Assembly (NCBI RefSeq): GCF_013388945.1
Contig: NZ_JACAEH010000017.1
Coordinates: 1-57,476, forward strand
Direction of reading: 5' to 3'
From: Nitrososphaera sp.
GTDB lineage: Archaea > Thermoproteota > Nitrososphaeria > Nitrososphaerales > Nitrososphaeraceae
Length of the DNA: 57,476 bases
The notes under the pieces were generated by a model that was given only the letters and a program-made list of their open reading frames with translations, had not been told where the DNA came from and did no database searches. A program made the translations under genes and the position numbers. Positions within the stretch are counted from its first letter, which is position 1. Every line of letters starts with the position of its first letter. Positions 1 through 57,476 of this stretch are shown here, piece by piece.

Positions 1-201
1 GAGGTAGCCTTCAAGTATCCGAGACCGACGCTGCCAGCGTACATGACGCCTATAGAGCCCCAGGTAGGTAAGTTCTACAACTCGCCTGTCGCTCTGGGAT
101 CTGGAGCTGGTGCAGTGCTAACGGTGCCCATCGCTGCGTTGGGTGCGAAGCTAAACACGTGGACATACAGATGGATGGCCGCGTGGAGCAAGTGGGATTA
201 A
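1..201 (+). CDS. amoA: Ammonia monooxygenase subunit A, 3' end (5' end outside window)
   Basis: Frame 1 is open from the first base to the TAA at 199-201 and encodes the last 66 residues of archaeal AmoA. The stretch FKYPRPTLP, followed by MTPIEPQVGKFYNSPVALGSG and the ending LNTWTYRWMAAWSKWD, is the highly conserved AmoA C-terminus of Nitrososphaera-type ammonia oxidizers. AmoA is the membrane subunit of the copper enzyme that oxidizes ammonia to hydroxylamine, the energy source of these archaea. The start codon and the first membrane helices lie upstream of the window. No damage is visible in this part. A pyrimidine-rich tract follows directly, then a separate small gene with its own promoter. 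Confidence 0.95.
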   Translation, partial: EVAFKYPRPTLPAYMTPIEPQVGKFYNSPVALGSGAGAVLTVPIAALGAKLNTWTYRWMAAWSKWD

Positions 202-237
202 ACTCCCCTTTTCTTTCCTTTTTCTTATTTTTCCAAG
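202..237 (+). terminator. Pyrimidine/T-rich terminator after amoA
   Basis: Directly after the amoA stop codon come about 35 bases of C and T, including several runs of four or five T. T-rich tracts without a hairpin are the usual archaeal transcription terminator. It separates amoA from the small gene at 294, which has its own TATA box. Confidence 0.6.
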
Positions 238-293
238 ACCCAGCGCAAGCCATACCGACAGGTTTATCATCGACAATAGCCTAACCCATTGGC

Positions 294-422
294 ATGGCGG
301 AGACGCAGGTATACATGTATGCGGTGACGATAGGCGTGATGATCTTCCTGACAGGCATACTGTTCGGCACCAGGGCCAGAAGGCCTCACGGCTCGCAGGC
401 CACTCAGGTAGGATCAAGCTAG
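294..422 (+). CDS. Small single-helix membrane protein downstream of amoA
   Basis: A 42-residue ORF starting MAETQVYMYAVTIGV has one strongly hydrophobic segment (about residues 8-26), then a basic, polar tail (RARRPHGSQ). A TATA-like TTTATCAT at 263-270 sits about 27 bases before the ATG, as expected for a leaderless archaeal transcript. That supports this as a real gene too short for normal ORF callers. Its position directly behind amoA suggests a link with ammonia monooxygenase, which in archaea has extra small membrane subunits besides A, B and C. I cannot assign it to a named subunit from sequence alone. It is shorter than I would expect for AmoX, so a separate role is possible. Confidence 0.6.
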   Translation: MAETQVYMYAVTIGVMIFLTGILFGTRARRPHGSQATQVGSS

Positions 423-516
423 CGGAACCAGCTCGCGCATTTGCCTTGTCTGGCGCCAGCGTGTGGTGAGAGTATTCTACATCATTATTATATAGCTCTT
501 TAACGGTTCAAGTCCC

Positions 517-1041
517 ATGTTCAGGGCAGTGGCCGTCGCGCTGGCAGGCATCCTCCTGCTTTTTGCGGCAGGTGTAGCGGTCCCTGCAAGCGCCCAGACG
601 CACAGCCACGGGCACGGCCATGACGACCACCAGGGCATACCATACATGATGATGGCAAGCGGCACCGCCACACACATCAAGGACAGGACCGCCTCGGACT
701 CCTCGGTTGACATACACATGCTGACCACCAAGGCCAACGACAACGCTGTCAGCTTCAAGGTTGTAGAGGGCGAGCTCAAGGTGGGTGATAAGACCTATTC
801 CATAGTCGGAGGCAAGGCAAACCTCGCCGTCAAATCAGGGAGGCTCGGGATAACTATGACGCTCAAAGACGACGCGGGCAAGAGCCAGCTCTTAAGGATA
901 ACTTCCGTGCTGGCCGATCCACTGCCGCACGACGGCGACGACCCGGCGTCTGTCAACTTTAAAGTCGCCAAGGCACTGCGCTTCTGGAAGCTTGACATGA
1001 GAGGCGAGGTCGCCATGTCGGAGCCAGAGTCAAGCGGCTGA
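517..1041 (+). CDS. Secreted His-rich hypothetical protein
   Basis: This 174-residue protein has a clear N-terminal signal peptide (hydrophobic residues 4-22, then PASAQ). The signal is followed at once by a His/Asp-rich segment, HSHGHGHDDHQG, that looks suited to binding divalent metal. The rest is a predicted beta-rich domain with no membrane helix and no family I recognise. A TATA box (TATTATATAG, 485-494) lies about 27 bases upstream of the ATG, consistent with a leaderless start. It stands alone between the small gene behind amoA and a tRNA on the other strand. A role in copper or other metal handling outside the cell is only inferred from the His cluster. Confidence 0.75.
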   Translation: MFRAVAVALAGILLLFAAGVAVPASAQTHSHGHGHDDHQGIPYMMMASGTATHIKDRTASDSSVDIHMLTTKANDNAVSFKVVEGELKVGDKTYSIVGGKANLAVKSGRLGITMTLKDDAGKSQLLRITSVLADPLPHDGDDPASVNFKVAKALRFWKLDMRGEVAMSEPESSG

Positions 1042-1056
1042 TTTTTGGAAAACAGT

Positions 1057-1129
1057 GGGGTCGGCCGGATTCGAACCAGCGACCTCCAGCGCCCAAGGCT
1101 GGCATCCTGCCAAGCTAGACAACGACCCC
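1057..1129 (-). tRNA. tRNA-Pro (anticodon UGG)
   Basis: The reverse strand folds as a complete cloverleaf. The acceptor stem is GGGGTCG/CGACCCC. The D arm contains GCTTGGCAGG. The anticodon stem CCAGC/GCTGG closes a seven-base loop with anticodon TGG, and the T arm has GGTTCGAATCC. No intron is visible and CCA is not encoded. It lies between two protein genes. Confidence 0.95.
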
Positions 1130-1163
1130 CTTAGACTTGGCGCGGGGCCGGCGCAATTTTAAC

Positions 1164-2228
1164 CTAGTGTATGAACTGCAGGCGGGTCTTTTGCTTGTGC
1201 AGCGTGCCGGTTATGGGTATCTGCTGTCCGCATGTCTTGCAGCGGTTGTGCGTGTCGAGGTTCCACGCGTCGATGGTAAAGCCGTACCGGCCGACGACCA
1301 CGCTGTTGCAGCCGGGACAATAGGTATCTTCAAGCGGGTGACCCGGCACGTTTCCCAGGTATGCGTATGTGAGGCCCTCCTTCTTGGCTACCTCATAATG
1401 CTTTTCAAGCGTCTCGACAGGCGTGGGCCCAAACTCCATCATCTTGTAGTCGGGGTGGAAGCGCAGGAAATGAATAGGCGTGTCAGGGCCGAGCTCGTCG
1501 TGCACGAACCTGCACAGCTTTTTCGCCTGCTCCAAGTCGTCGCCCACCTGCGGCACGATAAGGTCGGTTATCTCCACGTGGATCTTTTTCTTTTTTATTT
1601 CGCGAAGCGTCGAAAATATCGGGTCGGCGCTTGGTATCCCTATGTAGCGCCGGACAAACTCTGTCTTGCCCGAGCCTTTAAAGTCGACTGTGATGCAGTC
1701 GAGGAACCTGCCCATCTCGTTTACAGACTCGGGCGTGTCGTAGCCGTTTGACACGAAGATATTGAATATGCCGCGCTTGTGCGCCTCGATGCCGCAATCG
1801 CGGGCAAACTCGATGAATATCGAGGGCTCGTTGTAGGTGTAGGCGATTCCCTGCGCGCCGTACCTCTGCGCGGTCTGGACCACCTGCTCGGGCGTCATCT
1901 CTGCGCCCTCGACCTTGCGCCTCTGCGAAATGTCATAGTTCTGGCAATACTTGCAGAGCCAGTTGCAGCCAGTCGTCGCTATCGAAAATATCCCCGAGCC
2001 GGGCTGGTAGTGCGTGACAGGCTTTTTTTCAATCGGGTCGACGTGGCCTGCTATCACCCTGCCATAAACGAACAGGCGCAGCTTGTTATTGACGACGCCC
2101 CGGACGCCGCAGAGTCCTATCTTGCCTTCAGGAATCTCGCAATAACGGGCGCAGGCAGTGCACTTTACCCTGCCGTTTGGCAGCGCGATTCCAAGCTCTG
2201 CATCCTTTCCGGGTACCTCTGTCTGCAC
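1164..2228 (-). CDS. amrS: AmmeMemoRadiSam-system radical SAM enzyme
   Basis: This 354-residue radical SAM protein belongs to the family that occurs with MEMO1-like and AMMECR1-like proteins, and the motif order matches it. A Cys-rich N-terminus (CTACARYC, then LCGVRG) is followed by TTGCNWLCKYCQN, whose CxxxCxxC triad binds the SAM-cleaving [4Fe-4S] cluster. Next is YTYNEPSIF, and near the C-terminus there is a further zinc- or cluster-like set (CPGC and CKTCG). The substrate is unknown for this family. The start is GTG at 2228. A TATA-like GTTTATAAG lies about 27 bases upstream, so the transcript should be leaderless. Neither MEMO nor AMMECR1 partners are in this window. Confidence 0.88.
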   Translation of the reverse strand: MQTEVPGKDAELGIALPNGRVKCTACARYCEIPEGKIGLCGVRGVVNNKLRLFVYGRVIAGHVDPIEKKPVTHYQPGSGIFSIATTGCNWLCKYCQNYDISQRRKVEGAEMTPEQVVQTAQRYGAQGIAYTYNEPSIFIEFARDCGIEAHKRGIFNIFVSNGYDTPESVNEMGRFLDCITVDFKGSGKTEFVRRYIGIPSADPIFSTLREIKKKKIHVEITDLIVPQVGDDLEQAKKLCRFVHDELGPDTPIHFLRFHPDYKMMEFGPTPVETLEKHYEVAKKEGLTYAYLGNVPGHPLEDTYCPGCNSVVVGRYGFTIDAWNLDTHNRCKTCGQQIPITGTLHKQKTRLQFIH

Positions 2229-2318
2229 CGGGAGTAATTCGCGTTATAATCTTATAAACCCACATTCTATCGCGCCGTTTTGGCATCTGGTCAGGTGTAG
2301 CAATGATACAGAAGACGG

Positions 2319-3521
2319 ATGTGCAATGCAGATAAGCGCAGCCCGCCAGAAAAAGGCGTGCTATACAAGGCTCCCCTGTTTGCAGCCCTCATTGTTATTT
2401 CGCTTTCCGCCGGCGCCGCAAATTCTGCGTCGGGTTTTTCCACCGATGACAAGATCAACCTGAGCAACAGCCCGGGCCCGAAATCAGGAAAGGATATCGT
2501 AGCTGCAGGCGGCGACGCCTATGCGACGTGGTTTGAGCGGAGCACAGGCGAGATAATGATCAAAAAGATAACGCGCAGTCAGGTCACAGACATTGCGGCG
2601 CCCGAGTCTGGCTCAAATCCGCGGCTTGCTGCCGATGGAAAAAGGGTGTTCCTTTTCTACGACGGCACTGATGGCAAGACGCACTTCAAGGTCATAAATG
2701 CCGGCAGGCACTTTGGCGACGAAGTGGCGATGGGCGTAACTGCAGGCGCAAGCATTGCCATACAGGATGGCATCATGTATGCAGTGTATCCCGTTGGAGA
2801 GGGCAAGATGCAGTTTGCAAAGAGCACAGACGTGGGCAGGACGTTTCGCAACGTGACTGTGATTGAAGACAGCGACATAGAGGTGCACTATCCTGATGTC
2901 AAGTATTCTGGCGGCCAGAGGATTCTGGTTGACGGCAAGAACGTCTACCTTCTCTGGGTGGAGGGAGCCTATCCGCCGTCTATATGCGACTGTCCGTACC
3001 TCTACAGGTACCAGCACGTGCTCTTTGCCAAGAGCGGCGATGGAGGCGCGACGTTTGGCCCGACAGTCATCCTCAGCCAGGGGATCGGTGGCTACTTTGG
3101 AGACCCGCAGATATCCGCGTACAGGAACCACGTGTACGCCGTCTGGCACGTGGAAAGAGGACTGCCTTACTTCACCCTCAACACATACACAGCAGTCAGC
3201 GACGACAGGGGAGACTCGTTTAGTGTGATCCGCGAGGCAGAAGGTAACCAGTCGTTTGATTCAGACGTTGCGGCATCAAGGACCGGCGCGTACCTGGTGC
3301 TTGCAAACTATACGTCGGGAAATACCGAAATCCTGACAAGAGACAAGAATGGCATCGAGTTTGAAAAGGCAGCCACCGCAGGCACGGCGAACTGGACAAA
3401 CGACCCCCAGATTGCCGTTGAGAGGAGGCACGTTTACGTCCTGTGGGAAGAGGGAGACGACGGATCAGGGTACGCAAACGACGTGTTTTTCAGGTCCTAC
3501 AAGTTGAGGGACTTGGGCTAA
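2319..3521 (+). CDS. Secreted sialidase-like (BNR/Asp-box) beta-propeller protein
   Basis: This 400-residue protein has an N-terminal hydrophobic signal (APLFAALIVISLSAGAANS) followed by repeated Asp-box motifs (STDVGRTF, SGDGGATF, SDDRGDSF). These mark blades of a sialidase-type beta-propeller. In this fold the repeats are structural, and I cannot confirm the arginine triad and other catalytic residues of true sialidases. It may therefore be a surface binding protein rather than a glycosidase. The ATG at 2319 is the longest start. A GTG at 2358 would put the signal peptide right at the N-terminus and is a good alternative. It is convergent with the hydrogenase-like operon. Confidence 0.7.
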   Translation: MCNADKRSPPEKGVLYKAPLFAALIVISLSAGAANSASGFSTDDKINLSNSPGPKSGKDIVAAGGDAYATWFERSTGEIMIKKITRSQVTDIAAPESGSNPRLAADGKRVFLFYDGTDGKTHFKVINAGRHFGDEVAMGVTAGASIAIQDGIMYAVYPVGEGKMQFAKSTDVGRTFRNVTVIEDSDIEVHYPDVKYSGGQRILVDGKNVYLLWVEGAYPPSICDCPYLYRYQHVLFAKSGDGGATFGPTVILSQGIGGYFGDPQISAYRNHVYAVWHVERGLPYFTLNTYTAVSDDRGDSFSVIREAEGNQSFDSDVAASRTGAYLVLANYTSGNTEILTRDKNGIEFEKAATAGTANWTNDPQIAVERRHVYVLWEEGDDGSGYANDVFFRSYKLRDLG

Positions 3522-3543
3522 CCAGGGCGCAATCTTGGTGTGC

Positions 3544-4329
3544 TCAGGCGGCCTTGCCTATCCTGTCAACCGCCATCAAGAGCCCGTGCAAAAGCGCCTC
3601 CGGCCTCGGCGGGCACCCCGGTATGTACACGTCCACTGGAACCACTTTGTCTATCCCGCCCGTGGTCGCGCAGGTGTCTCCGAATATCCCGCCGCTGCAC
3701 CCGCACGCGCCCACCGCGACAACAATCTTTGGGTCCGGCGTCGCCTCGTACGTCCTTTTCAGCGCCACTTCCATGTTCCTTGACGCAGGGCCCGTGACAA
3801 GCAGCACGTCTGCGTGCCTGGGCGACGCGACGAAATGTATGCCGAACCTTTCTATGTCGTATACCGGGTTGTTGAGCGCGGTTATCTCTACTTCGCAGCC
3901 GTTACACGAGCCGGCGTCAACTTCGCGTACCGCAAGCGACCTTCCAAGGATCTTGCCTATCTTCTCCTTCAGCTCCTTTCCCACCGCCTCGTACGACTTG
4001 TCGGCCTCGGAGCCAGAGGATTCAACAAGGTCCCCTCTTGTCTTTGCAGGCGGCGCATACTTGCTCCCAATCTTGAAAATGTCAGGAGCTGCCTCTCCGC
4101 ACCTTCCGCACAGGATGCACTTGCCCATGTCAAGCGTTATCTGCTCCTTTGCCATCCCGATTGCGCGCGACGCGCAGGCCTCCTCCACTTGCCAGTATTT
4201 TTCAGGCAAAATTGGCACACTTGCAAGCGACACGTTCCCGCGGTAGTTTGGCGGCGCGCGGTCGCCTTTGAGCGGATCCCGCAGGGTTTCAACGCTGTTG
4301 CCCAAGATGTCTCTTTTGTCTTCTGCCAT
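3544..4329 (-). CDS. Hydrogenase-4/Ehr-like small subunit with N-terminal ferredoxin domain
   Basis: This 261-residue protein is the iron-sulfur electron-entry subunit of the complex, related to NuoB and the HyfI/HycG small subunits. The C-terminal half keeps the four cysteines of the proximal [4Fe-4S] cluster: CNGC (about residue 143), GAC (about 210) and PGCPP (about 240). The N-terminal third is ferredoxin-like (HyfH/NuoI type) with CILCGRC at about 72-78 and one earlier cysteine near 53. The other four ligands of a two-cluster ferredoxin are absent. Fusion of these two parts is unusual, as they are normally separate proteins. The ATG at 4329 overlaps the stop of the large-subunit gene, so translation is probably coupled. 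This is the last gene of the operon. Confidence 0.88.
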   Translation of the reverse strand: MAEDKRDILGNSVETLRDPLKGDRAPPNYRGNVSLASVPILPEKYWQVEEACASRAIGMAKEQITLDMGKCILCGRCGEAAPDIFKIGSKYAPPAKTRGDLVESSGSEADKSYEAVGKELKEKIGKILGRSLAVREVDAGSCNGCEVEITALNNPVYDIERFGIHFVASPRHADVLLVTGPASRNMEVALKRTYEATPDPKIVVAVGACGCSGGIFGDTCATTGGIDKVVPVDVYIPGCPPRPEALLHGLLMAVDRIGKAA

Positions 4330-5993
4330 CAAAGATCATTCCCCGAATAAGAGAGATCCAGGCTCTTGTTCACTATCGGAAAATCGGGCACTATGTCGCT
4401 CAAAACTGCCTGCTCTATCGCCGGCCAGTTCACAAACGACGCGGTCCTTACTTTGTAGCGGAAAAGCGAGTCGCGGTTTTCCCCTATCATCACCCAGTGC
4501 ATAGTCTGACCCCTGTGCGACTCGGCGTAACCCAGGGCGTGGCGGTAAGGCTCTAGCCGGTCCCGGACATCAGGAACGACGAGCTCGCCGTCGTGAAGGT
4601 TGTTTATTATTCTGACTATGATTCCTGCAGAGTTGACAACCTCTTCTGCCCTCACGTCAAAGCGGGACAGCGCGTCGCCCCTCCTCTTTTGCATCTCGAC
4701 TTCGTACTCCATCAGGTGCTGTGGCGTGTCGTGGTGCTTGTCGATGTCAAGTTCCCCGTAGATGCCGTAGGGGTGATCGCGCCTCGTGTCGTCGTCTATG
4801 CCTGCGCACCTTGCGGCAACTCCTACCAGCGCTAGGTCGCCGGCCACCTTCCTTGCTATCGAACCCGTGTTCCTCAGCCTGTCCACGACTGACGACTTGT
4901 TTCTCAGCAGCGAAACCACGCGGTTGAAGTCTTCAAGCACAGAACTTGTGGTGTCCATTACCAGCTTTTCCTTGCCTTTCAGGTCTATCCCTACGCCGCC
5001 TATCCTGTTTACGCCAAACAGCAGCCTGCTTCCTGCCACCTGCTCGTTTAGCCGCATCATCCTTTCTTTTAGGATGTTCAGCCTGGCCGCGCCGTATGAA
5101 AACGCGACGTCAGTCACCATGCCTGCGAGAGTCCCCAGGTGGTTGTAGATGCGCTCCATCTCTGCACAGACGGCCCTTGTCTGGAGCGCCCTGCGCGGGA
5201 CCTCCGCCCTTGCCGCCTTTTCAATTGCCTGACAGTATGCTGTCGAGTTTGCCACAGCCTCGTCGCCGGAAATCCGTTCGCTCAGGAGCAGGACCTTGTC
5301 AAGGTTCATCGTCTCTGCAAGTTTCTCTATACCCTTGTGCGTGTAGAAAAGGCGCGTCTCGAGGTTGACGATGTTCTCGCCCAGGACGCTGAACCGAAAG
5401 TGCCCCGGCTCTATTATGCCGGCGTGCACCGGCCCTACAGGTATCTCGCACACGCCTTCCCCTTCGACTTTTCCAAACGGGTATTCGCGCCCTTCCACCC
5501 TGCCGACCTTTGTGCGCCCGTCAAAGTCCTTCCTGAGCGGGTGCACGTCGCCGGGCCAGTGCTCGTGTAGCACAAGCGGCCTTGTGTCCGGGTTGCCTTC
5601 AGGCACAAGTCCGAACATGTCCTTTATCTCCCTCTCGAATAGCGCGGCCGCAGGTATGCGCAGCGCCACGCTTGGAAACGACTGCTCTGCTGCGTCGATA
5701 TTCACAGTCACGAAAATAAAGACATCCTCGCCGTTTTCCTTGCCAAAGACGTACCTTACCACAAAGCCGCGGCCCTGCTGGCACTCGTCTGTGCATATCA
5801 CCGTGGCAAGTTTTGTCTTCAGCTCGTCGCTTACAAAGTGGCACGCGTCCGGCGCATCCTCCTTGCCGGCAAGCGTGACGTGGATCTCGTTGCCGTTGAG
5901 CGTACGGACGGACCGTGCTTTTCTGCCCAGCTTGCGCAGGACTGCCGCCCTGTATTTTACGGCGCCGGCGTGCTCGACGTCGCCTGACATCAT
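4329..5993 (-). CDS. Hydrogenase-4/Ehr-like large subunit (NuoC-NuoD fusion) lacking Ni-Fe cysteines
   Basis: This 554-residue protein has a NuoC/HycE-N-like domain (about 1-160, with FEREIKDMFGL) fused to a NuoD/[NiFe] large-subunit-like domain. The diagnostic motif PVGPVHAGIIEPGHFRF (about 186-202) is intact. However, the first Ni-ligand motif, normally ERICGIC, reads ERISGDE (about 239-245). The second, normally DPCxxC near the C-terminus, reads SLDLSYSGNDL. All four cysteines are replaced (Ser, Glu, Ser, Gly), so no Ni-Fe centre can be held in the usual way. Known relatives with this loss are the Ehr complexes, which sit between complex I and group 4 hydrogenases. The substrate is unknown. 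It overlaps both neighbours by a base or so in one operon. Confidence 0.9.
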   Translation of the reverse strand: MMSGDVEHAGAVKYRAAVLRKLGRKARSVRTLNGNEIHVTLAGKEDAPDACHFVSDELKTKLATVICTDECQQGRGFVVRYVFGKENGEDVFIFVTVNIDAAEQSFPSVALRIPAAALFEREIKDMFGLVPEGNPDTRPLVLHEHWPGDVHPLRKDFDGRTKVGRVEGREYPFGKVEGEGVCEIPVGPVHAGIIEPGHFRFSVLGENIVNLETRLFYTHKGIEKLAETMNLDKVLLLSERISGDEAVANSTAYCQAIEKAARAEVPRRALQTRAVCAEMERIYNHLGTLAGMVTDVAFSYGAARLNILKERMMRLNEQVAGSRLLFGVNRIGGVGIDLKGKEKLVMDTTSSVLEDFNRVVSLLRNKSSVVDRLRNTGSIARKVAGDLALVGVAARCAGIDDDTRRDHPYGIYGELDIDKHHDTPQHLMEYEVEMQKRRGDALSRFDVRAEEVVNSAGIIVRIINNLHDGELVVPDVRDRLEPYRHALGYAESHRGQTMHWVMIGENRDSLFRYKVRTASFVNWPAIEQAVLSDIVPDFPIVNKSLDLSYSGNDL

Positions 5994-7576
5994 TAGCCCG
6001 AGGCGCCTCCCTCGACTGGACTTACCGCAACAGAACCCTGACCAAAGATCTGCGCGACGTCGCCGGCAAGCTCCTGCAGCGGCTGCGGGACGTAAAAGCC
6101 GAGCACCACCACAAGGCCTGCCAGTATCACCATGGGCACTACTGCAAGCCTGCCTTCGTCCTCCTTTGCCATACCTGCAGGAAGTCTCTTGCCGGGCTCC
6201 TTGGGGCTGCCAAAGACCATCCGCACCAGGTGCCTCATAAAGCCCGCAAATATCACCACCAGAAACGCCATGACAAGCGCGCTTGGGAGGAACTGGCCGC
6301 TCCCAAAGCCCGAGCTCAGTATCAGAAACTCGCTGACAAAGATGTTGAAAGGCGGCATGCCCACTATCGCAAGGCCCCCTATCAAAAAGAGCGCGCCGGT
6401 GACCGGCATGGACTTGATTATGCCCCTGATCTCAGACATGGCCTTTGTCTCGTACTTGTGGCTTATCGAGCCGCTTGCAAAGAACATGAGCGGCTTGGCT
6501 ATCGCGTGGTTTATGATGTGCAATAGCGCGCCGTAGATGCCGAAAAACCCGCCAAAGCCCACCGCCACTGCGACTATGCCCATGTGCTCGACGCTTGAAT
6601 ACGCCAGCATGCGCTTCATGTCCTTCTGGAAGTATATCGACGCAGCCGCTATCCCGACTGATACGACGCCCAGAAGCATCAATAGCTGGCTTGAAAATTC
6701 GGCTCCCAAGGTGCCGGAGGTTATTATGTGGAACCTCAATATGCCATAGATGGAGCAGTTGAGGAGCACGCCGGACAGGAGCGCGCTGACAGGAGTAGGT
6801 GCCTCGCTGTGTGCGTCGGGGAGCCAGGTGTGCATCGGCGCAAGGCCGGCCTTTGTGCCAAGGCCCACCAGGACAAAGACGAACGCGACCTTGATGATGT
6901 TTGGGTCAAGCAACTTGGAGTTTGCTACCATGCCGGTCCAGTTCATGGCAGACTCGGGGTCTGCGCCTGCCGTGACGTTTGCATAGTAGAAAAAGACAGT
7001 GCCAAAGAGCGCAAACGACAGGCCGACTGTCGCGATTATCAGGTACTTCCATGCGGCTTCAATGGCGCTCTCTTTTGTGTAGAGCATTATCAAAAGCACG
7101 GATACAAGCGTCGTGGCCTCTATTGCAACCCACATGGTCCCCATGTTGTTTGACACAGGCACAAACAGCATAGTGAGGAGAAAGATGTTGAATCCCTGGT
7201 AGTACCTGATTATGCGCCTGTCGTCTATCAGGTCGTGCTCGTACTGCCTTCCCATGTAGCTTATCGAATAAAGCGACGAGATGAAGCCGACTCCTGCAAT
7301 CGGCAAAAGGACGACTGCGCCAAAGGAGTCGAGGTAGAACAGCTCGCCAAACGCAGAGATCCGCTTTTCTGAAATGACCGCCCCTATCAGGGCGACTGCA
7401 AGCACGAGCATCAGTGACGCAGACGCGGCGGTAGCCACCTCTGCGGCCCTTTTTTTGCGCGAGACCGTGACTGCGACGGCGCCTGCAACGGGCGCTAGGA
7501 GCATAGAGAGCAAGAGCGCGCTTGACACCGTGGGAAGCGCCGCCGCGTCGGCAAGGGCGGTCAGCATCTCAGTCAT
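5993..7576 (-). CDS. Hydrogenase-4/Ehr-like antiporter-type membrane subunit (HyfF/NuoN-like)
   Basis: This 527-residue polytopic protein has about 14 hydrophobic helices and belongs to the Mrp-antiporter/NuoL-M-N family of proton-translocating subunits. The family's functional features are present: the helix with GLGTKAGLAPMHTWLPDAH (conserved lysine in TKAG) and INHAIAKPLMFFASG with the second conserved lysine. An early glutamate occurs in WVAIEATTLVSV. These residues form the half-channels in complex I, so proton pumping is likely retained even though the catalytic subunit is altered. It overlaps the upstream HyfE-like gene by 8 bases and the large-subunit gene by one base. Confidence 0.9.
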   Translation of the reverse strand: MTEMLTALADAAALPTVSSALLLSMLLAPVAGAVAVTVSRKKRAAEVATAASASLMLVLAVALIGAVISEKRISAFGELFYLDSFGAVVLLPIAGVGFISSLYSISYMGRQYEHDLIDDRRIIRYYQGFNIFLLTMLFVPVSNNMGTMWVAIEATTLVSVLLIMLYTKESAIEAAWKYLIIATVGLSFALFGTVFFYYANVTAGADPESAMNWTGMVANSKLLDPNIIKVAFVFVLVGLGTKAGLAPMHTWLPDAHSEAPTPVSALLSGVLLNCSIYGILRFHIITSGTLGAEFSSQLLMLLGVVSVGIAAASIYFQKDMKRMLAYSSVEHMGIVAVAVGFGGFFGIYGALLHIINHAIAKPLMFFASGSISHKYETKAMSEIRGIIKSMPVTGALFLIGGLAIVGMPPFNIFVSEFLILSSGFGSGQFLPSALVMAFLVVIFAGFMRHLVRMVFGSPKEPGKRLPAGMAKEDEGRLAVVPMVILAGLVVVLGFYVPQPLQELAGDVAQIFGQGSVAVSPVEGGASG

Positions 7577-8249
7577 CTCTCAGCTTCTCCAGGCTTCCGA
7601 TGTCAAGCGTGTCAAACGTCTGGCTTATCCGGAAAAGCAGTATCGCCGAGATGACGACGCCCACTAGAATGTCTGCAAATATCCCTATCTCGATTACCAG
7701 CGAGACGCCGTGCGTGAGCGCGGTGGTGAAGAGGAATAGCCCGTTCTCTATTATGAGGAGCCCGACCACCTGGTTGAGCGCCATCCTCCTGCTCACGATG
7801 ACAAACAGCCCTATGAAAAAGAGCGAGACTGAGACCGGCAGGCACGTCATCGCAACGACGTCAAGGCTGGACGATGAAAGCATCTGCTGCGTCAGGGCGT
7901 ACGAGAGCGCGACCAGCAGCGCAGATATCAGGACCGAAAGCCGGAGGCCGACGTACGGGTTTGCCTCTATCTTGAACTCGTCTTTTATTTTCCTCGTGAC
8001 CCTGACAAGCACCCTCGGTATGACGACTGCCTTTATCACAAGCGTGAGCGCGGCTGCGACGTAGATCTCCCATACGCCCGTGTAATACGCAATGACTGCA
8101 GTGACGCCGGCAAGGACAATGGTCTGGTACCTGTAGGCGCTCAGCCAGTCTGCAAACCCGCGCCTTACAACCACGCCGAACGTGGCTATCAGGAGCCCTG
8201 CCGACGAGATGGTCAGTATGTCTGCGGGAAGTATCTCGAGCCCCGTCAT
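7569..8249 (-). CDS. Hydrogenase-4/Ehr-like subunit E (HyfE/NuoK-like)
   Basis: This 226-residue membrane protein has about seven hydrophobic segments and the size and helix plan of HyfE. In the related complexes HyfE carries a NuoK-like part. The stretch RRMALNQVVGLLIIENGLFLF matches the NuoK signature, including an intramembrane glutamate next to Asn-Gly, thought to take part in proton transfer. It lies in the operon in the same order as in hyf clusters and overlaps the preceding NuoH-like gene by four bases (ATGA) and the following antiporter gene by eight. Identification rests on this signature and gene order, as membrane sequence alone would be weak evidence. Confidence 0.82.
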   Translation of the reverse strand: MTGLEILPADILTISSAGLLIATFGVVVRRGFADWLSAYRYQTIVLAGVTAVIAYYTGVWEIYVAAALTLVIKAVVIPRVLVRVTRKIKDEFKIEANPYVGLRLSVLISALLVALSYALTQQMLSSSSLDVVAMTCLPVSVSLFFIGLFVIVSRRMALNQVVGLLIIENGLFLFTTALTHGVSLVIEIGIFADILVGVVISAILLFRISQTFDTLDIGSLEKLRDD

Positions 8250-9193
8250 AGGTAGTAAAAGATCACTCCTATCATCGAGCTTGCGATTGCCATCACGAGC
8301 AGGTCAGGCACCCGGAACAGCCTCCACTTGGCGACCCGGGTTTCCACGAAGGCGACCAGCGCGGCTACAAGCGCCACCTTTGCCACAAACGCCCCGGCGC
8401 CGGCAGCGACCTGCCAGCCGGCGTCAAGGCTTGGAGGCATTCCGGCGGGGAAGAACAGGTTGACAAGAAGCGCAAGCAGTATCAGCTGCTTTATTGACTG
8501 CGACCACTGGACAAGCGCCAGGCTCTTGCCAGAATATTCAAGCACCATGGCTTCGTGGATCATGGTAAGTTCCAGGTGCGTCGCCGGGTTGTCAAACGGG
8601 ACCTTTCCGGTCTCTGCCAGTATGACTATGAAAAAGGCTATCAGCGCAAAGAGCATGCTTGGCACCGCTACAAAGCCGGCCGACTGCGCGGCCGCCCCCA
8701 CCAGGCTTGAGAGGTTCGTTCCGCCAAGCGTGAGCGACACGACAAAAATAGTCATGAACATCGCCGGCTCTGCAAGGGCAGACATCATCATCTCCCTGCT
8801 TGTCCCGAGGCCGCCAAACGCGCTTGCGACGTCAAGACCGGCAAGCATCGTGAAAAAGCGCGCAAGGCCAAAGAGGCCGAGCACCACCAGCACGTCGCCC
8901 ACGGCGCCAAAGGGGCTGAGCGGCAATAAAGCAGGCACGAACAGCGCCGCGGTGACGGTTGCCACCATCATCACCCACGGCGCCGCGCGGAACACCCAGG
9001 AGCTCTGGTCCGATACGACCTCGTCCTTTTTCAGGAGCTTGGCAAGGTCGTAATAAGGCTGGAGCACGCTTGCGCCCACCCTCTTTTGCGTCCTTGCCTT
9101 CACCTTTCTCATGACGCCCGTCAAAAACGGGGCAAGCGCCACTATTCCTGCTGCCTGCACGACGCCTATTGCAACCGTCGCAACGTCGGCCAT
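8246..9193 (-). CDS. Hydrogenase-4/Ehr-like membrane anchor subunit (HyfC/NuoH-like)
   Basis: This 315-residue protein has eight or so membrane helices and belongs to the NuoH/HycD/HyfC family, which links the soluble arm to the membrane arm and shapes the quinone or analogous cavity in complex I. The signature loop is clear: ILAETGKVPFDNPATHLELTMIHEA, with its acidic residues kept. The cytoplasmic stretch RKVKARTQKRVGASVLQPYYDL near the N-terminus is the NuoH loop GPNRVGPxGxLQPxxD in a diverged form. A complete NuoH-type loop argues that the complex still couples redox chemistry to ion movement. It is second in the operon, with one-base and four-base overlaps. Confidence 0.9.
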   Translation of the reverse strand: MADVATVAIGVVQAAGIVALAPFLTGVMRKVKARTQKRVGASVLQPYYDLAKLLKKDEVVSDQSSWVFRAAPWVMMVATVTAALFVPALLPLSPFGAVGDVLVVLGLFGLARFFTMLAGLDVASAFGGLGTSREMMMSALAEPAMFMTIFVVSLTLGGTNLSSLVGAAAQSAGFVAVPSMLFALIAFFIVILAETGKVPFDNPATHLELTMIHEAMVLEYSGKSLALVQWSQSIKQLILLALLVNLFFPAGMPPSLDAGWQVAAGAGAFVAKVALVAALVAFVETRVAKWRLFRVPDLLVMAIASSMIGVIFYYL

Positions 9194-11256
9194 CAGGGCA
9201 TCACCCTCGCCAGAAGGAGCAACAGCGCAAGCGCAATCATGACGTAGAGCAGGTAGGCGTTGACTTTGCCGGTCTGAATCCTGCGCACCCTGTCAAAGAA
9301 TCCGACCGCGGTCTTGACTGCAGGTGCGTAGAGCCTGTCTTCAAAGACATCCTTGGTTTCCGACTCGACGCGCATTGATTTTTTCATGTATGGGTTGGAG
9401 TCAGAATAGCGGTCCTTGCTGATTGTCATCCGCGGCTTGTAAAGCGCCCTGAACACAGTCCGGATGGGCTGCGAGAGCGAGGATGCAGTATATTCCATCC
9501 GCTCGTTCAGCTCTCCAAACCCGCAGTCCCAGGTGCTGTATATCTTCCTCGCAGTCTTTCTCGAGCCGGAAGCAAGCACAAAGCCGGCGATGGCTGCGCC
9601 TGCTGCTCCCATCATCACTGCCACAGCAGGCATCGACATGCTGCTAATGGACTCTATGCCGCTGACGCTGTAAGGCACGGTCAATACGTTAAAGGAAGCG
9701 ACGCTTTCGTCAAGTCCAAACGAGGAGGCTATCATGCCGGTCGCCGCAAAAGGCAGGATTCCAAAGACTATGCACAGGCCGGCTGCCACGCTCATTCCTG
9801 CTATCATCGTTTTTGGCACCTCCTTTGCGTGCTCGGCCTCCTTTGAGCGGGGCCTTGAGAGGAAGGTGGCGCCAAACATCCTGACAAATGTAGCAAGCGC
9901 GATGCCGGCGGTGAGCGCAAAGGCGATGCTTGCAAAGCTGATGGACACCTGCAGCGCGACGTTTGGCACCTGGTACGACGACAAGAGCGCCTGCATCGTG
10001 AGCCACTCGCTTGCAAAGCCGTTGAGCGGCGGAAGGCCGGATATTGCAATGGCGCCTATCAGGAAAAGGAGCGCGGTCCAGGGCATCTTTTTTGCAAGCC
10101 CGCCCAGCTGCTCCATGTTCTTTGTGTGCGTGCCAAAGAGCACCGAGCCGGCGCCCATGAAAAGCAGGCTCTTGAAAGCGGCGTGGTTGAGCGAGTGGTA
10201 CATGCTTGCCAACAAAGCAACAGCGGCTAGCGCCTGCAGGCCAAACGAGAGGAACACCACCGAGAGGCCCAGGCCGAGTATGACTATCCCGATGTTCTCT
10301 ATGCTGCTAAACGCAAGCGCGCGCTTGATGTCCTTCTCTATTGCGGCGTAAAGCACGCCAATGAGCGCCGACGCAGAGCCTGCGACGACCATCAGCATGC
10401 CCCACCATGCAGAGTCAGGCGAGCTTGGGGCCGCAAAGTCAAGCGTGACCCGTGCAAGGCCATAGATTGCAGTCTTTATCATGACAGCAGACATCAGCGC
10501 GGACACGTTGCTTGGAGCCGACGGGTGAGCCTGCGGGAGCCACACGTGCATCGGCACGAGGCCCGCCTTTGTGCCAAACCCGACAAGAGCAAGGACAAAC
10601 ACGATGTCCCTGATGTACGCAGGCATGGGCGACCCGGGGCTTCTGAACGAGTCAAACGACAGGCTCCCTGTCTGGAAGTACATGGCAAGAAACGAGCCGA
10701 GTATGAACGCGGTCCCAAGGTGCGTCATCACGATGTAGGTCATGCCAGCCCTGATGCTGCCCTCGCTTTCGTGCTCGTATATCACCAGGAAGAACGAGGC
10801 AAGCGACATGGCCTCCCAGAAAACAAGGAACGAGAACACGTTGTCAGAGGCAACGACAAGTATCATTGATAGCACAAAGAGGTTGAACAAAAAGCCAAGC
10901 GCCCTTATGCTGCGCTTTTCATGGTACTCGCTGCTGTAGCCTATCGAGTATATCGACACGGCAAGGGTCACAAGTCCTATTATGAGCATGAAAAACGCCG
11001 ACATGCCGTCGATGTAAAACTGGAATTCTATTTCAGTCGCGGCTGCTGCAAAGGGCAGGGGCATTTCAAGCGCCGTGCCTGAAACTGCTATAGACGCGGC
11101 AAGTGCAATCGTCAGGACAGAGCCGGCGGCTCCTGGCGCAAACGAAGCGACGCTTGCTTTTCTGCTATTCCTGAAGGCAAGCGGCACAAGCGCGCCTGCG
11201 ATGAACGCAAGAATAACCAAATAGAATAGGACCGAGTGGCCATCTCCAATAATCAT
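9193..11256 (-). CDS. Hydrogenase-4/Ehr-like antiporter-type membrane subunit (HyfB/NuoL-like)
   Basis: The first gene of the operon encodes a protein of about 687 residues with the NuoL/HyfB architecture. It has an antiporter core with VGFGTKAGLVPMHVWLPQAH and LNHAAFKSLLFMGAG (both channel lysines kept), then a long C-terminal extension ending in another hydrophobic helix. With the second antiporter subunit this gives two Mrp-like pump modules, the number expected in hydrogenase-4 relatives. I chose the ATG at 11256 (MIIGDGHSVL). A GTG at 11289 in frame would add eleven polar residues. The likely promoter is the palindromic TATA at 11334-11343, shared with the divergent regulator. Confidence 0.9.
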   Translation of the reverse strand: MIIGDGHSVLFYLVILAFIAGALVPLAFRNSRKASVASFAPGAAGSVLTIALAASIAVSGTALEMPLPFAAAATEIEFQFYIDGMSAFFMLIIGLVTLAVSIYSIGYSSEYHEKRSIRALGFLFNLFVLSMILVVASDNVFSFLVFWEAMSLASFFLVIYEHESEGSIRAGMTYIVMTHLGTAFILGSFLAMYFQTGSLSFDSFRSPGSPMPAYIRDIVFVLALVGFGTKAGLVPMHVWLPQAHPSAPSNVSALMSAVMIKTAIYGLARVTLDFAAPSSPDSAWWGMLMVVAGSASALIGVLYAAIEKDIKRALAFSSIENIGIVILGLGLSVVFLSFGLQALAAVALLASMYHSLNHAAFKSLLFMGAGSVLFGTHTKNMEQLGGLAKKMPWTALLFLIGAIAISGLPPLNGFASEWLTMQALLSSYQVPNVALQVSISFASIAFALTAGIALATFVRMFGATFLSRPRSKEAEHAKEVPKTMIAGMSVAAGLCIVFGILPFAATGMIASSFGLDESVASFNVLTVPYSVSGIESISSMSMPAVAVMMGAAGAAIAGFVLASGSRKTARKIYSTWDCGFGELNERMEYTASSLSQPIRTVFRALYKPRMTISKDRYSDSNPYMKKSMRVESETKDVFEDRLYAPAVKTAVGFFDRVRRIQTGKVNAYLLYVMIALALLLLLARVMP

Positions 11257-11333
11257 AGTTTCGACACTTTTTTCCTTGGGTAGATGCACTCGAGCTGCCT
11301 TTCAGTTGCAGCAGCGGGACATCTTGGCTGTCC

Positions 11334-11343
11334 GCTTTTAAGC
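11334..11343. promoter_or_regulatory. Palindromic TATA box shared by divergent genes
   Basis: GCTTTTAAGC is self-complementary and can serve as TATA in both directions. Its centre lies about 27 bases before the TTG at 11367 on the plus strand. On the minus strand it predicts a start site near 11311, about 55 bases before the ATG of the hydrogenase-like operon. The two genes must therefore share or compete for one promoter core. Confidence 0.5.
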
Positions 11344-11366
11344 ATTGGGGTAGAGATTACGCAATT

Positions 11367-12041
11367 TTGCAGAATTTCCAGATTTTCAGATTTTCGAAAA
11401 ACTTAAAAACAGAAAAGGACCTGCAGACGCTGTTGCAGTCATCCAAGGCACGGAACATCAGGACGTACCTGACGCACTTTCCCGTAAAATCGTACTTTGA
11501 AGCAGACATCCTGTCAAAAGAGACCACTTGGCGCATCATGGACTACATCAGGCAGGCAGGCTCCCAGGGCATAACTGCGGAGGACATAATCAAAAAGGAA
11601 AAGATCCCAGCAAGCGTCGTTTATGCAACGTTGAAGGAGCTTTACCGGCTAGAGTTTGTCTTTCTCTACCCCAGAGAAAAGAAGGCAAGGGGGGAGCGCA
11701 TGAAGAGGTTTGTCTGCGAGAGGAGCACATGGGGCAAATATGGTATCGACGAGGAGTTTGACGCCGCGCTCAGGGTGAGCGGACTTTTAGACAGCATCAC
11801 GGAGGAGATGCGCGTGCCGGTGATGAAGGCGCTGAAGGTGGCATACGAGCAGTTCAGTACGAAAAAGGAGCTCCAAAAGTTCCTGCCCACCAAGCAGACG
11901 AACATCTGCCCCAACTGCCAGAGGAGCCACGAGGCGATGGAATTTTTCTACGCGACCCTGCTCCGCAGCATCGACCTGATGATAACAGAGTCAGACGAGT
12001 TCAAAAAGTTCCTGGTGGACATAAAGTACGCAAGCGACTGA
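11367..12041 (+). CDS. Winged-helix DNA-binding regulator, divergent from hydrogenase-like operon
   Basis: This 224-residue protein has a helix-turn-helix of winged type at about residues 55-95 (RIMDYIRQAGSQGITAEDI, then ASVVYATLKELYRLEFV). A Cys pair in a short finger follows near residue 178 (CPNCQRSHEAMEFFYATLL). It has no membrane segment. I do not recognise a named family beyond thaumarchaeal winged-helix proteins. The start is TTG at 11367, directly at the expected transcription start from the palindromic TATA box, so it should be leaderless. Its divergent position makes it the prime candidate to control the hydrogenase-like operon, and the CxxC may let it sense redox state or metal; both are inferences. 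Confidence 0.7.
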   Translation: MQNFQIFRFSKNLKTEKDLQTLLQSSKARNIRTYLTHFPVKSYFEADILSKETTWRIMDYIRQAGSQGITAEDIIKKEKIPASVVYATLKELYRLEFVFLYPREKKARGERMKRFVCERSTWGKYGIDEEFDAALRVSGLLDSITEEMRVPVMKALKVAYEQFSTKKELQKFLPTKQTNICPNCQRSHEAMEFFYATLLRSIDLMITESDEFKKFLVDIKYASD

Positions 12042-12051
12042 CCACGCAGGA

Positions 12052-12327
12052 TCAATCTTTTCCGTAGACTTGCTTGTGGTCGCCCGCAGCATGCAATATT
12101 ATTGTCCTGTTCTTACGGTCAATTGTGTATAACAATCTGAAGGAACCTGTGACATTGTAGGCGTAACACCTCAGACCCGATCCACGCTTGAAGGTTCCTA
12201 AGGCGGCAGGGTCTTTGCTTTCCGCCAGTTCAGATATTGCCCTTGCAAATAATTCATACCTTGGAGAATCTTTGAGCTTTCTTAACTGCCGCTTTGCGGT
12301 ATCTGAAACTAGTATCGCCCAGATCAA
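12052..12327 (-). CDS. RelE/ParE-family toxin
   Basis: This 91-residue basic protein has the RelE/ParE toxin pattern: an N-terminal VSDTAKRQLRKL helix, a central GTFKRGSGLRCYAYNVTGSFRLLYTID beta-hairpin segment, and a short C-terminal HAAGDHKQVYG strand. RelE members cleave mRNA on the ribosome while ParE members poison gyrase, and the sequence alone does not decide which. It follows the antitoxin gene with a four-base overlap (TTGA), the usual coupling in such modules. The start is TTG at 12327. It is convergent with the regulator at 11367. Confidence 0.85.
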   Translation of the reverse strand: MIWAILVSDTAKRQLRKLKDSPRYELFARAISELAESKDPAALGTFKRGSGLRCYAYNVTGSFRLLYTIDRKNRTIILHAAGDHKQVYGKD

Positions 12328-12536
12328 AGTGTGTCGTTCTTGATTGCTTCCAAAAGTTCCTGTACGCTTGAATACTTCCTATACTTTTCTTCGGCGATGT
12401 CTTTTTCGCTCTGGCGCACTATGCGAGACTCGCTTGGAGTTAGCCTGCGTTTGTCTGAAATGACAGCCTTACGAGTCACAGTCTTGTGATTCCTATCAGA
12501 ATTACGTGAGACCTTCTTTGCGTGCTTCGCCTGCAA
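12324..12536 (-). CDS. Antitoxin of the RelE/ParE-type module
   Basis: This 70-residue highly charged protein precedes and overlaps the toxin gene. Its C-terminal part (EEKYRKYSSVQELLEAIKNDTL) resembles toxin-wrapping antitoxin tails. The basic N-terminus rich in Lys, Arg and Ser probably contacts DNA. No folded HTH or RHH is obvious, so the family stays open. The start is TTG at 12536, about 27 bases after a TATA box (TTTATAGTG, 12558-12566). That gives a leaderless first gene of the two-gene operon. Confidence 0.75.
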   Translation of the reverse strand: MQAKHAKKVSRNSDRNHKTVTRKAVISDKRRLTPSESRIVRQSEKDIAEEKYRKYSSVQELLEAIKNDTL

Positions 12537-12585
12537 TACACTACCATCTTGCAGCTTCCACTATAAAAACGAGCTCGACAAGTCC

Positions 12586-13095
12586 TTACGCGACTGCCCG
12601 CAATTCCACTTCGCTTGACTTGCCTGAAATTTCAGTCGGCTCGGTATAGTCGTGCCTGCCCCAAGACACGCGTATGTCTGCTGACAGCCTGTGCGCGCCA
12701 GATGCCAGATCCTTTCCAGATAACTCTATCACCTTGTTCACGTCAAACAGGAGCGACTGCGCCTCTTCGACTGTGAGCGGGTAGTAAGGCGTCTCGTCCT
12801 TGACTATTGACACCCATACCCTGTACGGGATTTTCGGGTTGCGCGTCCAGAAAAGCGCCGCCTTTCTGACAAACTTGAGCGGCATTATCGTCTTGCGGCC
12901 CGACTTGAGGTCAACTTCAATTGTCATGCGGAAGCCGTTGTCGTGCTTGTTGTAGGCCTTTTCCCAGTTTTTCTGGACAAAGGCGTCCCTTATCGCACCC
13001 TCTATCTTGAAGCTGAGGTTGAGCGTAAGAGGCTGGTCCGGCCTGACCGTGTCCTGGGATTTCTCCAAGGTCGCGCCGGAGATGTAAGACGACAA
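12586..13095 (-). CDS. Conserved hypothetical protein, beta-rich
   Basis: A soluble 169-residue protein without a signal peptide or membrane helix and with no family I recognise. The middle alternates hydrophobic and charged residues as in a beta-sandwich (MTIEVDLKSGRKTIMPLKF, then YRVWVSIVKD). The C-terminus contains ADIRVSWGRHDYTEPTEISG. The start is TTG at 13095 with a TATA-like GGTTTAATGC about 27 bases upstream, again leaderless. It stands alone, divergent from the gene at 13185. Confidence 0.55.
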   Translation of the reverse strand: MSSYISGATLEKSQDTVRPDQPLTLNLSFKIEGAIRDAFVQKNWEKAYNKHDNGFRMTIEVDLKSGRKTIMPLKFVRKAALFWTRNPKIPYRVWVSIVKDETPYYPLTVEEAQSLLFDVNKVIELSGKDLASGAHRLSADIRVSWGRHDYTEPTEISGKSSEVELRAVA

Positions 13096-13184
13096 TTTCC
13101 CTTATGGTTTCCCTTTGCAAGAAGCATTAAACCTTTCTTTTTGCGACCAGCAAAGCAAATTAGACAAACCTGCATAATCATGCC

Positions 13185-13466
13185 ATGAGTAGCCAGGATT
13201 CTGCAGAGATCAAGGTCCAGATCAATTCAATAAGTGTGGTCTACAAGCCACAGCACCTGACTTCTTCTTTCAATTACATGAGCCCAAACCCGCCGGTGCC
13301 AAAGCCGCCAGAGATAGACCCAAGCCACGTGCACTTGCATGTGGTACCTCTTGTTGACGAGCTTCGAGATTGCGTGGGCGGCAGCATCCTGATAAGAAAG
13401 GATGACGTGCGACGCCTCAACCTCATGGTCGGCGACACTGTAACGCTAAAGATAACCAAGTCGTAG
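13185..13466 (+). CDS. Small conserved hypothetical protein
   Basis: This 93-residue protein has a Pro-rich middle (SPNPPVPKPPEIDP), a His cluster (HVHLHVV) and a C-terminal stretch, GGSILIRKDDVRRLNLMVGDTVTLKI. The C-terminal stretch resembles the strand-loop-strand of AbrB-like or related small beta-barrels, in which 'GD.V.L.I' closes the sheet. That is a weak resemblance and no function follows from it. It lies upstream of rpo11 on the same strand but is separated by 85 bases holding a good TATA box, so it is probably a separate transcript. Confidence 0.5.
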   Translation: MSSQDSAEIKVQINSISVVYKPQHLTSSFNYMSPNPPVPKPPEIDPSHVHLHVVPLVDELRDCVGGSILIRKDDVRRLNLMVGDTVTLKITKS

Positions 13467-13551
13467 GCGCGCAGCAGAGGCTTCATGCGTCCTTGCGGAA
13501 AACTTCAGGGCATCATTTATATCCTCAATAAGTAGTTGTCTTTTCGCCGTC

Positions 13552-13827
13552 ATGCTTGCAGAGATTACCGATTTCAAGGATAACGAACTCGAGCTCAGGA
13601 TATCAGAAGAGGACATCTCTGTCCTCTACATCGTGCAGCACGAGCTCTTGAAGGAAAAGAGCGTCGACTTTGCAGGAGTCATGCTCCAGCACCCGCTCAC
13701 CAAGGACTTTAAGATGCGCGTCGTGACAAAGAGAAAGAGCCCGGTCGAAGTCATCCAGGACGCTTCTGCAGCCGCTGTCGATTATTCAAAGGAACTTTCA
13801 GGCACGATTAAAGCGGCCCTCAAATAG
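13552..13827 (+). CDS. rpoL: DNA-directed RNA polymerase subunit Rpo11 (RpoL)
   Basis: The 91-residue length and motifs fit archaeal Rpo11/RpoL, the homologue of eukaryotic Rpb11, which pairs with Rpo3 to nucleate polymerase assembly. Diagnostic features are the HELL segment after an early beta region (LELRISEED), FAGVMLQHPLTKDF with the conserved His-Pro-Leu, and a C-terminal amphipathic helix (AAAVDYSKELSGTIKAALK). A TATA box (ATTTATATCC, about 13515) precedes the ATG by roughly 30 bases. The transcription factor S gene follows after 13 bases, so the two form a transcription-apparatus operon. Confidence 0.9.
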   Translation: MLAEITDFKDNELELRISEEDISVLYIVQHELLKEKSVDFAGVMLQHPLTKDFKMRVVTKRKSPVEVIQDASAAAVDYSKELSGTIKAALK

Positions 13828-13828
13828 C

Positions 13829-13833
13829 GGAGG
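13829..13833 (+). promoter_or_regulatory. Shine-Dalgarno site for tfs (decides TTG start)
   Basis: GGAGG directly after the rpoL stop lies seven bases before the TTG at 13841. It identifies TTG as the start of the second gene of this operon, a contrast with the leaderless genes around it. Confidence 0.7.
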
Positions 13834-13840
13834 TTTTGCC

Positions 13841-14164
13841 TTGCGGTTCTGTCCTGATTGCGGAGCACGTTTGAGGCCCAAGCCCGGCGAGACCATCGTC
13901 TGCCCCAAGTGCGGCAAGAAGGTCAAGGGCGGCGACAGCACAAAAAAGGAAGAAGTGGTCAAGCAGGTCACAGGCAGCGCCGCGTCGCTCAAGGTCATGG
14001 AAGAAAACGAGGGCGAGGCATTGCCGACGATTGCCATGTCCTGCCCGTCGTGCGGCCACGGCGAGGCAGTGTGGTGGATGCTGCAGACAAGGTCGGCAGA
14101 CGAGGCAACTACGCAGTTTTTCAGGTGCACCAAGTGCAACCACACCTGGCGCAACTATTCCTAG
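13841..14164 (+). CDS. tfs: Transcription factor S (TFS/TFIIS-like)
   Basis: This 107-residue two-zinc-ribbon protein has an N-terminal ribbon (CPDCG at residues 4-8, CPKCG at about 27) and a C-terminal ribbon (CPSCGHGEAVWW, then FFRCTKCNHTWRNYS). The C-terminal ribbon carries the acidic tip RSADEATTQ, whose Asp-Glu pair stimulates transcript cleavage in backtracked RNA polymerase. The acidic pair is present, so it should be an active cleavage factor rather than an inhibitory paralogue. The start is TTG after a good Shine-Dalgarno. Its last four bases overlap the convergent prepilin peptidase gene. Confidence 0.93.
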   Translation: MRFCPDCGARLRPKPGETIVCPKCGKKVKGGDSTKKEEVVKQVTGSAASLKVMEENEGEALPTIAMSCPSCGHGEAVWWMLQTRSADEATTQFFRCTKCNHTWRNYS

Positions 14165-14850
14165 AACAACAGCGATACCAAGTCGCCAAAAAGTATTGAA
14201 ACAACAAAGCCGGCAAGCAGGAACACCAGAAACGGTATGCCCGGCGTCACCCAGACATCCTTTCTTGACTCATAGTCTGCAGTCTCGGCATTTCTAAAAC
14301 CGAAATCAAACTTCCGTTGCGAGCCTCTGCCCTCTATCGGGAACGCAAAGCGCGGGTTTGTCGCCCTGTAGCCTATCAAGAACGCGACCGCCTTTTTTGA
14401 CGCGCTCTCCTGCTCAAACCCGACAAAGAGTCCGCGCCTCAGCGAGGAGAGGTTCCTTGCGACGTTTGCTGCTATCTGCAATGCTGATATCAAGAGCGCG
14501 TTTGTGAAAACCGTGAGCGGGAACAACAGGCCCGGCTCGCCTGCCTGCATGTACCTGCCCGTGTATTCAGGGACAAGCAATGCAAGGACGACGACTCCGA
14601 TGGCGTCTGCCCCGCCAAAAAGGCCTGTCCTGTAAGCAGCAAACGACACGCCTGCAACCATGCCAAGTCCCAGAATCATCATGGGGAGCTCTTCTGCTGC
14701 AGGGACGTCGAGCGCGAACAGGATTGCCGCCGCTGCTCCAAAAACTATCCAGAGCCAGTCGCTAACTGACCGGCTCCGGAGGTCCCATGCCGAGGCCAGC
14801 GAAAGCATGGCAAGAGCCAGCAGTATGCGCACCTCTTCGGGCCCAAGCAC
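14161..14850 (-). CDS. Class III (archaeal) prepilin/preflagellin peptidase, PibD/ArlK-like
   Basis: This 229-residue membrane protein of the A24 aspartic peptidase family has both catalytic aspartates. The first is in AWDLRSRSVSDW after the first helix (about residue 23). The second is in GLFGGADAIGV (about residue 81), the archaeal form of GxGD. Several further hydrophobic helices follow. These enzymes remove the short basic leader of archaellins and type IV pilins at the membrane. The substrates are probably the class III-signal proteins encoded at 19211, 26478 and 26923. A long soluble insertion (about 130-195, rich in Arg and Phe) before the last helix is unusual. It is encoded convergently with tfs. 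Confidence 0.87.
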   Translation of the reverse strand: MLGPEEVRILLALAMLSLASAWDLRSRSVSDWLWIVFGAAAAILFALDVPAAEELPMMILGLGMVAGVSFAAYRTGLFGGADAIGVVVLALLVPEYTGRYMQAGEPGLLFPLTVFTNALLISALQIAANVARNLSSLRRGLFVGFEQESASKKAVAFLIGYRATNPRFAFPIEGRGSQRKFDFGFRNAETADYESRKDVWVTPGIPFLVFLLAGFVVSILFGDLVSLLF

Positions 14851-14971
14851 GCAACAAGTCGCCCGAAATCGGTGTTATAGGTTAGTACGTGAGGGGGGCA
14901 CACTTGCCGGGGTTGTATGTAGTACCTCTATACTTGCAAAGACTCTAGTCCACCGCCCTTAGTAGATTTAA

Positions 14972-15349
14972 ATGATGAGCGGTCTAGCTAACGAGACGTT
15001 TGCACAGGCAATAGACAGGATATTCAAGTCTAACGAAAACATCGCCTACATGGCAGTCGTGGACGATGAAATAAAGGTGATAGCGCATAAGGGGTTCCTG
15101 GACCTGCACCCTTCCAAGATGGAGAAGCTCCACATCCAGGCTGCCATGCTCGTGAAAATGTGCTCGCTCTGGACCGAAGACTTTGGCAGGCTGAACTTTG
15201 CCGGCGCAAACTTTCTGGACAAGTACGAGATACTTGCAATCCCGCTTTCAAAGAGGCTGCAGGCAGTCGCGGTGCTCTCGCACGCGACTGAAGAGAACCT
15301 CAGGGCTCTGACAGTGAGCATAGCAGAGCAGTTCAAGTCGCTCAGGTAA
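14972..15349 (+). CDS. Roadblock-like DUF6659-type protein (paralogue 1)
   Basis: This 125-residue soluble protein has the pattern of a thaumarchaeal family with a roadblock/profilin-like fold. An N-terminal helix is followed by YMAVVDDEIKVIAHKG, a helix (KLHIQAAMLVKMCSLW) and C-terminal strands (YEILAIPLSKRLQAVAVLSHA), ending in a helix. The proteins at 32193 and 39214 share this layout, including a central 'K.Q..' helix and a terminal helix, and appear to be paralogues. Roadblock relatives regulate small GTPases or two-component signalling, but no partner is known here. Either of two adjacent ATG codons (14972 or 14975) could be the start. Confidence 0.65.
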   Translation: MMSGLANETFAQAIDRIFKSNENIAYMAVVDDEIKVIAHKGFLDLHPSKMEKLHIQAAMLVKMCSLWTEDFGRLNFAGANFLDKYEILAIPLSKRLQAVAVLSHATEENLRALTVSIAEQFKSLR

Positions 15350-15450
15350 TTTTCCTGCTGCGGCGTCTATCCATCTTTTGCCCTTGACGCGTATGCAGGT
15401 CGCTGCTCCATCCTCCTATCTTTAAATAGCCTTGTGGAGAAGTAAATGGC

Positions 15451-15582
15451 ATGACCACTGAAGAAACGATAAATGAAGAATCGAGCCTGTCAGTGGAACA
15501 GCTGGAGAAAATAAGGGCCAGACATCCAGACCTCGCGGAGGCCCTAGCCCAGGACGATCCATCGTTAATCAGGTCAGACTGA
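15451..15582 (+). CDS. Small acidic 43-residue ORF
   Basis: A short ORF (MTTEETINEESSLSVEQLEK, then IRARHPDLAEALAQDDPS) follows a TATA box (TTTAAATAG, 15421-15429) by about 27 bases, which fits a leaderless transcript. The protein is acidic and predicted helical, without cysteines or membrane segment. The promoter spacing and balanced composition support it as real, but I do not recognise a family. Its last bases overlap the 3' end of the broken Fic gene on the other strand. Confidence 0.5.
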   Translation: MTTEETINEESSLSVEQLEKIRARHPDLAEALAQDDPSLIRSD

Positions 15583-15995
15583 CAACATTTTTGTCCAGAT
15601 ATCCTTCCACTTCATGAAAGATAGTCTTGTCCCCGGGGAACTTGAAAACCGTCTTGACCAATAGACCATAAATCTCCTTTTTTTCCTTTAGTGATTTGTC
15701 TTTGAGGTCAAAGCCATTGTTGTTAAGATAGCCTATCGTTGCATCCAATGCAGTTTCTTTATTGCCTTCAGAGAACGGCTGGTCAAAACAGATACCTGCC
15801 ATTAAAGTTGCAGCCTTTTTGACTATCCTAGTTCTCCTATTTGGAATGTCGTTGAACCTATCCATGCGGACAACGATATTTTCGATTACATGATAGTCAA
15901 CGTCAAAACTCTCCCCTGCTCTCCACGATCTTCTTGTTGTACTCTATCATCGCTTCGATGTCTTTTCGTGTGAGTGACTCTTTGCGGATAAGTGC
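15569..15995 (-). pseudogene. Fic/Doc-family gene, frameshifted and without a start codon
   Basis: The uninterrupted part (15569-15865 from an internal ATG, 98 residues) carries a Fic core motif in its Doc form, FDQPFSEGNKETALDATIGYL. The first residue of the motif is Gln where His is usual. The upstream half lies in another frame: LTRKDIEAMIEYNKKIVESR joins SFDVDYHVIENIVVRMDRF if one G is removed from the GGGG run at 15913-15916. Further upstream that frame meets TAG at 15996-15998 with no ATG, GTG or TTG between. The gene thus looks decayed, or a sequencing slip hides part of it. Fic proteins attach AMP or phosphate to targets; lack of the catalytic His also argues against activity. Confidence 0.65.
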
Positions 15996-16032
15996 CTACC
16001 CATCTTGTGGATTAATTACTTTTTCAATAAAG

Positions 16033-17529
16033 TCAAATGCCAGGTACGTTTCCGGGGCTCAGAAACACTGACGGCGTGATGTTGAACTCCAGCGTCATGA
16101 CGGCTGCGCCCATCGATATTGCGACAAGCATGATGGCGTACTTGAAGCCGGCCACAAACGAGCCGGTCGATATCTTGCCTATCAGAAACCCCGTCAGCCA
16201 GGACTGTGCGGCTATGCCTATCGCAAACACTTTCGCCGAGTCCTCCTGGCTTTCTACAGCCGACGGGTCGCCGCCGGGCATTATAGTCTGGCTCACCTCG
16301 ACAAAGGTCTGCGAGACCATTAGAGTAGTCACGGACATGAGCGCGGTCACCATGAACGCTATGAGGAAGTAGGGCTTGAGCATGCTCTTTTTCTCGTTCT
16401 CGATGTTGTACGCGGCCTCGCTTGACTTGGCGAGTATGTCAAGCGACGCGGTGTAGCCTCCGCCGCTCTCGATGGCCTCTATCAGTATCCTGAAGTGGAT
16501 GAGCGCCATGCGCGACTTTACGCCTGCCGCAAGGTTCTCGTAGATCTTGCGAAGGGGCACTCCCCACTCTAGCTGGTTTGAAAACGACCTGACCACCGTG
16601 TGGAACTCGTGGTCCCGCAGCCTGTCTGAAGCGTATATTATGGATTTTTCCGGCGAAAGGCCTGCTTTTCGCGATTCTGCTATGTCGCGCAGGTACGACG
16701 GCAGTTCTGCCTCCATCCCCTTCATGTTGCGCTCCGAGCTGAGCGTCTTGTACGCAGGCCACACAGACGCGCCGATGAGAAAGAGCGGGAAGGCATAGAC
16801 TGGGTCCAGTATCCCTTCGAGCATGCCCGTCAGGTGTATGAGCACAAACGCAAGGATGGCGGCGCCGGAAAACATCGCGCCCCTGAGGAGCACCTCCCTC
16901 GAGCCGACAAGGGAGGAAGACACGGTCTTGTCAAGCGCAAACAGGATTGCTATCGATATAACCGGCAGGATGACAAACACGATGAGGTAGGAAAACACGG
17001 GCGAGTCCATGGATATCGGAATCAGATCGCCTGCAGGAAGCGATGAAAGCGCCGCAACTACAACGTACAGGCTCAGACCTATCACCTGCATTATCATGTA
17101 GGCATCTACAAGCCCGCCTATCTTGGCAATAGACTGCCTTGCTATTGCGACTTCAAACTCGAAAATAGATTGCATCTTGCTCTGAAGAAAATCCGCAATG
17201 TCGCCACCGTTTCGCACCGTTGACACATATCCTAAAAGCAGGTCGCGGTACTGCCTTGACTTTGTGCCGTTGGCCCGCTTTTCCATGGCGCTGAGAGGGT
17301 CCTCACCGAGTATGTGCACCATGTTGACAATCTTGCGCGCCTCTATCATGACGTTTGGCAGGAGCTTGTACCTCGCAAGTTTCATGAAACTCCCAAACGG
17401 GCTGATGCCGCTAGCAGCCATTATGCTCACAAGCGTCACCACGAACGGGAGCTCGCGGTCAAGCCTTGACGCAAAGCCCGGCTGCTCTTTTGGCTTTTTT
17501 GCCTCCTTTGACTTGAAGAGCGGCATCAA
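16033..17529 (-). CDS. Type IV pilus/archaellum membrane platform protein (ArlJ/TadC-like)
   Basis: This 498-residue membrane protein has two copies of the T2SSF/GspF domain, as in archaeal FlaJ/ArlJ. One is at about 70-190 with YRDLLLGYVSTVRNGGDIADFL. The other is at about 300-430 with HFRILIEAIESGGGYTASLDIL. Groups of membrane helices follow each one. This is the inner platform that the ATPase turns to push pilin subunits outward. Its gene overlaps the ATPase gene by four bases, the normal pairing in archaeal pili, adhesion threads and archaella. No archaellum-specific arlC/D/E, arlF/G/H set is visible, so an adhesive pilus is at least as likely as a swimming organelle. Confidence 0.85.
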   Translation of the reverse strand: MMPLFKSKEAKKPKEQPGFASRLDRELPFVVTLVSIMAASGISPFGSFMKLARYKLLPNVMIEARKIVNMVHILGEDPLSAMEKRANGTKSRQYRDLLLGYVSTVRNGGDIADFLQSKMQSIFEFEVAIARQSIAKIGGLVDAYMIMQVIGLSLYVVVAALSSLPAGDLIPISMDSPVFSYLIVFVILPVISIAILFALDKTVSSSLVGSREVLLRGAMFSGAAILAFVLIHLTGMLEGILDPVYAFPLFLIGASVWPAYKTLSSERNMKGMEAELPSYLRDIAESRKAGLSPEKSIIYASDRLRDHEFHTVVRSFSNQLEWGVPLRKIYENLAAGVKSRMALIHFRILIEAIESGGGYTASLDILAKSSEAAYNIENEKKSMLKPYFLIAFMVTALMSVTTLMVSQTFVEVSQTIMPGGDPSAVESQEDSAKVFAIGIAAQSWLTGFLIGKISTGSFVAGFKYAIMLVAISMGAAVMTLEFNITPSVFLSPGNVPGI

Positions 17530-19172
17530 GTGCTCTTCACCTTCTCCATCAGCCTCTGCGGCTCCTGGTTGAACATGCCTATCACCTTGCTTATGCTGCG
17601 GTAGTCGCGGATCCCCCTGCTCAAAAGCCAGCTCAATATCTCCTTGCGGCGCGCAAGGTCGTCGTAGACGTCGTTTATGTCGACACCGGTGTCAATAGCT
17701 ATCTTGGGCAGGTGCTTGCTCTTTAGCAGGTTGTCGTGGTAGCCGTCGTACTCGGGGTCCCACTCGAACACGCTGTTGAGGCTGTTGTGCGACAGGACCT
17801 CGGTCACTTCGGTAACGCGCCTTCCCATCATGTTTGTCTGCCTGCCGCTCACAGGCTCGGTCCGCAGCTTGACGCGCTTTACTGTGATTACGCAGTTCAT
17901 GAGCGGAACGTAGGCAGGCGGTATGTCCATCGGCTTTTGCTGGAGCCTCCTGACTGCGGCTTCAGAGTCGTCGGCGTGCATGGTGGCAATGCCTCCGTGG
18001 CCGGTCGCCACCGCTTGGAACAGCACGTACGCCTCTTCACCGCGTATCTCGCCCACCAGGATGTAGTCGGGCCTGTGCCGCATTCCTGACTTTAGCAGGT
18101 CAAAGAGCCCTATCTCACCCTGGCTCTCGAGCCCGAAACTTGCCCTTGAGACAAGGCTGAACCAGTTGGTGTGCGGGATGTTTATCTCGGCGACGTCTTC
18201 GACTGAAAAGATCTTGTAGGACGGGTTTATCAGGCCGGTGACGGCGTTAAGTATAGTCGTCTTGCCGCCGCCTGTAGAGCCTATGACCATGAGCGATTTC
18301 TTGTTGTCAAGCATCAGCCAGGCGTATGCTGCCATGTCAAGGTCAAGCGTGTCTGAATTTATCAGGTCGACGACTGTTATCGGGTCTTCGCGGAACTTGC
18401 GTATGGTAAACGACGAGCCCATCGTCGTGACCTCTTTCTTGTATAATGCTGCAAGGCGGTGGTTGCCGGGCAATGACGCGTCAACAATCGGGTGCGCCGC
18501 GCTGATGTGCTTGCCTGCCCTGTGCACCATCTTCATTACAAAGCTGTCAAGCGCCTCCTCGTCGTGGAACGAGACGTTGGTGCCAAGCCCCTCGAACTGG
18601 CGGTGGTACACGAAGATGGGCTTGCCAGGACCTCCGCACGTGATGTCCTCTATGAACGGGTCGTGGAACAGCGGGTCGATGATGCCGAATCCAAGCACGT
18701 CGCGCCTTAGGAAATATTTCACTTTTTCAAGCGCGATTGGCTGGTAGTCGCCGCTGAAGTGCTCGGACAAAAGTTTTGACACTTCTCCTACAAAGCTCGT
18801 TTCAATATTGTCAAGAAGGCGCGGCGAGTCTATCTTTTTCTCCAAAAGATCCTTGATGCTTGCGTAGACCTTGCGCTCTTCTTCGTTCATTGCCAGCTCG
18901 TCTATTGCATAGAGCATGTCCGAGTACTCGTCGCTCTGCATGATAGTCGCGTAGCAGAACGGCGGGACCAGCGCGTAGCGAAGCACGCTCTTGTAGCCTT
19001 CGGGCAGGTTCGGCTGCTTGCCTGTAGCGACAGAGTCGAGGTATTTTGCGACCCTGTCTAGTTGCACATTTAGGCCCGAGTCGAACATCGGCTCCTTGAA
19101 GGCCTCGATAAAGTCGTCTTCTTTTTGATTGTCAGGTTTCTTGTCGGATTTAATCTTCAGTTTAATGTTCAT
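17526..19172 (-). CDS. Type IV pilus/archaellum assembly ATPase (ArlI/VirB11-like)
   Basis: This 548-residue secretion ATPase carries all class markers. Walker A is GSTGGGKTT (about residue 300), with an Asp-box (VEDVAEINI), a Walker B-like region DYILVGEIRGEEA and a His-box (ATGHGGIATMHAD). The N-terminal half contains the family's domain with LRRDVLGFGIIDPLFHDPFIEDITCGGPG. It powers pilin assembly and disassembly from the cytoplasm. The gene is coupled to the platform gene behind it. A T-rich tract separates it from the upstream pilin gene, letting the pilin be made in excess. Confidence 0.9.
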   Translation of the reverse strand: MNIKLKIKSDKKPDNQKEDDFIEAFKEPMFDSGLNVQLDRVAKYLDSVATGKQPNLPEGYKSVLRYALVPPFCYATIMQSDEYSDMLYAIDELAMNEEERKVYASIKDLLEKKIDSPRLLDNIETSFVGEVSKLLSEHFSGDYQPIALEKVKYFLRRDVLGFGIIDPLFHDPFIEDITCGGPGKPIFVYHRQFEGLGTNVSFHDEEALDSFVMKMVHRAGKHISAAHPIVDASLPGNHRLAALYKKEVTTMGSSFTIRKFREDPITVVDLINSDTLDLDMAAYAWLMLDNKKSLMVIGSTGGGKTTILNAVTGLINPSYKIFSVEDVAEINIPHTNWFSLVSRASFGLESQGEIGLFDLLKSGMRHRPDYILVGEIRGEEAYVLFQAVATGHGGIATMHADDSEAAVRRLQQKPMDIPPAYVPLMNCVITVKRVKLRTEPVSGRQTNMMGRRVTEVTEVLSHNSLNSVFEWDPEYDGYHDNLLKSKHLPKIAIDTGVDINDVYDDLARRKEILSWLLSRGIRDYRSISKVIGMFNQEPQRLMEKVKST

Positions 19173-19179
19173 GTCGGTT

Positions 19180-19196
19180 CAAAAAAAGAAAAAGAG
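19180..19196 (-). terminator. T-rich terminator between pilin and ATPase genes
   Basis: On the minus strand a run of about 14 mostly T bases (complement of AAAAAAAGAAAAAG) follows the pilin stop and precedes the ATPase start. It probably ends most pilin transcripts. Confidence 0.5.
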
Positions 19197-19210
19197 AGGT
19201 ATCGTCAGCC

Positions 19211-19774
19211 TTATTGGTTGACGACGGACACTGTTTGCACTGCTGTTGCCTGTCCTGCCTTTATCTGGAGTGTGAAGAACTTTCCAGAGTCGATTGGAGT
19301 GATGTTACCAGCTTGGTTCAGGTAGACTATTGCTGCCTCACCTTGGTTCAGAGAGATGGTTCCGCCGAGCATCACTTCGTCGCCTACAACGTCGTCATCG
19401 ACATCTACGTTTGCTTCAGTATAGTCCGCGCTCAGCTCTCTCTGGATATCATCTATCTGTATGTTCTTGAAGTAGTACCAGTCAGTGGTAGGTACCGAAA
19501 CACCTCGCAGGCTTATTGAGGTGATAGTCACTGCCTTGCTACCTGTGTTTTGGACCACGAATGCAGTAGTAGCCGTTTCGCCTACGGCACCTGCAGGGTT
19601 CACCCACGAATGTACGTTTGACATTTCGATTGCTTCTGCCTGTGTGTTGGTCTGGAACAGTGAACCCCCGAAGAAAATGACGCCTGCGCCCAGCACGACT
19701 GATGCGATCAGGACGATCAGGGTGGTGATGACTGTACCAATACCCCTTCGCTTCTGAACTTTGTTGAAGTTCAT
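19211..19774 (-). CDS. Type IV pilin/archaellin-like major subunit
   Basis: This 187-residue protein has a class III signal: a short basic leader (MNFNKVQKRRG), then IGTVITTLIVLIASVVLGAGVIFFG as the hydrophobic assembly helix, with cleavage expected after the Gly. The rest is a beta-rich head with Asn and Thr abundance and an acidic loop (VDVDDDVVGDE). It has no cysteines. Its own promoter (TTCTATTATCG near 19797) and downstream T-tract, and its place directly upstream of the ATPase and platform genes, mark it as the main subunit of this pilus. Whether it is an archaellin or an adhesive pilin cannot be told from sequence. Confidence 0.85.
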   Translation of the reverse strand: MNFNKVQKRRGIGTVITTLIVLIASVVLGAGVIFFGGSLFQTNTQAEAIEMSNVHSWVNPAGAVGETATTAFVVQNTGSKAVTITSISLRGVSVPTTDWYYFKNIQIDDIQRELSADYTEANVDVDDDVVGDEVMLGGTISLNQGEAAIVYLNQAGNITPIDSGKFFTLQIKAGQATAVQTVSVVNQ

Positions 19775-19878
19775 GCGCTGACATAACTAACCTGTCGATA
19801 ATAGAACTGCGATGTGCTATAGAGCTACACTCTATAAGAAAAGTGGTTGTCAAAGCAGATTACATACAAACCAACATA

Positions 19879-20382
19879 ATGCAAGTTTGCCCTCTTGTCT
19901 GCATGGAAGACGCCCGGGTAGTGTCTCAGCACGAGAAAAAAGACGAGCTCTTTGAAAAGATAGACAGCCTTGTGGACCAGACCCTGCAGATCTATGAATT
20001 AAACTCCAAGGAAGGCGCCATCATCAGGTCTATCGACTCTTCGATTTCGATGCTGCTCAACACTCTTAGAACATCATTGCCCTTGTCTCCGGAAATATTT
20101 CACAGCGAGCTCCCGGGGATAAAGAGCGCTGTCCTGAACAACAGCGGCGAAATAATCATCATGCAGGCAAGCGGCAACATCGTCACCAAAAAGTTCAGCG
20201 AGCTCCAGACGGCGCAGGTGATGGAAATAGTCAGGGAAATCGTGCCAAAGCTGAGCGAAAGTGCAGATGCGATGAAAGCCTCTGCAACCGAAGAGATTGC
20301 GCTCCTCAAAAAGGTAGCCAAGCAGTTCCAGCGAGTAAAGACACCGCCGCAGGCAGAGCGCCAAAGTCGCGAGATTGAGTAA
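19879..20382 (+). CDS. Hypothetical helical protein beside the pilus locus
   Basis: This soluble protein of 167 residues from the chosen ATG at 19879 lies about 45 bases after a TATA box (CTCTATAAGA). A GTG at 19843 or an ATG at 19903 are alternatives. The N-terminal third is helical (KKDELFEKIDSLVDQTLQIYEL) and may form a coiled coil. The middle, SAVLNNSGEIIIMQASGNIV, reads like paired strands as in roadblock or profilin-like folds, and a further long helix closes the protein. No named family is recognised. It is followed after two bases by the next gene, so the two are co-transcribed, divergent from the pilin. Confidence 0.55.
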   Translation: MQVCPLVCMEDARVVSQHEKKDELFEKIDSLVDQTLQIYELNSKEGAIIRSIDSSISMLLNTLRTSLPLSPEIFHSELPGIKSAVLNNSGEIIIMQASGNIVTKKFSELQTAQVMEIVREIVPKLSESADAMKASATEEIALLKKVAKQFQRVKTPPQAERQSREIE

Positions 20383-20384
20383 AA

Positions 20385-21038
20385 ATGTCAGTTTCTACGC
20401 AGGTCATGTTTTTCGACAACCTGGGAGCGCTGGAAGCACACCTCCAGTGGCTCCTTGGCAGCTGCAAGAAAAGCTCTGAAAAATGCAGGGAAGCGCTTGG
20501 CAACCTTTTGCGCGAAAGGCAGGGCCAGAAGGAAGAGGAGCAGTGGTCGCAGCAGATCTCGCAGGCACTTTCCGGCAACCCTGCCGGTCCTGCTGAAAAG
20601 GACGCCAAGGAGAAAAAGGGTGGGATGTTTGGCAGCAAGCAAAAAGGCAGCATGCTTGGCGACAAGCCAAAGAAGGAAAAGGGCTCCATGTTTGGAGGAG
20701 GCAAGCCCAAGGCGCAGACTGACTGGGTGTCCTTTGATCCGTTTGCAGTCTTTGTCGGCCAGGAGTCAAAGGGGATGGCCGAGCTCTACTTTGAGGCGAT
20801 AAACAGCCTCGACGAGAGCGCAAAAAGGATAGAGCTTGCACTTGCCACGCTTGCTACGCTCAAGGGCAAGGCGGCAGCCGCTGGCAACGTGTCGGCAGTC
20901 GTGTCTTTCATAAACGGTGTGCCTGCAAAGGTGATGTTAAAGCCTGCGCAGGAAGGAAGGTCAAAGAAAAAGAAGATAGAATACAGTTTCAGCGTCCCTG
21001 TGGCAAGGCCGGCGCTCCCACGGGTGCTGCCGCTGTAG
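20385..21038 (+). CDS. Hypothetical protein with Gly-Lys repeat linker
   Basis: This 217-residue protein has three parts. The first is a helical N-terminus (about 1-65). The second is a low-complexity linker at about 70-108 with three near-repeats around MFG or MLG (GGMFGSKQKG, GSMLGDKPKK, GSMFGGGKPK). The third is a helical C-terminal domain (YFEAINSLDESAKRIELALATL). It is cytoplasmic by composition. No family is recognised. Its last 50 bases overlap the end of the convergent gene at 20989, so one of the C-termini may be little constrained. With its upstream partner it probably forms a two-gene operon connected with the pilus. Confidence 0.55.
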   Translation: MSVSTQVMFFDNLGALEAHLQWLLGSCKKSSEKCREALGNLLRERQGQKEEEQWSQQISQALSGNPAGPAEKDAKEKKGGMFGSKQKGSMLGDKPKKEKGSMFGGGKPKAQTDWVSFDPFAVFVGQESKGMAELYFEAINSLDESAKRIELALATLATLKGKAAAAGNVSAVVSFINGVPAKVMLKPAQEGRSKKKKIEYSFSVPVARPALPRVLPL

Positions 21039-21633
21039 CTGGCTTTTCTGCGCTTTCTGCCGGCTTTTCTTCAACGACTGGCTCGGACTTTTCTTCTTCA
21101 GCCGGCTTGTCAGCAGTCTTGCGCTTTGCCTTCTGCACTGGACGGCGCGCCGCCAAAGGCTTTGCCTCGCCGTTGCCGTTGCCGTCGGCGACCTTTGCCC
21201 CGGGCTCTTCCTGCTCTGCCGCAAGGCCTTTCACCGACTCTGCCCCAAGCGTGGTCGACTGCGGGTAGGACGACGAGGTGAGGCCGGCTAGCATGAACAC
21301 GGCAGGGTACACCCTTTGATAGATGGCGTCAAGTATCCTCGGCAGGCGCGACTCGCCCCCTTTGGCGACTTCCATCATGCCGTCAAAATCTGCAGGGCTT
21401 CCAGTCACGGCGCAGGTTCCGCGAAACTCGTAGGTCACCAATGATTTTGGCTCGCTGAGCGTTAGCAGGAAAGAAAGCACAAGCCTGTTGTCCTTTCTTG
21501 ACTCCTCGTCTATTTTCGCTGATACCTGGAACGCGCCGGGCGCCACCGGGCCCGCGTTCTTGTCCTGCGCCTTTCTTGACGCAAAGACGCTTTCAAGGGA
21601 TACTTCCATCTGCGTGGTTACTTGCGATAGCAC
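20989..21633 (-). CDS. Possible SecB-like chaperone-fold protein with acidic/basic tail
   Basis: In this 214-residue protein, residues 1-130 resemble the SecB layout. A strand-rich start (QVTTQMEVSLESVFASR) is followed by LVLSFLLTLS and VTYEFRGTCAVTGSPADFDGMM, then a helix with LPRILDAIYQRVYPAVFMLAG before SSYPQST. This matches the order 'sheet - FxxxG.F.v.g - iLFPY.R..v..L...' of SecB and SecB-like chaperones, but without an alignment it remains a fold guess. The C-terminal 80 residues are a disordered Ala/Pro/Glu/Lys tail. The start is GTG at 21633. If right, it could keep pilins or other exported proteins unfolded, which fits its location. Confidence 0.45.
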   Translation of the reverse strand: MLSQVTTQMEVSLESVFASRKAQDKNAGPVAPGAFQVSAKIDEESRKDNRLVLSFLLTLSEPKSLVTYEFRGTCAVTGSPADFDGMMEVAKGGESRLPRILDAIYQRVYPAVFMLAGLTSSSYPQSTTLGAESVKGLAAEQEEPGAKVADGNGNGEAKPLAARRPVQKAKRKTADKPAEEEKSEPVVEEKPAESAEKPATAAAPVGAPALPQGR

Positions 21634-21724
21634 AGGTGTCTGTATCTGTAAAGGCGCAAAAGCAGTCGCGTGTCATTGCGAGCTACATACGAACTGATTT
21701 GAAAGTTCGAAGGATAAAGTCATC

Positions 21725-22777
21725 ATGGAATACGTCTCGGGAAAGGGTTCTCTCAAGGGCAACAACAAGATTGTCACTCGCCTGCGCACATTCAACGACC
21801 AGTCCAAGATAACGGTCCAGATGTCAAGGTTAAAGTCGTACGAATCGCCTTTGAAAAAGCTGTACGGGGTAGACAAGTACGACCTTGCGCCCAATTACGC
21901 GTTCCCTGAATCGTTGTCAGAGCTTGTCCCCAAGAAAACTCCCGAGTACGTGGAAAAGGGTGAGCGCTATGTCGAGCGCATCATGCGGTCATTATATCAC
22001 TTCAAGCAGTGCGCGCTCATCGGCCCGTCGGGCACGGGCAAGACCCACATCGTGTATCTGGTAGCCGAGATGGCAGGCCTGCCTCTTTGGGAGATAAACT
22101 GCGGCCTGCAGACGTCGTCGTTTGATTTGTTCGGCAGGTACGTCGGCCTTGGCAAGGAAAACTGGGTGGACGGCCAGATAGTCTCGTGGTGCAGGCACGG
22201 AGGCATTTTGTATCTGGACGAGGCAAACATGATGAAGCAGGACGTCGCAACCAGGCTCAACCCAATCCTTGACACGAGGGGCCACATGGTGCTCAACGAG
22301 AAGGACAACGAGATAATCCCGAGGCACCCGTACGGGTTTGTCATAATCAGCATGAACCCGTTTTCGATAGAGTTTGCTGGAACGAAACCTTTGAACGCCG
22401 CGTTCAGGCGCAGGATGAACGCCTGGATCACTTTTGACTACCTGAGCACGGGCAACAACGTCAACGAAGACGAGGTTGCGCTTGTCAGGGACAAGGGCGG
22501 CGTGAGCAAGGAAGTAGCGGTCCAGATGGTGAGGGCAGCCGCGCAGTTGCGGTTCAACTACAAGCGCGGCGAGATCCCGTACGCGCCGTCGGTGGGCGAC
22601 ATCGTCAACTGGGCCACGCTTGTAGCAGACGGGATGGGTGTGCTCGCAGCTGCCGAGGAGACCATAATATCGACCACGAGCGACGACATCACGACGCAGG
22701 AGACCGTGAGGCGGATAATAAAAGGCGCAGGAACACCAGAGACCAAAACAATAGAGCCCATGCAGGAATTCAGCTGA
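21725..22777 (+). CDS. MoxR/CbbQ-type AAA+ ATPase
   Basis: This 350-residue AAA+ protein of the MoxR family has Walker A GPSGTGKTH (about residue 99), Walker B ILYLDEANMM (about 160) and a sensor-1 region FVIISMNPF. A later FRRRMNAWITFDYL carries the arginine finger/sensor-2 features, and a lid domain follows. Such ATPases work with a VWA-domain partner to remodel or insert metal into client proteins (CbbQ-CbbO, NorQ-NorD, MoxR). The VWA gene follows directly, with the stop and start sharing one base (TGATG). The client is unknown. The surrounding pilus and SecB-like genes suggest an envelope or export target. Confidence 0.85.
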   Translation: MEYVSGKGSLKGNNKIVTRLRTFNDQSKITVQMSRLKSYESPLKKLYGVDKYDLAPNYAFPESLSELVPKKTPEYVEKGERYVERIMRSLYHFKQCALIGPSGTGKTHIVYLVAEMAGLPLWEINCGLQTSSFDLFGRYVGLGKENWVDGQIVSWCRHGGILYLDEANMMKQDVATRLNPILDTRGHMVLNEKDNEIIPRHPYGFVIISMNPFSIEFAGTKPLNAAFRRRMNAWITFDYLSTGNNVNEDEVALVRDKGGVSKEVAVQMVRAAAQLRFNYKRGEIPYAPSVGDIVNWATLVADGMGVLAAAEETIISTTSDDITTQETVRRIIKGAGTPETKTIEPMQEFS

Positions 22778-24420
22778 TGTCGCTCTACCCCGCGCTCTTT
22801 GCCAAGTTTTCCAGCATGCAGGCAGAGCTTGCAGAAAGCCCGAGGTTTCTCTACCCCGCCGGCCCGTCGCCGTTTATCAAAATAGAAAAGTGCCTGCGCG
22901 ACTGCGTGGTTGGGATACCCCAGGTCCGCGAGGAGGTCGGCCTGCGCTTTGGCAATATTGTCCTGAAAAACGACGAGTTTGGCCGCTACGCGGCAGGCAG
23001 GCTGATCATGGCGTCAACGTGCCTGCTTGGAGCCAAGGCGCTTTTCATGTGGCTTTTCCGCAAGCCCATTTCCGAGTGGACGGAAGCGCGGGACGACAGT
23101 CTGCGGGCGCACTACGTCGCTAACGTGGTGGCCGACGCGGTGGCAAAGGAGAGGATCGTAGAGACGCAGGGCGCCGAGTTTTACAAAAACGTAGTTGCGC
23201 CTGCCGACGTCATCTCTGCCTCGATGCTCGCAAAAAGGCCTGCATCCCTGCCCGAGCTTGCCCAGGTGGCGCTTGCCCGGTCGGTACTCGGCTTTCCGTC
23301 GCCCTACGCGCCGTCGCCCATATCGAGCATAGCCGAGGATTTCATGACAGAGCTCCGTACGATAATCAGGGGCGGAAGCTGCCTGCAGACACTTCTTGGC
23401 GACCTGTACGAGCTGACGGCCAGGATACCTGGCCCCTGGCACAGCGTGTATCTGCCCTACGCAAACGCGCTCCCAAAGGCGCGGGCAGAAACCAGCATAT
23501 TTTCGGCAACTCCTGACATTGAGGCGTTTGAAGAGATAAGGGCGCAGGCAGGGATTGAGCCTCCAAACTACGACGACGCGTTTGGGCAGGACCTGTTTTT
23601 CGAGATAAGCAGGGAGTCAAAGCGCAGCGAAAAGGTGCTTGGAAGGCTTGCGCGCTCTGCCAGCAGGGCAAACCTTGGCACCTTCGGGTTCCCGCCAAGC
23701 GACCTTGCCTGCTACAGGCAGCTGTACGAGGAGATGGCGCCGCAGATAAGGCGGATGGTCGAGCAGGCACGGATGGTCAGAAACGTGCTTGACGAAAGCG
23801 CGTTTGAGCAGGCCGGAAACGTCGACCTGCAGGTTGCAATCCAGGCAATAGCAAGCGAGTCTTACCGCGACGACACGTTTGTGCGCGACGAGGACATCAT
23901 GAAGGACGAGTCGTGGGCGGTGCTTGTGGACGCCAGCCTGAGCCTCGGCGGCATAAGCCGCGAGTTAAAGTCAGTCGCGCTGTGCATCGCCGAGATAGCA
24001 AAAGAGGTGATAGGCTCAAACCCGTGGGGTATGTTTGCGTTTTCTGACGAGTTTTACTGCATCAAGGACTTCTCCGAGCCGTACGACAGCCTTGCAAGGT
24101 CTAGGATAGGCGGCCTGACTACAGGCGGCCTGTCGCACATACCTGACGCGATAAGGGCCTGTAGACAAATGTTGTTAGAGCACGCAAGGGAGCGCAACTA
24201 CATAATACTGGTGTCAGACGGCCTGCCTTCAGGCTACCCTGGCATAGAAAAAGAGCTTGCAGGCTCTATCAGGGAGGCTGGCATGTCAGGCGTGGCAGTG
24301 GCAGGCATTGGCATCGGGAGCAACAGGATAAAGAAGTACATCCCAAACGCCAAGGTGATAAGCGAGCCGGGTGAGCTTGCAAGGGCATTTTCGGAGATCT
24401 ACTTCTCGCTCTCGTCCTAG
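22777..24420 (+). CDS. VWA-domain protein partner of the MoxR-type ATPase (CbbO/NorD-like)
   Basis: This 547-residue protein has a long helical N-terminal region and a C-terminal von Willebrand A domain at about 375-545. The metal-ion-dependent adhesion site is present: DASLS at the first strand (WAVLVDASLSLGG), a Thr/Ser-rich second loop (GGLTTGGLSHIPDAI) and LVSDG on the later strand. This is the adaptor arrangement of CbbO and NorD, which bring the AAA+ ring to its substrate. It has no signal peptide or membrane segment, so the pair acts in the cytoplasm. Its translation is coupled to the ATPase gene. Confidence 0.8.
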   Translation: MSLYPALFAKFSSMQAELAESPRFLYPAGPSPFIKIEKCLRDCVVGIPQVREEVGLRFGNIVLKNDEFGRYAAGRLIMASTCLLGAKALFMWLFRKPISEWTEARDDSLRAHYVANVVADAVAKERIVETQGAEFYKNVVAPADVISASMLAKRPASLPELAQVALARSVLGFPSPYAPSPISSIAEDFMTELRTIIRGGSCLQTLLGDLYELTARIPGPWHSVYLPYANALPKARAETSIFSATPDIEAFEEIRAQAGIEPPNYDDAFGQDLFFEISRESKRSEKVLGRLARSASRANLGTFGFPPSDLACYRQLYEEMAPQIRRMVEQARMVRNVLDESAFEQAGNVDLQVAIQAIASESYRDDTFVRDEDIMKDESWAVLVDASLSLGGISRELKSVALCIAEIAKEVIGSNPWGMFAFSDEFYCIKDFSEPYDSLARSRIGGLTTGGLSHIPDAIRACRQMLLEHARERNYIILVSDGLPSGYPGIEKELAGSIREAGMSGVAVAGIGIGSNRIKKYIPNAKVISEPGELARAFSEIYFSLSS

Positions 24421-24546
24421 GCCGGGATGTAGGATTTTACCAGCACATTTATCTAATCATGTTCGTCATTTAACCAACAGGACAATGCCGCAATGGGGGC
24501 TGGCTATCGGTGATGATAGACGATTAACGGAGGACAGGGACCTTTG

Positions 24547-25452
24547 ATGGAGAAGAAGCGCCAGGACGCTCCCGAGACGCCTGTTGCGCTTGCCGAAAAG
24601 GAGATAGACGGCATTTGCATGGCGCTGCGCGAGTCGAGGAACCAGCCACTCCTGATACTATATTATCCCGACGACGGCGGCAGCATGGGCGACGACGACG
24701 TAGAGGCGATATACGGCGAGTTCAGGCGCCTTGGATACAGCAAGGACGCCAACAGGATAAAGGAGCTCGACGTGCTCATCCACACTGCAGGCGGCAAGCC
24801 GAGCGCCGGCTACATGGTGGCGCAGGTGCTTCGCAGGTTCGCGCTCTCTGTCAACTTCCTCGTGCCTTACAGGGCCGCAAACGCCGGGACCCTGACTTGC
24901 CTGTGCGCAGACAACATCTACATGGGCGCGTTTGCCCACCTCTCGCCCGTTGACGTGGCGCCCGACGCCAGGGTCGGGTCCATCGACTATTTCACAGACT
25001 ATGCCATCCAGTGCAGGCTAAAGGCCGAGACAGCCCTGAAAAAAGAGAACTCCGAGCCCAGGTCAAGTGTCGAGTCCGACCTTCTGGCAGAATATCTGAA
25101 AAGCGTGGGCCCTGCAGGAGTCGCGGACCTGTACAAGCACCGCACCATTGCAGCAAAGTATGCGTACAGGCTTCTTTACGACTACATGTTTGCAGCCGAC
25201 CCCCAGAGGGAGGAAAAGGCGGTCCAGGTGTCGCAGAAGCTGCTTTTCAGCTACCCTGCCGGCGACTTTTACATGGACTACCACATCTGCCGGTTTCTGG
25301 GGCTCAAAGCAGGGGAGATGTCGGAAGACGAGTCCGACATGACAAAGAGGATAGTAAGGACGATGGACAAGTACACGCAGGCAGGCATCATCTGCAAGGC
25401 GACAGCCAAGGACCGGCGGGCGCCCTTCATAACGCTGTATGGCGAAACATAG
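24547..25452 (+). CDS. ClpP/SDH-fold protein lacking the catalytic serine
   Basis: This 301-residue protein is of the SDH/SppA-like branch of the ClpP-crotonase fold. The family pattern is clear: LDVLIHTAGGKPSAGYMVAQ is the oxyanion loop and following helix. VNFLVPYRAANAGTLTCLCA corresponds to the nucleophile turn, and ADNIYMGAFAHLSPVDV is the downstream signature. In peptidase members the turn reads A-x-S-x-G-T; here the Ser codon position is AAC (Asn), so normal serine proteolysis is not expected. It may bind rather than cut peptides. I chose the ATG at 24547 over a TTG three bases earlier; a purine-rich GGAGG lies about 13 bases upstream. Confidence 0.75.
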   Translation: MEKKRQDAPETPVALAEKEIDGICMALRESRNQPLLILYYPDDGGSMGDDDVEAIYGEFRRLGYSKDANRIKELDVLIHTAGGKPSAGYMVAQVLRRFALSVNFLVPYRAANAGTLTCLCADNIYMGAFAHLSPVDVAPDARVGSIDYFTDYAIQCRLKAETALKKENSEPRSSVESDLLAEYLKSVGPAGVADLYKHRTIAAKYAYRLLYDYMFAADPQREEKAVQVSQKLLFSYPAGDFYMDYHICRFLGLKAGEMSEDESDMTKRIVRTMDKYTQAGIICKATAKDRRAPFITLYGET

Positions 25453-25611
25453 GTGCGAAAAGCGCGCAAGCTTTTTTCTGTATTGAATATCTTACAATCC
25501 GCTCTATGAATTTTATATAGAAAATTTGACTATTTTGAAATTCCGGGTATGTCAAACTTTGTTACAACAGCTACTTGATATATCTTGGCCCTCTACCCTT
25601 TGTTCTACGGC

Positions 25612-26427
25612 ATGGAATCCCTACAGAAGATGGGCAGTTCAGACGCGGAGGCTCCTACAATGGACATTGAAAAGAACCTGATAACAGAACTCCAGAGGCT
25701 CGACCTGACGCTCAACGAATCCAGGATACTGGTCTACCTGATGACACACGGCCATTCCAGCGCAAGCGACATTTCGCGCTATACAGGAATCCAGCGCACT
25801 GAAACATACAACTACATTTCAGGCCTGCTTGCCAAAGGCATCGTGTTTTCGACTTTTGACAGGCCGCAGAAATACTACTCCATGTCGCTTGAAGAAGTAG
25901 TCGACTGTTTATTGCAGTCAAAGCGCAACGCCCTTGAAGCGTTTGAAAGCAAGAAGAAGGAGTACATGAACATGCTCGACGCCCTTGTCAGCAACAGGGT
26001 GGTCAAGCAGGAGGAGAAGGAGCGCTACAACGTGGTCATGGGCGAAAACGCAATCAACGCCAAGATTACAAGGATGCTTGCAGACGCAAAGGAAGAGGCG
26101 ATGATCCTGCTGACTGACAGGAACATGGTCAACTTTTACCACGCAGGCATAACCGACCAGCTGATGGAGCTCACGACAAAGGGCGTGTACGTGAAGCTGA
26201 GGACTCCGTGCAAGAACCCCGACGAGTACATGTCGGGCCACAGCGACCAGGTGCTGTGCAACGTCACCAAGAAGGCGGTGCCGGCAAGCTTCGTTCTCGT
26301 GGACGGCAGGGAGATAATCGTGATACTTGAAAGCCAGCCGGTCAAAAAGTCAGAGGTGTGCGGATTTTACACCAACAACCTCGCGCTGGTGTCGGTCTTC
26401 AAGTTCCTCTTTGAGAACGTGATGTAG
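25612..26427 (+). CDS. TrmB-like transcriptional regulator
   Basis: A 271-residue protein with a TrmB-type winged helix at about 20-85 (LTLNESRILVYLMTHGHSSA, then ISRYTGIQRTETYNYISGLL). A linking helix and a C-terminal ligand-binding-like domain follow (NAINAKITRMLADAKEEAMILLTD to FVLVDGREIIVILESQP). TrmB proteins control sugar and other metabolic genes in archaea by binding a ligand in that domain. A TATA box at 25577-25583 puts the transcription start near 25605, which favours the ATG at 25612 over a TTG at 25585 lying in the TATA region. It precedes two pilin-like genes on the same strand and may control them. Confidence 0.8.
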   Translation: MESLQKMGSSDAEAPTMDIEKNLITELQRLDLTLNESRILVYLMTHGHSSASDISRYTGIQRTETYNYISGLLAKGIVFSTFDRPQKYYSMSLEEVVDCLLQSKRNALEAFESKKKEYMNMLDALVSNRVVKQEEKERYNVVMGENAINAKITRMLADAKEEAMILLTDRNMVNFYHAGITDQLMELTTKGVYVKLRTPCKNPDEYMSGHSDQVLCNVTKKAVPASFVLVDGREIIVILESQPVKKSEVCGFYTNNLALVSVFKFLFENVM

Positions 26428-26477
26428 CTCGGCCTGACACGCTAAGCGATATACGGATTTTTACATATTCTTTCTCG

Positions 26478-26921
26478 TTGAGAAAGTACAGGCCCAGGGG
26501 ACGGAGGGGCATAGGCACCGTTGTCACGTCGGTGATGCTTGTGTCAGCCGTCTCGCTCATGGGCGCTTTTCTGGTCTCCTGGTCGAGCTCGAGCTTTGCC
26601 ACCAAGCAGGTCGGAGTCTCAGAGGAGATAGACGACAGGGTGAACCAGATAAGCGAAGGCTTTATCGTGGAAGATGTCTGGTTCTTTACAAATTCAACCA
26701 GTTCGTATTCAAAGGTCACTGTCCGCAACACCGGCGACGTCGCAGTAACGATATCGCACGTCTACGTCAACAACACGCAGGCCTGGAATGCAGGCAAGGT
26801 CATACCGAGGTCCGAGGTCGGGACCATCACTTTTGAGACTCTCTGGAGCGCCGGAAGCGCGCAGGATGTCTGGGTCAAGACGCAGCGGGGCACGGAGGCA
26901 AAGCAGCTGTGGAGGTCTTAA
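26478..26921 (+). CDS. Class III-signal pilin-like protein (minor pilin/ArlF-ArlG-like)
   Basis: A 147-residue protein with a basic leader (RKYRPRGRRG), an assembly helix (IGTVVTSVMLVSAVSLMGAFLVSW) and a small beta-rich head. The head contains FTNSTSSYSKVTVRNTGDVAVTISHVYVNN, a pattern seen in archaeal pilins and ArlF/ArlG stators. The start is TTG at 26478, about 27 bases after GCGATATACGG, so leaderless. One base separates it from the next, much larger pilin-like gene, with GGAGG at 26911 serving as its ribosome site. It is probably a minor pilin or anchor for the large protein behind it. Confidence 0.75.
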   Translation: MRKYRPRGRRGIGTVVTSVMLVSAVSLMGAFLVSWSSSSFATKQVGVSEEIDDRVNQISEGFIVEDVWFFTNSTSSYSKVTVRNTGDVAVTISHVYVNNTQAWNAGKVIPRSEVGTITFETLWSAGSAQDVWVKTQRGTEAKQLWRS

Positions 26922-26922
26922 G

Positions 26923-28695
26923 ATGAGGAGGGGCCTTGCCACAGTCGTCGGCGCGATTTTCATGATAATCGTGATGATAGGGGCGCTCAACGTCACGCTG
27001 TGGATGCTCCAGCAGCAGGACAGGGTGGGTCAGGCGATGGTCGAAAAGACAAGCGGCAACCTGGACAGGCTGAACGAAAAGATAGAGATTGCAAACGTCA
27101 GGATTGACGGCAGCAAGCTGAACATGACTGTCACAAATAACGGAGGGCAGCCGGCGAAACTAAAGTCGCTCTACGTAGTAGACGAGACCGCAGTCCCAAG
27201 GCAGCAGTACAGGTACGACCTTGACATCCCGGTTGACGGCAGGGACTCGGCCAAAAACGTCGGGCAGGGTGTGCCGTTCACCGCGTCGACCACGTCGCTT
27301 TATTCTGTCAAGCTCGTCACAGAATCTGGCAACACTGCAGCGTCTGTCATAACACCCGTCTCGGCAGTCGCGCTCCCGATGTCTCTTTACGTAATACCGC
27401 CCACGGTGACGCCGGGCCAGAACGTCACGCTTTTGTATACCGTGACAAACGACCGCGCCGATTCGCACATTGCGGCGGCAGTCACGCCGCAGGTTTCATA
27501 CTCGATGGGCTGCAGCCCAGGACCCGGCTGCCAGCTGACGCAGTACGTTGCCCCGTCAAGCACGGTCATCAACAGCGGGACCACCGCGCTTTTCAAGTGG
27601 GTGTTCAAGGTCGACGCCCCAGACAACACGACGGTGGCATTTAACGCGACCATTGCCAATGCAAAGCCCGGCAACTATGTCATTGAAAAGGCGCGCGCAA
27701 AGCTGGTGTCGGCTTCTGAGACATCCTTTTACAGCGAGTCCACCACCACGATAATCTATTCGGCGCTTGCGCAAAAGCCAGAGCTGTTCCTGATAGTGCC
27801 AAGCCCGTTTGGCGAGGACCCCGACGACGGCAAGGGGCTCTGGGGTGTGATGGTGGTCAACCCCACCGACGCGCCGATAGAGGTGTCCAGGGTGATAATT
27901 TCTGCAGGGCCTGTCATCACCGACAGGACAGAGCGCATCATAGACAACAACGGCACGCCGTGCCCGAGAACCCCCATAAACCCGACTCCTGCTGCAGAGT
28001 GGAGCTGCCCCGAAGAGAACATGATCCAGTGGAGGGACACCGCAAGCCCGGAGGTAGTCCAGCCCAGAAGCGTCGTCCCGTTCCTGGCAAAGTACGAGCC
28101 CGGCACGCTTGGCGGAGGTGGCGACGACCCGGCGTTCCTGATATCTGCAAGCGTGTTTTCTAGCATGGGCCAGTTCACAAAGTCCGGCTATTCGACAGGC
28201 ATGAGAAACGCTGCGGAGGCTATAGGAAACGTGTACCTCACCGACACCACGGTAGAGGCTACTGCGCTCCAGAGCAACCACATGTTCGGGAGCATGACGG
28301 GCGTGGCTTCAGGCGGCGAATTTACCATGCACGTCGCCATGGCCGACCTTGGCAGGAACACGGCGGGCATACAGGCAGGCTCAAAACTAATAGTCAACGT
28401 CCCCAAGGGCTTTACCATCGAGCAGTCCGACATACTGTCGTGGACGGGATTTGACGATACACCCACCGTGACGCCGTTTACAGACGGCTCGTCGCAGATC
28501 CAGGCCACGCTCACAAACGATCTTGGAACGTCAACGTCGGAGGCAGCAAGGATACTGAAGTTCCGCGCAGACGCGCCGGTGGTGCCTGAAAAGAGGATCT
28601 ACATCTTTTTCACGCTCGTGCACGGGCAGACGACGTCGGGAAGCAACCTGTCGGTGGGAGCGGTTGGAGAATTTCCGGTGCAGATAGTGCCCTAG
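26923..28695 (+). CDS. Large class III-signal surface protein (giant pilin/adhesin)
   Basis: A 590-residue protein with the shortest possible class III leader (MRRG), followed by LATVVGAIFMIIVMIGALNVTLWML and then a very large beta-rich extracellular part. That part has several immunoglobulin-like segments (NMTVTNNGGQPAKLKSLYVVD, VTPGQNVTLLYTVTNDRADS) and two Cys pairs (CSPGPGC at about 190 and two Cys near 345-360). Normal archaeal pilins are 100-250 residues, so this is an unusually long pilin-tip or adhesin type. I place the start at the ATG at 26923, after GGAGG, because the upstream open frame lies inside the preceding gene. It is probably cleaved by the peptidase at 14161. Confidence 0.75.
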   Translation: MRRGLATVVGAIFMIIVMIGALNVTLWMLQQQDRVGQAMVEKTSGNLDRLNEKIEIANVRIDGSKLNMTVTNNGGQPAKLKSLYVVDETAVPRQQYRYDLDIPVDGRDSAKNVGQGVPFTASTTSLYSVKLVTESGNTAASVITPVSAVALPMSLYVIPPTVTPGQNVTLLYTVTNDRADSHIAAAVTPQVSYSMGCSPGPGCQLTQYVAPSSTVINSGTTALFKWVFKVDAPDNTTVAFNATIANAKPGNYVIEKARAKLVSASETSFYSESTTTIIYSALAQKPELFLIVPSPFGEDPDDGKGLWGVMVVNPTDAPIEVSRVIISAGPVITDRTERIIDNNGTPCPRTPINPTPAAEWSCPEENMIQWRDTASPEVVQPRSVVPFLAKYEPGTLGGGGDDPAFLISASVFSSMGQFTKSGYSTGMRNAAEAIGNVYLTDTTVEATALQSNHMFGSMTGVASGGEFTMHVAMADLGRNTAGIQAGSKLIVNVPKGFTIEQSDILSWTGFDDTPTVTPFTDGSSQIQATLTNDLGTSTSEAARILKFRADAPVVPEKRIYIFFTLVHGQTTSGSNLSVGAVGEFPVQIVP

Positions 28696-28799
28696 CTGTC
28701 AGACTTCCACACTTGCAGCGCCAGCCCGCCGAGGCCCATGTCGACAAGCATCAGCGTCAGGAAAAGCTTTTGCGCGTACAGTCTCAGGAACCCTCTCAA
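28692..28799 (-). CDS. Tentative small single-helix membrane peptide
   Basis: A 35-residue ORF on the minus strand from TTG at 28799 (RGFLRLYAQKLFLTLMLVDM, then GLGGLALQVWKSDS). A TATA-like ATATTTATTA (28831-28840) lies about 30 bases upstream, near the distance for a leaderless start. One hydrophobic helix is predicted. Its end overlaps the last bases of the large pilin gene. Without homologues it could be chance, so confidence is low. Confidence 0.3.
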   Translation of the reverse strand: MRGFLRLYAQKLFLTLMLVDMGLGGLALQVWKSDS

Positions 28800-28843
28800 G
28801 CGCTGTCGTCGTTGGGTACGACACACATCGTAATAAATATCAC

Positions 28844-28876
28844 TTTGTAAATTTTCGTCAATCTTTATTTTACAAA
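28844..28876. repeat. Inverted repeat TTTGTAAA / TTTACAAA
   Basis: Eight-base perfect arms at 28844-28851 and 28869-28876 are separated by 17 bases in an AT-rich intergenic region, just upstream of the TATA-like element for the tentative ORF at 28692. This could be a binding site for a dimeric regulator. It is unlike the TTAAC-type operator further right. Confidence 0.4.
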
Positions 28877-28934
28877 TATCAAGGCTGAAAAACTAAAATT
28901 ATGCAAAAGGCAGCAGGCATGAGGGGCTGCCGGC

Positions 28935-29066
28935 TCACAGGTGTATTGCCCCAAAGTGCTTTGCCCTGTTCTTGTGCCTCTCCAGCGCCTCTTTTGACGT
29001 AAACGCCATCTTGCATTCCTTGCAGGTAAATCCGTCCTTGTCGGTTTTTGAAAATGGTGATTTCAT
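28935..29066 (-). CDS. Small C2H2 zinc-finger protein
   Basis: This 43-residue protein is almost entirely one C2H2 finger, FTCKECKMAFTSKEALERHK, followed by NRAKH. The ligands are C-x2-C-x12-H-x5-H. Such mini zinc-finger proteins are common in ammonia-oxidizing archaea and probably bind DNA or proteins. An upstream ATG at 29081 would add five residues. I prefer 29066 because the TATA box (TCTTTATAG, 29088-29097) predicts a transcription start right there. An inverted-repeat operator at 29102-29116 abuts that TATA box and links this gene to the regulon of the next three promoters. Confidence 0.75.
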   Translation of the reverse strand: MKSPFSKTDKDGFTCKECKMAFTSKEALERHKNRAKHFGAIHL

Positions 29067-29101
29067 CGGTTCCAGTTTCATGGCGCCGCTATAAAGAGTA
29101 A

Positions 29102-29116
29102 CTTAACATAGTTCAC
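29102..29116. promoter_or_regulatory. TTAAC-N3-GTT operator, site D (zinc-finger promoter)
   Basis: CTTAAC-ATA-GTTCAC lies immediately upstream of the TATA/BRE region of the C2H2 gene. It matches sites at 29215, 30542 and 30801 in half-site sequence, three-base spacer and position. Confidence 0.5.
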
Positions 29117-29214
29117 TGGCAAAAAGGCCCCGCCCAAAAGCTGGTTGCATGGGTTGGCGGGCAGGGACCTTCTTGCGACGCTGACTTGGATGCAGCAATT
29201 TTGCTATTAAGCGT

Positions 29215-29233
29215 GGCTTAACCTTGTTCACCC
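29215..29233. promoter_or_regulatory. TTAAC-N3-GTT operator, site A (winged-helix promoter)
   Basis: GGCTTAAC-CTT-GTTCACCC lies about 14 bases before the TATA box (GGTTATATGG, 29246-29255) of the winged-helix gene at 29290. Fifteen bases of it recur exactly, in reverse complement, at site C upstream of the zinc-ribbon gene. Confidence 0.55.
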
Positions 29234-29289
29234 ATTCGGACTAGAGGTTATATGGAACGGCAGGCTACTGCAGCGCAACTGCACATTCA

Positions 29290-29631
29290 ATGTCAGGCTC
29301 CCCAGGCTCGTACCGCGACAGGATCTACATCGTCAAGGACATCATCATCAAGCTCCTGGAATACGGCGAGCTGAACCAGACGGCGCTTGTGAGCTTTTGC
29401 GGCCTCAACCTGACAAAGCACAAGCGCATACTCGACGAGCTTGAGGCAAACGGCCTCATAAGCAGGACCGAGAGGGTCGTGGGCAAGAGGACCATAACCG
29501 TCTACGGCCAGACGCAGAAGGGCGTGGAGTTTTGCAGGAACATCCTTGAGCCGTACGAGCGCATGTTCCCGCGCAAAAAAGAGGCCGACGAGTCCGGGAC
29601 CAATATAGGGATGCTACTGCTCCTGGTCTAG
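29290..29631 (+). CDS. Winged-helix regulator
   Basis: A 113-residue protein with a thaumarchaeal winged-helix domain over most of its length (IYIVKDIIIKLLEYGELNQT, LTKHKRILDELEANGLISRT). A wing with GKRTITVYGQTQKGVEFC and a basic C-terminal stretch follow. It resembles the small single-domain wHTH proteins typical of this phylum. Its promoter carries one copy of the inverted-repeat operator shared by three neighbouring promoters, so it may control itself and that group. The 3' end overlaps the convergent membrane-protein gene by 18 bases. Confidence 0.75.
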   Translation: MSGSPGSYRDRIYIVKDIIIKLLEYGELNQTALVSFCGLNLTKHKRILDELEANGLISRTERVVGKRTITVYGQTQKGVEFCRNILEPYERMFPRKKEADESGTNIGMLLLLV

Positions 29632-30003
29632 CCCAAACTGCGAGGCTATCTTTTTGTCCATCTCTTCTTTTCCCCTAGCGTAGCTGTCGTACCTTTCCTT
29701 CCAGCTGCTCATCGAGCGGTACTGCCGTACGCCTGTCGCAAGCCAGATGGCAGAGATGACAATGACGGCGCCAAGGAGCACGCTCAGCACGACGCCAAAC
29801 TCGTTTTCTATCTCCAGCACGGCAAAGAATGAAGGGTGTACCAGAAGATATGCAGAAAGGCCTATTGCAAGCGGAGCGAGGATTATTGCCGAAAGCGAAA
29901 CGCCGAGCAAGAGCTTGCGGATGTGCTGTACGTGCTCAATAAAGCTGTCCAAGAGTGACAGGACGTCGTCAGCCAACGGGCGGTCCGGGCTTTCTGCGCT
30001 CAT
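29614..30003 (-). CDS. Two-helix membrane hypothetical protein
   Basis: A protein of about 129 residues has an N-terminal soluble helix (LADDVLSLLDSFIEHVQHIR) and two membrane helices (LLLGVSLSAIILAPLAIGLSA and VVLSVLLGAVIVISAIWLA). A charged cytoplasmic tail follows (SSWKERYDSYARGKEEMDKK). It follows the blue-copper gene without a gap. A GTG at 30024 overlapping its stop (GTGA) or the ATG at 30003 could be the start. Co-expression with the copper protein is likely, but the role is unknown. Confidence 0.6.
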   Translation of the reverse strand: MSAESPDRPLADDVLSLLDSFIEHVQHIRKLLLGVSLSAIILAPLAIGLSAYLLVHPSFFAVLEIENEFGVVLSVLLGAVIVISAIWLATGVRQYRSMSSWKERYDSYARGKEEMDKKIASQFGLDQEQ

Positions 30004-30020
30004 TTGCTTATTTCCCACCC

Positions 30021-30509
30021 TCACTCTATTATTATTTCGCCTTTCATCTCGGGGTGGATGCTGCAGTAGTACTGGAACGTGCCGGCCTTGTCCGTGACAA
30101 AGCTGACGGTCTGCGACTCGAAATAGCCCAAGTCCCTAGTGTGCACGTTGAACTCGTCTATGTTCAGGTTGTGCGCCGAATGCGTGTCATAGTCCTCGTT
30201 GATAAAGTGCATAGTCTGCAGCCCGCCCTTGCTCATCGTATAGGTGGGGTTGACGATTGCGCCCGAGGTGTTCCTGATGCCTTTTGCCCCTCCAGGCGAC
30301 GTGGTGACGTAAAGGTACCCGCCCTTGCTCGTGTGCGTGGCCTTTAAAAAGTGGTTGAGAGGCGGGCTCAGAACCGGCGCGGTGCCGTTTGCAGGAATCG
30401 TCGCATTAATGCTGAAATATCCTATGGTTGCGACCACCGCCGCCAAGGCTGCATAAGCAATCGCCTTGTTCCTAGTCATGCGGTACGGCCGCTTTTCCTT
30501 CTTCTTCAC
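30021..30509 (-). CDS. Membrane-anchored blue-copper (cupredoxin) protein
   Basis: This 162-residue protein has an N-terminal anchor helix (about 15-33) and an extracytoplasmic cupredoxin domain. Type 1 copper ligands are visible as His in HSAHN (about 113) and Cys, His and Met in CSIHPEMKG (149, 152, 155). Such small copper proteins replace cytochrome c as electron carriers in ammonia-oxidizing archaea. The GTG at 30509 lies about 27 bases after CCTAAATAG, giving a leaderless transcript. A perfect nine-base inverted repeat sits directly upstream of that TATA box, marking regulated expression. The downstream membrane gene is probably in the same operon. Confidence 0.85.
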   Translation of the reverse strand: MKKKEKRPYRMTRNKAIAYAALAAVVATIGYFSINATIPANGTAPVLSPPLNHFLKATHTSKGGYLYVTTSPGGAKGIRNTSGAIVNPTYTMSKGGLQTMHFINEDYDTHSAHNLNIDEFNVHTRDLGYFESQTVSFVTDKAGTFQYYCSIHPEMKGEIIIE

Positions 30510-30541
30510 ATCCTTGACTTTGCATCTTGACTATTTAGGCA

Positions 30542-30562
30542 ATGATTAACATGGTTAATCAT
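30542..30562. promoter_or_regulatory. Perfect inverted-repeat operator, site B (blue-copper promoter)
   Basis: ATGATTAAC-ATG-GTTAATCAT has two nine-base arms with no mismatch. It lies directly upstream of the TATA box of the cupredoxin gene and overlaps the stop of the zinc-ribbon gene. It is the most symmetrical copy of the local TTAAC-N3-GTT motif. Confidence 0.65.
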
Positions 30563-30768
30563 GTCAGCGTGGAAAATCGCAATATCGTGCCCTGCCGGCC
30601 GCAGTCAAACGTATAGGTTTCATCAGAAAAGATGGGCATGTGCTCCACAAGCGTGCTGCCGCAGGCAAGGCACCTGTCGACGGAGGGCGTGGAAAAGACG
30701 GAGGCGCACCAGAAGCATTCCCTGCAAATAATAAAGTGCGCCTTTTGAGTCCCGCGCTCGCAGGTCAT
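30559..30768 (-). CDS. Small zinc-ribbon protein
   Basis: A 69-residue protein with several CxxC pairs: ICRECFWC near residue 14-21, CLACG near 33 and one further Cys near 56. They suit a zinc ribbon plus an extra metal site. It is found between two operator copies, with its own operator (30801-30819) immediately before a TATA-like TCTTAATTAG. That TATA is 27 bases before the ATG. The function is unknown; a role in transcription or metal sensing is the usual guess for such ribbons. Confidence 0.65.
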   Translation of the reverse strand: MTCERGTQKAHFIICRECFWCASVFSTPSVDRCLACGSTLVEHMPIFSDETYTFDCGRQGTILRFSTLT

Positions 30769-30800
30769 GGCTGCTCTTGCATTTCTGCACTAATTAAGAT

Positions 30801-30819
30801 GGATTAACAAGGTTAAGCC
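30801..30819. promoter_or_regulatory. TTAAC-N3-GTT operator, site C (zinc-ribbon promoter)
   Basis: GGATTAAC-AAG-GTTAAGCC, with arms that match except at one position, lies just upstream of the TATA box of the zinc-ribbon gene. It shares 15 bases with site A in inverted orientation. Confidence 0.6.
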
Positions 30820-30851
30820 ACGCCGATTTTCCGGCAGAAAATTGCCAAAAC

Positions 30852-32135
30852 TCAGCTTTCGGGAGTCTTTTGCTTCTCTATCACTTCGGGCGTGGTCTTT
30901 TGTATCCTGACAGAAAGAGGCTGGCTCCTGCCGGTCTCTTCCACTATTATCACAACGTTTCCTATCTCCAGCCTGTCGCCCTTTCTTGGGATCCTCTGCA
31001 GCATGTGGTGCAAGAGCCCGCTCAGGGTGGAGTAGTCCTTGTCCTTTGGCAGTCTGATATTGAGCGCCTCGTTGATGTCGTCTATTTCCACGTCGCCCCG
31101 GGTCACGACGGTCTGCTTGTCCAGCTTCTTTATCTGCTGCGCCTCCACGTCGGTCTCGTCGGCTATCTCGCCCACGAGCTCTTCTATGATGTCCTCAAGC
31201 GAGACCACCCCCTCGGTGCTGCCGTGCTCGTCCACCACTATTGCCATGTGGATGTGCCTGCCCTGGAACTCCTTCATCAGCTTGTTTATGCCCATCTCCA
31301 TCGAGACAAAGAGCGGCTTTCTTGCGACGTCTTTTAGCATCATGTAGGAGGTCTTGGTCTCGACTGCCTTTAGCACGTCGCGGATGTGCACAATCCCGAC
31401 AATGTTGTCCTTGGTGCCCTCGATTATAGGTATTCGCGAATAGCCGCTCTCGTTTATCACCGGGAGCGCGTCCCAGAGAAGCATGCGCGCATCCAGCGTG
31501 AACATCTTGTTGCGCGGCGTCATGATTGCGCGCACCTTGGTGTCGTGGAATTCAAGCACGTCCTCTATCATGTCCTTCTCTGACTTTTGCAGTGCCTTCT
31601 CCTCGACGCCCACGTCTATGACCGCCCTGACCTCCTCCTCGCTGATGGGCTGGGGCTTGCCGTCGCTTCCAGTCATCTGGAATATTCCCTTTGTCGCGCC
31701 CTCAAGCGCCCTGACAATAGGATAGAGCGCATACTGCATGCCAAGTATCACCCGGGAAAACCGCAGCGCGATGGGCTCGGCGTGGATGTTGCAGTACGCC
31801 TTTGGCGTTATCTCGCCAAAAACAAGGAGTATCATGGTCATGGCGCCGGTGGCAATGCCGAGCCCGACGCTGCCAAAGAAGCCGATGGTCAGGTCGGTGG
31901 CAACCGACGCGGCTGCCACGTTAACAAGGTTGTTGCCGAGAAGGAGCGTGACTAGCATCCTGCTCGGGTTGGACTTTAGCTTCTGGACCGACTCGACGCC
32001 CTTTCTTCCCTCCTTGACCATGCGCCTCAGCTGGCCCTTGCCTATCGAAATGAGCGCTACTTCCATCCCGCTGAAGAAAGCCGAGAGGGCCACTAGGCCT
32101 CCAAGAAGCGGCAGGGCGATTAAGGGATCCAACAT
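30852..32135 (-). CDS. CNNM/CorC-type transporter (hemolysin-like, DUF21-CBS-CorC_HlyC)
   Basis: This 427-residue protein has the full three-part plan. A DUF21 membrane domain (about 1-190) contains FFSGMEVALISIGKGQLRRM and TLLLGNNLVNVAAASVATDL. A CBS pair (about 205-330) contains IMTPRNKMFTLDARM and VDEHGSTEGVVSLEDIIEEL. A C-terminal CorC_HlyC domain (about 345-415) contains INEALNIRLPKDKDYSTLSG. Relatives export or handle Mg2+ and Co2+, with the CBS pair sensing ATP-Mg. The old name hemolysin is misleading. It stands as a single gene. Confidence 0.9.
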   Translation of the reverse strand: MLDPLIALPLLGGLVALSAFFSGMEVALISIGKGQLRRMVKEGRKGVESVQKLKSNPSRMLVTLLLGNNLVNVAAASVATDLTIGFFGSVGLGIATGAMTMILLVFGEITPKAYCNIHAEPIALRFSRVILGMQYALYPIVRALEGATKGIFQMTGSDGKPQPISEEEVRAVIDVGVEEKALQKSEKDMIEDVLEFHDTKVRAIMTPRNKMFTLDARMLLWDALPVINESGYSRIPIIEGTKDNIVGIVHIRDVLKAVETKTSYMMLKDVARKPLFVSMEMGINKLMKEFQGRHIHMAIVVDEHGSTEGVVSLEDIIEELVGEIADETDVEAQQIKKLDKQTVVTRGDVEIDDINEALNIRLPKDKDYSTLSGLLHHMLQRIPRKGDRLEIGNVVIIVEETGRSQPLSVRIQKTTPEVIEKQKTPES

Positions 32136-32192
32136 CTTAGAATATGGTAGAAGTTAGCGGACACGATAATTAAAGATTCGCGGCAGTCTGCG

Positions 32193-32540
32193 CTAGCCCT
32201 TTCTCAGGAGCGCCTTTGCCCGCTCTATTATGGCGCTCGGCTCGGGCTTTTCCGCAGACACGATGCCAAGCTCCTGGTCGGGGCCGATGTGTATTATAGT
32301 CACGCGCATGTTGCTGTGCTGCAGTATCACGTATTCCGTGGGCCCGGCAAAGTCCTCGTTTGTCTTGGGTATGCTTGCCATTATGTGGATCTGCAAAAGT
32401 ATCTTGAACAGCCGCTCCTTGTCAGGGGCCTGCGCGCCGGGCTTTGCCGCAAGTGCAACCAGCAAGCCCTTGTCCACGACGAACGCGGCGATGACGTCGC
32501 GGATCTGGGAAATCTCCTCGCAAAGGCGCGAGTAATCCAT
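32193..32540 (-). CDS. Roadblock-like DUF6659-type protein (paralogue 2)
   Basis: This 115-residue soluble protein has a helix (YSRLCEEISQIRDVIAAFVV), a strand pair with VDKGLLVALAAKPG, and a helix with KERLFKILLQIHIMASIPKTN. The end is TEYVILQHSNMRVTIIHIG and a C-terminal helix. The central 'LLQ...GIP/ASIPKTNE' and the strand after it match the protein at 39214 closely, and the general plan matches 14972. The fold is roadblock/profilin-like and its function unknown. A TATA-like CTTATTTAACG lies 27 bases before the ATG. It diverges from pcn. Confidence 0.7.
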   Translation of the reverse strand: MDYSRLCEEISQIRDVIAAFVVDKGLLVALAAKPGAQAPDKERLFKILLQIHIMASIPKTNEDFAGPTEYVILQHSNMRVTIIHIGPDQELGIVSAEKPEPSAIIERAKALLRKG

Positions 32541-32633
32541 GCAAGTGACACTGCGCTGACGTTAAATAAGATTTTGGCAGCGGCTCTTGAATAGCAATGT
32601 TTAAAATTGGACCGGGCTCTCACATACCATAAT

Positions 32634-33386
32634 TTGGTGTTTGTAGCCCGGACAAAGTCCCCTGAAGAATGGAAAGCTGTCGCTTCCGCCATATCCACGC
32701 TGGTGGACGAGGCCACGTTTGAGGCCACCGCGGAGGGCATCTCGTTCCGCGGCATGGACCCGTCGCACATCGCGCTTATCGACATCTACTGGCCCAACCA
32801 CGCGTTTGAGCGCTATGAGTGCGACAGCGCAGTCAAGTTCGGGATCCGCGTCGACGAGTTTTCCAAGCTGGTCAAGCGCGCCGACAAGAAGGACGTCGTC
32901 GAGATATCGCTTGGCGACGACAGCATGCTGCACGTCAAGATGCAGAACGGCTACAGGCGCGAGTACAAGACGCGGCTAATAGAAAGCTCGGCAAGCTCGA
33001 CGCCACTTCCAAAGCTGAACTTCAACGCCAAAGTCGTGCTTTCAGCTACGGCGTTTGACAAGGTTCTGTCAGACGTGCAGGTAGTGTCAGAGTTTGTGTC
33101 CCTTGATTCAAAGTCAGGTAGGATAACCTTTGCGGGCAGGGGCGACTCGGGTGAGGCAGACGTCTCGCTTGAGGCAGGAAACGAGGGGCTTGAAGAGCTT
33201 GCAGTCAAGGAGGACAGCAAGGCCACCTACAGCCTCGACTATCTGAGCAAGATAACAAAGGCAGTAATAGCGATGGGCGGTTCTGTCACCGCCGAGTATT
33301 CAAGCAAGATGCCTCTAAGGCTCGAATTTAAAATTGCAAACGTAGGCCGCATACATTTCTATTTAGCACCCCGGGTCCAAGACTGA
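32634..33386 (+). CDS. pcn: DNA sliding clamp PCNA
   Basis: This 250-residue PCNA has both clamp domains. Domain 1 begins VFVARTKSPEEWKAVASAIS and contains GISFRGMDPSHIALIDIYWP. Domain 2 has VSEFVSLDSKSGRITFAGRG. The interdomain connector lies around residue 120 and the C-terminus is LRLEFKIANVGRIHFYLAPR. It encircles DNA and tethers polymerases, Fen1 and ligase. The TATA box TTTAAAATT (about 32600) predicts a transcription start near 32630, so I choose TTG at 32634 rather than the in-frame TTG at 32607, which lies inside the promoter. The aspartate kinase gene follows after six bases. Confidence 0.93.
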   Translation: MVFVARTKSPEEWKAVASAISTLVDEATFEATAEGISFRGMDPSHIALIDIYWPNHAFERYECDSAVKFGIRVDEFSKLVKRADKKDVVEISLGDDSMLHVKMQNGYRREYKTRLIESSASSTPLPKLNFNAKVVLSATAFDKVLSDVQVVSEFVSLDSKSGRITFAGRGDSGEADVSLEAGNEGLEELAVKEDSKATYSLDYLSKITKAVIAMGGSVTAEYSSKMPLRLEFKIANVGRIHFYLAPRVQD

Positions 33387-33392
33387 TAGCCC

Positions 33393-34802
33393 ATGATGTT
33401 CGTGATGAAGTTTGGCGGCACGGCGGTGGACTCGGCCGGCAAGGTCAAGCATGTGGCAAAGCTGATAAAATCGTACAAGGACAGGGGCGACGGAGTAGTC
33501 TGCGTCGTTTCGGCAGTCAGGGGAATGACCGACGGCCTGCTTGCGATAGCAGAGAGCGTAAGGCGCGGCGACAGGGCGTCGATAGAGGATTTCGTGAAAA
33601 AGGCGCTCAACACGCATGTTGACATCGCGACCGGCGCGATTTCGGACAAAAAGCTGAGGCAGGGCGCGCTTGCAGAGGTAAAGAGGACGGTAGGCGAGCT
33701 GCAGGACGTGCTTTCAGGCATCGTGCTTCTGGGCGAGGTCACGCCCAAGTCGCTTGACTACCTGATGTCGTTTGGCGAGCGCCTGTCGGCGCCCATCGTG
33801 TCGTTTGCGCTGCGCGACATCGGGGTCGACTCGGAATTCCTTACGGGCAAGGACGCCGGCATTGTCACCGATTCCAATTTCGGCGAGGCAAGGCCGCTCA
33901 TGGACACTACAAAACTTCGCGTGAACCACAGGCTTTCTCCCATAACAAAGCGCGGCGCGGTTCCAGTAATTACGGGCTTTATCGGCGCTGACCAGCACGG
34001 CAACACCACCACGATTGGGCGCGGGGGCTCCGACTACACCGCCACCATAGTGGCGGCAAGCATCAACGCCGACGAGGTGTGCCTCTGGAGCGACGTGGAC
34101 GGCCTGATGACTGCCGACCCCAAGCTGGTCAAGACCGCCAAAGTCCTGAAGGAGGTCTCTTTTGCAGAGGCGATGGAGATGGCGCTCTTTGGAGCCAAGT
34201 ACATGCACCCAAGGGCGCTTGAGCCTGTGATGGACACGAAAATACCGATCCGCATACGCAACACGTTCAACGTAAAGCACCCCGGGACTGTGATAACTCA
34301 GGAGCCGAGCAGGGACTCGCGGAGGATTGTAAAGTCTGTGAGCGCAATCAGGCATACCGCGCTCATCGACGTGAGCGGGGGCGGCATGGTGGGCGCGCCC
34401 GGAACTGCCGCAAAGATATTCGACGCGCTTGCGAAAAACAGGGTCAACATAATGATGATATCGCAGAGCCCGTCGGAGTCGAGCATCTCGATGGTCGTGA
34501 GAAAGAGCGACCTTGACAAGGCGACTACGACGCTTGAGCTGAGCCTGCTTGGGCGCGTGATAAAGAAGATAAACGTGAGCGACGACGTCGCGGTCATCGC
34601 AGTCGTGGGCTCCGGGATGCGCGGCATAAAGGGGGTAGCCGCAAAGGTGTTTGGCGCTGTCGCAAAGCACAACGTCAACGTCATAATGATAGCCCAGGGC
34701 TCGTCTGAGCTTAACCTGGCGTTTGTCGTAAACGACAAGGATTGCGAAAAGGCAGTCGGCGCGCTGCATGAAGAGTTTGGGCTTGGAAAAGCGCGCGGCT
34801 AG
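33393..34802 (+). CDS. Aspartate kinase with two ACT domains
   Basis: This 469-residue enzyme phosphorylates aspartate, the first step towards lysine, threonine and methionine. The kinase domain shows MKFGGTAVDSAGKV at the start, PVITGFIGADQHGNTTTIGRGGSDYTA as catalytic and nucleotide loop, and WSDVDGLMTADP. Two ACT repeats occupy about 315-465 (LIDVSGGGMVGAPGTAAKIF and AVVGSGMRGIKGVAAKVF), so feedback control by an amino acid is likely. It lies six bases after pcn and may be co-transcribed with it. It ends in a four-base overlap with the convergent PH-SHOCT gene. Confidence 0.92.
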   Translation: MMFVMKFGGTAVDSAGKVKHVAKLIKSYKDRGDGVVCVVSAVRGMTDGLLAIAESVRRGDRASIEDFVKKALNTHVDIATGAISDKKLRQGALAEVKRTVGELQDVLSGIVLLGEVTPKSLDYLMSFGERLSAPIVSFALRDIGVDSEFLTGKDAGIVTDSNFGEARPLMDTTKLRVNHRLSPITKRGAVPVITGFIGADQHGNTTTIGRGGSDYTATIVAASINADEVCLWSDVDGLMTADPKLVKTAKVLKEVSFAEAMEMALFGAKYMHPRALEPVMDTKIPIRIRNTFNVKHPGTVITQEPSRDSRRIVKSVSAIRHTALIDVSGGGMVGAPGTAAKIFDALAKNRVNIMMISQSPSESSISMVVRKSDLDKATTTLELSLLGRVIKKINVSDDVAVIAVVGSGMRGIKGVAAKVFGAVAKHNVNVIMIAQGSSELNLAFVVNDKDCEKAVGALHEEFGLGKARG

Positions 34803-35314
34803 CCCTGAAGCTCTTTTAATATCTCCGCCTTCAGCTTGGAAAACTCGTCGTCTGTTATCAAGCCCCGCTCCTTCAGCTCCGCTATCCTGCCAAGCTTTTG
34901 CACGGGCGTATCAGGGCTGTTGGATTTCCCGGTATCCCGGCTGTCAGCAGGGCGCGCGAACTCGCCCCTCATCCCCTTGTGGATCATGCCGCTTACCTGC
35001 TGGGCCACTTCCTTGTCCACCGCAGGCAGCCTCACCTCGTCGGACAAAAAGCGCGACTTCAGGAATATCTCTGTCGAAAGTATTCCCCGCTTCAGCCTGA
35101 CGTTGGAGATGTCGACATAGTTCACGTCGACGATGTTTGCCCTCAGCCCGAACAGGCGCGGATCCTTGAAAAGCAGCCGGACGTTTGTGATATAGATGGT
35201 GTTTGGCGTGGTTATCGACCCGCCCGGCCTGAGCCTGCCCTGCTCGGCAGTCATCAGTATCTCTTCTCCTTCAAGCAGCATGCCCTTTATCTCCGGGTCA
35301 AGCTCTGCAGACAT
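34799..35314 (-). CDS. Bacterial-type PH domain protein with C-terminal SHOCT motif
   Basis: This protein of 171 residues contains a PH-like domain (about 15-115: LLEGEEILMTAEQGRL, TPNTIYITNVRLLFKDPRLF, VDISNVRLKRG). A linker leads to a SHOCT motif at the end (LGRIAELKERGLITDDEFSK, LKAEILKEL). SHOCT is a short helical pair often attached to membrane or oligomerizing proteins. The ORF is open to 35461, but the ATG at 35314 lies about 26 bases after GGCTTAAGAG, a TATA-like box, so I take it as the start. The function is unknown. Confidence 0.75.
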   Translation of the reverse strand: MSAELDPEIKGMLLEGEEILMTAEQGRLRPGGSITTPNTIYITNVRLLFKDPRLFGLRANIVDVNYVDISNVRLKRGILSTEIFLKSRFLSDEVRLPAVDKEVAQQVSGMIHKGMRGEFARPADSRDTGKSNSPDTPVQKLGRIAELKERGLITDDEFSKLKAEILKELQG

Positions 35315-35397
35315 CGCTTGCGATGCTCCTTCCAAGCCTCTTAAGCCTTGTAGAGAAAGACAACAGAATCTAGGAATATACCAATGTGCTGCGGCAG

Positions 35398-36132
35398 TCA
35401 GCACGTTACGCTTCCAAGCATTCCTTGCACGTACACTTGCTCTATCGCCCTTGACTCGCATTCTCCTATGCCGGTTATGGGCGTGCCGTTGACGACGCTT
35501 ATCGTGTCAGACATCACGCTTGACTTGTCAGTCGAGTGGCCTAGACCCAGGGCGTGGCCCAGCTCGTGGTTGGCGACTGCCATCAAAAACTCCCTGTCGT
35601 TGATATCGCTCACAATCACGGTTATCTCCGCCCTGACTATCGTGCTCTTGTCCATCAAAAGCCGCGCCCTTGACGGCTCGCCGTTTGGCTGGTGCAGAAA
35701 TATCACGATGTCAGACTCCTCACCGCCCGGCGAGAGGACTGGAACCGAGTCGCCGAACTGGCCCCTTTTTTCCTGCAGGACGGCGTTCCAGCCGGCCGAC
35801 GGGTCGAGCAGGTCCTGCACGAACCTGTCGACAGAGGCCCTGTCAAACTGGTCAGACTCTGCCCATACTGTGATGATGCTTTTGTTCCACGCGCCGTTTG
35901 CAACGATGGTGGCCGGCGCCGGTTCTTGCGCGGGTATTTCCGACACTTCTCTTATCACAAAGTCGCTGGTAAAGTCCCTGACCCGGTACTGGCCCGGATC
36001 CTGCGCGGCCGGGGTGATTTCAGCCTCCTTCCTCTCTCCCACGTCGATGTTTGCAGACAGGAAAACGTAGTATGACATGGCGCCCACGACGGCTGCAAGC
36101 GCGGCTGCAAGCAGGGCGTTTCTGCTGTTTAT
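35398..36132 (-). CDS. Membrane-anchored matrixin-type zinc metallopeptidase (copy a)
   Basis: An N-terminal anchor helix (NALLAAALAAVVGAMSYYVF) precedes a domain with the metzincin zinc motif HELGHALGLGH and a Met-turn-like SSVM, as in M10 peptidases. Catalytic Glu and the three His are intact. The C-terminus (GECESRAIEQVY to SVTC) has two Cys conserved in the paralogue at 42503. No ATG, GTG or TTG lies in a sensible place. The best fit is ATA at 36132, which overlaps the kinase stop as ATAA just like the usual ATGA coupling. An ATG at 36207 deep in the kinase gene is the alternative. It probably acts outside the cell membrane, coupled to the kinase upstream. Confidence 0.75.
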   Translation of the reverse strand: MNSRNALLAAALAAVVGAMSYYVFLSANIDVGERKEAEITPAAQDPGQYRVRDFTSDFVIREVSEIPAQEPAPATIVANGAWNKSIITVWAESDQFDRASVDRFVQDLLDPSAGWNAVLQEKRGQFGDSVPVLSPGGEESDIVIFLHQPNGEPSRARLLMDKSTIVRAEITVIVSDINDREFLMAVANHELGHALGLGHSTDKSSVMSDTISVVNGTPITGIGECESRAIEQVYVQGMLGSVTC

Positions 36133-38009
36133 TCTCCACCACCCGTGGCATTTGCAGGAACCGTGAAGTAGAACGTGGTGCCCTTGCCCGAGTCGCTTTC
36201 GACCCATATCCTGCCCCCGTGCGCCTCGACTATGCCTTTTGAGATGGCAAGCCCCAGGCCGCTCCCGCCCGTCTTTCGCGAAAGCGATGTGTCGACCTGG
36301 TAGAACCTTTTGAACAGGTCGGCCTGCTTTTCCTTGGGTATCCCGATTCCATTGTCCCTGACTGCAAAAGTCACGCTGCCGTCGTTTTGCTTCGCAGAGA
36401 CTTCCACAAAGCCCGTGTTTTCAGGGACGAACTTGATGGCGTTATCCACCAGGTTGTCGAGGACCTGGACTATGCGCGTCATGTCGCACCTGAGCGACGC
36501 GCCACTGTCTGAAAGGTCGTCTATCCTGACGTTTCTCTTACGCGCCTTTTGCAAGTTGTGGTTGACGCTTGTCCTGACAAGGTCCGCGGCCCTTGTGACT
36601 TTGAATGCAAATTTTATTTCCCCAAGCTCCAGCTTGTGGGCGTCAAGTATGTTTGATATGAGAAGCGTGAGCGAGTTGGCTGCGTCTGCCACTATCCCGA
36701 CCTTTTCCTTCTGCTGTGGCGTCAGCTCGCCAAGCGAGCCGTCAAGCAAAAGCTCCGAATACCCCAGGATTGCCACAAGCGGAGTCTTGAGCTCGTGGGT
36801 TATCATGGCAGAGAACTCCTCCTTTTCCCTGTCGATTTCGTGCAGCCGAAGCGATGCCTTTACCAACTCGCCGTTTAAGTGGATGAGCTCCTTGTTGCTT
36901 GACTGGACTTTTTCCGTGCTGCTCTTTATCACCTCGACCATCCGGTTAAAGTTCTGGTGGACTATGCGATATTCCTCGTCGGCGGCCTGCTCGGTTATGG
37001 GCTCGAAAGTCCCGTTTTCCACCTTCTTCATGTGCTTCAAGAGCTGGCGCAGAGGGGTCGTGAAACGCTGCGACATCAGGATGGCCACCATTACGGTGGC
37101 TGCCATCACGCCGGCTGTCAGCAGCATAAAGTCGTCCTGCAGGACAAATATCGGAGACAGGACCTCCTGTGCATCCTGCTCGGCTATCACCACGATTCCA
37201 AGCTCGGGTATGCACTTTGAGGCGCCGTAGACAGAAACGCCCCGGTAGTCTGCATACTGGACGCCTTCCAGCTCGACCCGGTTGTCAAAGCACTCACGCA
37301 CCGCAAGCGTGTCGACGCGCACCGGGACCTCGCTTACAAACCTCGACGGGCTGAGCATAATGCCGTCCCTGCCGACAATATAGGTCTCGCCAGTCTGCCC
37401 GAGGTTGGTGTGATCGCCAAGCACCGTGTGCAGCGTGTTGATGTCCCTTGTAACGACAAGCATCCCCCGGTACTCCTCGCCGGCAAACACCGACCTGACA
37501 GGCGACACAACTATCATTTCAGGCTCTTGGCGCTCGTCGTCAAATTCTAAAAGATAGAATGCCCTTTCCAGCCCCTCCGGGAATACGGCCGCGTCATCTA
37601 TGGTGGCACCGAGCAGGGGCGACGTGCCAAGAAAGACGGTCCCGTTTTCGTCTGCCATGCTTATCTCGTAATAGCCTCCCGCAACAGACGACCCTGTCGT
37701 GAACCGGTTGAACCCTTCGTAGAGAAATTCCTCTTCCAGGCTTGCCCTCTCGCCGGGGGCAAGTGCATATTCTGTCCCTTCCAGATAGTGTGCAAGGAGC
37801 AGTTTCTGGGCAGGGGTTTCCTGCGCCGCGGCAGAGACCTGCCTCAGAGTCGAGTCGGAAATGCCTGTTATGGCCCTTGCACGATCGTCAACGATTGCCT
37901 TGAGCGCGTGCCGGGCATTTTCCTGGATTAGGGCCTCTGCCCGAAAGTACGCGACGGCAGACAGCGTCCCTATCGATATTATGGATACCAGGATTGCAAA
38001 GGTGAACAC
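36129..38009 (-). CDS. Membrane sensor histidine kinase 1 (Cache-HAMP-HisKA-HATPase)
   Basis: A 626-residue kinase. Helix 1 (about 3-21) and helix 2 (about 300-320) frame an extracytoplasmic Cache-like sensor that includes GQTGETYIVGRDG and a Cys pair (RECF, SKCI). A HAMP-like stretch follows (TPLRQLLKHMKKVENGTFEP). The kinase core has the H-box MITHELKTPLVAILGYSELL, the N-box DNLVDNAIKFV, G1 DNGIGIP and G2 GGSGLGLAIS. The start is GTG. It is followed with a four-base overlap by the peptidase gene, and the whole sensor is closely similar to that of kinase 2 at 43257. The partner regulator may be the REC protein divergently encoded at 38328. Confidence 0.9.
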   Translation of the reverse strand: MFTFAILVSIISIGTLSAVAYFRAEALIQENARHALKAIVDDRARAITGISDSTLRQVSAAAQETPAQKLLLAHYLEGTEYALAPGERASLEEEFLYEGFNRFTTGSSVAGGYYEISMADENGTVFLGTSPLLGATIDDAAVFPEGLERAFYLLEFDDERQEPEMIVVSPVRSVFAGEEYRGMLVVTRDINTLHTVLGDHTNLGQTGETYIVGRDGIMLSPSRFVSEVPVRVDTLAVRECFDNRVELEGVQYADYRGVSVYGASKCIPELGIVVIAEQDAQEVLSPIFVLQDDFMLLTAGVMAATVMVAILMSQRFTTPLRQLLKHMKKVENGTFEPITEQAADEEYRIVHQNFNRMVEVIKSSTEKVQSSNKELIHLNGELVKASLRLHEIDREKEEFSAMITHELKTPLVAILGYSELLLDGSLGELTPQQKEKVGIVADAANSLTLLISNILDAHKLELGEIKFAFKVTRAADLVRTSVNHNLQKARKRNVRIDDLSDSGASLRCDMTRIVQVLDNLVDNAIKFVPENTGFVEVSAKQNDGSVTFAVRDNGIGIPKEKQADLFKRFYQVDTSLSRKTGGSGLGLAISKGIVEAHGGRIWVESDSGKGTTFYFTVPANATGGGE

Positions 38010-38327
38010 CTTTGACCTGATGCTCGAGAGGAACCTAGGCGTCTGGCAGCACCCCTGTCAAAGTTCGACGGCTGTCTGTAGCCATGTCTTCAAATCCGGG
38101 TATTCCCGGAGGATATTTACGATCCCGGAATTCTTTGCCATGCAGTGCAGTTGCAGGGCAAAACCTGAAAACATACTGCCCAGAGTAATATGCAGGCTCT
38201 TTCTGTCCACTATCGGGCATTTGCGCCAGAGGCGGTGTCAAGCCTGGATACGGGTACAGATGTCGATTTTTATCAGATTGCGTGACAAAGCCCTTTTGTA
38301 GCCGCACTGTACTACATTACAGCAATC
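38010..38327. other. Intergenic region between divergent kinase 1 and REC-output genes
   Basis: About 318 bases hold no convincing gene. An open frame on the minus strand (38035-38307) has no family resemblance and unlikely composition. A TATA-like GTAAATAT on the minus strand near 38114-38121 and sequences before the TTG at 38328 may be promoters for the two divergent genes. Nothing else is visible. Confidence 0.4.
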
Positions 38328-39239
38328 TTGGCAAAAATACTGGCAATAGACGACTCGGAGTACAACACCCAGCTGATAAAAGACATCCTTGCCACAAGGA
38401 ACCACGCAGTCGAGACCGCGTCCTCAGGGGCGGAGGGGCTTGAAAAATATGCGGCGTTTAGGCCCGACGTTGTACTGCTCGACCTTGCCATGCCCGGGAT
38501 GGACGGCAGGGAGGTGCTCGAGCGCCTGATGAAAGTGGACGATAACGCCTGCGTGGTGATGGTCTCGGCGGTGGGCAACAGGCAGATACTTGAAAGCTGC
38601 ATACAAAAGGGCGCAATAGGCTACGTCGAAAAGCCGTTTTCAGTCAGGCACCTTGCTTCAGTAGTCGCGTCGGTAATAGCAGGCAAGGCTTATCCAAAGA
38701 TATTTGCGCTCCTGTCCCTTGTGACAAGCAGGACCGAGAAGAAGGTCCAGGACGTGCTTGGGAGCGCGGCCACGCTCAGGCTTGCAGGCATGAGCATCGC
38801 CGGCGCGCAGAGCCCGGACCTTGAATTCAGGTCAAGGTTTGCAGACAGGTCGTCGATGCACATGCAGCAGGGAACGGCCATCTTTTTCAACAAGTTTTCC
38901 GACGACAGGACAGGCGTGATAGCGTCGCTTGTGCGCGACGAGGACATGGACGTCATCCTGGGCGACGCGCTTTACGAAAAATCGCCGGGCAGGTACAGGG
39001 TGGGTTCGGACTTTTTTTCCCTGATAAACAGCAGGTTCCTTTCAGAGATATCAGAGCACAAGAGAGTCGATCTAAGGCCTGACAGGGCGGAATTCCACGT
39101 CGTCAGCCAGGGCGATAGGTTCTGGGAGTCGCTTGTGGCAGAATATCCAAGGTCGTGTGTAGCGACGCTTGAGATGTTCTACTACGGCAAGGCCGTAGAG
39201 TTTGAGGTGCACGTCAGCTCCGACTCTGACCTGTTCTGA
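38328..39239 (+). CDS. Response regulator with CheC/CheX-like output domain (copy 1)
   Basis: A 303-residue protein with an N-terminal receiver domain. The acidic pair is IDDSE, the phosphoacceptor is VVLLDLAMPGMDG (about residue 49), then MVSA and the lysine in VEKPF. A C-terminal domain (about 150-300) is soluble and of alpha/beta type: QQGTAIFFNKFSDDRTGVIA, SDFFSLINSRFLSEISE, EMFYYGKAVEFEVHV. The layout resembles CheC/CheX-type or thaumarchaeal output domains, but I cannot fix the family. The protein at 47827 has the same architecture. The start is TTG at 38328. It is probably phosphorylated by kinase 1, encoded divergently. Confidence 0.75.
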   Translation: MAKILAIDDSEYNTQLIKDILATRNHAVETASSGAEGLEKYAAFRPDVVLLDLAMPGMDGREVLERLMKVDDNACVVMVSAVGNRQILESCIQKGAIGYVEKPFSVRHLASVVASVIAGKAYPKIFALLSLVTSRTEKKVQDVLGSAATLRLAGMSIAGAQSPDLEFRSRFADRSSMHMQQGTAIFFNKFSDDRTGVIASLVRDEDMDVILGDALYEKSPGRYRVGSDFFSLINSRFLSEISEHKRVDLRPDRAEFHVVSQGDRFWESLVAEYPRSCVATLEMFYYGKAVEFEVHVSSDSDLF

Positions 39240-39603
39240 CTGCCACGTCCTGGATAGCGCGCTGGACATTCTGTATCAGCTGGTGCGTGTAAGGGCCGGC
39301 GACTGACACCACCATCACGTGCCCGCCTTCAAGAGGAAACAGTATGTGGTCGCCCGAGCCGTGGTTCACGACCACGTACCCGACCTTGCCAAACGCCTTC
39401 TCGTTTGTCCGGGGTATGCCCACCAGCAGGTCGAGCTGAAGCAGTATCTTGTCAAGCGCCTTTCCCTCCGGAATGAATATGCCCGGCCTGACGCGGCTTG
39501 CCAGAACCTTTCCCCGCGAAAGCACTGCAGATACAATGATTGACGGGGCAAGCCCTGCGACGCCCTCGCACAGCGATTCATATTCTCGGGTCACCAAGTC
39601 CAT
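39214..39603 (-). CDS. Roadblock-like DUF6659-type protein (paralogue 3)
   Basis: A 129-residue soluble protein with IIVSAVLSRGKVLASRVRPG, KALDKILLQLDLLVGIPRTN and VGYVVVNHGSGDHILFPLEG. It follows the helix-strand pattern of the paralogue at 32193. The ATG at 39603 lies 27 bases after GGCTATATCC, so it is leaderless. The longer open frame to 39813 is not needed. The last 26 bases overlap the end of the REC-output gene on the other strand. Family members near signalling genes suggest a regulatory role, but none is established. Confidence 0.7.
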   Translation of the reverse strand: MDLVTREYESLCEGVAGLAPSIIVSAVLSRGKVLASRVRPGIFIPEGKALDKILLQLDLLVGIPRTNEKAFGKVGYVVVNHGSGDHILFPLEGGHVMVVSVAGPYTHQLIQNVQRAIQDVAVRTGQSRS

Positions 39604-39700
39604 GCGTGGCTGGCATCGCCGGAGGATATAGCCTGCAGGCGTACACTGCCATGCACCGCATACGCCCCGGTAATATGCTATAGTGCAGTACAGCCTCCTG

Positions 39701-39958
39701 ATGATGGGCCAGCAAAAGAGCGTGACAAGCGGCCGCCTGAGGCAGACGCTACTGGGCCTGGAGGACATAATCGGCATGAGCGTGACAGAGACGATAATCG
39801 AGAACTTGAACATGAAGGGTGTGTCCTACGCCCTGAACTGCGACAATATTGTTTATCACAAAAGCGAGATCACAGGCGCGTTTGAAGAGATGCTGGGTCC
39901 GGAGATAGCAGCGCTATTGACGGGGCACCTTGCAAGGCAGTGCGAGGAATTGTGCTAG
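39701..39958 (+). CDS. Small hypothetical protein upstream of phaC
   Basis: A protein of 85 residues with a helical N-terminus (RLRQTLLGLEDIIGMSVTET), then NMKGVSYALNCDNIVYHKSE and a helix EMLGPEIAALLTGHLARQCE. It is soluble with three Cys. A TATA-like TAATATGCTATAG precedes the ATG at 39701 by 27 or so bases, preferred over the GTG at 39683. The pattern resembles small output or regulatory domains of this lineage, without a firm family. PHA synthase starts 50 bases downstream with its own TATA box. Confidence 0.5.
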   Translation: MMGQQKSVTSGRLRQTLLGLEDIIGMSVTETIIENLNMKGVSYALNCDNIVYHKSEITGAFEEMLGPEIAALLTGHLARQCEELC

Positions 39959-40007
39959 GACTGCACTTGCCGCATTTCTTATTAGTTCTGGGGACGTCAT
40001 AAGCCGC

Positions 40008-41300
40008 ATGTATCTGGCGCTGCCTGCAATCGCGGCCAAGGCTGCCGAAGCGCAGTTCAACGCGGCAAGGCTTGGGACCGTCTACGGCTTTGCCTACCTG
40101 CGCGGCTTTCTCCATGCGCTTTATGACAAGAGCCAGGACGGCGCCGACATGTACTCAAAGTGGCTGTCCCGTGTGGACAGCGAGTTTGACGCGGCTCTCA
40201 AGAGCAGGAATTTTGCCTCGATACTTTCCGACTATGTCGATTCCATGATAGACCTCCGAAGGATGTTCCGCGACGCAGGCTACCCCGTCGATTACATGGA
40301 CAGGGCGTTTGACGCGTACGTGCACAACATGATGGTGTTTTCAAACATCCCGGGCAGGTTCAACCTGACGCCGTCTGACGTCGTCCTTACAAACGGCAAG
40401 ACCCGGCTTTTGCACTATCGGGTCGACGGGCAGAAGAAGGGGGCTCCACTGCTTGTGATATACGCCCCGATAAACAGGTACCACATACTTGACATCGAGC
40501 CGGAGAAAAGCGTTGTAAGGAGGCTGGCTTCAGGCGGCCTTGACACATACCTGCTTGACTGGGGGCACCCGGGCCCCGGCGACGACAGCCTGTCGCTCAA
40601 AGACTACGTCGGCTACGTCGAGGCGGCGGTGGATTTCATCAAAAAGTCCGGCGCAGAGAAGGTCTCCATCCTCGGGTACTGCTGGGGCGGGATAATGGCG
40701 CTCATCTATTCGGCGCTCCACGCGGACAGCGTGAACAGGCTGGCGCTCATGGCAGTCCCTGTCGACACAAGCCAGGACGACACCATTCTTGCCCACTGGG
40801 CAAGGGCGCTTGATTCAGACAGGATAGCGGAGGAATTCGGGCACATGGACGGCCAGATGCTTGACCTGGGGTTCATCCTGCGCAACCCGCCAAGGTTTGC
40901 CTTTGACAAATACGTCAGGTTCTTTGAAAAGATGCACGACAGGGGCTTTGTGGACACGTTTACTGCAGTCGAGCGCTGGCTGTACAACACGCCTCCAATC
41001 CCGGGGAACCTGTACAGGGACATCATCAACGGCTGCTACAAGCGCAACGCGCTCTTCAAGGGGGAGATGACGCTCGACGGCAGGAAGGTCAACCTGTCAA
41101 AGATAGACGTGCCGGTGCTTGCAATTGCTGCAGAGCACGACGACCTGGCCTCGCCGGCTTCCACGCTTGCGGTGCTTGGCGCCGTCTCAAGCAAGCACAA
41201 GGACTCGATGAGGATGCCCGGCGGGCACGTAGGGCTGTGCGTGAGTGCAAGCGCCCACAAGAACCTATGGCCGCAAGTCGCAAGGTGGCTTTCGTCTTGA
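40008..41300 (+). CDS. phaC: Poly(3-hydroxyalkanoate) synthase, PhaC type
   Basis: This 430-residue enzyme polymerizes hydroxyacyl-CoA into storage polyester. The alpha/beta-hydrolase core has the lipase-box variant GYCWGG with the nucleophilic Cys at about residue 225. Its setting, YLLDWGHPGPGDDSLSLKDYV, is diagnostic of PhaC. The Asp in AAEHDDLASP and the His in GGHVGLCVS complete the triad. The length suits class III synthases, which need a PhaE partner; none is seen in this window. The ATG at 40008 is 27 bases after TTCTTATTAG and so leaderless; the longer frame upstream would run into the preceding gene. Confidence 0.9.
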   Translation: MYLALPAIAAKAAEAQFNAARLGTVYGFAYLRGFLHALYDKSQDGADMYSKWLSRVDSEFDAALKSRNFASILSDYVDSMIDLRRMFRDAGYPVDYMDRAFDAYVHNMMVFSNIPGRFNLTPSDVVLTNGKTRLLHYRVDGQKKGAPLLVIYAPINRYHILDIEPEKSVVRRLASGGLDTYLLDWGHPGPGDDSLSLKDYVGYVEAAVDFIKKSGAEKVSILGYCWGGIMALIYSALHADSVNRLALMAVPVDTSQDDTILAHWARALDSDRIAEEFGHMDGQMLDLGFILRNPPRFAFDKYVRFFEKMHDRGFVDTFTAVERWLYNTPPIPGNLYRDIINGCYKRNALFKGEMTLDGRKVNLSKIDVPVLAIAAEHDDLASPASTLAVLGAVSSKHKDSMRMPGGHVGLCVSASAHKNLWPQVARWLSS

Positions 41301-41359
41301 GTATTCAGGACTTGCATCATGAAAAGAGATAAATTGCAAACCGGCACTTTTCACCACAA

Positions 41360-42160
41360 ATGACCCAAGCCAAGAGGGGCAAGCTGTACGTCGTCGGCGT
41401 TGGCCCGGGACACCACGACCACATGACGTACAGGGCAAAGCAGGTCATCGAGGAAAGCGAGATAATAGTTGGCTATGAGACTTACGTCGGGCTCGTCGAA
41501 GACTTGATCGCCGGGAAGGAAGTCTACCGCTACGCCATGACGCAGGAAGTCGACAGGGCAAACCAGGCCATAGGGTTTGCAGAAAAAGGCAGGGTCGTGT
41601 CACTGGTGTCGTCTGGCGACCCCGGGATATACGGCATGGTCGGCCTGATTTACGAGATACTTGCCGAGAAGGGCTGGGACAAGGAGACCGGCATCTACGT
41701 CGAGGCGGTGCCAGGCGTGTCGTCGCTCAACTCGTGCGCGGCGCTTGTGGGGTCGCCTTTGATGACTGACTTTGCAGTGGTCAGCATGAGCGACCTTTTG
41801 GTACCGTGGGACATGATAGTAAAGCGCGTCGAGGCCGCGGCGCTTGGCGACTATGTCACAGTCATCTACAACCCGGCAAGCAAAAAGCGCGTGCACCAGC
41901 TGCGCGACACCCGCGACATTTTCCTGAAATACCGCAAGCCCGAGACGCCTGTCGCGATAATCAAGGGCGCGTACAGGGAGACCCAGCAGGTCGTGATTAC
42001 AACGCTAGACAAGATGCTTGAGCACCAGGACATGCTTGGCATGATAACGACTGTCATCGTCGGTAACTCGTCGACTTACAACTACAAGGGCATGATGATA
42101 AACCCCCGAGGCTACACGTCCAAGTACCAGCTCGTGAAAGAGACGCAGGCAAAGAGCTAG
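41360..42160 (+). CDS. cbiH: Precorrin-3B/cobalt-factor III C17-methyltransferase
   Basis: A 266-residue tetrapyrrole methylase. The N-terminus KLYVVGVGPGHHDHMTYRAK is the SAM-binding start of the family. It is followed by VVSLVSSGDPGIYGMVGLIY and VEAVPGVSSLNSCAALVGSP. The middle with YVTVIYNPASKKR and the end with TTVIVGNSSTYNYKGMMINP are typical of CobJ/CbiH. It contracts the corrin ring in B12 synthesis; ammonia-oxidizing archaea make cobalamin by the anaerobic (Cbi) route. A TATA-like GAGATAAATTG is 27 bases upstream of the ATG. No other B12 gene is in the window. Confidence 0.9.
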   Translation: MTQAKRGKLYVVGVGPGHHDHMTYRAKQVIEESEIIVGYETYVGLVEDLIAGKEVYRYAMTQEVDRANQAIGFAEKGRVVSLVSSGDPGIYGMVGLIYEILAEKGWDKETGIYVEAVPGVSSLNSCAALVGSPLMTDFAVVSMSDLLVPWDMIVKRVEAAALGDYVTVIYNPASKKRVHQLRDTRDIFLKYRKPETPVAIIKGAYRETQQVVITTLDKMLEHQDMLGMITTVIVGNSSTYNYKGMMINPRGYTSKYQLVKETQAKS

Positions 42161-42502
42161 CGTATCATGGACTGTCAGAAAAGTCTCGAACTTTACGATA
42201 AGCCAAGAACTATGGGATCTCGACTGCGGCATCTTGCGATTAGCCGATGTCGACTGAATTCCAGTCTGCAAGAGATGCGTCTGACCCATCGGATGGACTA
42301 GCTGTGCCAATTGTTGTCTACCACCGTCTGCCGGCGTCCACTGGCAATTTCGGGTGAAACACATCTAGAATACTCTGAGGTACGACTCTTCAATAATTCT
42401 TGACTTTGATAGAGTACCAGACATGAGAGTTGGCGACAGAAAAGGAAATCAAGCAGGATAAACTGTTATTTAGTACAGGTCTTGGAGTAGAAAGTTAGCC
42501 AA
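42161..42502. other. Intergenic region before peptidase copy b
   Basis: About 340 bases with short open frames only. A 42-codon plus-strand frame begins near 42167 but has no promoter or family resemblance. The only sign I would trust is a TATA-like GTTATTTAG near 42466-42474, 27 bases before the start region of the peptidase gene at 42503. Confidence 0.4.
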
Positions 42503-43273
42503 ATGGCGAACCCAAAGAAGGCGATTGCCATTAGTGCAGCCGCAGCTGGCGGATCTTTACTACTCGTGGCTTTTGTCCTGAATTCGCTTGTCGCAACTGG
42601 CATGGTCATCCGCGACATTGAGACTAGCGAGCACGCCGACGATGTGCTAATGGTCACACAGACCCCGGAAAGTGCGGCGGGTCCCCAGACCCTAAACCTC
42701 AACGGCTACTGGAAAAAACCTGTTGTCACAGTTTCATTCATACCCCAAGGTATTTCGCAATCCGAGCTTGAGCAAATGACTGGGACGCTTGAGGAGACAA
42801 TGCAAGTTCGAATAGAAGGTTCGTCCAGCAATTCGACTACCATGTTCATAGGATGGCCCGACCTGCTTGCCACCCTGTCGAACAGTTATAGTGTGCCATA
42901 TTTGCAGACAATAGAACTGGGCTCGGAGACTGCGGACATCAGAGTCTACCTTGACGGAGAGAGTCACCCAGACAACAAGCTGGGTCTGGCAAGGATAGCC
43001 AGAGATAAGGTCACTCACGAGATAGTGTACGCAGAGGTACACGTGTATTCCGTGCGTGAGCTGCATCAGGTCGGCGTATTGGATCAGGTCTTCAAACATG
43101 AGCTTGGGCACGCGCTTGGAATTGGACATGGCAGCTCTCAAACCAGCATCATGCACAGCCCGATAATCATTGTCAACAATACCGCGATAGGCAACATAGG
43201 GGATTGTGAGGCGGAAGGCACAGCGCGTGTCTACTCTGGAGGCGGCATCGGCGAGGTCACCTGCCGGCTGTAG
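42503..43273 (+). CDS. Membrane-anchored matrixin-type zinc metallopeptidase (copy b)
   Basis: A 256-residue protein with an N-terminal helix (AIAISAAAAGGSLLLVAFVL) and an extracytoplasmic M10-like domain. The zinc motif HELGHALGIGH has intact His and Glu, followed by SQTSIMHSPI as Met-turn. The C-terminus GDCEAEGTARVYSGGGIGEV ending TCRL carries two Cys at the positions seen in copy a at 35398. The overall identity to copy a is modest outside the zinc site and tail. Its last 17 bases overlap the end of kinase 2 on the opposite strand. A TATA box (GTTATTTAG) precedes it. The substrate is unknown. Confidence 0.85.
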   Translation: MANPKKAIAISAAAAGGSLLLVAFVLNSLVATGMVIRDIETSEHADDVLMVTQTPESAAGPQTLNLNGYWKKPVVTVSFIPQGISQSELEQMTGTLEETMQVRIEGSSSNSTTMFIGWPDLLATLSNSYSVPYLQTIELGSETADIRVYLDGESHPDNKLGLARIARDKVTHEIVYAEVHVYSVRELHQVGVLDQVFKHELGHALGIGHGSSQTSIMHSPIIIVNNTAIGNIGDCEAEGTARVYSGGGIGEVTCRL

Positions 43274-45185
43274 AATTTTGCACAGTCATAGGAATAGAAA
43301 AATAGAATGTAGATCCTGCACCGGGCTTGCTTTCAAACCAGATCTTTCCCGCATGCGATTCAACTATGCCCTTTGATATGATGAGGCCAAGGCCGCTGCC
43401 CCCTGCCTGTCTTGTCAGTGACTTGTCGATCTGGTAGAATTTTTTGAAAAGGTCACGCTGTTTGCCTTCGGGTATGCCGATGCCGTTATCCTTCACAGAG
43501 AACAGCACATGATCGTCACGTTTTGTGGCGGACACCTCGATCATGCGGTGGTTGCTCTCTTTTGTGGCCTTGATTGCGTTGTTGACCAGATTATCAAGTA
43601 CCTGTAAAATCCTCTGCTGGTCGCACACAAAGTACACATCGTCGGCGTCTGACACGATATCGAGCGCGTACAACTTGGCAAGAGGGAGCGAGCGGCTGAC
43701 ACACTCTTCTACCAGCTTTTTTGCAGATACCTGCGCCGACATCTTCATTTTGAGAACGCCGTATTCCAGCTGGCGCGCGTCTATGATGTTCTGTGTCAAG
43801 TACAGAAGCGACCATGCTTTTTCAAGCACGACTTTCAGCTGGTTTTTCTGAGGCACCGTTAGCTCGCCAAATGTGCCGTCAAGCAATAGTTCCGAATAGC
43901 CTATTATTGGGACGAGGAATGTCTTTAGTTCGTGCGAGATCATTTCAGAGAACTCTTCCTTCTCCCTGTCTGCCTTGATGAGCTCGTCTGCCTGCACCTG
44001 CAGCCTGGAGGACATGAAAGAGAGTATGTCGTTCTTCAAGTGGAGCCTTTTTGTCTTGATCCCGATTTCCTCTACCATTGTGTTAAAGCTGTTGGCAAGT
44101 TCGCCTATTTCGTCGCGCCTTTCAATGTCCACCTTTTCAAAACGTCCCGTCTGTACGTGACCCATAGTCTTGCGCAGGCTCTGCAGCGGCTTCAGAATTG
44201 AGACGGAGAGGAAAAAAGACGCGCCCGCAGCCGCGAATATTATCACAGCGGTTATCAGTAGGTACTGATTCTGAAGAAGTACAAGCGGACCAAATAGTTC
44301 TGCGCTGTCCACTTCTGACACCAGTACTACCCCAAGACTCTTTTCGCAACTCGAGGCCCCGAACACTGTAACCCCACGGTAGCTAGGGTAAGACGCGCCG
44401 TTTACGTCCGCGCTATTGCGGAAGCACTCTTGCACGGGAGGCGTGTCAACTATCTGGCTGTTCCTCGCTCCCGCAACAAATCTCGAGTCGGTGATCATCA
44501 GACCGGCATTGTTTACTAGATAATTCTCTCCGGTGGCTCCCAGAAACATCTTGTCCGCCAGTAAGCGGTTGGCATCATTAAGGTCACGCAAGAGTACTAC
44601 ATAGCCGGCCACAGGCGAGTCTGATTGTGGACGAACAGGTGCCGCAGCCACGAACAGGGCTGCAGAGCTGCTGTCAACAGAACCTATCGCATAATACGAA
44701 CGTTGGCTTGCCCTAGCCATCATTTCTCGGGAAAGCACAGTCCCCTCTTGTGCGGGGTCCCCGGCTACCAGCACCAACCCCTGTGAGTCGGATATCCTGA
44801 CCTCAACGTATGTGGCATCTCTTCCCTTTGTAAGTGCTTCAAAGTCTGCGACTGTTTCCCGAGCGGCCTGCTCCGAACTTGTCTGCGTACTGGGCTGGAG
44901 TAAGGAGACGACGTTCGGGTTTCGGGCCAGCGATTCCGCCTGTTCAACTCTGAGATTCCACACATTCTTCAGAGTCTGCATCCTATCAGACGCGATGACG
45001 TTCATCCTCTGGGCGGCATCGTCTTTTATGATCTTCTGACCAATATCTATGCTGATGGTTGCAAGTCCGGCTATAGACAGGATGGATGTAGCCATCACCA
45101 GCACTACCACTTGTGTGTGCAGGCTGCTGCCGATAGGATTCCTGATGCGTATTTTCTTTGGCGTCTTGCTGCCTAGGATAGCCAT
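43257..45185 (-). CDS. Membrane sensor histidine kinase 2 (Cache-HAMP-HisKA-HATPase)
   Basis: This 642-residue kinase has helix 1 near 32-50, a large Cache-like sensor and a second helix near 310-330. HAMP follows (SILKPLQSLRKTMGHVQTGR), then a kinase core with DNLVNNAIKA, DNGIGIP and GGSGLGLIIS. The H-box is MISHELKTFLVPIIGYSELL, with Phe where Pro is almost always found. The sensor matches kinase 1 (GATGENYLVNNAG, QECF, YRGVTVFGASSC). The ATG at 45185 overlaps the end of the response-regulator gene upstream by 13 bases. It is the last of five co-directional signalling genes. Confidence 0.9.
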   Translation of the reverse strand: MAILGSKTPKKIRIRNPIGSSLHTQVVVLVMATSILSIAGLATISIDIGQKIIKDDAAQRMNVIASDRMQTLKNVWNLRVEQAESLARNPNVVSLLQPSTQTSSEQAARETVADFEALTKGRDATYVEVRISDSQGLVLVAGDPAQEGTVLSREMMARASQRSYYAIGSVDSSSAALFVAAAPVRPQSDSPVAGYVVLLRDLNDANRLLADKMFLGATGENYLVNNAGLMITDSRFVAGARNSQIVDTPPVQECFRNSADVNGASYPSYRGVTVFGASSCEKSLGVVLVSEVDSAELFGPLVLLQNQYLLITAVIIFAAAGASFFLSVSILKPLQSLRKTMGHVQTGRFEKVDIERRDEIGELANSFNTMVEEIGIKTKRLHLKNDILSFMSSRLQVQADELIKADREKEEFSEMISHELKTFLVPIIGYSELLLDGTFGELTVPQKNQLKVVLEKAWSLLYLTQNIIDARQLEYGVLKMKMSAQVSAKKLVEECVSRSLPLAKLYALDIVSDADDVYFVCDQQRILQVLDNLVNNAIKATKESNHRMIEVSATKRDDHVLFSVKDNGIGIPEGKQRDLFKKFYQIDKSLTRQAGGSGLGLIISKGIVESHAGKIWFESKPGAGSTFYFSIPMTVQNSTAGR

Positions 45186-45550
45186 CCCTCGATCTTTTCT
45201 AACAGGAACTTTTTGCTGAAAGGTTTCTTGATGCAATCCAAGACGCCAAGTTCTTCAACATTTAGTTCTGTTGCAAGTCCTGAGGAAGAAGCGGTAAAGA
45301 AGACGATTTTCTGGCCTGCGAGCAACCCTTTCTTCCGTAGCGCGTGTATCACATCGATGCCGCTAAACGATGGCATGGCTACGTCGAGTAGGACGAGGTC
45401 GTACTTTTCCTGTTCAAGTTTTTGCACGCATTCGATGCCCTTGTTTGCCACGGTGCATGCGTATCCTGCGGACTCGAGTATCAGGCGCGTGAGGTCAGAG
45501 ATACTGCTGTCATCGTCCACCACGAGTATTTTCTTTGCCAACCGTGTCAC
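45173..45550 (-). CDS. Single-domain response regulator a
   Basis: A 125-residue receiver domain with VVDDDSS, the phosphoacceptor in VLLDVAMPSFSG, FFTASS and the lysine in IKKPF. It has no output domain, so it must act by protein contacts or as a phosphate relay. The GTG start overlaps the preceding regulator's stop (GTGA), and its end overlaps kinase 2. A coupled receiver next to two kinases suggests a phosphorelay or that it serves as a shared sink. Confidence 0.88.
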   Translation of the reverse strand: MTRLAKKILVVDDDSSISDLTRLILESAGYACTVANKGIECVQKLEQEKYDLVLLDVAMPSFSGIDVIHALRKKGLLAGQKIVFFTASSSGLATELNVEELGVLDCIKKPFSKKFLLEKIEGWLS

Positions 45551-45930
45551 CCTGACGTGTGCTTTCCCACAAAATTCAGTAGCTCAGCTTTGGTGAAGGG
45601 CTTTCTCAGGCATCCACGTGCGCCCATTTTTTCGTAATCAGCGATATCCAAAGAGGTGGCCGACGATGCGGTAAAAAACGCTACGTTGACCCGTTCAAGA
45701 GATCCTTCCTGTTTCAGCGCATTCAGAACATCTACTCCCGAAAAGCCGGGCATTGCTACGTCAAGCAAGATGAGATCGTAGCCATCATCGTTTTGATAGC
45801 TCGCCCTTACTGCATCAAGGCAGCTTTTTCCATTATTCGTTTTTGTACAGACGTATCCTGCAGAAGTGAGTATTATCTCGGCGAGGTCGGCCACATTCTT
45901 GTTGTCGTCTACGACAAGGATCTTTTTCAT
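45547..45930 (-). CDS. Single-domain response regulator b
   Basis: A 127-residue receiver domain (ILVVDDNKN, LILLDVAMPGFSGVDV, FFTASS, LRKPFTK) similar to the neighbouring regulator a, apparently from a local duplication. Its ATG overlaps the stop of kinase 3 (ATGA) and its own stop overlaps the start of regulator a. It lacks an output domain. Confidence 0.88.
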   Translation of the reverse strand: MKKILVVDDNKNVADLAEIILTSAGYVCTKTNNGKSCLDAVRASYQNDDGYDLILLDVAMPGFSGVDVLNALKQEGSLERVNVAFFTASSATSLDIADYEKMGARGCLRKPFTKAELLNFVGKHTSG

Positions 45931-47801
45931 GCCTCGGCGCCTCCAACAGCATTGTTGACCATTGGTATCGAGAAATAGAAAGTTGAACCGACCCGGGGCG
46001 TGCTTTCAAACCAGATCTTGCCGCCATGCGCTTCAACTATTCCTTTTGATATTGCAAGACCTAGACCACTGCCGCCTACCTCTCTCCGAAGCGATGTATC
46101 CACTTGATAGAACTTGCTGAACAGCCTGGCCTGCTTTTCTTCAGGTATACCTATACCATTGTCTTTTACAGCAAACTCGACGGAGTTGGAGTTCCTTCTT
46201 GCTGTTACTTGCACCACGCCGGTTTTTTCTGACACAAACTTGAGGGAGTTACTAATCAGGTTGTTCAGCACTTGCTGGATCCTTTTGGGATCGCATGATA
46301 GCATCAGGTCGGAGCCCCCGCCGTCAGGAGCCGCGGTATAGGTCAGCGCAATCTGTTTTGACTTGGCAAGTGGTAGGAACGAGCCCACAGCTTGTCCCAC
46401 TATGTCCTTGACAGGAGTTTCTAGAACATCGAATTTCATCTTGCCCATCTCAAGCTTGCGAATGTCCAGAAGGTCAGAGATGAGCCCTGAAAGTGACACA
46501 GCGCTGTCGTGCATCAACTGGATCTTTTCTTTCTGAACAGGCGTAAGCTCGCCAAGCGTCCCGTCAACCAAAAGTTCAGTGTACCCTACTATTGGCACCA
46601 AGGGAGTCTTGAGCTCGTGGGTTATCATGGCGGCAAACTCTTCTTTCGCAGCGTCCATCTCCTTCAACTGTGTAGCTTTTAGATCGAGCTCCTTGGCCAG
46701 GTACTCTAGGTGCTCGTTTTTTGACTTGAGCTCGCTTGATAGTGATTCCAGACGGGCCTTGTCCCCTTTCAGGTTCTGATTGAGAGTCTTGAGCTCTTCG
46801 TTTACGTCTTCCAGTTTGTCCGTGAGGCGGACGTTGCCAAGCATGGAGCGGAAGAGAATGTACCCTGACACGCTCATTATTCCTACTGTGATGGCAATGA
46901 TGGACAGTGCCTCGCTCTGATGCAGATACACGTCGCTGAACGCGTCTGAATAGGGCTGGATCAGAAGAACAGACCACCTGTTGCTTCCGAGGTCCACCGG
47001 GGCACGGGTAATGTACGTGTCTTTACCGCTTGCATCGATCCTGGCGGACATTGCGGTGTCGCCCATGATATCTTGCAGGTAGGAGAAGGAACGCCGCGGT
47101 GTGGTATCCCCCACCGGTCTGTCTGAGCTTGCTATCTCGTTCCAGTCTCCGTCAACGATTACCGCGACTTCGTTTTCGTCGAGGTCGAGCATCCGGAGTT
47201 GCTCGTTGATGACGCCCAGATTCAACGCTCCTACCAGCAAGCCAGCAAGTGATCCATCCTTGAAAACAGGAACCGCAATAACTGTTGTATAGTTGTATGT
47301 GGCTGTAGACTGGAATGCGGCGCTTACGTAGGTGTTCTGCCTGTTGATCACTTCGATATAATAATCGCGGTATGCAAAGTTGACAACCGGCAGGTTTTGC
47401 TGGAGTATCGACGGCTCGACGCTATACACGTCGCCATTTGGCATGAGAAATCCTATTGACTCGAGGCTCGGAACTGCCAAAAGTACGGCCTTTTGCACGT
47501 TTCTCTTTTCCATGTCAACGTTGACGGGTACCCCTTTGTTTTCTTCACTGATTAGGTCCGAGTATTCCGTACTTTGCATCTGTGGCATGTCGGCAGCCAC
47601 TTCGAGTGCTGCGATTGCAGTCTGCACGTGCTGCCCTGCCTGGCGTGCCATCGAGCCGGCAAGATTGCCTTTATTTTTTTCCACGCTTACAATCTCTTTG
47701 TTGATATCTTCGGTCAAAAAGAAGTAAAAGATCGTTATGACAAGTGCTGATGCGATTGCACCGATTATTACCGGTTGTAGTGCAGCCCTGCGCATAGTCA
47801 T
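45927..47801 (-). CDS. Membrane sensor histidine kinase 3 (Cache-coiled coil-HisKA-HATPase)
   Basis: This 624-residue kinase has helix 1 (PVIIGAIASALVITIFYFFL) and a double-Cache type sensor including FAYRDYYIEVINRQNTYVSA, a signature of dCache_1. Helix 2 follows near 310-330. A long coiled coil rather than HAMP (about 335-395: LEDVNEELKTLNQNLKG and onwards) leads to MITHELKTPLVPIVGYTELL, N-box NNLISNSLKFV and GGSGLGLAIS. Its sensor differs from those of kinases 1 and 2. The ATG at 47801 follows GAGGTGA by a few bases; a longer frame to 47900 would overlap the gene upstream. Confidence 0.9.
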   Translation of the reverse strand: MTMRRAALQPVIIGAIASALVITIFYFFLTEDINKEIVSVEKNKGNLAGSMARQAGQHVQTAIAALEVAADMPQMQSTEYSDLISEENKGVPVNVDMEKRNVQKAVLLAVPSLESIGFLMPNGDVYSVEPSILQQNLPVVNFAYRDYYIEVINRQNTYVSAAFQSTATYNYTTVIAVPVFKDGSLAGLLVGALNLGVINEQLRMLDLDENEVAVIVDGDWNEIASSDRPVGDTTPRRSFSYLQDIMGDTAMSARIDASGKDTYITRAPVDLGSNRWSVLLIQPYSDAFSDVYLHQSEALSIIAITVGIMSVSGYILFRSMLGNVRLTDKLEDVNEELKTLNQNLKGDKARLESLSSELKSKNEHLEYLAKELDLKATQLKEMDAAKEEFAAMITHELKTPLVPIVGYTELLVDGTLGELTPVQKEKIQLMHDSAVSLSGLISDLLDIRKLEMGKMKFDVLETPVKDIVGQAVGSFLPLAKSKQIALTYTAAPDGGGSDLMLSCDPKRIQQVLNNLISNSLKFVSEKTGVVQVTARRNSNSVEFAVKDNGIGIPEEKQARLFSKFYQVDTSLRREVGGSGLGLAISKGIVEAHGGKIWFESTPRVGSTFYFSIPMVNNAVGGAEA

Positions 47802-47826
47802 TGATAGTTCACCTCGCTGCAAAGTG

Positions 47827-48741
47827 TCATTTGAACAGCCCCCCATCATAGCACATCTGTATCGCAAACGGAACCGTTTTGCCGCCGTAGCCCATCTCAA
47901 AAATGCCCATATCTATCCTGTTCCACATTCTCGCGGCTTCTTTCCAGAAATTGCCCATCGCGCCCGGCCTTACAAAGGACATCACCGCCTCCCCATTGAT
48001 ATTTGACCGAGTTGAATTGGCCAGTTCGGAGGTGACCTTGATGTTTATCATGTTGAAAAATTCTGTTGCTTTGTCAGGTGTCTTGTTTTCGATGTGATCG
48101 TTGGTGCCGAACAGGTATTGCAGCTCGGCGGCTTCTATCACAGATATGACCATGCCCTCTCTTTCTCCAGTTATCCTCGTGACAAAGCAGACGTCATGTT
48201 CAGAAGGCGTGTAGTGCTGTCCCTGCGCAGCACCGTATCTGCCTTGATCCACCTCGAGATTCCGGATAGTCTGGATGTTTTTCAGCTCGATATAGGAGTC
48301 GGGGAAAAATGAGTCTCTTGCAATGTGGCGAAGCTTACTCTGAAGATGAGAAAAGAAAATAGCTGCGTCATGGTTGCAGTACTTGCGACTTTCCATAGTC
48401 CTCTTTATCGTGTTGACGAGGTCGCTTGCGTTGAATGGTTTTGATATGAAGTCAATCGCACCTTCTTGAAGACAGCGTTGCAGAGCGGATGAATGGTTCG
48501 CTGCAGTGAGCATTATCACGTTTACGTAGTTGTCCAAGCGTTTCAGCGAAGCAAAGGTCTCATAGCCGTCCATGCCAGGCATTGCAAGGTCCAGAGTGAC
48601 GACATCAGGCCGGAATTCTTTATACTTAATCAACCCCTCCTTGCCGCTATGCGCAGTTTCTACCTCGTACCCTTTCGAAGACAATGCTGTCGATATTAGC
48701 TCCAAAACGGTGCTGGAGTCGTCTATCGCCAACACCTTCAT
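47827..48741 (-). CDS. Response regulator with CheC/CheX-like output domain (copy 2)
   Basis: The 304-residue first gene of the signalling operon. The receiver has LAIDDSS, VVTLDLAMPGMDG, MLTAA and ISKPF. The C-terminal domain with EFFNMINIKVTSELANSTRS and GIFEMGYGGKTVPFAIQM has the layout of the copy at 38328. It may belong to the CheC/CheX phosphatase-like group or a lineage-specific output domain. It precedes kinase 3 by 25 bases and so probably works with it. Confidence 0.75.
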   Translation of the reverse strand: MKVLAIDDSSTVLELISTALSSKGYEVETAHSGKEGLIKYKEFRPDVVTLDLAMPGMDGYETFASLKRLDNYVNVIMLTAANHSSALQRCLQEGAIDFISKPFNASDLVNTIKRTMESRKYCNHDAAIFFSHLQSKLRHIARDSFFPDSYIELKNIQTIRNLEVDQGRYGAAQGQHYTPSEHDVCFVTRITGEREGMVISVIEAAELQYLFGTNDHIENKTPDKATEFFNMINIKVTSELANSTRSNINGEAVMSFVRPGAMGNFWKEAARMWNRIDMGIFEMGYGGKTVPFAIQMCYDGGLFK

Positions 48742-49000
48742 TTGCTATCTAGGCATCTATATAGAATCTAATAACCTCTTTGATCAACTATACTAAAGTA
48801 TGGAAAACTGTGACCATTCTAGGAATAATTATGTAAAATTCACCTAACGAACCCGAAGGTGCCTGATAGCTATCTTAAGCACGCTGCATAACATTGCCAT
48901 GATTCCTGACTGCCATCTGCAAGAGATGCTATGAAGGTGTCGCTTTAGATAACATAGGTACGCATGCCTTAATTGCGCGAACTGCGAATTTTATTTGAAA

Positions 49001-49210
49001 ATGGTAGACAGGGCGCGTCTGGCAATGACAAGGTGTCTGCCGCTGAGCGCTATTGGTGCAGGCATATCGTTTGTAGCAGGATTCATACTGAATCTGGCGC
49101 CTGCGCAGGTCATGGTGGCAGCAGGGCTGACAGCCACTCTGGTGTTCAGCGGGCTTCTCTTCCAGTCGTTTGGCCGGGAAAAAGAGCTGGCCGAGACTGA
49201 GAGGAAATAG
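49001..49210 (+). CDS. Small two-helix membrane protein
   Basis: This 69-residue protein has a basic N-terminus (MVDRARLAMTR), two membrane helices (LSAIGAGISFVAGFILNL and VMVAAGLTATLVFSGLLF) and a charged tail. A TATA-like CCTTAATTGC lies about 27-30 bases before the ATG at 49001. A TTG at 48995 is possible. No family is recognised. A T-rich tract follows at about 49221. The 230 bases upstream, to the regulator at 48741, show only promoter-like AT-rich sequence. Confidence 0.6.
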   Translation: MVDRARLAMTRCLPLSAIGAGISFVAGFILNLAPAQVMVAAGLTATLVFSGLLFQSFGREKELAETERK

Positions 49211-49333
49211 TCTGCGGAAGGTCTTTTTCTATTTATTCCGCCCAGCATCAAGACCGAATACGGAACGATTAGTCAGATATTCCTGCGATCAGCTATTACA
49301 AATGTTATATAGCTGATTTCAGTTACTGTAGCA

Positions 49334-50215
49334 ATGAAGTTAGCTGTAATCGTGGCAGCGGTGATGGCAACTACGATAGCTACAGCAAGCCTGACAAGCG
49401 CGTATGCACAGGAAGTTGTTCGCGGTACATTTGTGGTGCGCATGCCGCCGGGCTCGTACCAGGAAGGAGCCGACGTATACTATGACCCGACAAACATAGC
49501 CGTGCCGGCAGGAACTACCGTTGTTTGGTTCAACGACGATCCAAACCAGATACACACTGTCACAAGCGGTAATCCAGGAGACGAGGACGCAGGCAGCGTC
49601 TTTGACTCGAGTTTTATGAATGATGGAACGTTCTTCCAGCAAACGTTCAATGAAGCCGGCGAGTATCCATACTACTGTCAAGTCCACCCGTGGATGGTTG
49701 GCAGTGTCTTTGTCAGCGACGCATCTGAGGAAGGAGACAACTTTAGGCTATCATACGGCACGGGGACGACGTTCAACTTTGCAGAGCATGAAAGGACTCT
49801 CCTGGTCTTTGAACCCACGTCCGTCGACATACCCGAAGACGAGCCGGTAACCTACCAGATCACCATACTGAAAGACGGCGAAGAGATGTTCTCAGAAGAA
49901 TTCCGTTCGCTGGGCGGAAGGCTGGACATCGAGCTGATTCCAACCGACGAGGCGACCCAAGTCACAGGTCCGGACATCAGTGACCCGATTATTGGGGCAT
50001 ACCACATCCATGGCAGCTTTTTGAAAGAGGAAGCGGCTTATACCATCCGCGCCGAGATAACGCAGATCTTCGACCGGCCGCCGGAGGAGCCAATTGCAGA
50101 CGAATTCGGTGTGCAGATAGTGCCCGAGTTCCCGGTGGCGGCAGTAGCGGCTTTGCTTGCAATAGGTGGCGCAGTAGCGTACGGCAGGTTCCAGGGATTT
50201 TCCAACAGGGGCTAA
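49334..50215 (+). CDS. Surface cupredoxin with C-terminal PEFP-type membrane anchor
   Basis: This 293-residue secreted protein has a signal peptide (about 1-25, ending SAYAQ). A plastocyanin-like domain contains VPAGTTVVWFNDDPNQIHTV and YPYYCQVHPWMVGSV, supplying the His, Cys, His and Met of a type 1 copper site. A second beta domain (about 145-260) has no clear family. The C-terminus is VPEFPVAAVAALLAIGGAVAY followed by GRF, the PEF-then-helix-then-basic pattern of archaeal sorting or anchor signals. It probably carries electrons on the cell surface. It has its own promoter (TTATATAGC, about 49305) and a terminator-like hairpin. Confidence 0.85.
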   Translation: MKLAVIVAAVMATTIATASLTSAYAQEVVRGTFVVRMPPGSYQEGADVYYDPTNIAVPAGTTVVWFNDDPNQIHTVTSGNPGDEDAGSVFDSSFMNDGTFFQQTFNEAGEYPYYCQVHPWMVGSVFVSDASEEGDNFRLSYGTGTTFNFAEHERTLLVFEPTSVDIPEDEPVTYQITILKDGEEMFSEEFRSLGGRLDIELIPTDEATQVTGPDISDPIIGAYHIHGSFLKEEAAYTIRAEITQIFDRPPEEPIADEFGVQIVPEFPVAAVAALLAIGGAVAYGRFQGFSNRG

Positions 50216-50231
50216 CCCCCTCTTTTTTCTT
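50208..50231 (+). terminator. Hairpin plus T-tract terminator after the cupredoxin gene
   Basis: GGGG-CTAA-CCCC followed by CTCTTTTTTCTTT. The stop codon lies in the loop. The short GC stem and T-run resemble an intrinsic terminator; in archaea the T-run alone would suffice. Confidence 0.5.
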
Positions 50232-50259
50232 TCAACTTGCATGCAGGTTGTGTCTATCC

Positions 50260-51080
50260 CTAGTCTTTTTCCATCTGCGATATTGCCCGCACCACGTCTG
50301 TAGAAGTTATCACGCCCACCAGCTCGTCGGCAGAATTTATGACCGGCAGGCCGCTTATCTTGTTGCCTTTCATCATCAGGGCCGCGTCCGCGACGTCGCA
50401 GTCCTCTGTCACCGTTATAGGATCAGGCTTCATCACGTTTGCCACCTCGATGGTCTCGATGGTTCCTGCGGGTATGTAGACCTCCTTTTTCTTTTTCAGG
50501 TCTTCTGCAGTACGCAGCAGAGGCATTACGCGCAAAAGGTCGCGCCCGGTTATGATGCCGACAGGCTTGCCGTGCGACACGACTATGACTCGGGAGATCC
50601 CCTTGCCAGTCAAAAGTGCAAGCGCAGAGGTGACAGAGTCGTCCGGCCTGACAGTCTGCACGTTCCTTGTCATGTACTGGCCCACCCTGGCCCTGCCTGC
50701 AAGGCGCCGGGCATAGAAATCAAGGAGATCGGTCCGGGTAAAGATGCCAATAGCCTTTTCGCCGTCGTCTGCCACTACAAGGGAGCTGATGCCGTGCTCC
50801 ACCATCTTTCTGGCGCACTCGGCAAGGCCTGTATCCTTGCTTACCGACACCAGCGCACGCTTTGGCAAAAGCTCCAAGATGCCTATCCTGTGGAGCGGCT
50901 TGTTTGTGACGCCCGAGTAAAGCGCGAGACATCCTTCTCTGTCACTATCCCGATGGGTTTGCCGTTTTCTTGAATCACCACCCGGCTTATCCTGTATTTC
51001 AGCAGGACGTTGCGTAGGTCCTGGAGCGTCCTGCCAGAAGCAAGCGTGATTGCGGGCCTGCTTACGTCCTCTGCTTTCAA
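50260..51080 (-). pseudogene. Four-CBS-domain protein, split by a -1 frameshift
   Basis: Two frames together encode four CBS domains. CBS 1 (51080-50886) ends in frame with IGIVTEKDVSRF. CBS 2-4 (50877-50260) begin LELLPKRALVSVSKDTGLAE and contain ADDGEKAIGIFTRTDLL, SHGKPVGIITGRDLL and VITSTDVVRAISQ. Between them the frame jumps by one base at the TTT at 50919-50921. Reading that T twice gives DVSRF-YSGVTNKPLHRIGI, an unbroken and family-like join. No proper start exists for the second part. Either one base is missing (mutation or sequencing) or the ribosome slips. Four-CBS proteins of this kind sense adenosyl nucleotides and are common in archaea. Confidence 0.75.
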
Positions 51081-51480
51081 CCGTCAGGTAAAGGACTCTA
51101 GCCTGCTTAAACCTAGCGAAGATCGAGTTTCGTTGCCTGAAATCATTGCTAGGACAACTTGCCCATCATAATGTGTGTAATTATCTTTCGATTTTGGCGA
51201 ATAACGAATTGCACTAAGACTAGTTGTAGTGTTATATGCAACAACCGAAGGATGTCGAGTCATTGGAGGACCAAATTCATCACGTTTTGGGGCTAACACG
51301 TGCGTTACAGGCTCAAATCACTTCATCTTGTACTACGGTGCGGATATTATAGATGGAGTCATAGATGTCAAGAATCTCAACGTAGGAGCAGGATAGCTGT
51401 TAAGAATGCGTCGCGATCAAGGGAATGTCGTGATCAAATGTAAGGACTCTGCGATGACACAGGCAGGAGGGAAGAAAATC
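51081..51480. other. Gene-poor region, possibly decayed coding sequence
   Basis: No intact gene is visible. The minus-strand frame 51084-51299 is open but unlike any family. On the plus strand, FILYYGADIIDGVIDVKNLN (about 51318-51380) looks coding-like but has no start. With the DUF72 remnant that follows, this points to a degrading segment. Confidence 0.35.
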
Positions 51481-51646
51481 TGGTTTGACCACAAATATTT
51501 TGAATATGAGCTGTCGGGCAGAAAAAATGAAAACAATAACTGCAAAGGCAGAGACATTCGCATACTTTAACAACCACTACAATGCAAAAGCGCCCACAAA
51601 CGTGCTAGAGCTCCTGCAGATGATTGGAGCCATGACAGAAAGCTAG
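51481..51646 (+). pseudogene. Remnant of a DUF72 family gene (C-terminal end)
   Basis: Two frames carry pieces of the DUF72 C-terminus. WFDHKYFEYELSG (51481-51519) matches the family's RYDYRYSxEEL region. After a frameshift near 51527, AETFAYFNNHYNAKAPTNVL runs to a TAG at 51646, matching the very conserved YVYFNNHxxGxAPxNA. The N-terminal two thirds of the TIM-barrel are missing, so this is a dead fragment. Confidence 0.6.
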
Positions 51647-51737
51647 GAAAGGGTGCTGAAGTTGATAGGCAGGCGCGCCAAGGGGGCTACAAAGATAACC
51701 GACTACGTCGGCACGTGACGTGAAACTGATCAGGACG

Positions 51738-52283
51738 CTAGTCGGAAAACGAGAACGTTATGGTCTCTCCCACGACCTTGATGCCGGCCTTCTTGCCTAG
51801 GACATCCTGCGCAAGCTCTGACACGAGTGTCCTGATATAGAGCGACCACTTGCTCCCGAGGTTGTGCTGTATCTTGAGCCGGTACGCTCCGTCGTTCATC
51901 TCGACGTTCTGCTGCATCCACGACACGTTCAGCCACATCCTTATGAGCTCTACAAAGTCCCCCACGGTAGGGCTGTCGTTCATGAAGGCCAGTATGTTCT
52001 TGAACTTTTGCTTTTCCAGCTTTTGGGCGAGGTTCACCACCTGCTCGTCGCTCAGCTGGTGGAGCGCCTCCTTCAGGAAGGCCTCAGTCATGGGCAGGAG
52101 GCCAACCTTCCTTTCATACCTCTCCCAGAGTATGTGGTTGGAGAAGATCTTGGACGCGTAGCTGTTGAGGCTCACTCCCTCGACTTCGGCATCGCGCCTG
52201 AGCTCTTCTATCAGGGCGGACGGCAGCCTGAACGTTATGGTTTCGGTCTTGACCTTCTGCGACTCGGCTTCGCTTTTGTGCAA
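51738..52283 (-). CDS. Ribbon-helix-helix protein with C-terminal sensory-like domain (copy 1)
   Basis: This 181-residue protein has an RHH DNA-binding domain at about 12-55 (TETITFRLPSALIEELRRDA, EGVSLNSYASKIFSNH). A C-terminal domain contains HNLGSKWSLYIRTLVSELAQ and ends with a strand (ETITFSFSD). The protein at 53733 has the same plan and clearly related motifs (TETIAFRLDIS, HDMGKKWSLYISNQYQFMF), so they are paralogues on opposite sides of the TerC gene. It probably controls a nearby promoter as a dimer. The C-terminal domain has no recognised family. Confidence 0.75.
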   Translation of the reverse strand: MHKSEAESQKVKTETITFRLPSALIEELRRDAEVEGVSLNSYASKIFSNHILWERYERKVGLLPMTEAFLKEALHQLSDEQVVNLAQKLEKQKFKNILAFMNDSPTVGDFVELIRMWLNVSWMQQNVEMNDGAYRLKIQHNLGSKWSLYIRTLVSELAQDVLGKKAGIKVVGETITFSFSD

Positions 52284-52341
52284 AATGGGCGCCTGTCAGC
52301 TTTGGACTTGAACAGAATTAAAAGATTTGCATGATAAGAAC

Positions 52342-52470
52342 TCACCACTTGCGTGAGTCTCCCTCAAGTAGGCCCGAGCCGCGGTGCAGCCTGTCGATGT
52401 GCTTTGACAGCTCCTCGTTGTTTGCGAACTTGGACTGGCAGTACGGGCATGACACCGTCTTGTCTTTCAT
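52342..52470 (-). CDS. Small C2H2 zinc-finger protein
   Basis: A 42-residue protein: VSCPYCQSKFANNEELSKHI, then DRLH, giving C-x2-C-x12-H-x4-H. It is followed by a conserved-looking tail RGSGLLEGDSRKW. A TATA-like CTAAATAGC (52492-52500) is 27 bases before the ATG, so the gene is leaderless. A degenerate copy of the same protein lies at 55423-55557. It is encoded upstream of the RHH protein on the same strand and may act with it. Confidence 0.75.
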   Translation of the reverse strand: MKDKTVSCPYCQSKFANNEELSKHIDRLHRGSGLLEGDSRKW

Positions 52471-52567
52471 GACAATACTGTTCCTTCGGGCTATTTAGCA
52501 GGCGTGTTTACATTGTGTTGCAAAGTGGACGCGCTGCCCAAATACGCCGGACAAGCAGACACGTCGA

Positions 52568-53560
52568 TTGTTTGAAGACGGCCTTGCGATATGGGTCCTG
52601 TTCGGGCTCTTTGTGGGCGTCGCACTTGCAGTGGACCTTGGGCTGATAGGCGCCATAAGGAGGCTGGCCGGGCTCAAGCCGCAGGCCGTCTACGAGACGA
52701 GCGCGTTCCGGCAGGGCCTCACTTGGACCATCGTCTGGATAGGCCTTGCTGCAGTCTTTGCAGTGCTCATTCTTCTCCAGTTGGGCCAAGACAAGATGCT
52801 CGAGTTCGTCACCGGCTACGTGGTCGAAAAGTCGCTAAGCGTTGACAACATGTTCGTGTTTCTTCTGATATTTTCGTCGCTCGGCGTACCACACGCCATG
52901 CAGCACAGGGTTCTTTCCGTAGGGATCCTGAGCGCGATAGCGATGAGGATACCACTAATAATCGTTGGAGTATCGCTTCTTGAAACATTCCACTGGATGA
53001 TCTTTGTCTTTGGCGGCATGCTGCTGCTCACGGCTGCCAGGATGATCGTGCAGAAGAATGAGAAAAAGATCGAAGTAGAAAAGAACCTCGCAGTCAGGAT
53101 GCTGAAGAAGGTGATCCCTGTTTCTGCCGAGCTGCACAACGGCAAGTTCCTCACAAGGATAGGAGGAGTCCTGTACGCCACTCCGCTGCTCGTCGCGCTC
53201 GTGATCGTCGAGATGACCGACCTTGTGTTTGCCATCGACTCGATTCCGGCCGTGCTTGCGATTACCAGCGACCACTTTATCGTCATAACTTCAAATGTCT
53301 TTGCGATCCTCGGCCTCAGGAGCCTGTACTTTCTGCTTGCAGGTATGATGGAGAAATTCTATTACCTAAAGCCAGCGCTTATTGCACTGTTGCTGTTCAT
53401 AGGCGTCAAGATGATTGCTTCAGAGGTGCTTCACATTCCGGTCACCGCATCGCTTGTGGCAATAGGCTCGATACTTGGTGGCGCCTTGGTATTGTCAGCA
53501 GTTCGCGTGAAAAGGGAAAAGGCAGCCAGGACTCCAGATTCTGGTGGCAGAATAGAGTGA
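52568..53560 (+). CDS. TerC/Alx-family membrane transporter
   Basis: This 330-residue protein has about nine membrane helices. The TerC signature is complete: FVTGYVVEKSLSVDNMFVFL with the acidic/Asn pair inside a helix, and later VEMTDLVFAIDSIPAVLAIT, whose acidic residues line the putative metal path. Alx-type TerC proteins export manganese in bacteria and protect against metal stress. The start is TTG at 52568. No conserved upstream leader or manganese riboswitch is recognisable in the short region to the zinc-finger gene. Flanking RHH regulators suggest control of its expression. Confidence 0.9.
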   Translation: MFEDGLAIWVLFGLFVGVALAVDLGLIGAIRRLAGLKPQAVYETSAFRQGLTWTIVWIGLAAVFAVLILLQLGQDKMLEFVTGYVVEKSLSVDNMFVFLLIFSSLGVPHAMQHRVLSVGILSAIAMRIPLIIVGVSLLETFHWMIFVFGGMLLLTAARMIVQKNEKKIEVEKNLAVRMLKKVIPVSAELHNGKFLTRIGGVLYATPLLVALVIVEMTDLVFAIDSIPAVLAITSDHFIVITSNVFAILGLRSLYFLLAGMMEKFYYLKPALIALLLFIGVKMIASEVLHIPVTASLVAIGSILGGALVLSAVRVKREKAARTPDSGGRIE

Positions 53561-53732
53561 AATGTTATCTTTCGATTTTACTGCGTATCAAGATGCGTTC
53601 AGACCCGGCGTAATAGAATATGCAACATTCCTTGTAGCATATATCGCGAATATCTTTTCGTTTCTACTCCTGACAAAAAATTAATGGCAGCGCACGAGAA
53701 ATAATACATTTATCAACAGCACCATTGCGCAT

Positions 53733-54281
53733 ATGGTTATGGGTAACCTTCATGGCAAGACAGAAACTATAGCTTTTAGACTAGATATCTCAATAATTGA
53801 AAGACTAAGAAATGAGGCAAAACAGAAGGAGATAAGCCTTAACGCTCTTGCCGGACAGGTTTTCAAACAGCATGTAGACTGGCATTCAAATGCCGCAAAG
53901 GCAGGATTCTTGACGGTCAGAAGAGGATTGATAGTAAAACTGCTAGAATTGGCTACAGACCGTGAGCTAGTCGAGATAGCTGAGTACATCGCCAAGAAAG
54001 AAACCAAGAATTTTGTCTTGATGTTAAGAAACGAGTACAACATAACGTCTGTCCTAGATGTGGTAGAAACTTGGATAAGGATAGCAGGCTATCCATACAG
54101 GCATGAAGTGAAATATTCCAAGCATTCCTATACCATTCAACACGACATGGGGAAAAAGTGGTCGCTCTACATCTCAAACCAGTACCAGTTCATGTTTGAG
54201 GATTTCGGACTGAAGAAAGTGGATTTTGAAATTACCGACAGTGTGATCTCTTTCACGGTAGACACCGAGCACATAGTATGA
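53733..54281 (+). CDS. Ribbon-helix-helix protein with C-terminal sensory-like domain (copy 2)
   Basis: This 182-residue paralogue of the gene at 51738 has an RHH at about 9-55 (TETIAFRLDISIIERLRNEA, KEISLNALAGQVFKQH) and a C-terminal domain with TIQHDMGKKWSLYISNQYQF. Codon use is more AT-rich than in the left half of the window. A TATA-like CATTTATCAAC is 27 bases before the ATG at 53733. It may bind the same operators as its paralogue or antagonize it. Confidence 0.75.
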   Translation: MVMGNLHGKTETIAFRLDISIIERLRNEAKQKEISLNALAGQVFKQHVDWHSNAAKAGFLTVRRGLIVKLLELATDRELVEIAEYIAKKETKNFVLMLRNEYNITSVLDVVETWIRIAGYPYRHEVKYSKHSYTIQHDMGKKWSLYISNQYQFMFEDFGLKKVDFEITDSVISFTVDTEHIV

Positions 54282-54368
54282 CTGTGCATACCATTTCTTT
54301 GTTCTACCTGCCGATGTCGCATGATTGGTGGAGTTTCATACGGGTATTTCGCATCTACTGGATTCATT

Positions 54369-54545
54369 TCATAATCTGAGGCTGCCAGGATGATGTGGAT
54401 AAATGAATCCCTCAGCATGTCCACACGTGCACAAATACCTTGGGCTACCGTACCGTTCCCTCATGATCTTGTCGCACATCGGACACCTCCGTGTCCCCTT
54501 TTTGGTAAGGACTTTCTTTTGATTCAGGCTTGAATTCGCAGTCAT
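54369..54545 (-). CDS. Small zinc-ribbon protein
   Basis: A 58-residue basic protein with CPMC (about 21-24) and CTCGH (about 39-43), giving four Cys in a zinc ribbon. A His-Pro-rich end follows (FIYPHHPGSLRL). It sits immediately downstream of the tandem PRC-barrel gene on the same strand, with ten bases between, and may be co-transcribed. Function is unknown. It was too short for simple ORF listing but the Cys spacing supports it. Confidence 0.6.
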   Translation of the reverse strand: MTANSSLNQKKVLTKKGTRRCPMCDKIMRERYGSPRYLCTCGHAEGFIYPHHPGSLRL

Positions 54546-54555
54546 TCGCCAGAGC

Positions 54556-55074
54556 TCACACTTTTTGTACGGGCGGTGTTCCGGACTTGGAGTATGCGAA
54601 GATCATTTCGTATCCTTGACTCAAATTAACATCCTTGCCGATTTGTTCGATCTTCGACTTTGGAATGTCAAACCTATAATGATGGTGACCAAGAACAATA
54701 ATACTCTTATTGGTATCGACTATCACGTGACCAACGAATTGACCATCCCGACTCTTTACTTTTCTCCCGACTAACAACTTTGTATGCAATTCTTGTGAGT
54801 TTGACCGTTCAACTCTCTTTGGCTTCCTCTCAAATCGGTGAACAGGCAGGGCAGCTTCCCTGCTTTTCTTATAGCGTCTTGCGATTTCATACAAAGGGAG
54901 GCCGATCAAAACCGTTTCTCCTATTCTCAGAATCTCTGATCTGATTACGTCGTACCTGTCATCTCCCTCGCCGAATACAACTATGATATTTGGTGTTTCT
55001 AATACTACCTGACCTATATGTTGAGCATCTAAAGCACTAACCTCTCTAAATAATAATTTCTCAGGGTAGATGAT
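54556..55074 (-). CDS. Tandem PRC-barrel-like protein with possible ATC start
   Basis: The frame from 55074 encodes about 172 residues in two similar halves. The first is VSALDAQHIGQVVLETPNII followed by DRYDVIRSEI; the second is VKSRDGQFVGHVIVDTNKSI followed by YRFDIPKSKI. These look like PRC-barrels, small beta-barrels seen in RNA-processing and photosynthesis proteins. The only standard start in frame is TTG at 54909, which would cut off the whole first barrel. A perfect GGAGGTGA at 55081-55088 lies six bases before ATC at 55074, suggesting that ATC is used or replaced a lost ATG. It overlaps the zinc-ribbon gene upstream. Confidence 0.6.
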   Translation of the reverse strand: MIYPEKLLFREVSALDAQHIGQVVLETPNIIVVFGEGDDRYDVIRSEILRIGETVLIGLPLYEIARRYKKSREAALPVHRFERKPKRVERSNSQELHTKLLVGRKVKSRDGQFVGHVIVDTNKSIIVLGHHHYRFDIPKSKIEQIGKDVNLSQGYEMIFAYSKSGTPPVQKV

Positions 55075-55366
55075 TTCTTGTCACCTCCGATAGGTGCGCT
55101 ATTTCGATTATTCCTGTAGTCCTTGATGGTTGACATAATTGATAATCTGGATTTCCAAGAATCTTCGCTGCGAATATCTTTGTCTTTTTGCTTCTTGCTC
55201 TAGTCCTGAGAAGGTAATTACAGCACGGACAGTACTTGGAATCAGTCTTCACATAGATTGCACAAACTGTGCACTTTTTCAGACCTTCTACATAGGGGCT
55301 GGTTGAGAATCCTGTTTTCTTTGCGCGGACAGTTTTGCACAGATCCCTGCATCTCTGACCGGGCAT
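55061..55366 (-). CDS. Zinc-ribbon protein of a thaumarchaeal family
   Basis: A 101-residue protein starting MPGQRCRDLCKTVRA with KKCTVCAIYVKTDSKYCPCC and NYLLRTRARSKK. The four Cys (CTVC and CPCC) form a zinc ribbon, and the MPGxRCRDxC start is typical of a family widespread in ammonia-oxidizing archaea. The last 35 residues extend beyond the usual end of the family. The gene's 3' end contains the Shine-Dalgarno of the PRC-barrel gene, so the two are translationally linked. Function is unknown. Confidence 0.7.
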   Translation of the reverse strand: MPGQRCRDLCKTVRAKKTGFSTSPYVEGLKKCTVCAIYVKTDSKYCPCCNYLLRTRARSKKTKIFAAKILGNPDYQLCQPSRTTGIIEIAHLSEVTRNHLP

Positions 55367-55422
55367 TCTTGATCACAAACAGTCCGTATAATGCTCTGTC
55401 GAAGTTTTGCCAGTCACATTGC

Positions 55423-55557
55423 TCACCGTTGACGCGAATCTCCTTCCAGAAGAGCAGAACCTCGATGGATTCTATCTATGCGCTTGGATACCTCTATGTT
55501 ACTTGCAAACTTGGACAAACAATATGTGGACCGGGAACCTTGCATATGTTTGCTCAT
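55423..55557 (-). pseudogene. Degenerate copy of the C2H2 zinc-finger gene
   Basis: A 44-codon frame whose translation, STYCLSKFASNIEVSKRIDR followed by IHRGSALLEGDSRQR, matches the intact protein at 52342 (CPYCQSKFANNEELSKHIDR, LHRGSGLLEGDSRKW) over almost all positions. The first Cys of the finger has become Ser and the first His has become Arg, so zinc can no longer be bound. It is a decayed or diverged duplicate. The rest of 55367-55662 shows nothing else apart from the promoter of the next gene. Confidence 0.65.
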
Positions 55558-55662
55558 GTTGCAAATTAGCCTATGCACCAGTTTTATGATTGATGTTTAC
55601 TCTGCAATACTTTGCAAACTTCAACCTTAAGTCAACTGGCAGCAGACGGCAATAAGAAGAAC

Positions 55663-56712
55663 ATGAAAGCTGCTGTATATCGATCACATAGCAAGGATCC
55701 AAGACAAGTTGTCAGGATTGAAGATATTGATGTACCAAAAATAAAATCCCATGAAGTTTTGATAAAGGTTGAGGCTGCGGCCTATAACTACAACGATCTC
55801 TGGGGAATATGGGGTGAGCCTATCAAGATTCCACTCCCTCACATCTCGGGATCCGACGTCGCAGGTACAGTAATTGAAGTCGGGGATGGTATCTCCAAGA
55901 TAAGGGTAGGCGACAGGGTTGTATCTCACCCTAACCTGACATGTAGAGTGTGCCACGAGTGCACGTCAGGCCATGAATACGATTGCAATGACCGGCTGGT
56001 ATGGGGATTTCAAACGGGGCCGCTTTGGGGTGGTTTTGCACAGTACACCCATCTGCCAGAAGTAAATGTGGTCAAGCTACCCGATAATGTGTCATTCAAC
56101 GATGCTGCTGCTATTTCGATGGTTGGGATGACAGCATGGCACATGCTGGTAACAAGAGCAGGAATAAGGCCCGGCCAGACGGTGTTGATAATGGGTGGAG
56201 GAAGTGGCATGGGTATAGCTGGCATTCAGATAGCCAAGCTGTTCAATTGCGAAGTAATCGCCACCGCAGGAAGCAAAGAGAAAATGGACAAGTGCATCGA
56301 GCTTGGAGCCGATCATGTCGTAAACCACCGCGAAGATGGCTGGCACAGGAAGGTGCGGGATATTACAAATAAGCTTGGAGTCGACGTAGTCTATGAGCAC
56401 ATAGGCAAGACAGTATTTCCACAGGAAGTTGGACTTTTGAAGATGGGAGGCACTCTAGTTTCTACAGGCGCCACCACAGGATACGACTCGACGATTGACC
56501 TGAGATACCTTTTCTTTAGAGGCATCAACCTCCTTGGAGCTACGCAGGGAACAAAGGCTGGTCTTGAAGAGGTAATAAAGTGGGTCAGCAGAGGAAAGAT
56601 CAAGGCAGTCATCGATACTATTCTTCCTTTTAGCGATATGGTTGACGGACACGTAAAGATGGCAGACTCGCAAGTGTTTGGCAAGATACTGACTACTCCT
56701 CAATTATTGTAG
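55663..56712 (+). CDS. Zinc-type medium-chain dehydrogenase/reductase (MDR)
   Basis: A 349-residue oxidoreductase. The N-terminal GroES-like domain has ISGSDVAGTVIEVGDGISKI and the four-Cys structural zinc loop CRVCHECTSGHEYDC. The Rossmann domain has VLIMGGGSGMGIAGIQIAKL for NAD(P). The usual first catalytic-zinc Cys is replaced (AYNYNDLW), so it is more like quinone or enoyl-thioester reductases than alcohol dehydrogenases. A CoA-linked reductase, for instance in the hydroxypropionate/hydroxybutyrate cycle, is one speculative option. The ATG at 55663 follows a TATA-like CCTTAAGTC better than the longer frame from 55612. The carbonic-anhydrase-like gene follows after 13 bases. Confidence 0.82.
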   Translation: MKAAVYRSHSKDPRQVVRIEDIDVPKIKSHEVLIKVEAAAYNYNDLWGIWGEPIKIPLPHISGSDVAGTVIEVGDGISKIRVGDRVVSHPNLTCRVCHECTSGHEYDCNDRLVWGFQTGPLWGGFAQYTHLPEVNVVKLPDNVSFNDAAAISMVGMTAWHMLVTRAGIRPGQTVLIMGGGSGMGIAGIQIAKLFNCEVIATAGSKEKMDKCIELGADHVVNHREDGWHRKVRDITNKLGVDVVYEHIGKTVFPQEVGLLKMGGTLVSTGATTGYDSTIDLRYLFFRGINLLGATQGTKAGLEEVIKWVSRGKIKAVIDTILPFSDMVDGHVKMADSQVFGKILTTPQLL

Positions 56713-56725
56713 GGTGAGCCAGATA

Positions 56726-57109
56726 ATGTCAAACTTCATGTTCGGAACAGCGATAAACTGCATCGACGGGAGGACCCAGCAGGTCGTGATAGACTATATG
56801 AAACGCAAGTTTGAAGTTGATGGAGTAGACATGGTAAACTTTCCTGGCGTAGACGGAATCTTTGCGAACGGTGAATATTCAGAAGAGTTAGCACTCATCA
56901 AACGAGCGACTTCTATATCCATAGAAAGGCACGGTTCAAAAGTGATAGCGGTTGTTGGGCATCACGATTGTGCGGGTAACCCGGGTGACAAGGAGTATCA
57001 CTACGCGCACATAAGGAAGGCAGTCCAAGAAGTCCACTCGTGGAAGTTTCCAGTGCAGGTAATTGGCCTCTATGTCGACGACGAATGGAAAATCGAGGAA
57101 GTAAGATAA
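56726..57109 (+). CDS. Small beta-carbonic-anhydrase-like protein
   Basis: A 127-residue protein with the beta-CA ligand motifs. CIDGR (Cys plus the Asp-Arg dyad) lies near the N-terminus, and VVGHHDCAGN gives the second set (His and Cys) after a strand. Most beta-CAs are 170-220 residues; this is a trimmed version, and activity is unproven. A Shine-Dalgarno AGGGTGAG at 56711-56718 points to the ATG at 56726 rather than the GTG at 56714. It is the second gene after the MDR enzyme. A CO2/bicarbonate role would suit a carbon-fixing archaeon. Confidence 0.75.
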   Translation: MSNFMFGTAINCIDGRTQQVVIDYMKRKFEVDGVDMVNFPGVDGIFANGEYSEELALIKRATSISIERHGSKVIAVVGHHDCAGNPGDKEYHYAHIRKAVQEVHSWKFPVQVIGLYVDDEWKIEEVR

Positions 57110-57171
57110 CCTTCACGACTTGAGATTATTTCAATTCTGTTTTGTACTTGTTCATTCAGAGTGGGGTAATT

Positions 57172-57183
57172 ATATTGCAATAT
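57172..57183. repeat. Short palindrome in the last intergenic region
   Basis: ATATTGCAATAT is self-complementary and lies in about 170 AT-rich bases between the carbonic-anhydrase-like gene and the membrane protein at the right edge. It could be a regulator site. Nothing else is seen in this gap. Confidence 0.25.
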
Positions 57184-57278
57184 CTTGTTATTATCGGAGT
57201 CAAGTTTGATGCAAAGAGTCTATAGTAAGATAAAACGTCCATAAGGGTTCATTTTCAAGGTGCTGTTATACTATTGTC

Positions 57279-57476
57279 CTATAGCTGCTGACCAAATAGA
57301 ACTTCAATGACGCCCAGTACTACTGCTAAGATCAATAACACTATGATGTTCACTGCAAGCACCTTCTTGGCCTTCTGCTTTTCATAGTACTTTCTCGGCG
57401 AGATCCCCTTTGCCAGAAATATCACCATGAATCCAATCACCATGCCTATGATGTTGGAAAGCAGCACCAGCAATGC
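57279..57476 (-). CDS. Two-helix membrane protein, possibly cut by the window edge
   Basis: The frame encodes at least 64 residues: a hydrophobic helix (VLLSNIIGMVIGFMVIFLAK), a basic loop (GISPRKYYEKQKAKK) and a second helix (VLAVNIIVLLILAVVLGVIE). The frame remains open at the window edge, so the start may lie beyond it. A TTG at 57473 would be possible. No family is recognised. Confidence 0.55.
   Translation of the reverse strand, partial: ALLVLLSNIIGMVIGFMVIFLAKGISPRKYYEKQKAKKVLAVNIIVLLILAVVLGVIEVLFGQQL

Follow-up and report, generated by a model that had tools for sequence, protein, structure and literature searches.

A type IV pilus locus of Nitrososphaera sp. with a recurrent set of cytoplasmic genes that may form a chaperone or remodelling module

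Introduction

Midasin is an AAA+ protein that works with a MIDAS/VWA domain, bacterial SecB passes its clients to the motor SecA, and in the archaellum accessory proteins form a scaffold under the motor. NorQ is described as an AAA+ protein working with the VWA protein NorD (PMC9976466), and accounts of this pair have ATP hydrolysis driving the remodelling of a client that is bound by the VWA MIDAS (PMC9976466; PMC13036017). Archaea are reported to have no SecA, and a SecB homologue is present in M. jannaschii (PMC4361572). In thaumarchaea, a vWA/GvpN-like gene pair was described as strongly linked to pilus loci and was proposed to regulate them (Makarova et al. 2016; PMC4858521).

Here, we describe a pilus locus in a window of 57,476 nucleotides (the whole stretch of Nitrososphaera sp. 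DNA that was analyzed) and follow its genes through related archaea. According to an initial annotation of this DNA, pilus genes at positions 16033–28695 enclose several cytoplasmic genes that could form a quality-control or loading device for giant pilins, in a combination not recognized from described systems.

Results

Gene content of the locus

Every gene that the initial annotation named in 16033–28695 is present in the open reading frame listing and the family scans. The motor genes, both on the minus strand, encode a T2SSF/FlaJ-like (FlaJ/TadC-like) platform protein (16033–17529; PF00482, E = 1.9e-12) and a T2SSE/FlaI-like (FlaI/VirB11-like) ATPase (17526–19172; PF00437, E = 5.3e-37). 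The three proteins said to carry class III signals do so at their N-termini: a pilin with KRRG-IGTVITT (19211–19774, minus strand), which also has a weak match to UpsA (E = 1.3e-5), a small pilin with GRRG-IGTVVTS (26478–26921, plus strand), and a large pilin of 590 amino acids with MRRG-LATVVGA (26923–28695, plus strand), all recognized from their sequences. With a PibD-like A24 prepilin peptidase encoded a short way beyond the interval (14161–14850, minus strand; PF06847, E = 3.7e-10; PF01478, E = 7.6e-9), the components of an archaeal type IV pilus are all present, namely a VirB11-type ATPase, a TadC/T2SSF platform, class III-signal pilins, and the peptidase. The platform protein scores below the NCBIfam cut-offs for BasF, UpsF, and ArlJ, and the scores against the archaellum families of NCBIfam are 368 bits for FlaI and 37.5 bits for ArlJ, where 550 bits are needed for each. 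The pilus is probably one of the four pilus types of ammonia-oxidizing archaea (AOA) distinguished by Abby et al. (2020; PMC7554672).

Between the pilus genes lie, on the plus strand, hel179 (19843–20382), which encodes a helical protein of 179 amino acids from an unnamed family, and hel217 (20385–21038), which encodes a helical protein of 217 amino acids. They are followed by a gene for a predicted SecB-fold protein with a long disordered C-terminal tail (20989–21633, minus strand), which is divergent from the gene of a MoxR-class AAA+ ATPase of the CbbQ/NirQ/NorQ type (21725–22777, plus strand; PF07728, E = 3e-21; PF08406 [CbbQ_C], E = 1.6e-15). The AAA+ gene abuts that of a protein with a C-terminal VWA domain (22777–24420, plus strand; PF05762, E = 4.4e-5, and PF13519, E = 2e-4, both below cut-off). 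Farther downstream on the same strand are genes for an SDH/ClpP-fold protein (24544–25452; PF01972, E = 2.7e-9) and a TrmB-family protein (25585–26427; PF01978, E = 5.2e-12) that probably regulates the locus.

Conservation of the gene set beside pilus genes

A search with the VWA protein gave 6 matches in 70 genomes of the window's family and 78 matches in 300 genomes of the order. The flanks of these VWA genes were fetched and scanned with profiles that had been built iteratively from the same loci; later sets of loci did not enter the profiles, and some records of the named-genome scan described below repeat contigs that were already represented. In the profile scans, the genes for AAA+, VWA, SecB-like, hel179, and hel217 proteins recur jointly in many families of the order and in Bathyarchaeota. 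Screening of named genomes with the AAA+ alignment yielded 80 loci, including those of Nitrosotalea devanaterra, Nitrosopumilus, and Nitrosarchaeum and 32 loci titled Bathyarchaeota. Among the latter, which are often short stretches, profiles built without them detected hel217 in 23 loci, the SecB-like gene in 16, and FlaI in 7.

De-duplication, in which species with an identical core sequence were merged, reduced 124 MoxR rows to 91 distinct loci; homologues of the A24 peptidase were found in 14 of them, and 30 are well flanked (at least 8 kb on both sides). The well-flanked loci contain genes for VWA (30 of 30), hel179 (29), hel217 (28), SecB-like (25), and TrmB (22) proteins, as counts that are conditional on the MoxR/VWA anchor. 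FlaI/FlaJ genes are found in 20 of them and any pilus gene in 22, with no pilus gene within about 10 kb in the other 8 (some loci of families f7 and f13 and of Bathyarchaeota). Between families, gene content is kept while gene order and strands are reshuffled.

This synteny comparison does not find the middle genes away from pilus genes in most relatives, the ClpP-fold gene excepted. The proposed tie to the pilus therefore holds for the AAA+, VWA, SecB-like, hel179, and hel217 genes, and we regard the association of this five-gene set with the pilus as near certain.

The ClpP-fold protein scores above its SDH family cut-off (36.9 versus 31.3 bits) and, as described initially, has no catalytic Ser: the nucleophile position is occupied by Asn (RAANAGT), versus Ser in three relatives (HYAMSGGT, HYAMSGGT, and QAAMSAAT). 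Its gene is absent from all 49 fetched stretches around VWA genes and has no ortholog in 11 relatives, so that it can no longer be counted as part of a common device; it is probably a window-specific, recent neighbor outside the module. Giant pilins are likewise not required as the specific client. The longest pilins in loci of the module span about 140 to 1023 amino acids, and the gene set also adjoins loci in which the longest pilin has just 140–185 amino acids (e.g. L012, L063, L083, and L095).

Co-occurrence with one pilus ATPase lineage

In the 300 genomes of the order, the VWA gene is found in 78 genomes, the SecB-like gene (by profile) in 79, and an ortholog of the window's FlaI (E ≤ 1e-115) in 83. 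VWA and SecB-like genes occur together in 71 genomes, SecB-like gene and FlaI ortholog in 71, all three in 64, and none of the three in 204. Fisher values for these counts take no account of relatedness among the genomes and are not treated as probabilities. Where SecB-like gene and FlaI ortholog are both present, they share a contig in 50 of the 71 genomes and are then always within 25 kb of each other (50 of 50), mostly within 10 kb (44), at a median distance of 4.4 kb. One genome (G093) has the motor on a different contig, though its SecB-like gene lies about 80 kb from the contig end. Among 33 chosen genomes, a FlaI ortholog (at least 40 per cent identity) accompanies the SecB-like gene in 18 of 18 cases and is found in none of the 15 genomes without that gene, some of which retain other ATPases of 36–37 per cent identity. 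Within one genus, the gene sets are lost together. The SecB-like gene is missing in 12 of the 83 genomes with a FlaI ortholog (in families f2, f6, f12, and f13, and in two f8 genomes that are 80–84 per cent complete), and hence the pilus can exist without it.

Separation of the SecB-like, hel179, and hel217 genes from the AAA+/VWA pair

Five genomes of family f9 (G077, G111, G137, G145, and G129) have the SecB-like, hel217, and hel179 genes grouped, with no AAA+/VWA genes nearby (loci L131, L132, L133, L134, and L136), and the VWA profile has zero matches anywhere in these genomes. The trio shares its stretch with FlaI/FlaJ genes in L132, L133, and L134; in G077 the distance is 12 kb, and in G129 the motor genes are on a separate contig. 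Because the trio lies beside the motor in genomes devoid of the AAA+/VWA pair, its tie to the pilus is independent of that pair. Three other genomes that are VWA-negative and SecB-positive (G122, G165, and G185) have contig breaks that may hide a VWA gene.

The AAA+/VWA pair

Walker A and B motifs of the AAA+ protein are invariant in 24 members, and the best solved relatives of its profile are midasin, followed by CbbQ and NorQ. The protein falls below the NCBIfam equivalog cut-offs for GvpN (37.7 versus 266.8 bits) and CobS (35.5 versus 558.55 bits). In the VWA protein, the MIDAS motif DxSxS...D (D385, S387, S389, and D481) is intact in 30 of 30 members, and the loop at about 446–452, the probable region of the MIDAS Thr, varies among them. 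At E ≤ 1, PF00092 matches 21 and PF13519 matches 20 of 30 members.

The SecB-like protein

The resemblance to SecB that was suggested initially is borne out at the level of the predicted fold. The AlphaFold2 (AF2) model has a confident core with the strand and helix order of SecB (b-b-b-b-a-a). Foldseek ranks SecB and Rv1957, a SecB-like protein, highest (E about 2e-4, probability 1.00), and a VIA alignment of the model with Escherichia coli SecB has a Z-score of 9.2 (119 residues aligned at 3.5 Å with 4 per cent identity). The first seven VIA rows include SecB, Rv1957, and two streptococcal proteins, with unrelated rows from Z = 5.5 down. At the sequence level, the Pfam SecB profile matches 0 of the 30 family members at E ≤ 10, and the family profile matched no solved sequence.

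The helical proteins

In the AF2 model of hel179 (pLDDT mostly above 94), helices 27–75 and 123–166 flank three strands. The best Foldseek row is an archaeal prefoldin (E = 0.24), and the best VIA row (Z = 4.8) is a protein other than prefoldin; neither match is significant, and we did not adopt an assignment of hel179 to prefoldin. No relationship between hel179 and hel217 is detectable (hhalign, 0.2 per cent).

The core of hel217 is related to a distant family of about 145 amino acids that is found across the phylum (hhalign, 98.7 per cent, E = 4.5e-16). This family corresponds to a second, weak class of matches to the hel217 profile (76 matches, E = 5.8e-11 to 8.8e-4). Among the 27 of these 76 matches that were examined, 14 loci adjoin pilus genes, with FlaI/FlaJ in 5 and pilin genes in 9 more, and others lie beside housekeeping genes. 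The weak class was also considered as prefoldin alpha and rejected, since PF02996 genes are located elsewhere in the checked genomes (true prefoldin genes were elsewhere in 20 of 20). When PDB sequences were searched with the profile of hel217, the matches were designed PPR proteins, which we read as an artifact of repeats or composition.

Discussion

A group of archaea from soil, the sea, and sediment retains five unusual cytoplasmic genes next to the genes of a single pilus type, a finding that points to dedicated helpers in the assembly or operation of that pilus. Our favored reading, which we hold tentatively and at somewhat short of an even chance, is that this type IV pilus locus encodes a cytoplasmic chaperone or remodelling module of its own, which works without SecA. 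What we observe is the gene content, the predicted fold of the SecB-like protein, the conserved motifs, the co-location of the genes, and their occurrence together with one pilus ATPase lineage; the client, the direction in which it is handed over, and physical contacts of any kind are what we infer. Most likely, the SecB-fold protein would serve as a SecA-independent holdase for prepilins (or for a motor subunit). hel179 and hel217 would be its constant partners, probably with an adaptor role at the motor base. As in NorQ/NorD and CbbQ/CbbO, the VWA protein may grip a client through its MIDAS site and the MoxR-type AAA+ ring may remodel that complex at the expense of ATP; on this analogy, the AAA+/VWA pair would be an optional motor of the module. 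A holdase acting with hel179 and hel217 is favored by the reported lack of SecA in archaea together with the presence of a SecB homologue in M. jannaschii.

The favored reading may be extended to an appendage-dedicated, SecA-independent SecB system, in which the SecB-like protein, hel179, and hel217 would load or protect the prepilins of one pilus lineage, MoxR-VWA would be the ATP-driven hand-over motor, and the whole would predate the split between Nitrososphaeria and Bathyarchaeota; this fuller version is possible but doubtful.

It is unlikely that the genes form a regulatory module instead, in which an ArnB-like AAA+/VWA pair and its partners would control pilus expression or activity and handle no pilins. 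Regulation is the published proposal for the pair (PMC4858521) and agrees with the TrmB regulator in 22 of the 30 well-flanked loci, but it leaves the SecB fold and the two helical proteins that lie beside a motor without AAA+/VWA genes unexplained. Indeed, the splitting into two sub-modules of a link known since 2016 argues against a purely regulatory role.

A structural platform, with hel179, hel217, and the SecB-like protein as a scaffold under the motor and no chaperone action, is rather unlikely. It would fit a trio that tracks the ATPase lineage and a distant hel217 family with FlaI/FlaJ as neighbors in 5 of 27 loci and pilin genes in another 9, and a SecB fold does not necessarily imply SecB function; against a scaffold speak the 12 of 83 ATPase-bearing genomes in which the SecB-like gene is missing and the hel217 relatives in unrelated contexts.

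Chance neighbors carried along by conserved gene order, an explanation that holds for the ClpP-fold gene, are highly improbable for the five genes and already contradicted, because families differ in the order and orientation of the genes but share their content and because, in one genus, gene sets have disappeared jointly.

Comparison with known systems

The initial view that the combination is not recognized from described systems stands only in part. Makarova et al. (2016) had already placed the same kind of AAA+/VWA pair beside pili of the same archaeal group (PMC4858521), so that the AAA+/VWA–pilus link is not new. What is new here is the SecB fold, the two helical families, the trio beside a motor without AAA+/VWA genes, the occurrence in Bathyarchaeota, and the wider hel217 family. 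The main text of that paper has no occurrence of SecB, its section on cytoplasmic proteins does not name a SecB-like protein and assigns none of its listed helical families to thaumarchaea; its supplements may list helical or SecB-like families without comment. The main text of Abby et al. (2020; PMC7554672), as regards AOA pili, likewise makes no mention of vWA, MoxR, GvpN, SecB, or prefoldin. Among the matches listed in a literature search, whose scope was text outside supplements and figures, none linked SecB to archaeal pili. The place beside a pilus also gives a testable context to three protein families that have no match in Pfam.

In its modelled fold and order of strands and helices, the SecB-like protein appears to agree with E. 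coli SecB, Rv1957, and M. jannaschii Mj0357. It differs from known SecB in its link to a pilus and in the lack of a Pfam SecB match in 30 members. Its retention next to a single pilus motor across many archaea poses the question of what role SecB has without SecA. The closest counterparts of the AAA+/VWA pair are NorQ/NorD and CbbQ/CbbO, in which a CbbQ_C AAA+ protein likewise adjoins a VWA protein with an intact DxSxS...D motif. The partner of those pairs is NO reductase or Rubisco, whereas the genetic partner of the pair in the window is a pilus.

Variation among pilus-associated loci

In some genomes of f9, a family of the same order as the window, the pilus-linked AAA+ (MoxR-class) protein carries long intein-like inserts that interrupt its Walker A motif at GPSGTGK|T, as seen in the alignment of the proteins from loci L032 and L034. 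From its length (809 aa), we infer that the MoxR gene of L035 carries an intein-like Walker A insert as well. A diverged second SecB-like gene lies close to the first in six loci of f9 and f13 genomes (L034, L035, L036, L040, L064, and L145). In L131 and L132, two of the f9 loci without the AAA+/VWA pair, the genes for the helical proteins hel179 and hel217 are separated by a membrane protein gene, and the SecB-like gene is followed by a winged-helix-like gene.

Elsewhere in the phylum, a pilin gene, a hel217-like gene, and a gene for an unknown protein of ~265–310 aa form a repeated cluster, represented by nine loci (L203, L222, L224, L225, L228, L231, L233, L235, and L237). Seven of the nine contain an additional small gene, which in L203 has a Roadblock/LC7 match.

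Other genes in the window

Two matrixin-like metalloprotease genes (35398–36207 and 42503–43273) each adjoin a large histidine kinase-like ORF. In the family scan, the 98 aa protein encoded at 15569–15865 matches Fic/DOC over the C-terminal part of the family only and has QPFSEGNKE at the position where we would expect the HPFxxGN motif; the scan did not support a UPF0147 identity for this protein.

The complex I/group 4 hydrogenase-like cluster (3544–11289, minus strand) includes a 49 kDa-like subunit (4329–5993, minus strand). The sequence of this subunit reads RISGDE at what we take to be the place of the first CxxC nickel-ligand motif, and its C-terminal CxxC is absent. Because of these two features, the cluster looks like a nickel-free, hydrogenase-related complex.

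Follow-up and report, generated by a model that had tools for sequence, protein, structure and literature searches.

In bacterial ECF sigma/anti-sigma or ToxR-type signalling, a cytoplasmic DNA-binding protein is paired with a small outer-loop membrane protein. The archaeal locus described here would be comparable in function, with no homology claimed, and differs in that its factor is a winged-helix protein on archaeal TATA/BRE promoters. ArnR and ArnR1 of Sulfolobus are membrane-bound one-component activators that likewise link an archaeal HTH regulator to two TM helices, with inverted-repeat boxes in the target promoter, but in ArnR both parts lie in one protein (PMC6396743), whereas here they are encoded by two genes, and no single ORF among 184 for winged-helix proteins and 147 for membrane partners matched both profiles. 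Pyrococcus TrmB, a winged-helix dimer, binds TACT-N3-AGTA, an 11-bp palindrome with a 3-bp spacer near BRE/TATA, and in the TrmB family the sign of regulation is position-dependent (PMC4158304); the regulator here has a similar site and probably also acts as a dimer, but it falls below the TrmB cutoff, has no sugar-binding domain and has a different half-site. OxsR of Haloferax volcanii, a TrmB-like, thiol-based regulator, is a small single winged-helix protein with one conserved cysteine, as is the regulator found here, and at the genes it activates OxsR likewise has its palindromic site upstream of BRE/TATA. It belongs to another Pfam family, its C24 is modelled at the dimer interface, where OxsR-type thiol regulators form an intersubunit disulfide, whereas the cysteine here (Cys37) lies beside the recognition helix and not on the N-terminal helix, its motif is CG-rich and, in the parts of the source available to us, no membrane partner is described, unlike the module here (PMC9426492). 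Sso10a-2 and MarR-type winged-helix proteins (PDB 4hw0, 3cjn, 7el3) have a fold similar to our predicted model, at an identity of about 18-24% and with MarR below its Pfam cutoff, while the short C-terminal part of our regulator makes the dimerisation mode uncertain.

Here we describe, by computation, a set of conserved operators, their association with winged-helix genes and a membrane partner of the regulator in a Nitrososphaera-like ammonia-oxidizing archaeon (genome G000, 1.99 Mb, 31 contigs). An open-access literature search found no paper on the regulator family, its operator or a similar regulon. What is new is that the constant partner of the regulator is a two-pass membrane protein encoded beside a cupredoxin gene. 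The regulator family, operator, targets and membrane partner span Nitrososphaeraceae, Nitrosotalea, Nitrosopumilus-type, Nitrosocaldus and some Bathyarchaeota genomes, and if the membrane partner does control the regulator, the pair would be an archaeal counterpart of split membrane signalling.

Four palindromes and their promoters

The window is the whole stretch of DNA analysed (57,476 nt), in which positions 28935-30816 hold genes for a C2H2 protein, a winged-helix regulator, a two-pass membrane protein, a cupredoxin and a zinc ribbon (Table 1), the cupredoxin gene being the first of an operon with the membrane partner. A sequence-only reading of this DNA had proposed sites with common half-sites and a three-base spacer at 29102, 29215, 30542 and 30801, each just upstream of the TATA box of a different gene. 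All four are present, 1-4 bases from those starts, with the boxes placed as described. Their common form is TTAAC-N3-GTTAA, which is perfect at 30546 and 30804 and carries one mismatch at 29103 and 29218, in both cases the half-site GTTCA, at the sites nearest the winged-helix gene. The nine-base arms of the palindrome that it had called perfect were confirmed, and the sharing of identical bases between two sites also stood, although the figure of 15 did not, as 29218 and 30804 have 18 in common. A fifth exact copy of the 11-mer (TTAACNNNGTT) at 31921, within the CNNM coding sequence, is probably due to chance.

The winged-helix gene has its TATA 17 nt downstream of the palindrome; in the other three promoters (C2H2, cupredoxin and zinc ribbon) this gap is 6-8 nt. 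Judged by the position of these boxes, several of the four promoters are predicted to give leaderless transcripts; that of the C2H2 gene would start at the second ATG, at ~29066, and that of the zinc-ribbon gene at the ATG at 30768.

Table 1 Genes, operators and TATA-like boxes around the winged-helix gene, in window coordinates
Feature	Position	Strand	Remarks
Small C2H2 zinc-finger protein, 48 aa	28935..29081	-	Pfam zf-C2H2 25.2 bits, at cutoff
Winged-helix regulator, 113 aa	29290..29631	+	Pfam HTH_45; recognition helix residues 41-53, invariant Cys37
Two-pass membrane partner, 129 aa	29614..30003	-	No Pfam family above cutoff; homologues adjoin winged-helix genes
Membrane-anchored cupredoxin, blue-copper type	30021..30509	-	Pfam Cupredoxin_1 27.2 bits, cutoff 27
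Zinc-ribbon protein, 69 aa	30559..30768	-	Weak similarity to ribosomal S27e
Operator 1, TTAACATAGTTCA, one mismatch	29103..29115		C2H2 gene promoter (gene on - strand)
Operator 2, TTAACCTTGTTCA, one mismatch	29218..29230		Winged-helix gene promoter; candidate autoregulatory site
Operator 3, perfect 9+3+9 palindrome ATGATTAAC-ATG-GTTAATCAT	30542..30562		Cupredoxin promoter; core 30546-30558 = TTAACATGGTTAA
Operator 4, TTAACAAGGTTAA, exact	30804..30816		Zinc-ribbon gene promoter
TATA-like TTTATAGC, C2H2 promoter	29088..29095	-	From sequence; 7 nt from operator 1
TATA-like GGTTATATGG, winged-helix promoter	29246..29255	+	From sequence; 17 nt from operator 2
TATA-like TAAATAGT, cupredoxin promoter	30530..30537	-	From sequence; 8 nt from operator 3
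TATA-like TTAATTAG, zinc-ribbon promoter	30790..30797	-	From sequence; 6 nt from operator 4

Conservation of the operator and its association with winged-helix genes

We assessed the association between palindromes and winged-helix genes in four genomes (G000, G026, G027 and G042), using the exact forms TTAACNNNGTTAA or [GC]TAACNNNGTTA[GC]. Within 1.5 kb of 18 winged-helix genes, surroundings that make up 0.6% of the DNA, we found 34 of the 67 palindromes against 0.39 expected (P ~1 × 10−57, sites treated as independent), while a reversed palindrome of the same composition was found near a winged-helix gene in 0/47 cases in G026. When all 256 half-sites at 3-bp spacing were compared across 80 named winged-helix loci, which were fetched by protein similarity alone and include Nitrosopumilus-type, Nitrosocaldus and Bathyarchaeota members, TAAC ranked first (69 vs 6.8 expected, z 23). 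In G041, which has two winged-helix genes, none of six exact palindromes lay near them. The winged-helix protein is the best candidate binder of the palindromes, and very probably binds each as a dimer. This association supports the suggestion in the earlier reading that the winged-helix protein is the likely controller.

The search of the genome and its relatives that the same reading had called for showed the motif conserved upstream of orthologues. Outside genus g6, cupredoxin orthologues had an operator within 170 bp in 13/16 family genomes, with the TATA at nearly the same distance, compared to 0/6 in g6 (hypergeometric P about 0.001), where the regulator genes examined also lacked the operator and the recognition helix is changed to GLNFKKHS. 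Within the genus, two other genomes have an orthologue of the C2H2 gene; all three genes carry the operator, as an exact palindrome upstream of both orthologues (L267, L268). The one in G042 is separated from any winged-helix gene by some 350 kb or more, which indicates that the site belongs to the gene and not to the neighbourhood. Counterparts of the zinc-ribbon gene adjoin winged-helix genes in G029, G033, G026 and G042, and the syntenic ones in G029 and G033 have the upstream site. Winged-helix orthologues in G033, G027, G043, G065, G001 and G029 have exact TTAACNNNGTTAA in their promoters, and the operator upstream of the regulator gene is conserved in several genera, in line with the autoregulation proposed earlier, which here takes the form of a predicted operator. 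It does not extend to most Nitrosotalea or to genus g6. Many Nitrosotalea regulators keep the helix GLNLKKHK with the exact palindrome absent upstream, the site of Nitrosotalea-type cupredoxins is degenerate or absent, and a de novo search for palindromes with 6-bp arms in the promoters of named regulators, including Nitrosotalea, returned no alternative operator.

Further targets are shared between genomes: G000 (C3:15745) and G042 (524105) both have a site at a divergent membrane-protein locus, as do G026 (2489325) and G042 (2179383) at a small zinc-ribbon locus. Sites also occur near the gene of a small conserved protein (IGYIAADDEESIIVLASR...) in G027 and G033, while in G042 a gene related to it and a universal-stress-protein gene share a nearby site with one mismatch. 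Several exact sites elsewhere have no module nearby. In G000, G026 and G042 a recurrent TTAACNNNGTTAA beside cdc6 is flanked by inverted origin-recognition-box-like repeats; it belongs to the replication origin and was excluded by eye as a regulon site.

Upstream of the winged-helix paralogues, operator sequence and recognition helix corresponded by subfamily. The helix GLNL(T/K)KH goes with TTAAC...GTTAA, GLNN(V/A)KH with GTAAC...GTTAC, and GLNIVKH with CTAAC...GTTAC or GTAAC...GTTAC, such that the outer operator base matches helix residues 41-42. On the tree, the T-class and the G/C-class of outer base split essentially once, in a labelling in which L130, with its asymmetric palindrome, is mislabelled. 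Because the classes changed about once, the covariation is not counted as many independent tests, and we read the correspondence as strong anatomy but weak independent statistics. The pairing predicts which residues set operator specificity, and this is testable in vitro without genetics.

The regulator and its membrane partner

The winged-helix regulator matched Pfam HTH_45 (PF14947) over residues 8-85 with 29.6 bits, above the curated cutoff of 25.5, and scored below the cutoffs for MarR (PF01047; 22.8 bits, cutoff 24.6) and TrmB (PF01978; 12.9 bits, cutoff 25.6). Its AlphaFold monomer model (mean pLDDT 82) has a MarR-like winged-helix fold with the recognition helix at residues 41-53, and its best fold matches were MarR proteins. 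The protein has the C-terminal signature PYExxFPR and no sensor or ligand-binding domain, and Cys37, which directly precedes the recognition helix, is present in 150/150 homologues. Given an invariant cysteine and no ligand-binding domain, the signal may come via the membrane protein, the cysteine, or both.

The membrane partner, which the earlier reading had named only in connection with the cupredoxin, is the regulator's most constant neighbour; it was found near the regulator in 74/80 named loci, and in 84/98 loci by neighbour clustering, where other neighbours included cupredoxins (39) and PepSY-like proteins (16, below the Pfam cutoff). It is laid out as an N-terminal helix, TM1, an outer segment, TM2 and a C-terminal helix, with conserved end helices and an outer segment that ranges from a few residues to about 100 across homologues, being a short loop in the window protein. 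The pattern of hydrophobicity, together with the lysine and arginine content of the terminal segments, predicts that both ends are cytoplasmic. A Pfam search placed it in no family above cutoff and a structure search with its model (mean pLDDT 77) gave no significant match.

The four genomes studied in detail carry up to six winged-helix paralogues each. In the paralogous modules the membrane partner usually has its own operator, between the regulator stop and its own start, and the neighbours are PepSY-like exported proteins, small membrane proteins and other cupredoxins; at a second T-class locus in G026 and G042, a zinc ribbon takes the place of the membrane partner. The regulon proposed in the earlier reading holds in its main lines, but this wider family of winged-helix and membrane-protein modules is a more interesting object than the regulon itself.

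We consider it likely, from the distribution of sites and genes, that the winged-helix protein reads the four operators and controls its neighbours, and that it belongs with a set of paralogous winged-helix/membrane-protein switches. A dimer on each palindrome would control the regulator's own gene, the operon of cupredoxin and membrane protein, the zinc-ribbon gene and the C2H2 gene, together with a few genes elsewhere in the genome. In most of the paralogous switches, a winged-helix protein lacking a sensor would be paired with a two-pass membrane protein encoded next to it, and each subfamily would use its own version of the palindrome. The sensor of a condition outside the cytoplasm would most likely be the membrane protein, perhaps together with the membrane-anchored cupredoxin, and it would control the winged-helix protein, to which Cys37 beside the recognition helix may add a redox or metal input. 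We propose that the module is a split membrane-sensor/regulator pair, with sensing suggested by gene neighbourhood and topology. More tentatively, ammonia-oxidizing archaea might possess an undescribed class of split membrane signalling, with up to six members per genome, in which a sensor-less winged-helix factor with its invariant cysteine would act under a dedicated two-pass membrane protein, with a membrane-anchored cupredoxin or PepSY-like protein as outer sensor, and in which an operator code of one base pair, read through residues 41-42, would keep the paralogous modules apart.

Alternative explanations for the sites, their reader and the signal

A chance cluster, or a general promoter element, would be consistent with the loose 11-mer (up to one mismatch), which occurs 29 times in the window against 29.5 expected; this form of the pattern is uninformative, and a claim of shared operators made in it would fail. 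The exact 11-mer, in contrast, was found 7 times against 1.15 expected (0/100 shuffles reached 7), and the 13-mer with at most one mismatch 4 times against 0.85 (2/100 shuffles). Genome-wide the latter has 21 sites in 1.99 Mb, compared to 58 for the reversed control pattern, and this rarity makes four sites in 1.7 kb very unlikely (P ~2 × 10−9; ~2 × 10−6 corrected for the number of windows). Neither of the two outcomes that the earlier reading had named as telling against it was seen: the motif is rare across the genome, and it is kept upstream of orthologues, among them C2H2 genes far from any winged-helix gene. Among exact palindromes in G000 (n = 13 from two pattern searches), 1 lay wholly inside coding sequence and 2 overlapped gene ends, based on crude gene calls; the binomial for these counts assumes 85% coding. 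With the motif also kept upstream of orthologues and concentrated at winged-helix loci, chance or a general element is effectively refuted. The operators could instead be real but read by one of the two zinc proteins (zinc ribbon or C2H2) or by an unlinked regulator, with the winged-helix gene only a target. The genes of both zinc proteins are among the targets in several genomes and their products could bind nucleic acid, but winged-helix paralogues elsewhere come with palindrome variants of their own and mostly have neither zinc-protein gene beside them, and the C2H2 protein occurs in only 3/18 genus genomes, compared to 60/70 family genomes with winged-helix homologues. We rejected the zinc ribbon as binder, as its paralogues lack the site unless a winged-helix gene is nearby, and a different reader is on the whole improbable.

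Assuming that the winged-helix protein does read the palindromes, their placement just ahead of BRE/TATA, at a nearly constant distance, gives activation via TFB/TBP a slight edge over repression. Across 63 promoters, 29 had the TATA 5-7 nt after the palindrome (P ~2 × 10−13), and a second group at ~17-20 nt, about 12 bp or roughly one helical turn further, was not significant alone. A repressor that blocks recruitment of TFB/TBP or RNA polymerase until released by a signal is somewhat less probable. In its favour, the BRE lies within 6-8 nt and would be within reach of a dimer seated on the 13-bp palindrome, in some promoters of the GTAAC type the TATA is overlapped by a second, degenerate element, and TrmB of P. 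furiosus acts as a repressor through a palindrome located at BRE/TATA (PMC4158304). Against repression, the palindromes lie upstream of BRE/TATA and not over it, a position that goes with activation in the TrmB family and in OxsR (PMC4158304, PMC9426492). The two spacing groups, of which only the first is statistically clear, also count against it. As to the signal, the earlier reading had defined the regulon by its electron-transfer copper protein, and this was not supported. The case for copper as effector comes from the cupredoxin. The window protein does have type-1 ligands (C149-S-I-H152-P-E-M155 with conserved His101 and His123), but the type-1 Cys is replaced by Ser in 27/52 orthologues, all Nitrosotalea-type or related, and by consensus comparison the operator is unrelated to the N. 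viennensis Cu-limitation motifs, TTCSGSMTTTGWACYANT and RATTTAAABATAGATTTAAATAATAAS (PMC7785015). Both findings weaken copper as the defining signal, and the neighbours of other modules include PepSY-like proteins and membrane proteins of unrelated kinds. On this evidence, a regulon that responds to copper and serves electron transfer is unlikely, even though cupredoxin is the most frequent third gene (39/98 loci) and paralogous modules in G026, G027 and G042 also adjoin cupredoxins; the constant parts are the winged-helix and membrane proteins.

Copper ligands and outer segment of the module

In 27 of the 52 orthologues of the module cupredoxin, the membrane-anchored protein often found with the winged-helix gene and its two-pass membrane partner, the type-1 copper cysteine is replaced by serine (YYS..HPEM) and a conserved asparagine by aspartate (Nitrosotalea-type; named loci, L188-L244). 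These Ser-type proteins would bind copper in another way, if they bind it at all. One membrane-partner subfamily has an outer segment of ~100 residues, compared with a short loop elsewhere, which is a candidate sensing domain.

Palindromes apart from the module

The second winged-helix gene present in the related genomes G026 and G042 is absent from G000, the genome holding the window, at the same locus (L001). Palindrome sites are kept there (G000:C15:50429 and 50715); a zinc ribbon lies near these orphan sites, as does a trypsin-like protease. In three genomes TTAAC-N3-GTTAA adjoins cdc6/orc1, flanked by inverted origin-recognition-box-like repeats (CCAGTGGAAAC...GGGGTC); these palindromes probably belong to a replication origin, without relation to the regulon.

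Positions of cdc6/orc1-side palindromes and long-segment membrane partners
Feature	Position
TTAAC-N3-GTTAA beside cdc6/orc1	G000:C31:213303 (= L003:2004)
TTAAC-N3-GTTAA beside cdc6/orc1	L076:1506
TTAAC-N3-GTTAA beside cdc6/orc1	L089:1484
Membrane partner, long outer segment	L167:3462-4115
Membrane partner, long outer segment	L172:2232-2912

Further elements around palindromes

On the minus strand (window 29125-29215), a TATA-like gcttaatagc lies ~6 nt from operator 2, the winged-helix promoter palindrome, and is directed towards a 14-aa ORF and a GC-rich segment with T5 after it; the arrangement may mark a small RNA, or nothing. GTAAC-type promoters with wider spacing (L170, L171, L173, L176, L180) carry one more element, degenerate and approximately of the form GTGAACAA-GGTTAAA, which overlaps the TATA ~22 bp downstream of the palindrome.

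Follow-up and report, generated by a model that had tools for sequence, protein, structure and literature searches.

A predicted membrane-anchored matrixin encoded with two-component signalling genes in ammonia-oxidizing archaea, and its possible control from inside the cell

Background

In the LapD/LapG system of periplasmic proteolysis, the c-di-GMP receptor LapD acts by sequestering a second protein, the cysteine protease LapG. BlaR1 combines a penicillin-binding sensor domain with a cytoplasmic protease of a metalloprotease type other than the matrixins, and involves no histidine kinase. In Thaumarchaeota, a census of archaeal two-component systems found mostly stand-alone receiver (REC) proteins with unknown outputs, and it noted that certain response regulators of archaea have HisKA but no HATPase (Galperin et al. 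2018, PMC5847659). Most response regulators of these nitrifiers are of the stand-alone kind and so give no indication of the role of their two-component systems. The main text of the census contains 0 occurrences of peptidase or protease, so the HisKA-TM-matrixin and dCache-matrixin architectures reported here are not described there. No publication tying matrixins to two-component genes was found in the open literature (subscription papers and preprints lie outside this scope), and the sole match there for Nitrosopumilus and matrixin concerns sponge symbionts. As far as the open literature goes, the original prediction that no archaeal system of this form had been described is therefore borne out.

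Results

The window, that is, the whole stretch of DNA analysed here, comprises 57,476 nucleotides from Nitrososphaera sp. and contains two pairs of adjoining histidine kinase and peptidase genes (Table 1). The four open reading frames lie where the original prediction had placed them, its end of kin2 being the ATG at 45185, and the co-directional arrangement of pep1 and kin1 and the convergent one of pep2 and kin2 are both as it described. The overlap of pep1 and kin1 is 79 bp, if pep1 starts at its first ATG, and that of pep2 and kin2, at their 3' ends, is 17 bp. With that start of pep1, the predicted overlaps at the kinase 3' ends are present in both window pairs; the second is absent from another Nitrososphaera genome, G042 (one contig, 2,527,938 bases), where a gap of about 110 bp separates the genes. 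Identity is 33% between pep1 and pep2 (E 2e-26) and 38% over 635 aa between kin1 and kin2. Peptidase_M10 is found above the Pfam cut-off in both peptidases (38.9 bits in pep1, cut-off 24), as are HisKA and HATPase_c in kin1, kin2, and kin3. For dCache_1 (cut-off 45), kin3 scores above the threshold at 65.2 bits, and kin1 (39.5) and kin2 (28.0) score below it.

Table 1 Two-component and peptidase genes of the window
Gene	Coordinates	Strand	Features
pep1	35398..36207	-	N-terminal TM anchor (one TM) and predicted extracellular matrixin; HELGHALGLGH, Met-turn, two-Cys tail
kin1	36129..38009	-	dCache-type sensor (Cys pair, YRGVSVYGAS), HisKA, HATPase_c; upstream of pep1, overlapping
REC with C-terminal region without Pfam family	38328..39239	+	Response_reg 87 bits
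pep2	42503..43273	+	N-terminal TM anchor, predicted extracellular matrixin, two-Cys tail; AlphaFold2 model has MMP fold
kin2	43257..45236	-	dCache-type sensor, HAMP, HisKA, HATPase_c; convergent with pep2; likely start ATG 45185
Stand-alone REC	45173..45550	-	Response_reg 83.2 bits
Stand-alone REC	45547..45930	-	77.3 bits; 63% identity to REC at equivalent place in G042
kin3	45927..47900	-	dCache_1, HisKA, HATPase_c; sensor of the type linked to the peptidase across Nitrosopumilaceae
REC with C-terminal region without Pfam family	47827..48741	-	105.5 bits; length similar to 38328-39239

Neither stand-alone REC of the window has a DNA-binding domain detected by Pfam, and a transcriptional output is for that reason not obvious. 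The other two REC proteins, at 38328-39239 and 47827-48741, are each about 300 aa long, and their C-terminal regions, similar in length, are not recognised by Pfam and possibly represent a lineage-specific output domain. The DNA between the two kinase-peptidase pairs (39930-42160) encodes a tetrapyrrole methylase and a PHA synthase-like alpha/beta hydrolase of the PhaC type. The PADLOC models of known anti-phage defence gave no match for the four proteins tried (pep1, pep2, one DHp fusion, and one dCache fusion), and identity with such a defence system was rejected.

By motif, Pfam match, and the modelled fold of pep2, pep1 and pep2 are predicted matrixins (Peptidase_M10). Both have the HExxHxxGxxH zinc motif and the Met-turn, which are intact in 81 of 84 members of the peptidase family. 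The AlphaFold2 model of pep2, based on an alignment of the two window peptidases with 18 related proteins, has a matrixin fold (pLDDT 85, pTM 0.81), with Foldseek similarity to MMP-7 (E 5.8e-6) and structural similarity to karilysin (Z 13.9, rmsd 2.8, 148 aligned residues). Hydropathy indicates a single N-terminal transmembrane (TM) helix preceded by a K/R-rich stretch, so the predicted orientation is N-in/C-out. A PRCGxPD cysteine switch is absent from pep1 and pep2, the only cysteines of pep2 being the two in its tail, and neither protein is therefore classed as a vertebrate-type MMP zymogen. This two-Cys tail is present in 76 of the 84 family members, linked or unlinked to two-component genes, and also in solo paralogues on contig 6 of the window genome and in G042, G026, G030, and G002. 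A branch of short matrixins of about 200 aa (loci L154, L155, L156, L162, and L166) lacks the tail; in L154, L155, and L162, the short matrixin adjoins a gene of about 535 aa that is, judging by its start, a putative CTP synthase.

The marks of the kin1 and kin2 sensors (Cys pair and YRG motif) recur, complete or in a close variant, in a chemoreceptor that is encoded without a peptidase in a che operon on contig 17 of the window genome; G042 and G026 have the same gene. The copies at L073:7616-9871 (window genome), L075:7675-9960, and L077:7601-9880 contain the Cys pair and YRGIPVYGAS. The sensor family is therefore common to kinases and chemotaxis. Another group of kinases, with no peptidase beside them, has the Cys pair and YRG motif as well, again complete or in a close variant. 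The conserved Cys pair, YRGVxVxGAS, and two-Cys tail singled out in the original prediction are thus real, but they are family-wide and occur in unlinked members too. As markers of the pair, the tail and YRGVxVxGAS were rejected, given their presence in solo peptidases, the chemoreceptor, and peptidase-less kinases.

The PDB holds no sequence relatives of the kin1/kin2 sensor at E 0.01, and the nearest entries to the kin3-type sensor are KinD and the amino-acid chemoreceptors PctA and PctB. The dCache_1AA motif for amino-acid binding includes a conserved Asp (D173 of PctA; PMC10104139). In a profile alignment with PctA, the kin3-type sensors partly retain the Arg and aromatic positions and have Ala in place of this Asp, which leaves amino-acid sensing unsupported by the motif. 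At L074:4970-7312 and L074:7254-9671, a kin2-like sensor kinase, followed by a REC, adjoins a gene that joins an amino-acid permease to a universal-stress domain; Pfam identified this neighbour in L074, and by length the arrangement recurs in L076, L078, L079, and L080. The permease gives a hint as to the compounds sensed. Divergent pairs of stand-alone kin3-type dCache proteins (300-345 aa, no kinase) are found at about 4000-6300 in L219 and L220; these are conserved in two Nitrososphaera genomes and have many relatives within the family.

Pair 2 is conserved in one of the 17 other Nitrososphaera genomes searched, G042, in the same context as in the window (kin3, REC, REC, kin2, then convergent pep2). 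Identities of the orthologues are 56% for kin2, 60% for kin3, 63% for one REC, and 40% for pep2. That the association survived rearrangement, as originally proposed, holds, and it extends past the window genome. Adjacency in related genomes differs between the pairs: pair 1 was found in the window genome only, with the same 17 genomes searched, whereas pair 2 recurs in G042 and linkage to two-component genes is found across the peptidase family. The description of the locus as a duplicated pair is compatible with the trees. The kin1 and kin2 sensors group with the second kin2 sensor (95/92), kin1 lying on a long branch. In the peptidase tree, a clade of pep1, pep2, and the G042 peptidase is not recovered, though not rejected either (AU p 0.18), and it cannot serve as proof of joint duplication. 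A joint duplication of kinase and peptidase is thus possible from these trees.

To look beyond the genus, we searched 400 genomes of the order with a profile built from the Nitrososphaera peptidases. At E <= 1e-6, 238 of them, chiefly Nitrosopumilaceae, contain relatives, with up to six per genome; the weaker of these relatives may be other matrixins. Strong matches in a phylum-wide scan were restricted to Nitrosopumilaceae and Nitrososphaera. We then annotated 40 neighbourhoods, picked on peptidase score alone and regardless of kinases. Their ORFs were predicted by a greedy rule with ATG/GTG/TTG as possible starts, and small HMMs served to recognise REC, DHp, HATPase, peptidase, and sensor domains; many of the genomes are fragmented. 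Of the 42 peptidases inside, 20 directly adjoin a two-component gene or are fused to one, and 21 of 22 such adjacent genes are co-directional with the peptidase. By our own estimate, about 4% adjacency would be expected, given about 38 kinase and REC matches per genome among the matches listed; as the genomes are related to each other, a binomial probability would exaggerate the contrast. In a control of ten complete genomes, 7 of 48 matrixins have a REC no further than 2 kb away (1.5 expected, p 5e-4) and 6 of 48 a kinase ATPase domain at that distance (1.6 expected, p 0.005), a moderate enrichment in a count of all M10 matches, other matrixin types included.

The kinases of the kin1/kin2 type behave differently. 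Among the 150 strongest sensor and 150 strongest peptidase matches in the 400 genomes, no further pair of this type lies within 20 kb, and the exact pairing is confined to one genus. As framed in the original prediction, the tie between such kinases and the peptidase is not supported, and adjacency as a general rule was rejected among the matches listed. These kinases almost always occur without a peptidase. About half of the peptidase family members have no two-component neighbour.

The conserved partner of the peptidase is instead a kin3-type kinase with a stand-alone REC. In Nitrosopumilaceae, a recurrent gene order is dCache kinase, stand-alone REC, and a matrixin with a preceding coil and TM helix, with or without an N-terminal DHp domain. 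The sensors of these operon kinases are homologous to that of kin3 (25-31% identity), and the conserved core of the window is therefore kin3-REC-peptidase; kin2 and pair 1 were apparently added within Nitrososphaera. A kin3-type sensor profile, built from peptidase-linked kinases and so leaning towards linked ones, gave 34 matches in Nitrosopumilaceae, with a peptidase in the operon or fused in 22 of the 31 assessable. Kinases of 540-725 aa with a kin3-type sensor and no detected DHp mostly lack the peptidase.

About a dozen genomes encode the peptidase with an added HisKA/DHp domain at its N terminus; these fusions have the phospho-acceptor His but no kinase ATPase domain. HisKA (40-48 bits, cut-off 26.9) and Peptidase_M10 (35-39 bits, cut-off 24) share one uninterrupted ORF in L134, L143, L158, and L159, and named records matching the fusion over the full query come from Nitrosarchaeum, Ca. 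Nitrosotenuis chungbukensis (L173), and other Thaumarchaeota. In L131, L171, and L212, a small gene of its own encodes the DHp, flanked by the REC on one side and the peptidase on the other, and L163 resembles a fusion divided between two ORFs. The H-box His (HELRTP-type) is retained in all fusions except L208, which has a second DHp gene, and by this residue the fused DHp is a predicted phospho-acceptor. A model of one fusion, indicative only at a mean pLDDT of 69, consists of DHp helices, a long TM-containing helix, and the protease domain. A second kind of fusion, in L197:4281-6062 and L204:3805-5583, joins a kin3-type dCache sensor, two TM helices with a short inner loop, and a matrixin in single ORFs without a kinase; these are possibly ligand-gated surface proteases.

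The history of the linkage was followed on trees without inferred roots. Seven changes of two-component linkage are needed on the peptidase tree and at least five changes of peptidase linkage on the sensor tree, where kin3 is unresolved at depth. A single clade of DHp-HATPase kin3-type sensors was rejected by the AU test, and the sensor tree therefore does not point to one simple origin. Both trees have poor resolution at depth and are compatible with one ancestral link followed by losses as well as with repeated gains.

Discussion

The association of kinase and peptidase is confirmed as real and beyond chance by the presence of pair 2 in a second genome and the linkage of 20 of 42 family members. 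We interpret the locus as an ammonia-oxidizer two-component module in which a membrane-anchored, outward-facing matrixin would be a working part, controlled from inside the cell, and give this reading a probability of about 0.5. The genes for a dCache kinase, for stand-alone RECs, and for a TM-anchored matrixin whose zinc site is intact lie together. The kinase would sense a small extracellular ligand and then phosphorylate the REC, and the phosphate or a conformational change would reach the matrixin at its DHp and coiled coil. Against this reading stand the family members with no two-component neighbour, about half of the total, the restriction of the kin1/kin2-type pairing to one genus, and the make-up of the window peptidases: these have no DHp and no long cytoplasmic coil, so coupling there would occur through contact of the kinase or REC with the short anchor, or amount to co-expression only. 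Input through DHp and coil, or through the anchor, would change proteolysis at the surface across the membrane, an inside-out control that we propose tentatively from the fusions. The peptidase may also generate or degrade the ligand that the kinase senses, which would close the loop.

The adjacency could be a matter of chance, or arise from mis-annotation where ORFs overlap in the window genome, as might be suspected from the restriction of pair 1 to that genome and the loss of the 3' overlap of pair 2 in G042. This is very improbable, since pair 2, kin3, and both RECs are syntenic in a second complete genome and the Pfam matches are above cut-off; for the family as a whole, the association across Nitrosopumilaceae refutes it. 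A looser connection, in which a nutrient-scavenging surface protease belongs to the regulon of neighbouring two-component genes and is not coupled to them at the protein level, would fit the solo half of the family, the clustering of two-component genes in these genomes, and the enrichment that is only moderate once all matrixins are counted. We nevertheless regard it as improbable, because there are two independent kinds of fusion (DHp-matrixin and dCache-matrixin), genes for DHp alone lie between REC and peptidase, and the two stand-alone RECs of the window have no Pfam-detected DNA-binding domain. The fusions argue for functional coupling of the peptidase with two-component signalling.

The direction of this coupling is less certain. 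The original prediction held that the peptidase may cleave a ligand or the sensor itself. In such a scheme the dCache kinase would respond to the cleavage or its product, the substrate being the sensor, a peptide, or another protein outside the cell, and the DHp would only dock the peptidase to its kinase. The predicted topology, which puts sensor and peptidase on the same face of the membrane, is consistent with such outside-in signalling, as are the dCache-matrixin ORFs of L197 and L204, the resemblance of the kin3-type sensor to PctA/PctB and KinD, the permease-universal-stress gene beside the kin2-like kinase in L074, and the reported precedent of a histidine kinase as protease substrate, VgrS in Xanthomonas (PMC6237974). 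However, the Ala in place of the motif Asp gives amino-acid sensing by kin3-type sensors no support, and a phospho-acceptor DHp on the peptidase would be superfluous for producing a ligand; we consider this explanation unlikely, though it deserves more weight than the two above. Because the phospho-acceptor domain lies inside, without a kinase ATPase and behind a REC gene, its simplest reading is as an input to the protease. Given the DHp-matrixin fusions without ATPase, the peptidase is at least as likely to be a controlled output as to act by cleaving the sensor or a ligand. The most specific form of inside-out control, in which the matrixin ectoprotease would be a direct transmembrane output of a His-Asp phosphorelay, the phosphate state of the inner DHp setting the activity outside, is a possibility that we hold with somewhat less than even confidence.

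The gene arrangements suggest that ammonia-oxidizing archaea may gate surface proteolysis through two-component signalling. If the phosphorelay-output reading is true, two-component systems would have an output of a previously undescribed kind. A protease wired into or fused to signalling proteins provides a concrete, testable output for these abundant nitrifiers, and it would also tie environmental sensing to cell-surface remodelling or peptide uptake in organisms regarded chiefly as chemolithotrophs.

With the archaeal two-component systems of the census (PMC5847659), the locus and its relatives share histidine kinases with extracellular sensors, mostly stand-alone RECs, and HisKA without HATPase. 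The window peptidases have the HExxHxxGxxH motif and Met-turn of matrixins such as karilysin and MMP-7, and the pep2 model has their fold; the family differs from these in its N-terminal TM anchor with the catalytic domain outside, its two-Cys C-terminal tail, and its fusion or linkage to signalling domains, and pep1 and pep2 also in having no cysteine-switch motif. Proteolysis is reported to be connected to histidine-kinase signalling in the VgrS case too (PMC6237974), but there the sensor is the substrate, whereas the archaeal protease, known from genes alone, is encoded in or fused to the module. As in BlaR1/MecR1, sensor and metalloprotease are joined in one membrane protein in the dCache-matrixin ORFs, although the archaeal matrixin is predicted to face outward and its sensor is a dCache domain. 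The proposed logic is shared with LapD/LapG, where a cytoplasmic signal controls proteolysis across the membrane; in the archaeal module, the input would be a histidine phosphorelay and the output a metalloprotease that is in part of the cases encoded in the same polypeptide.
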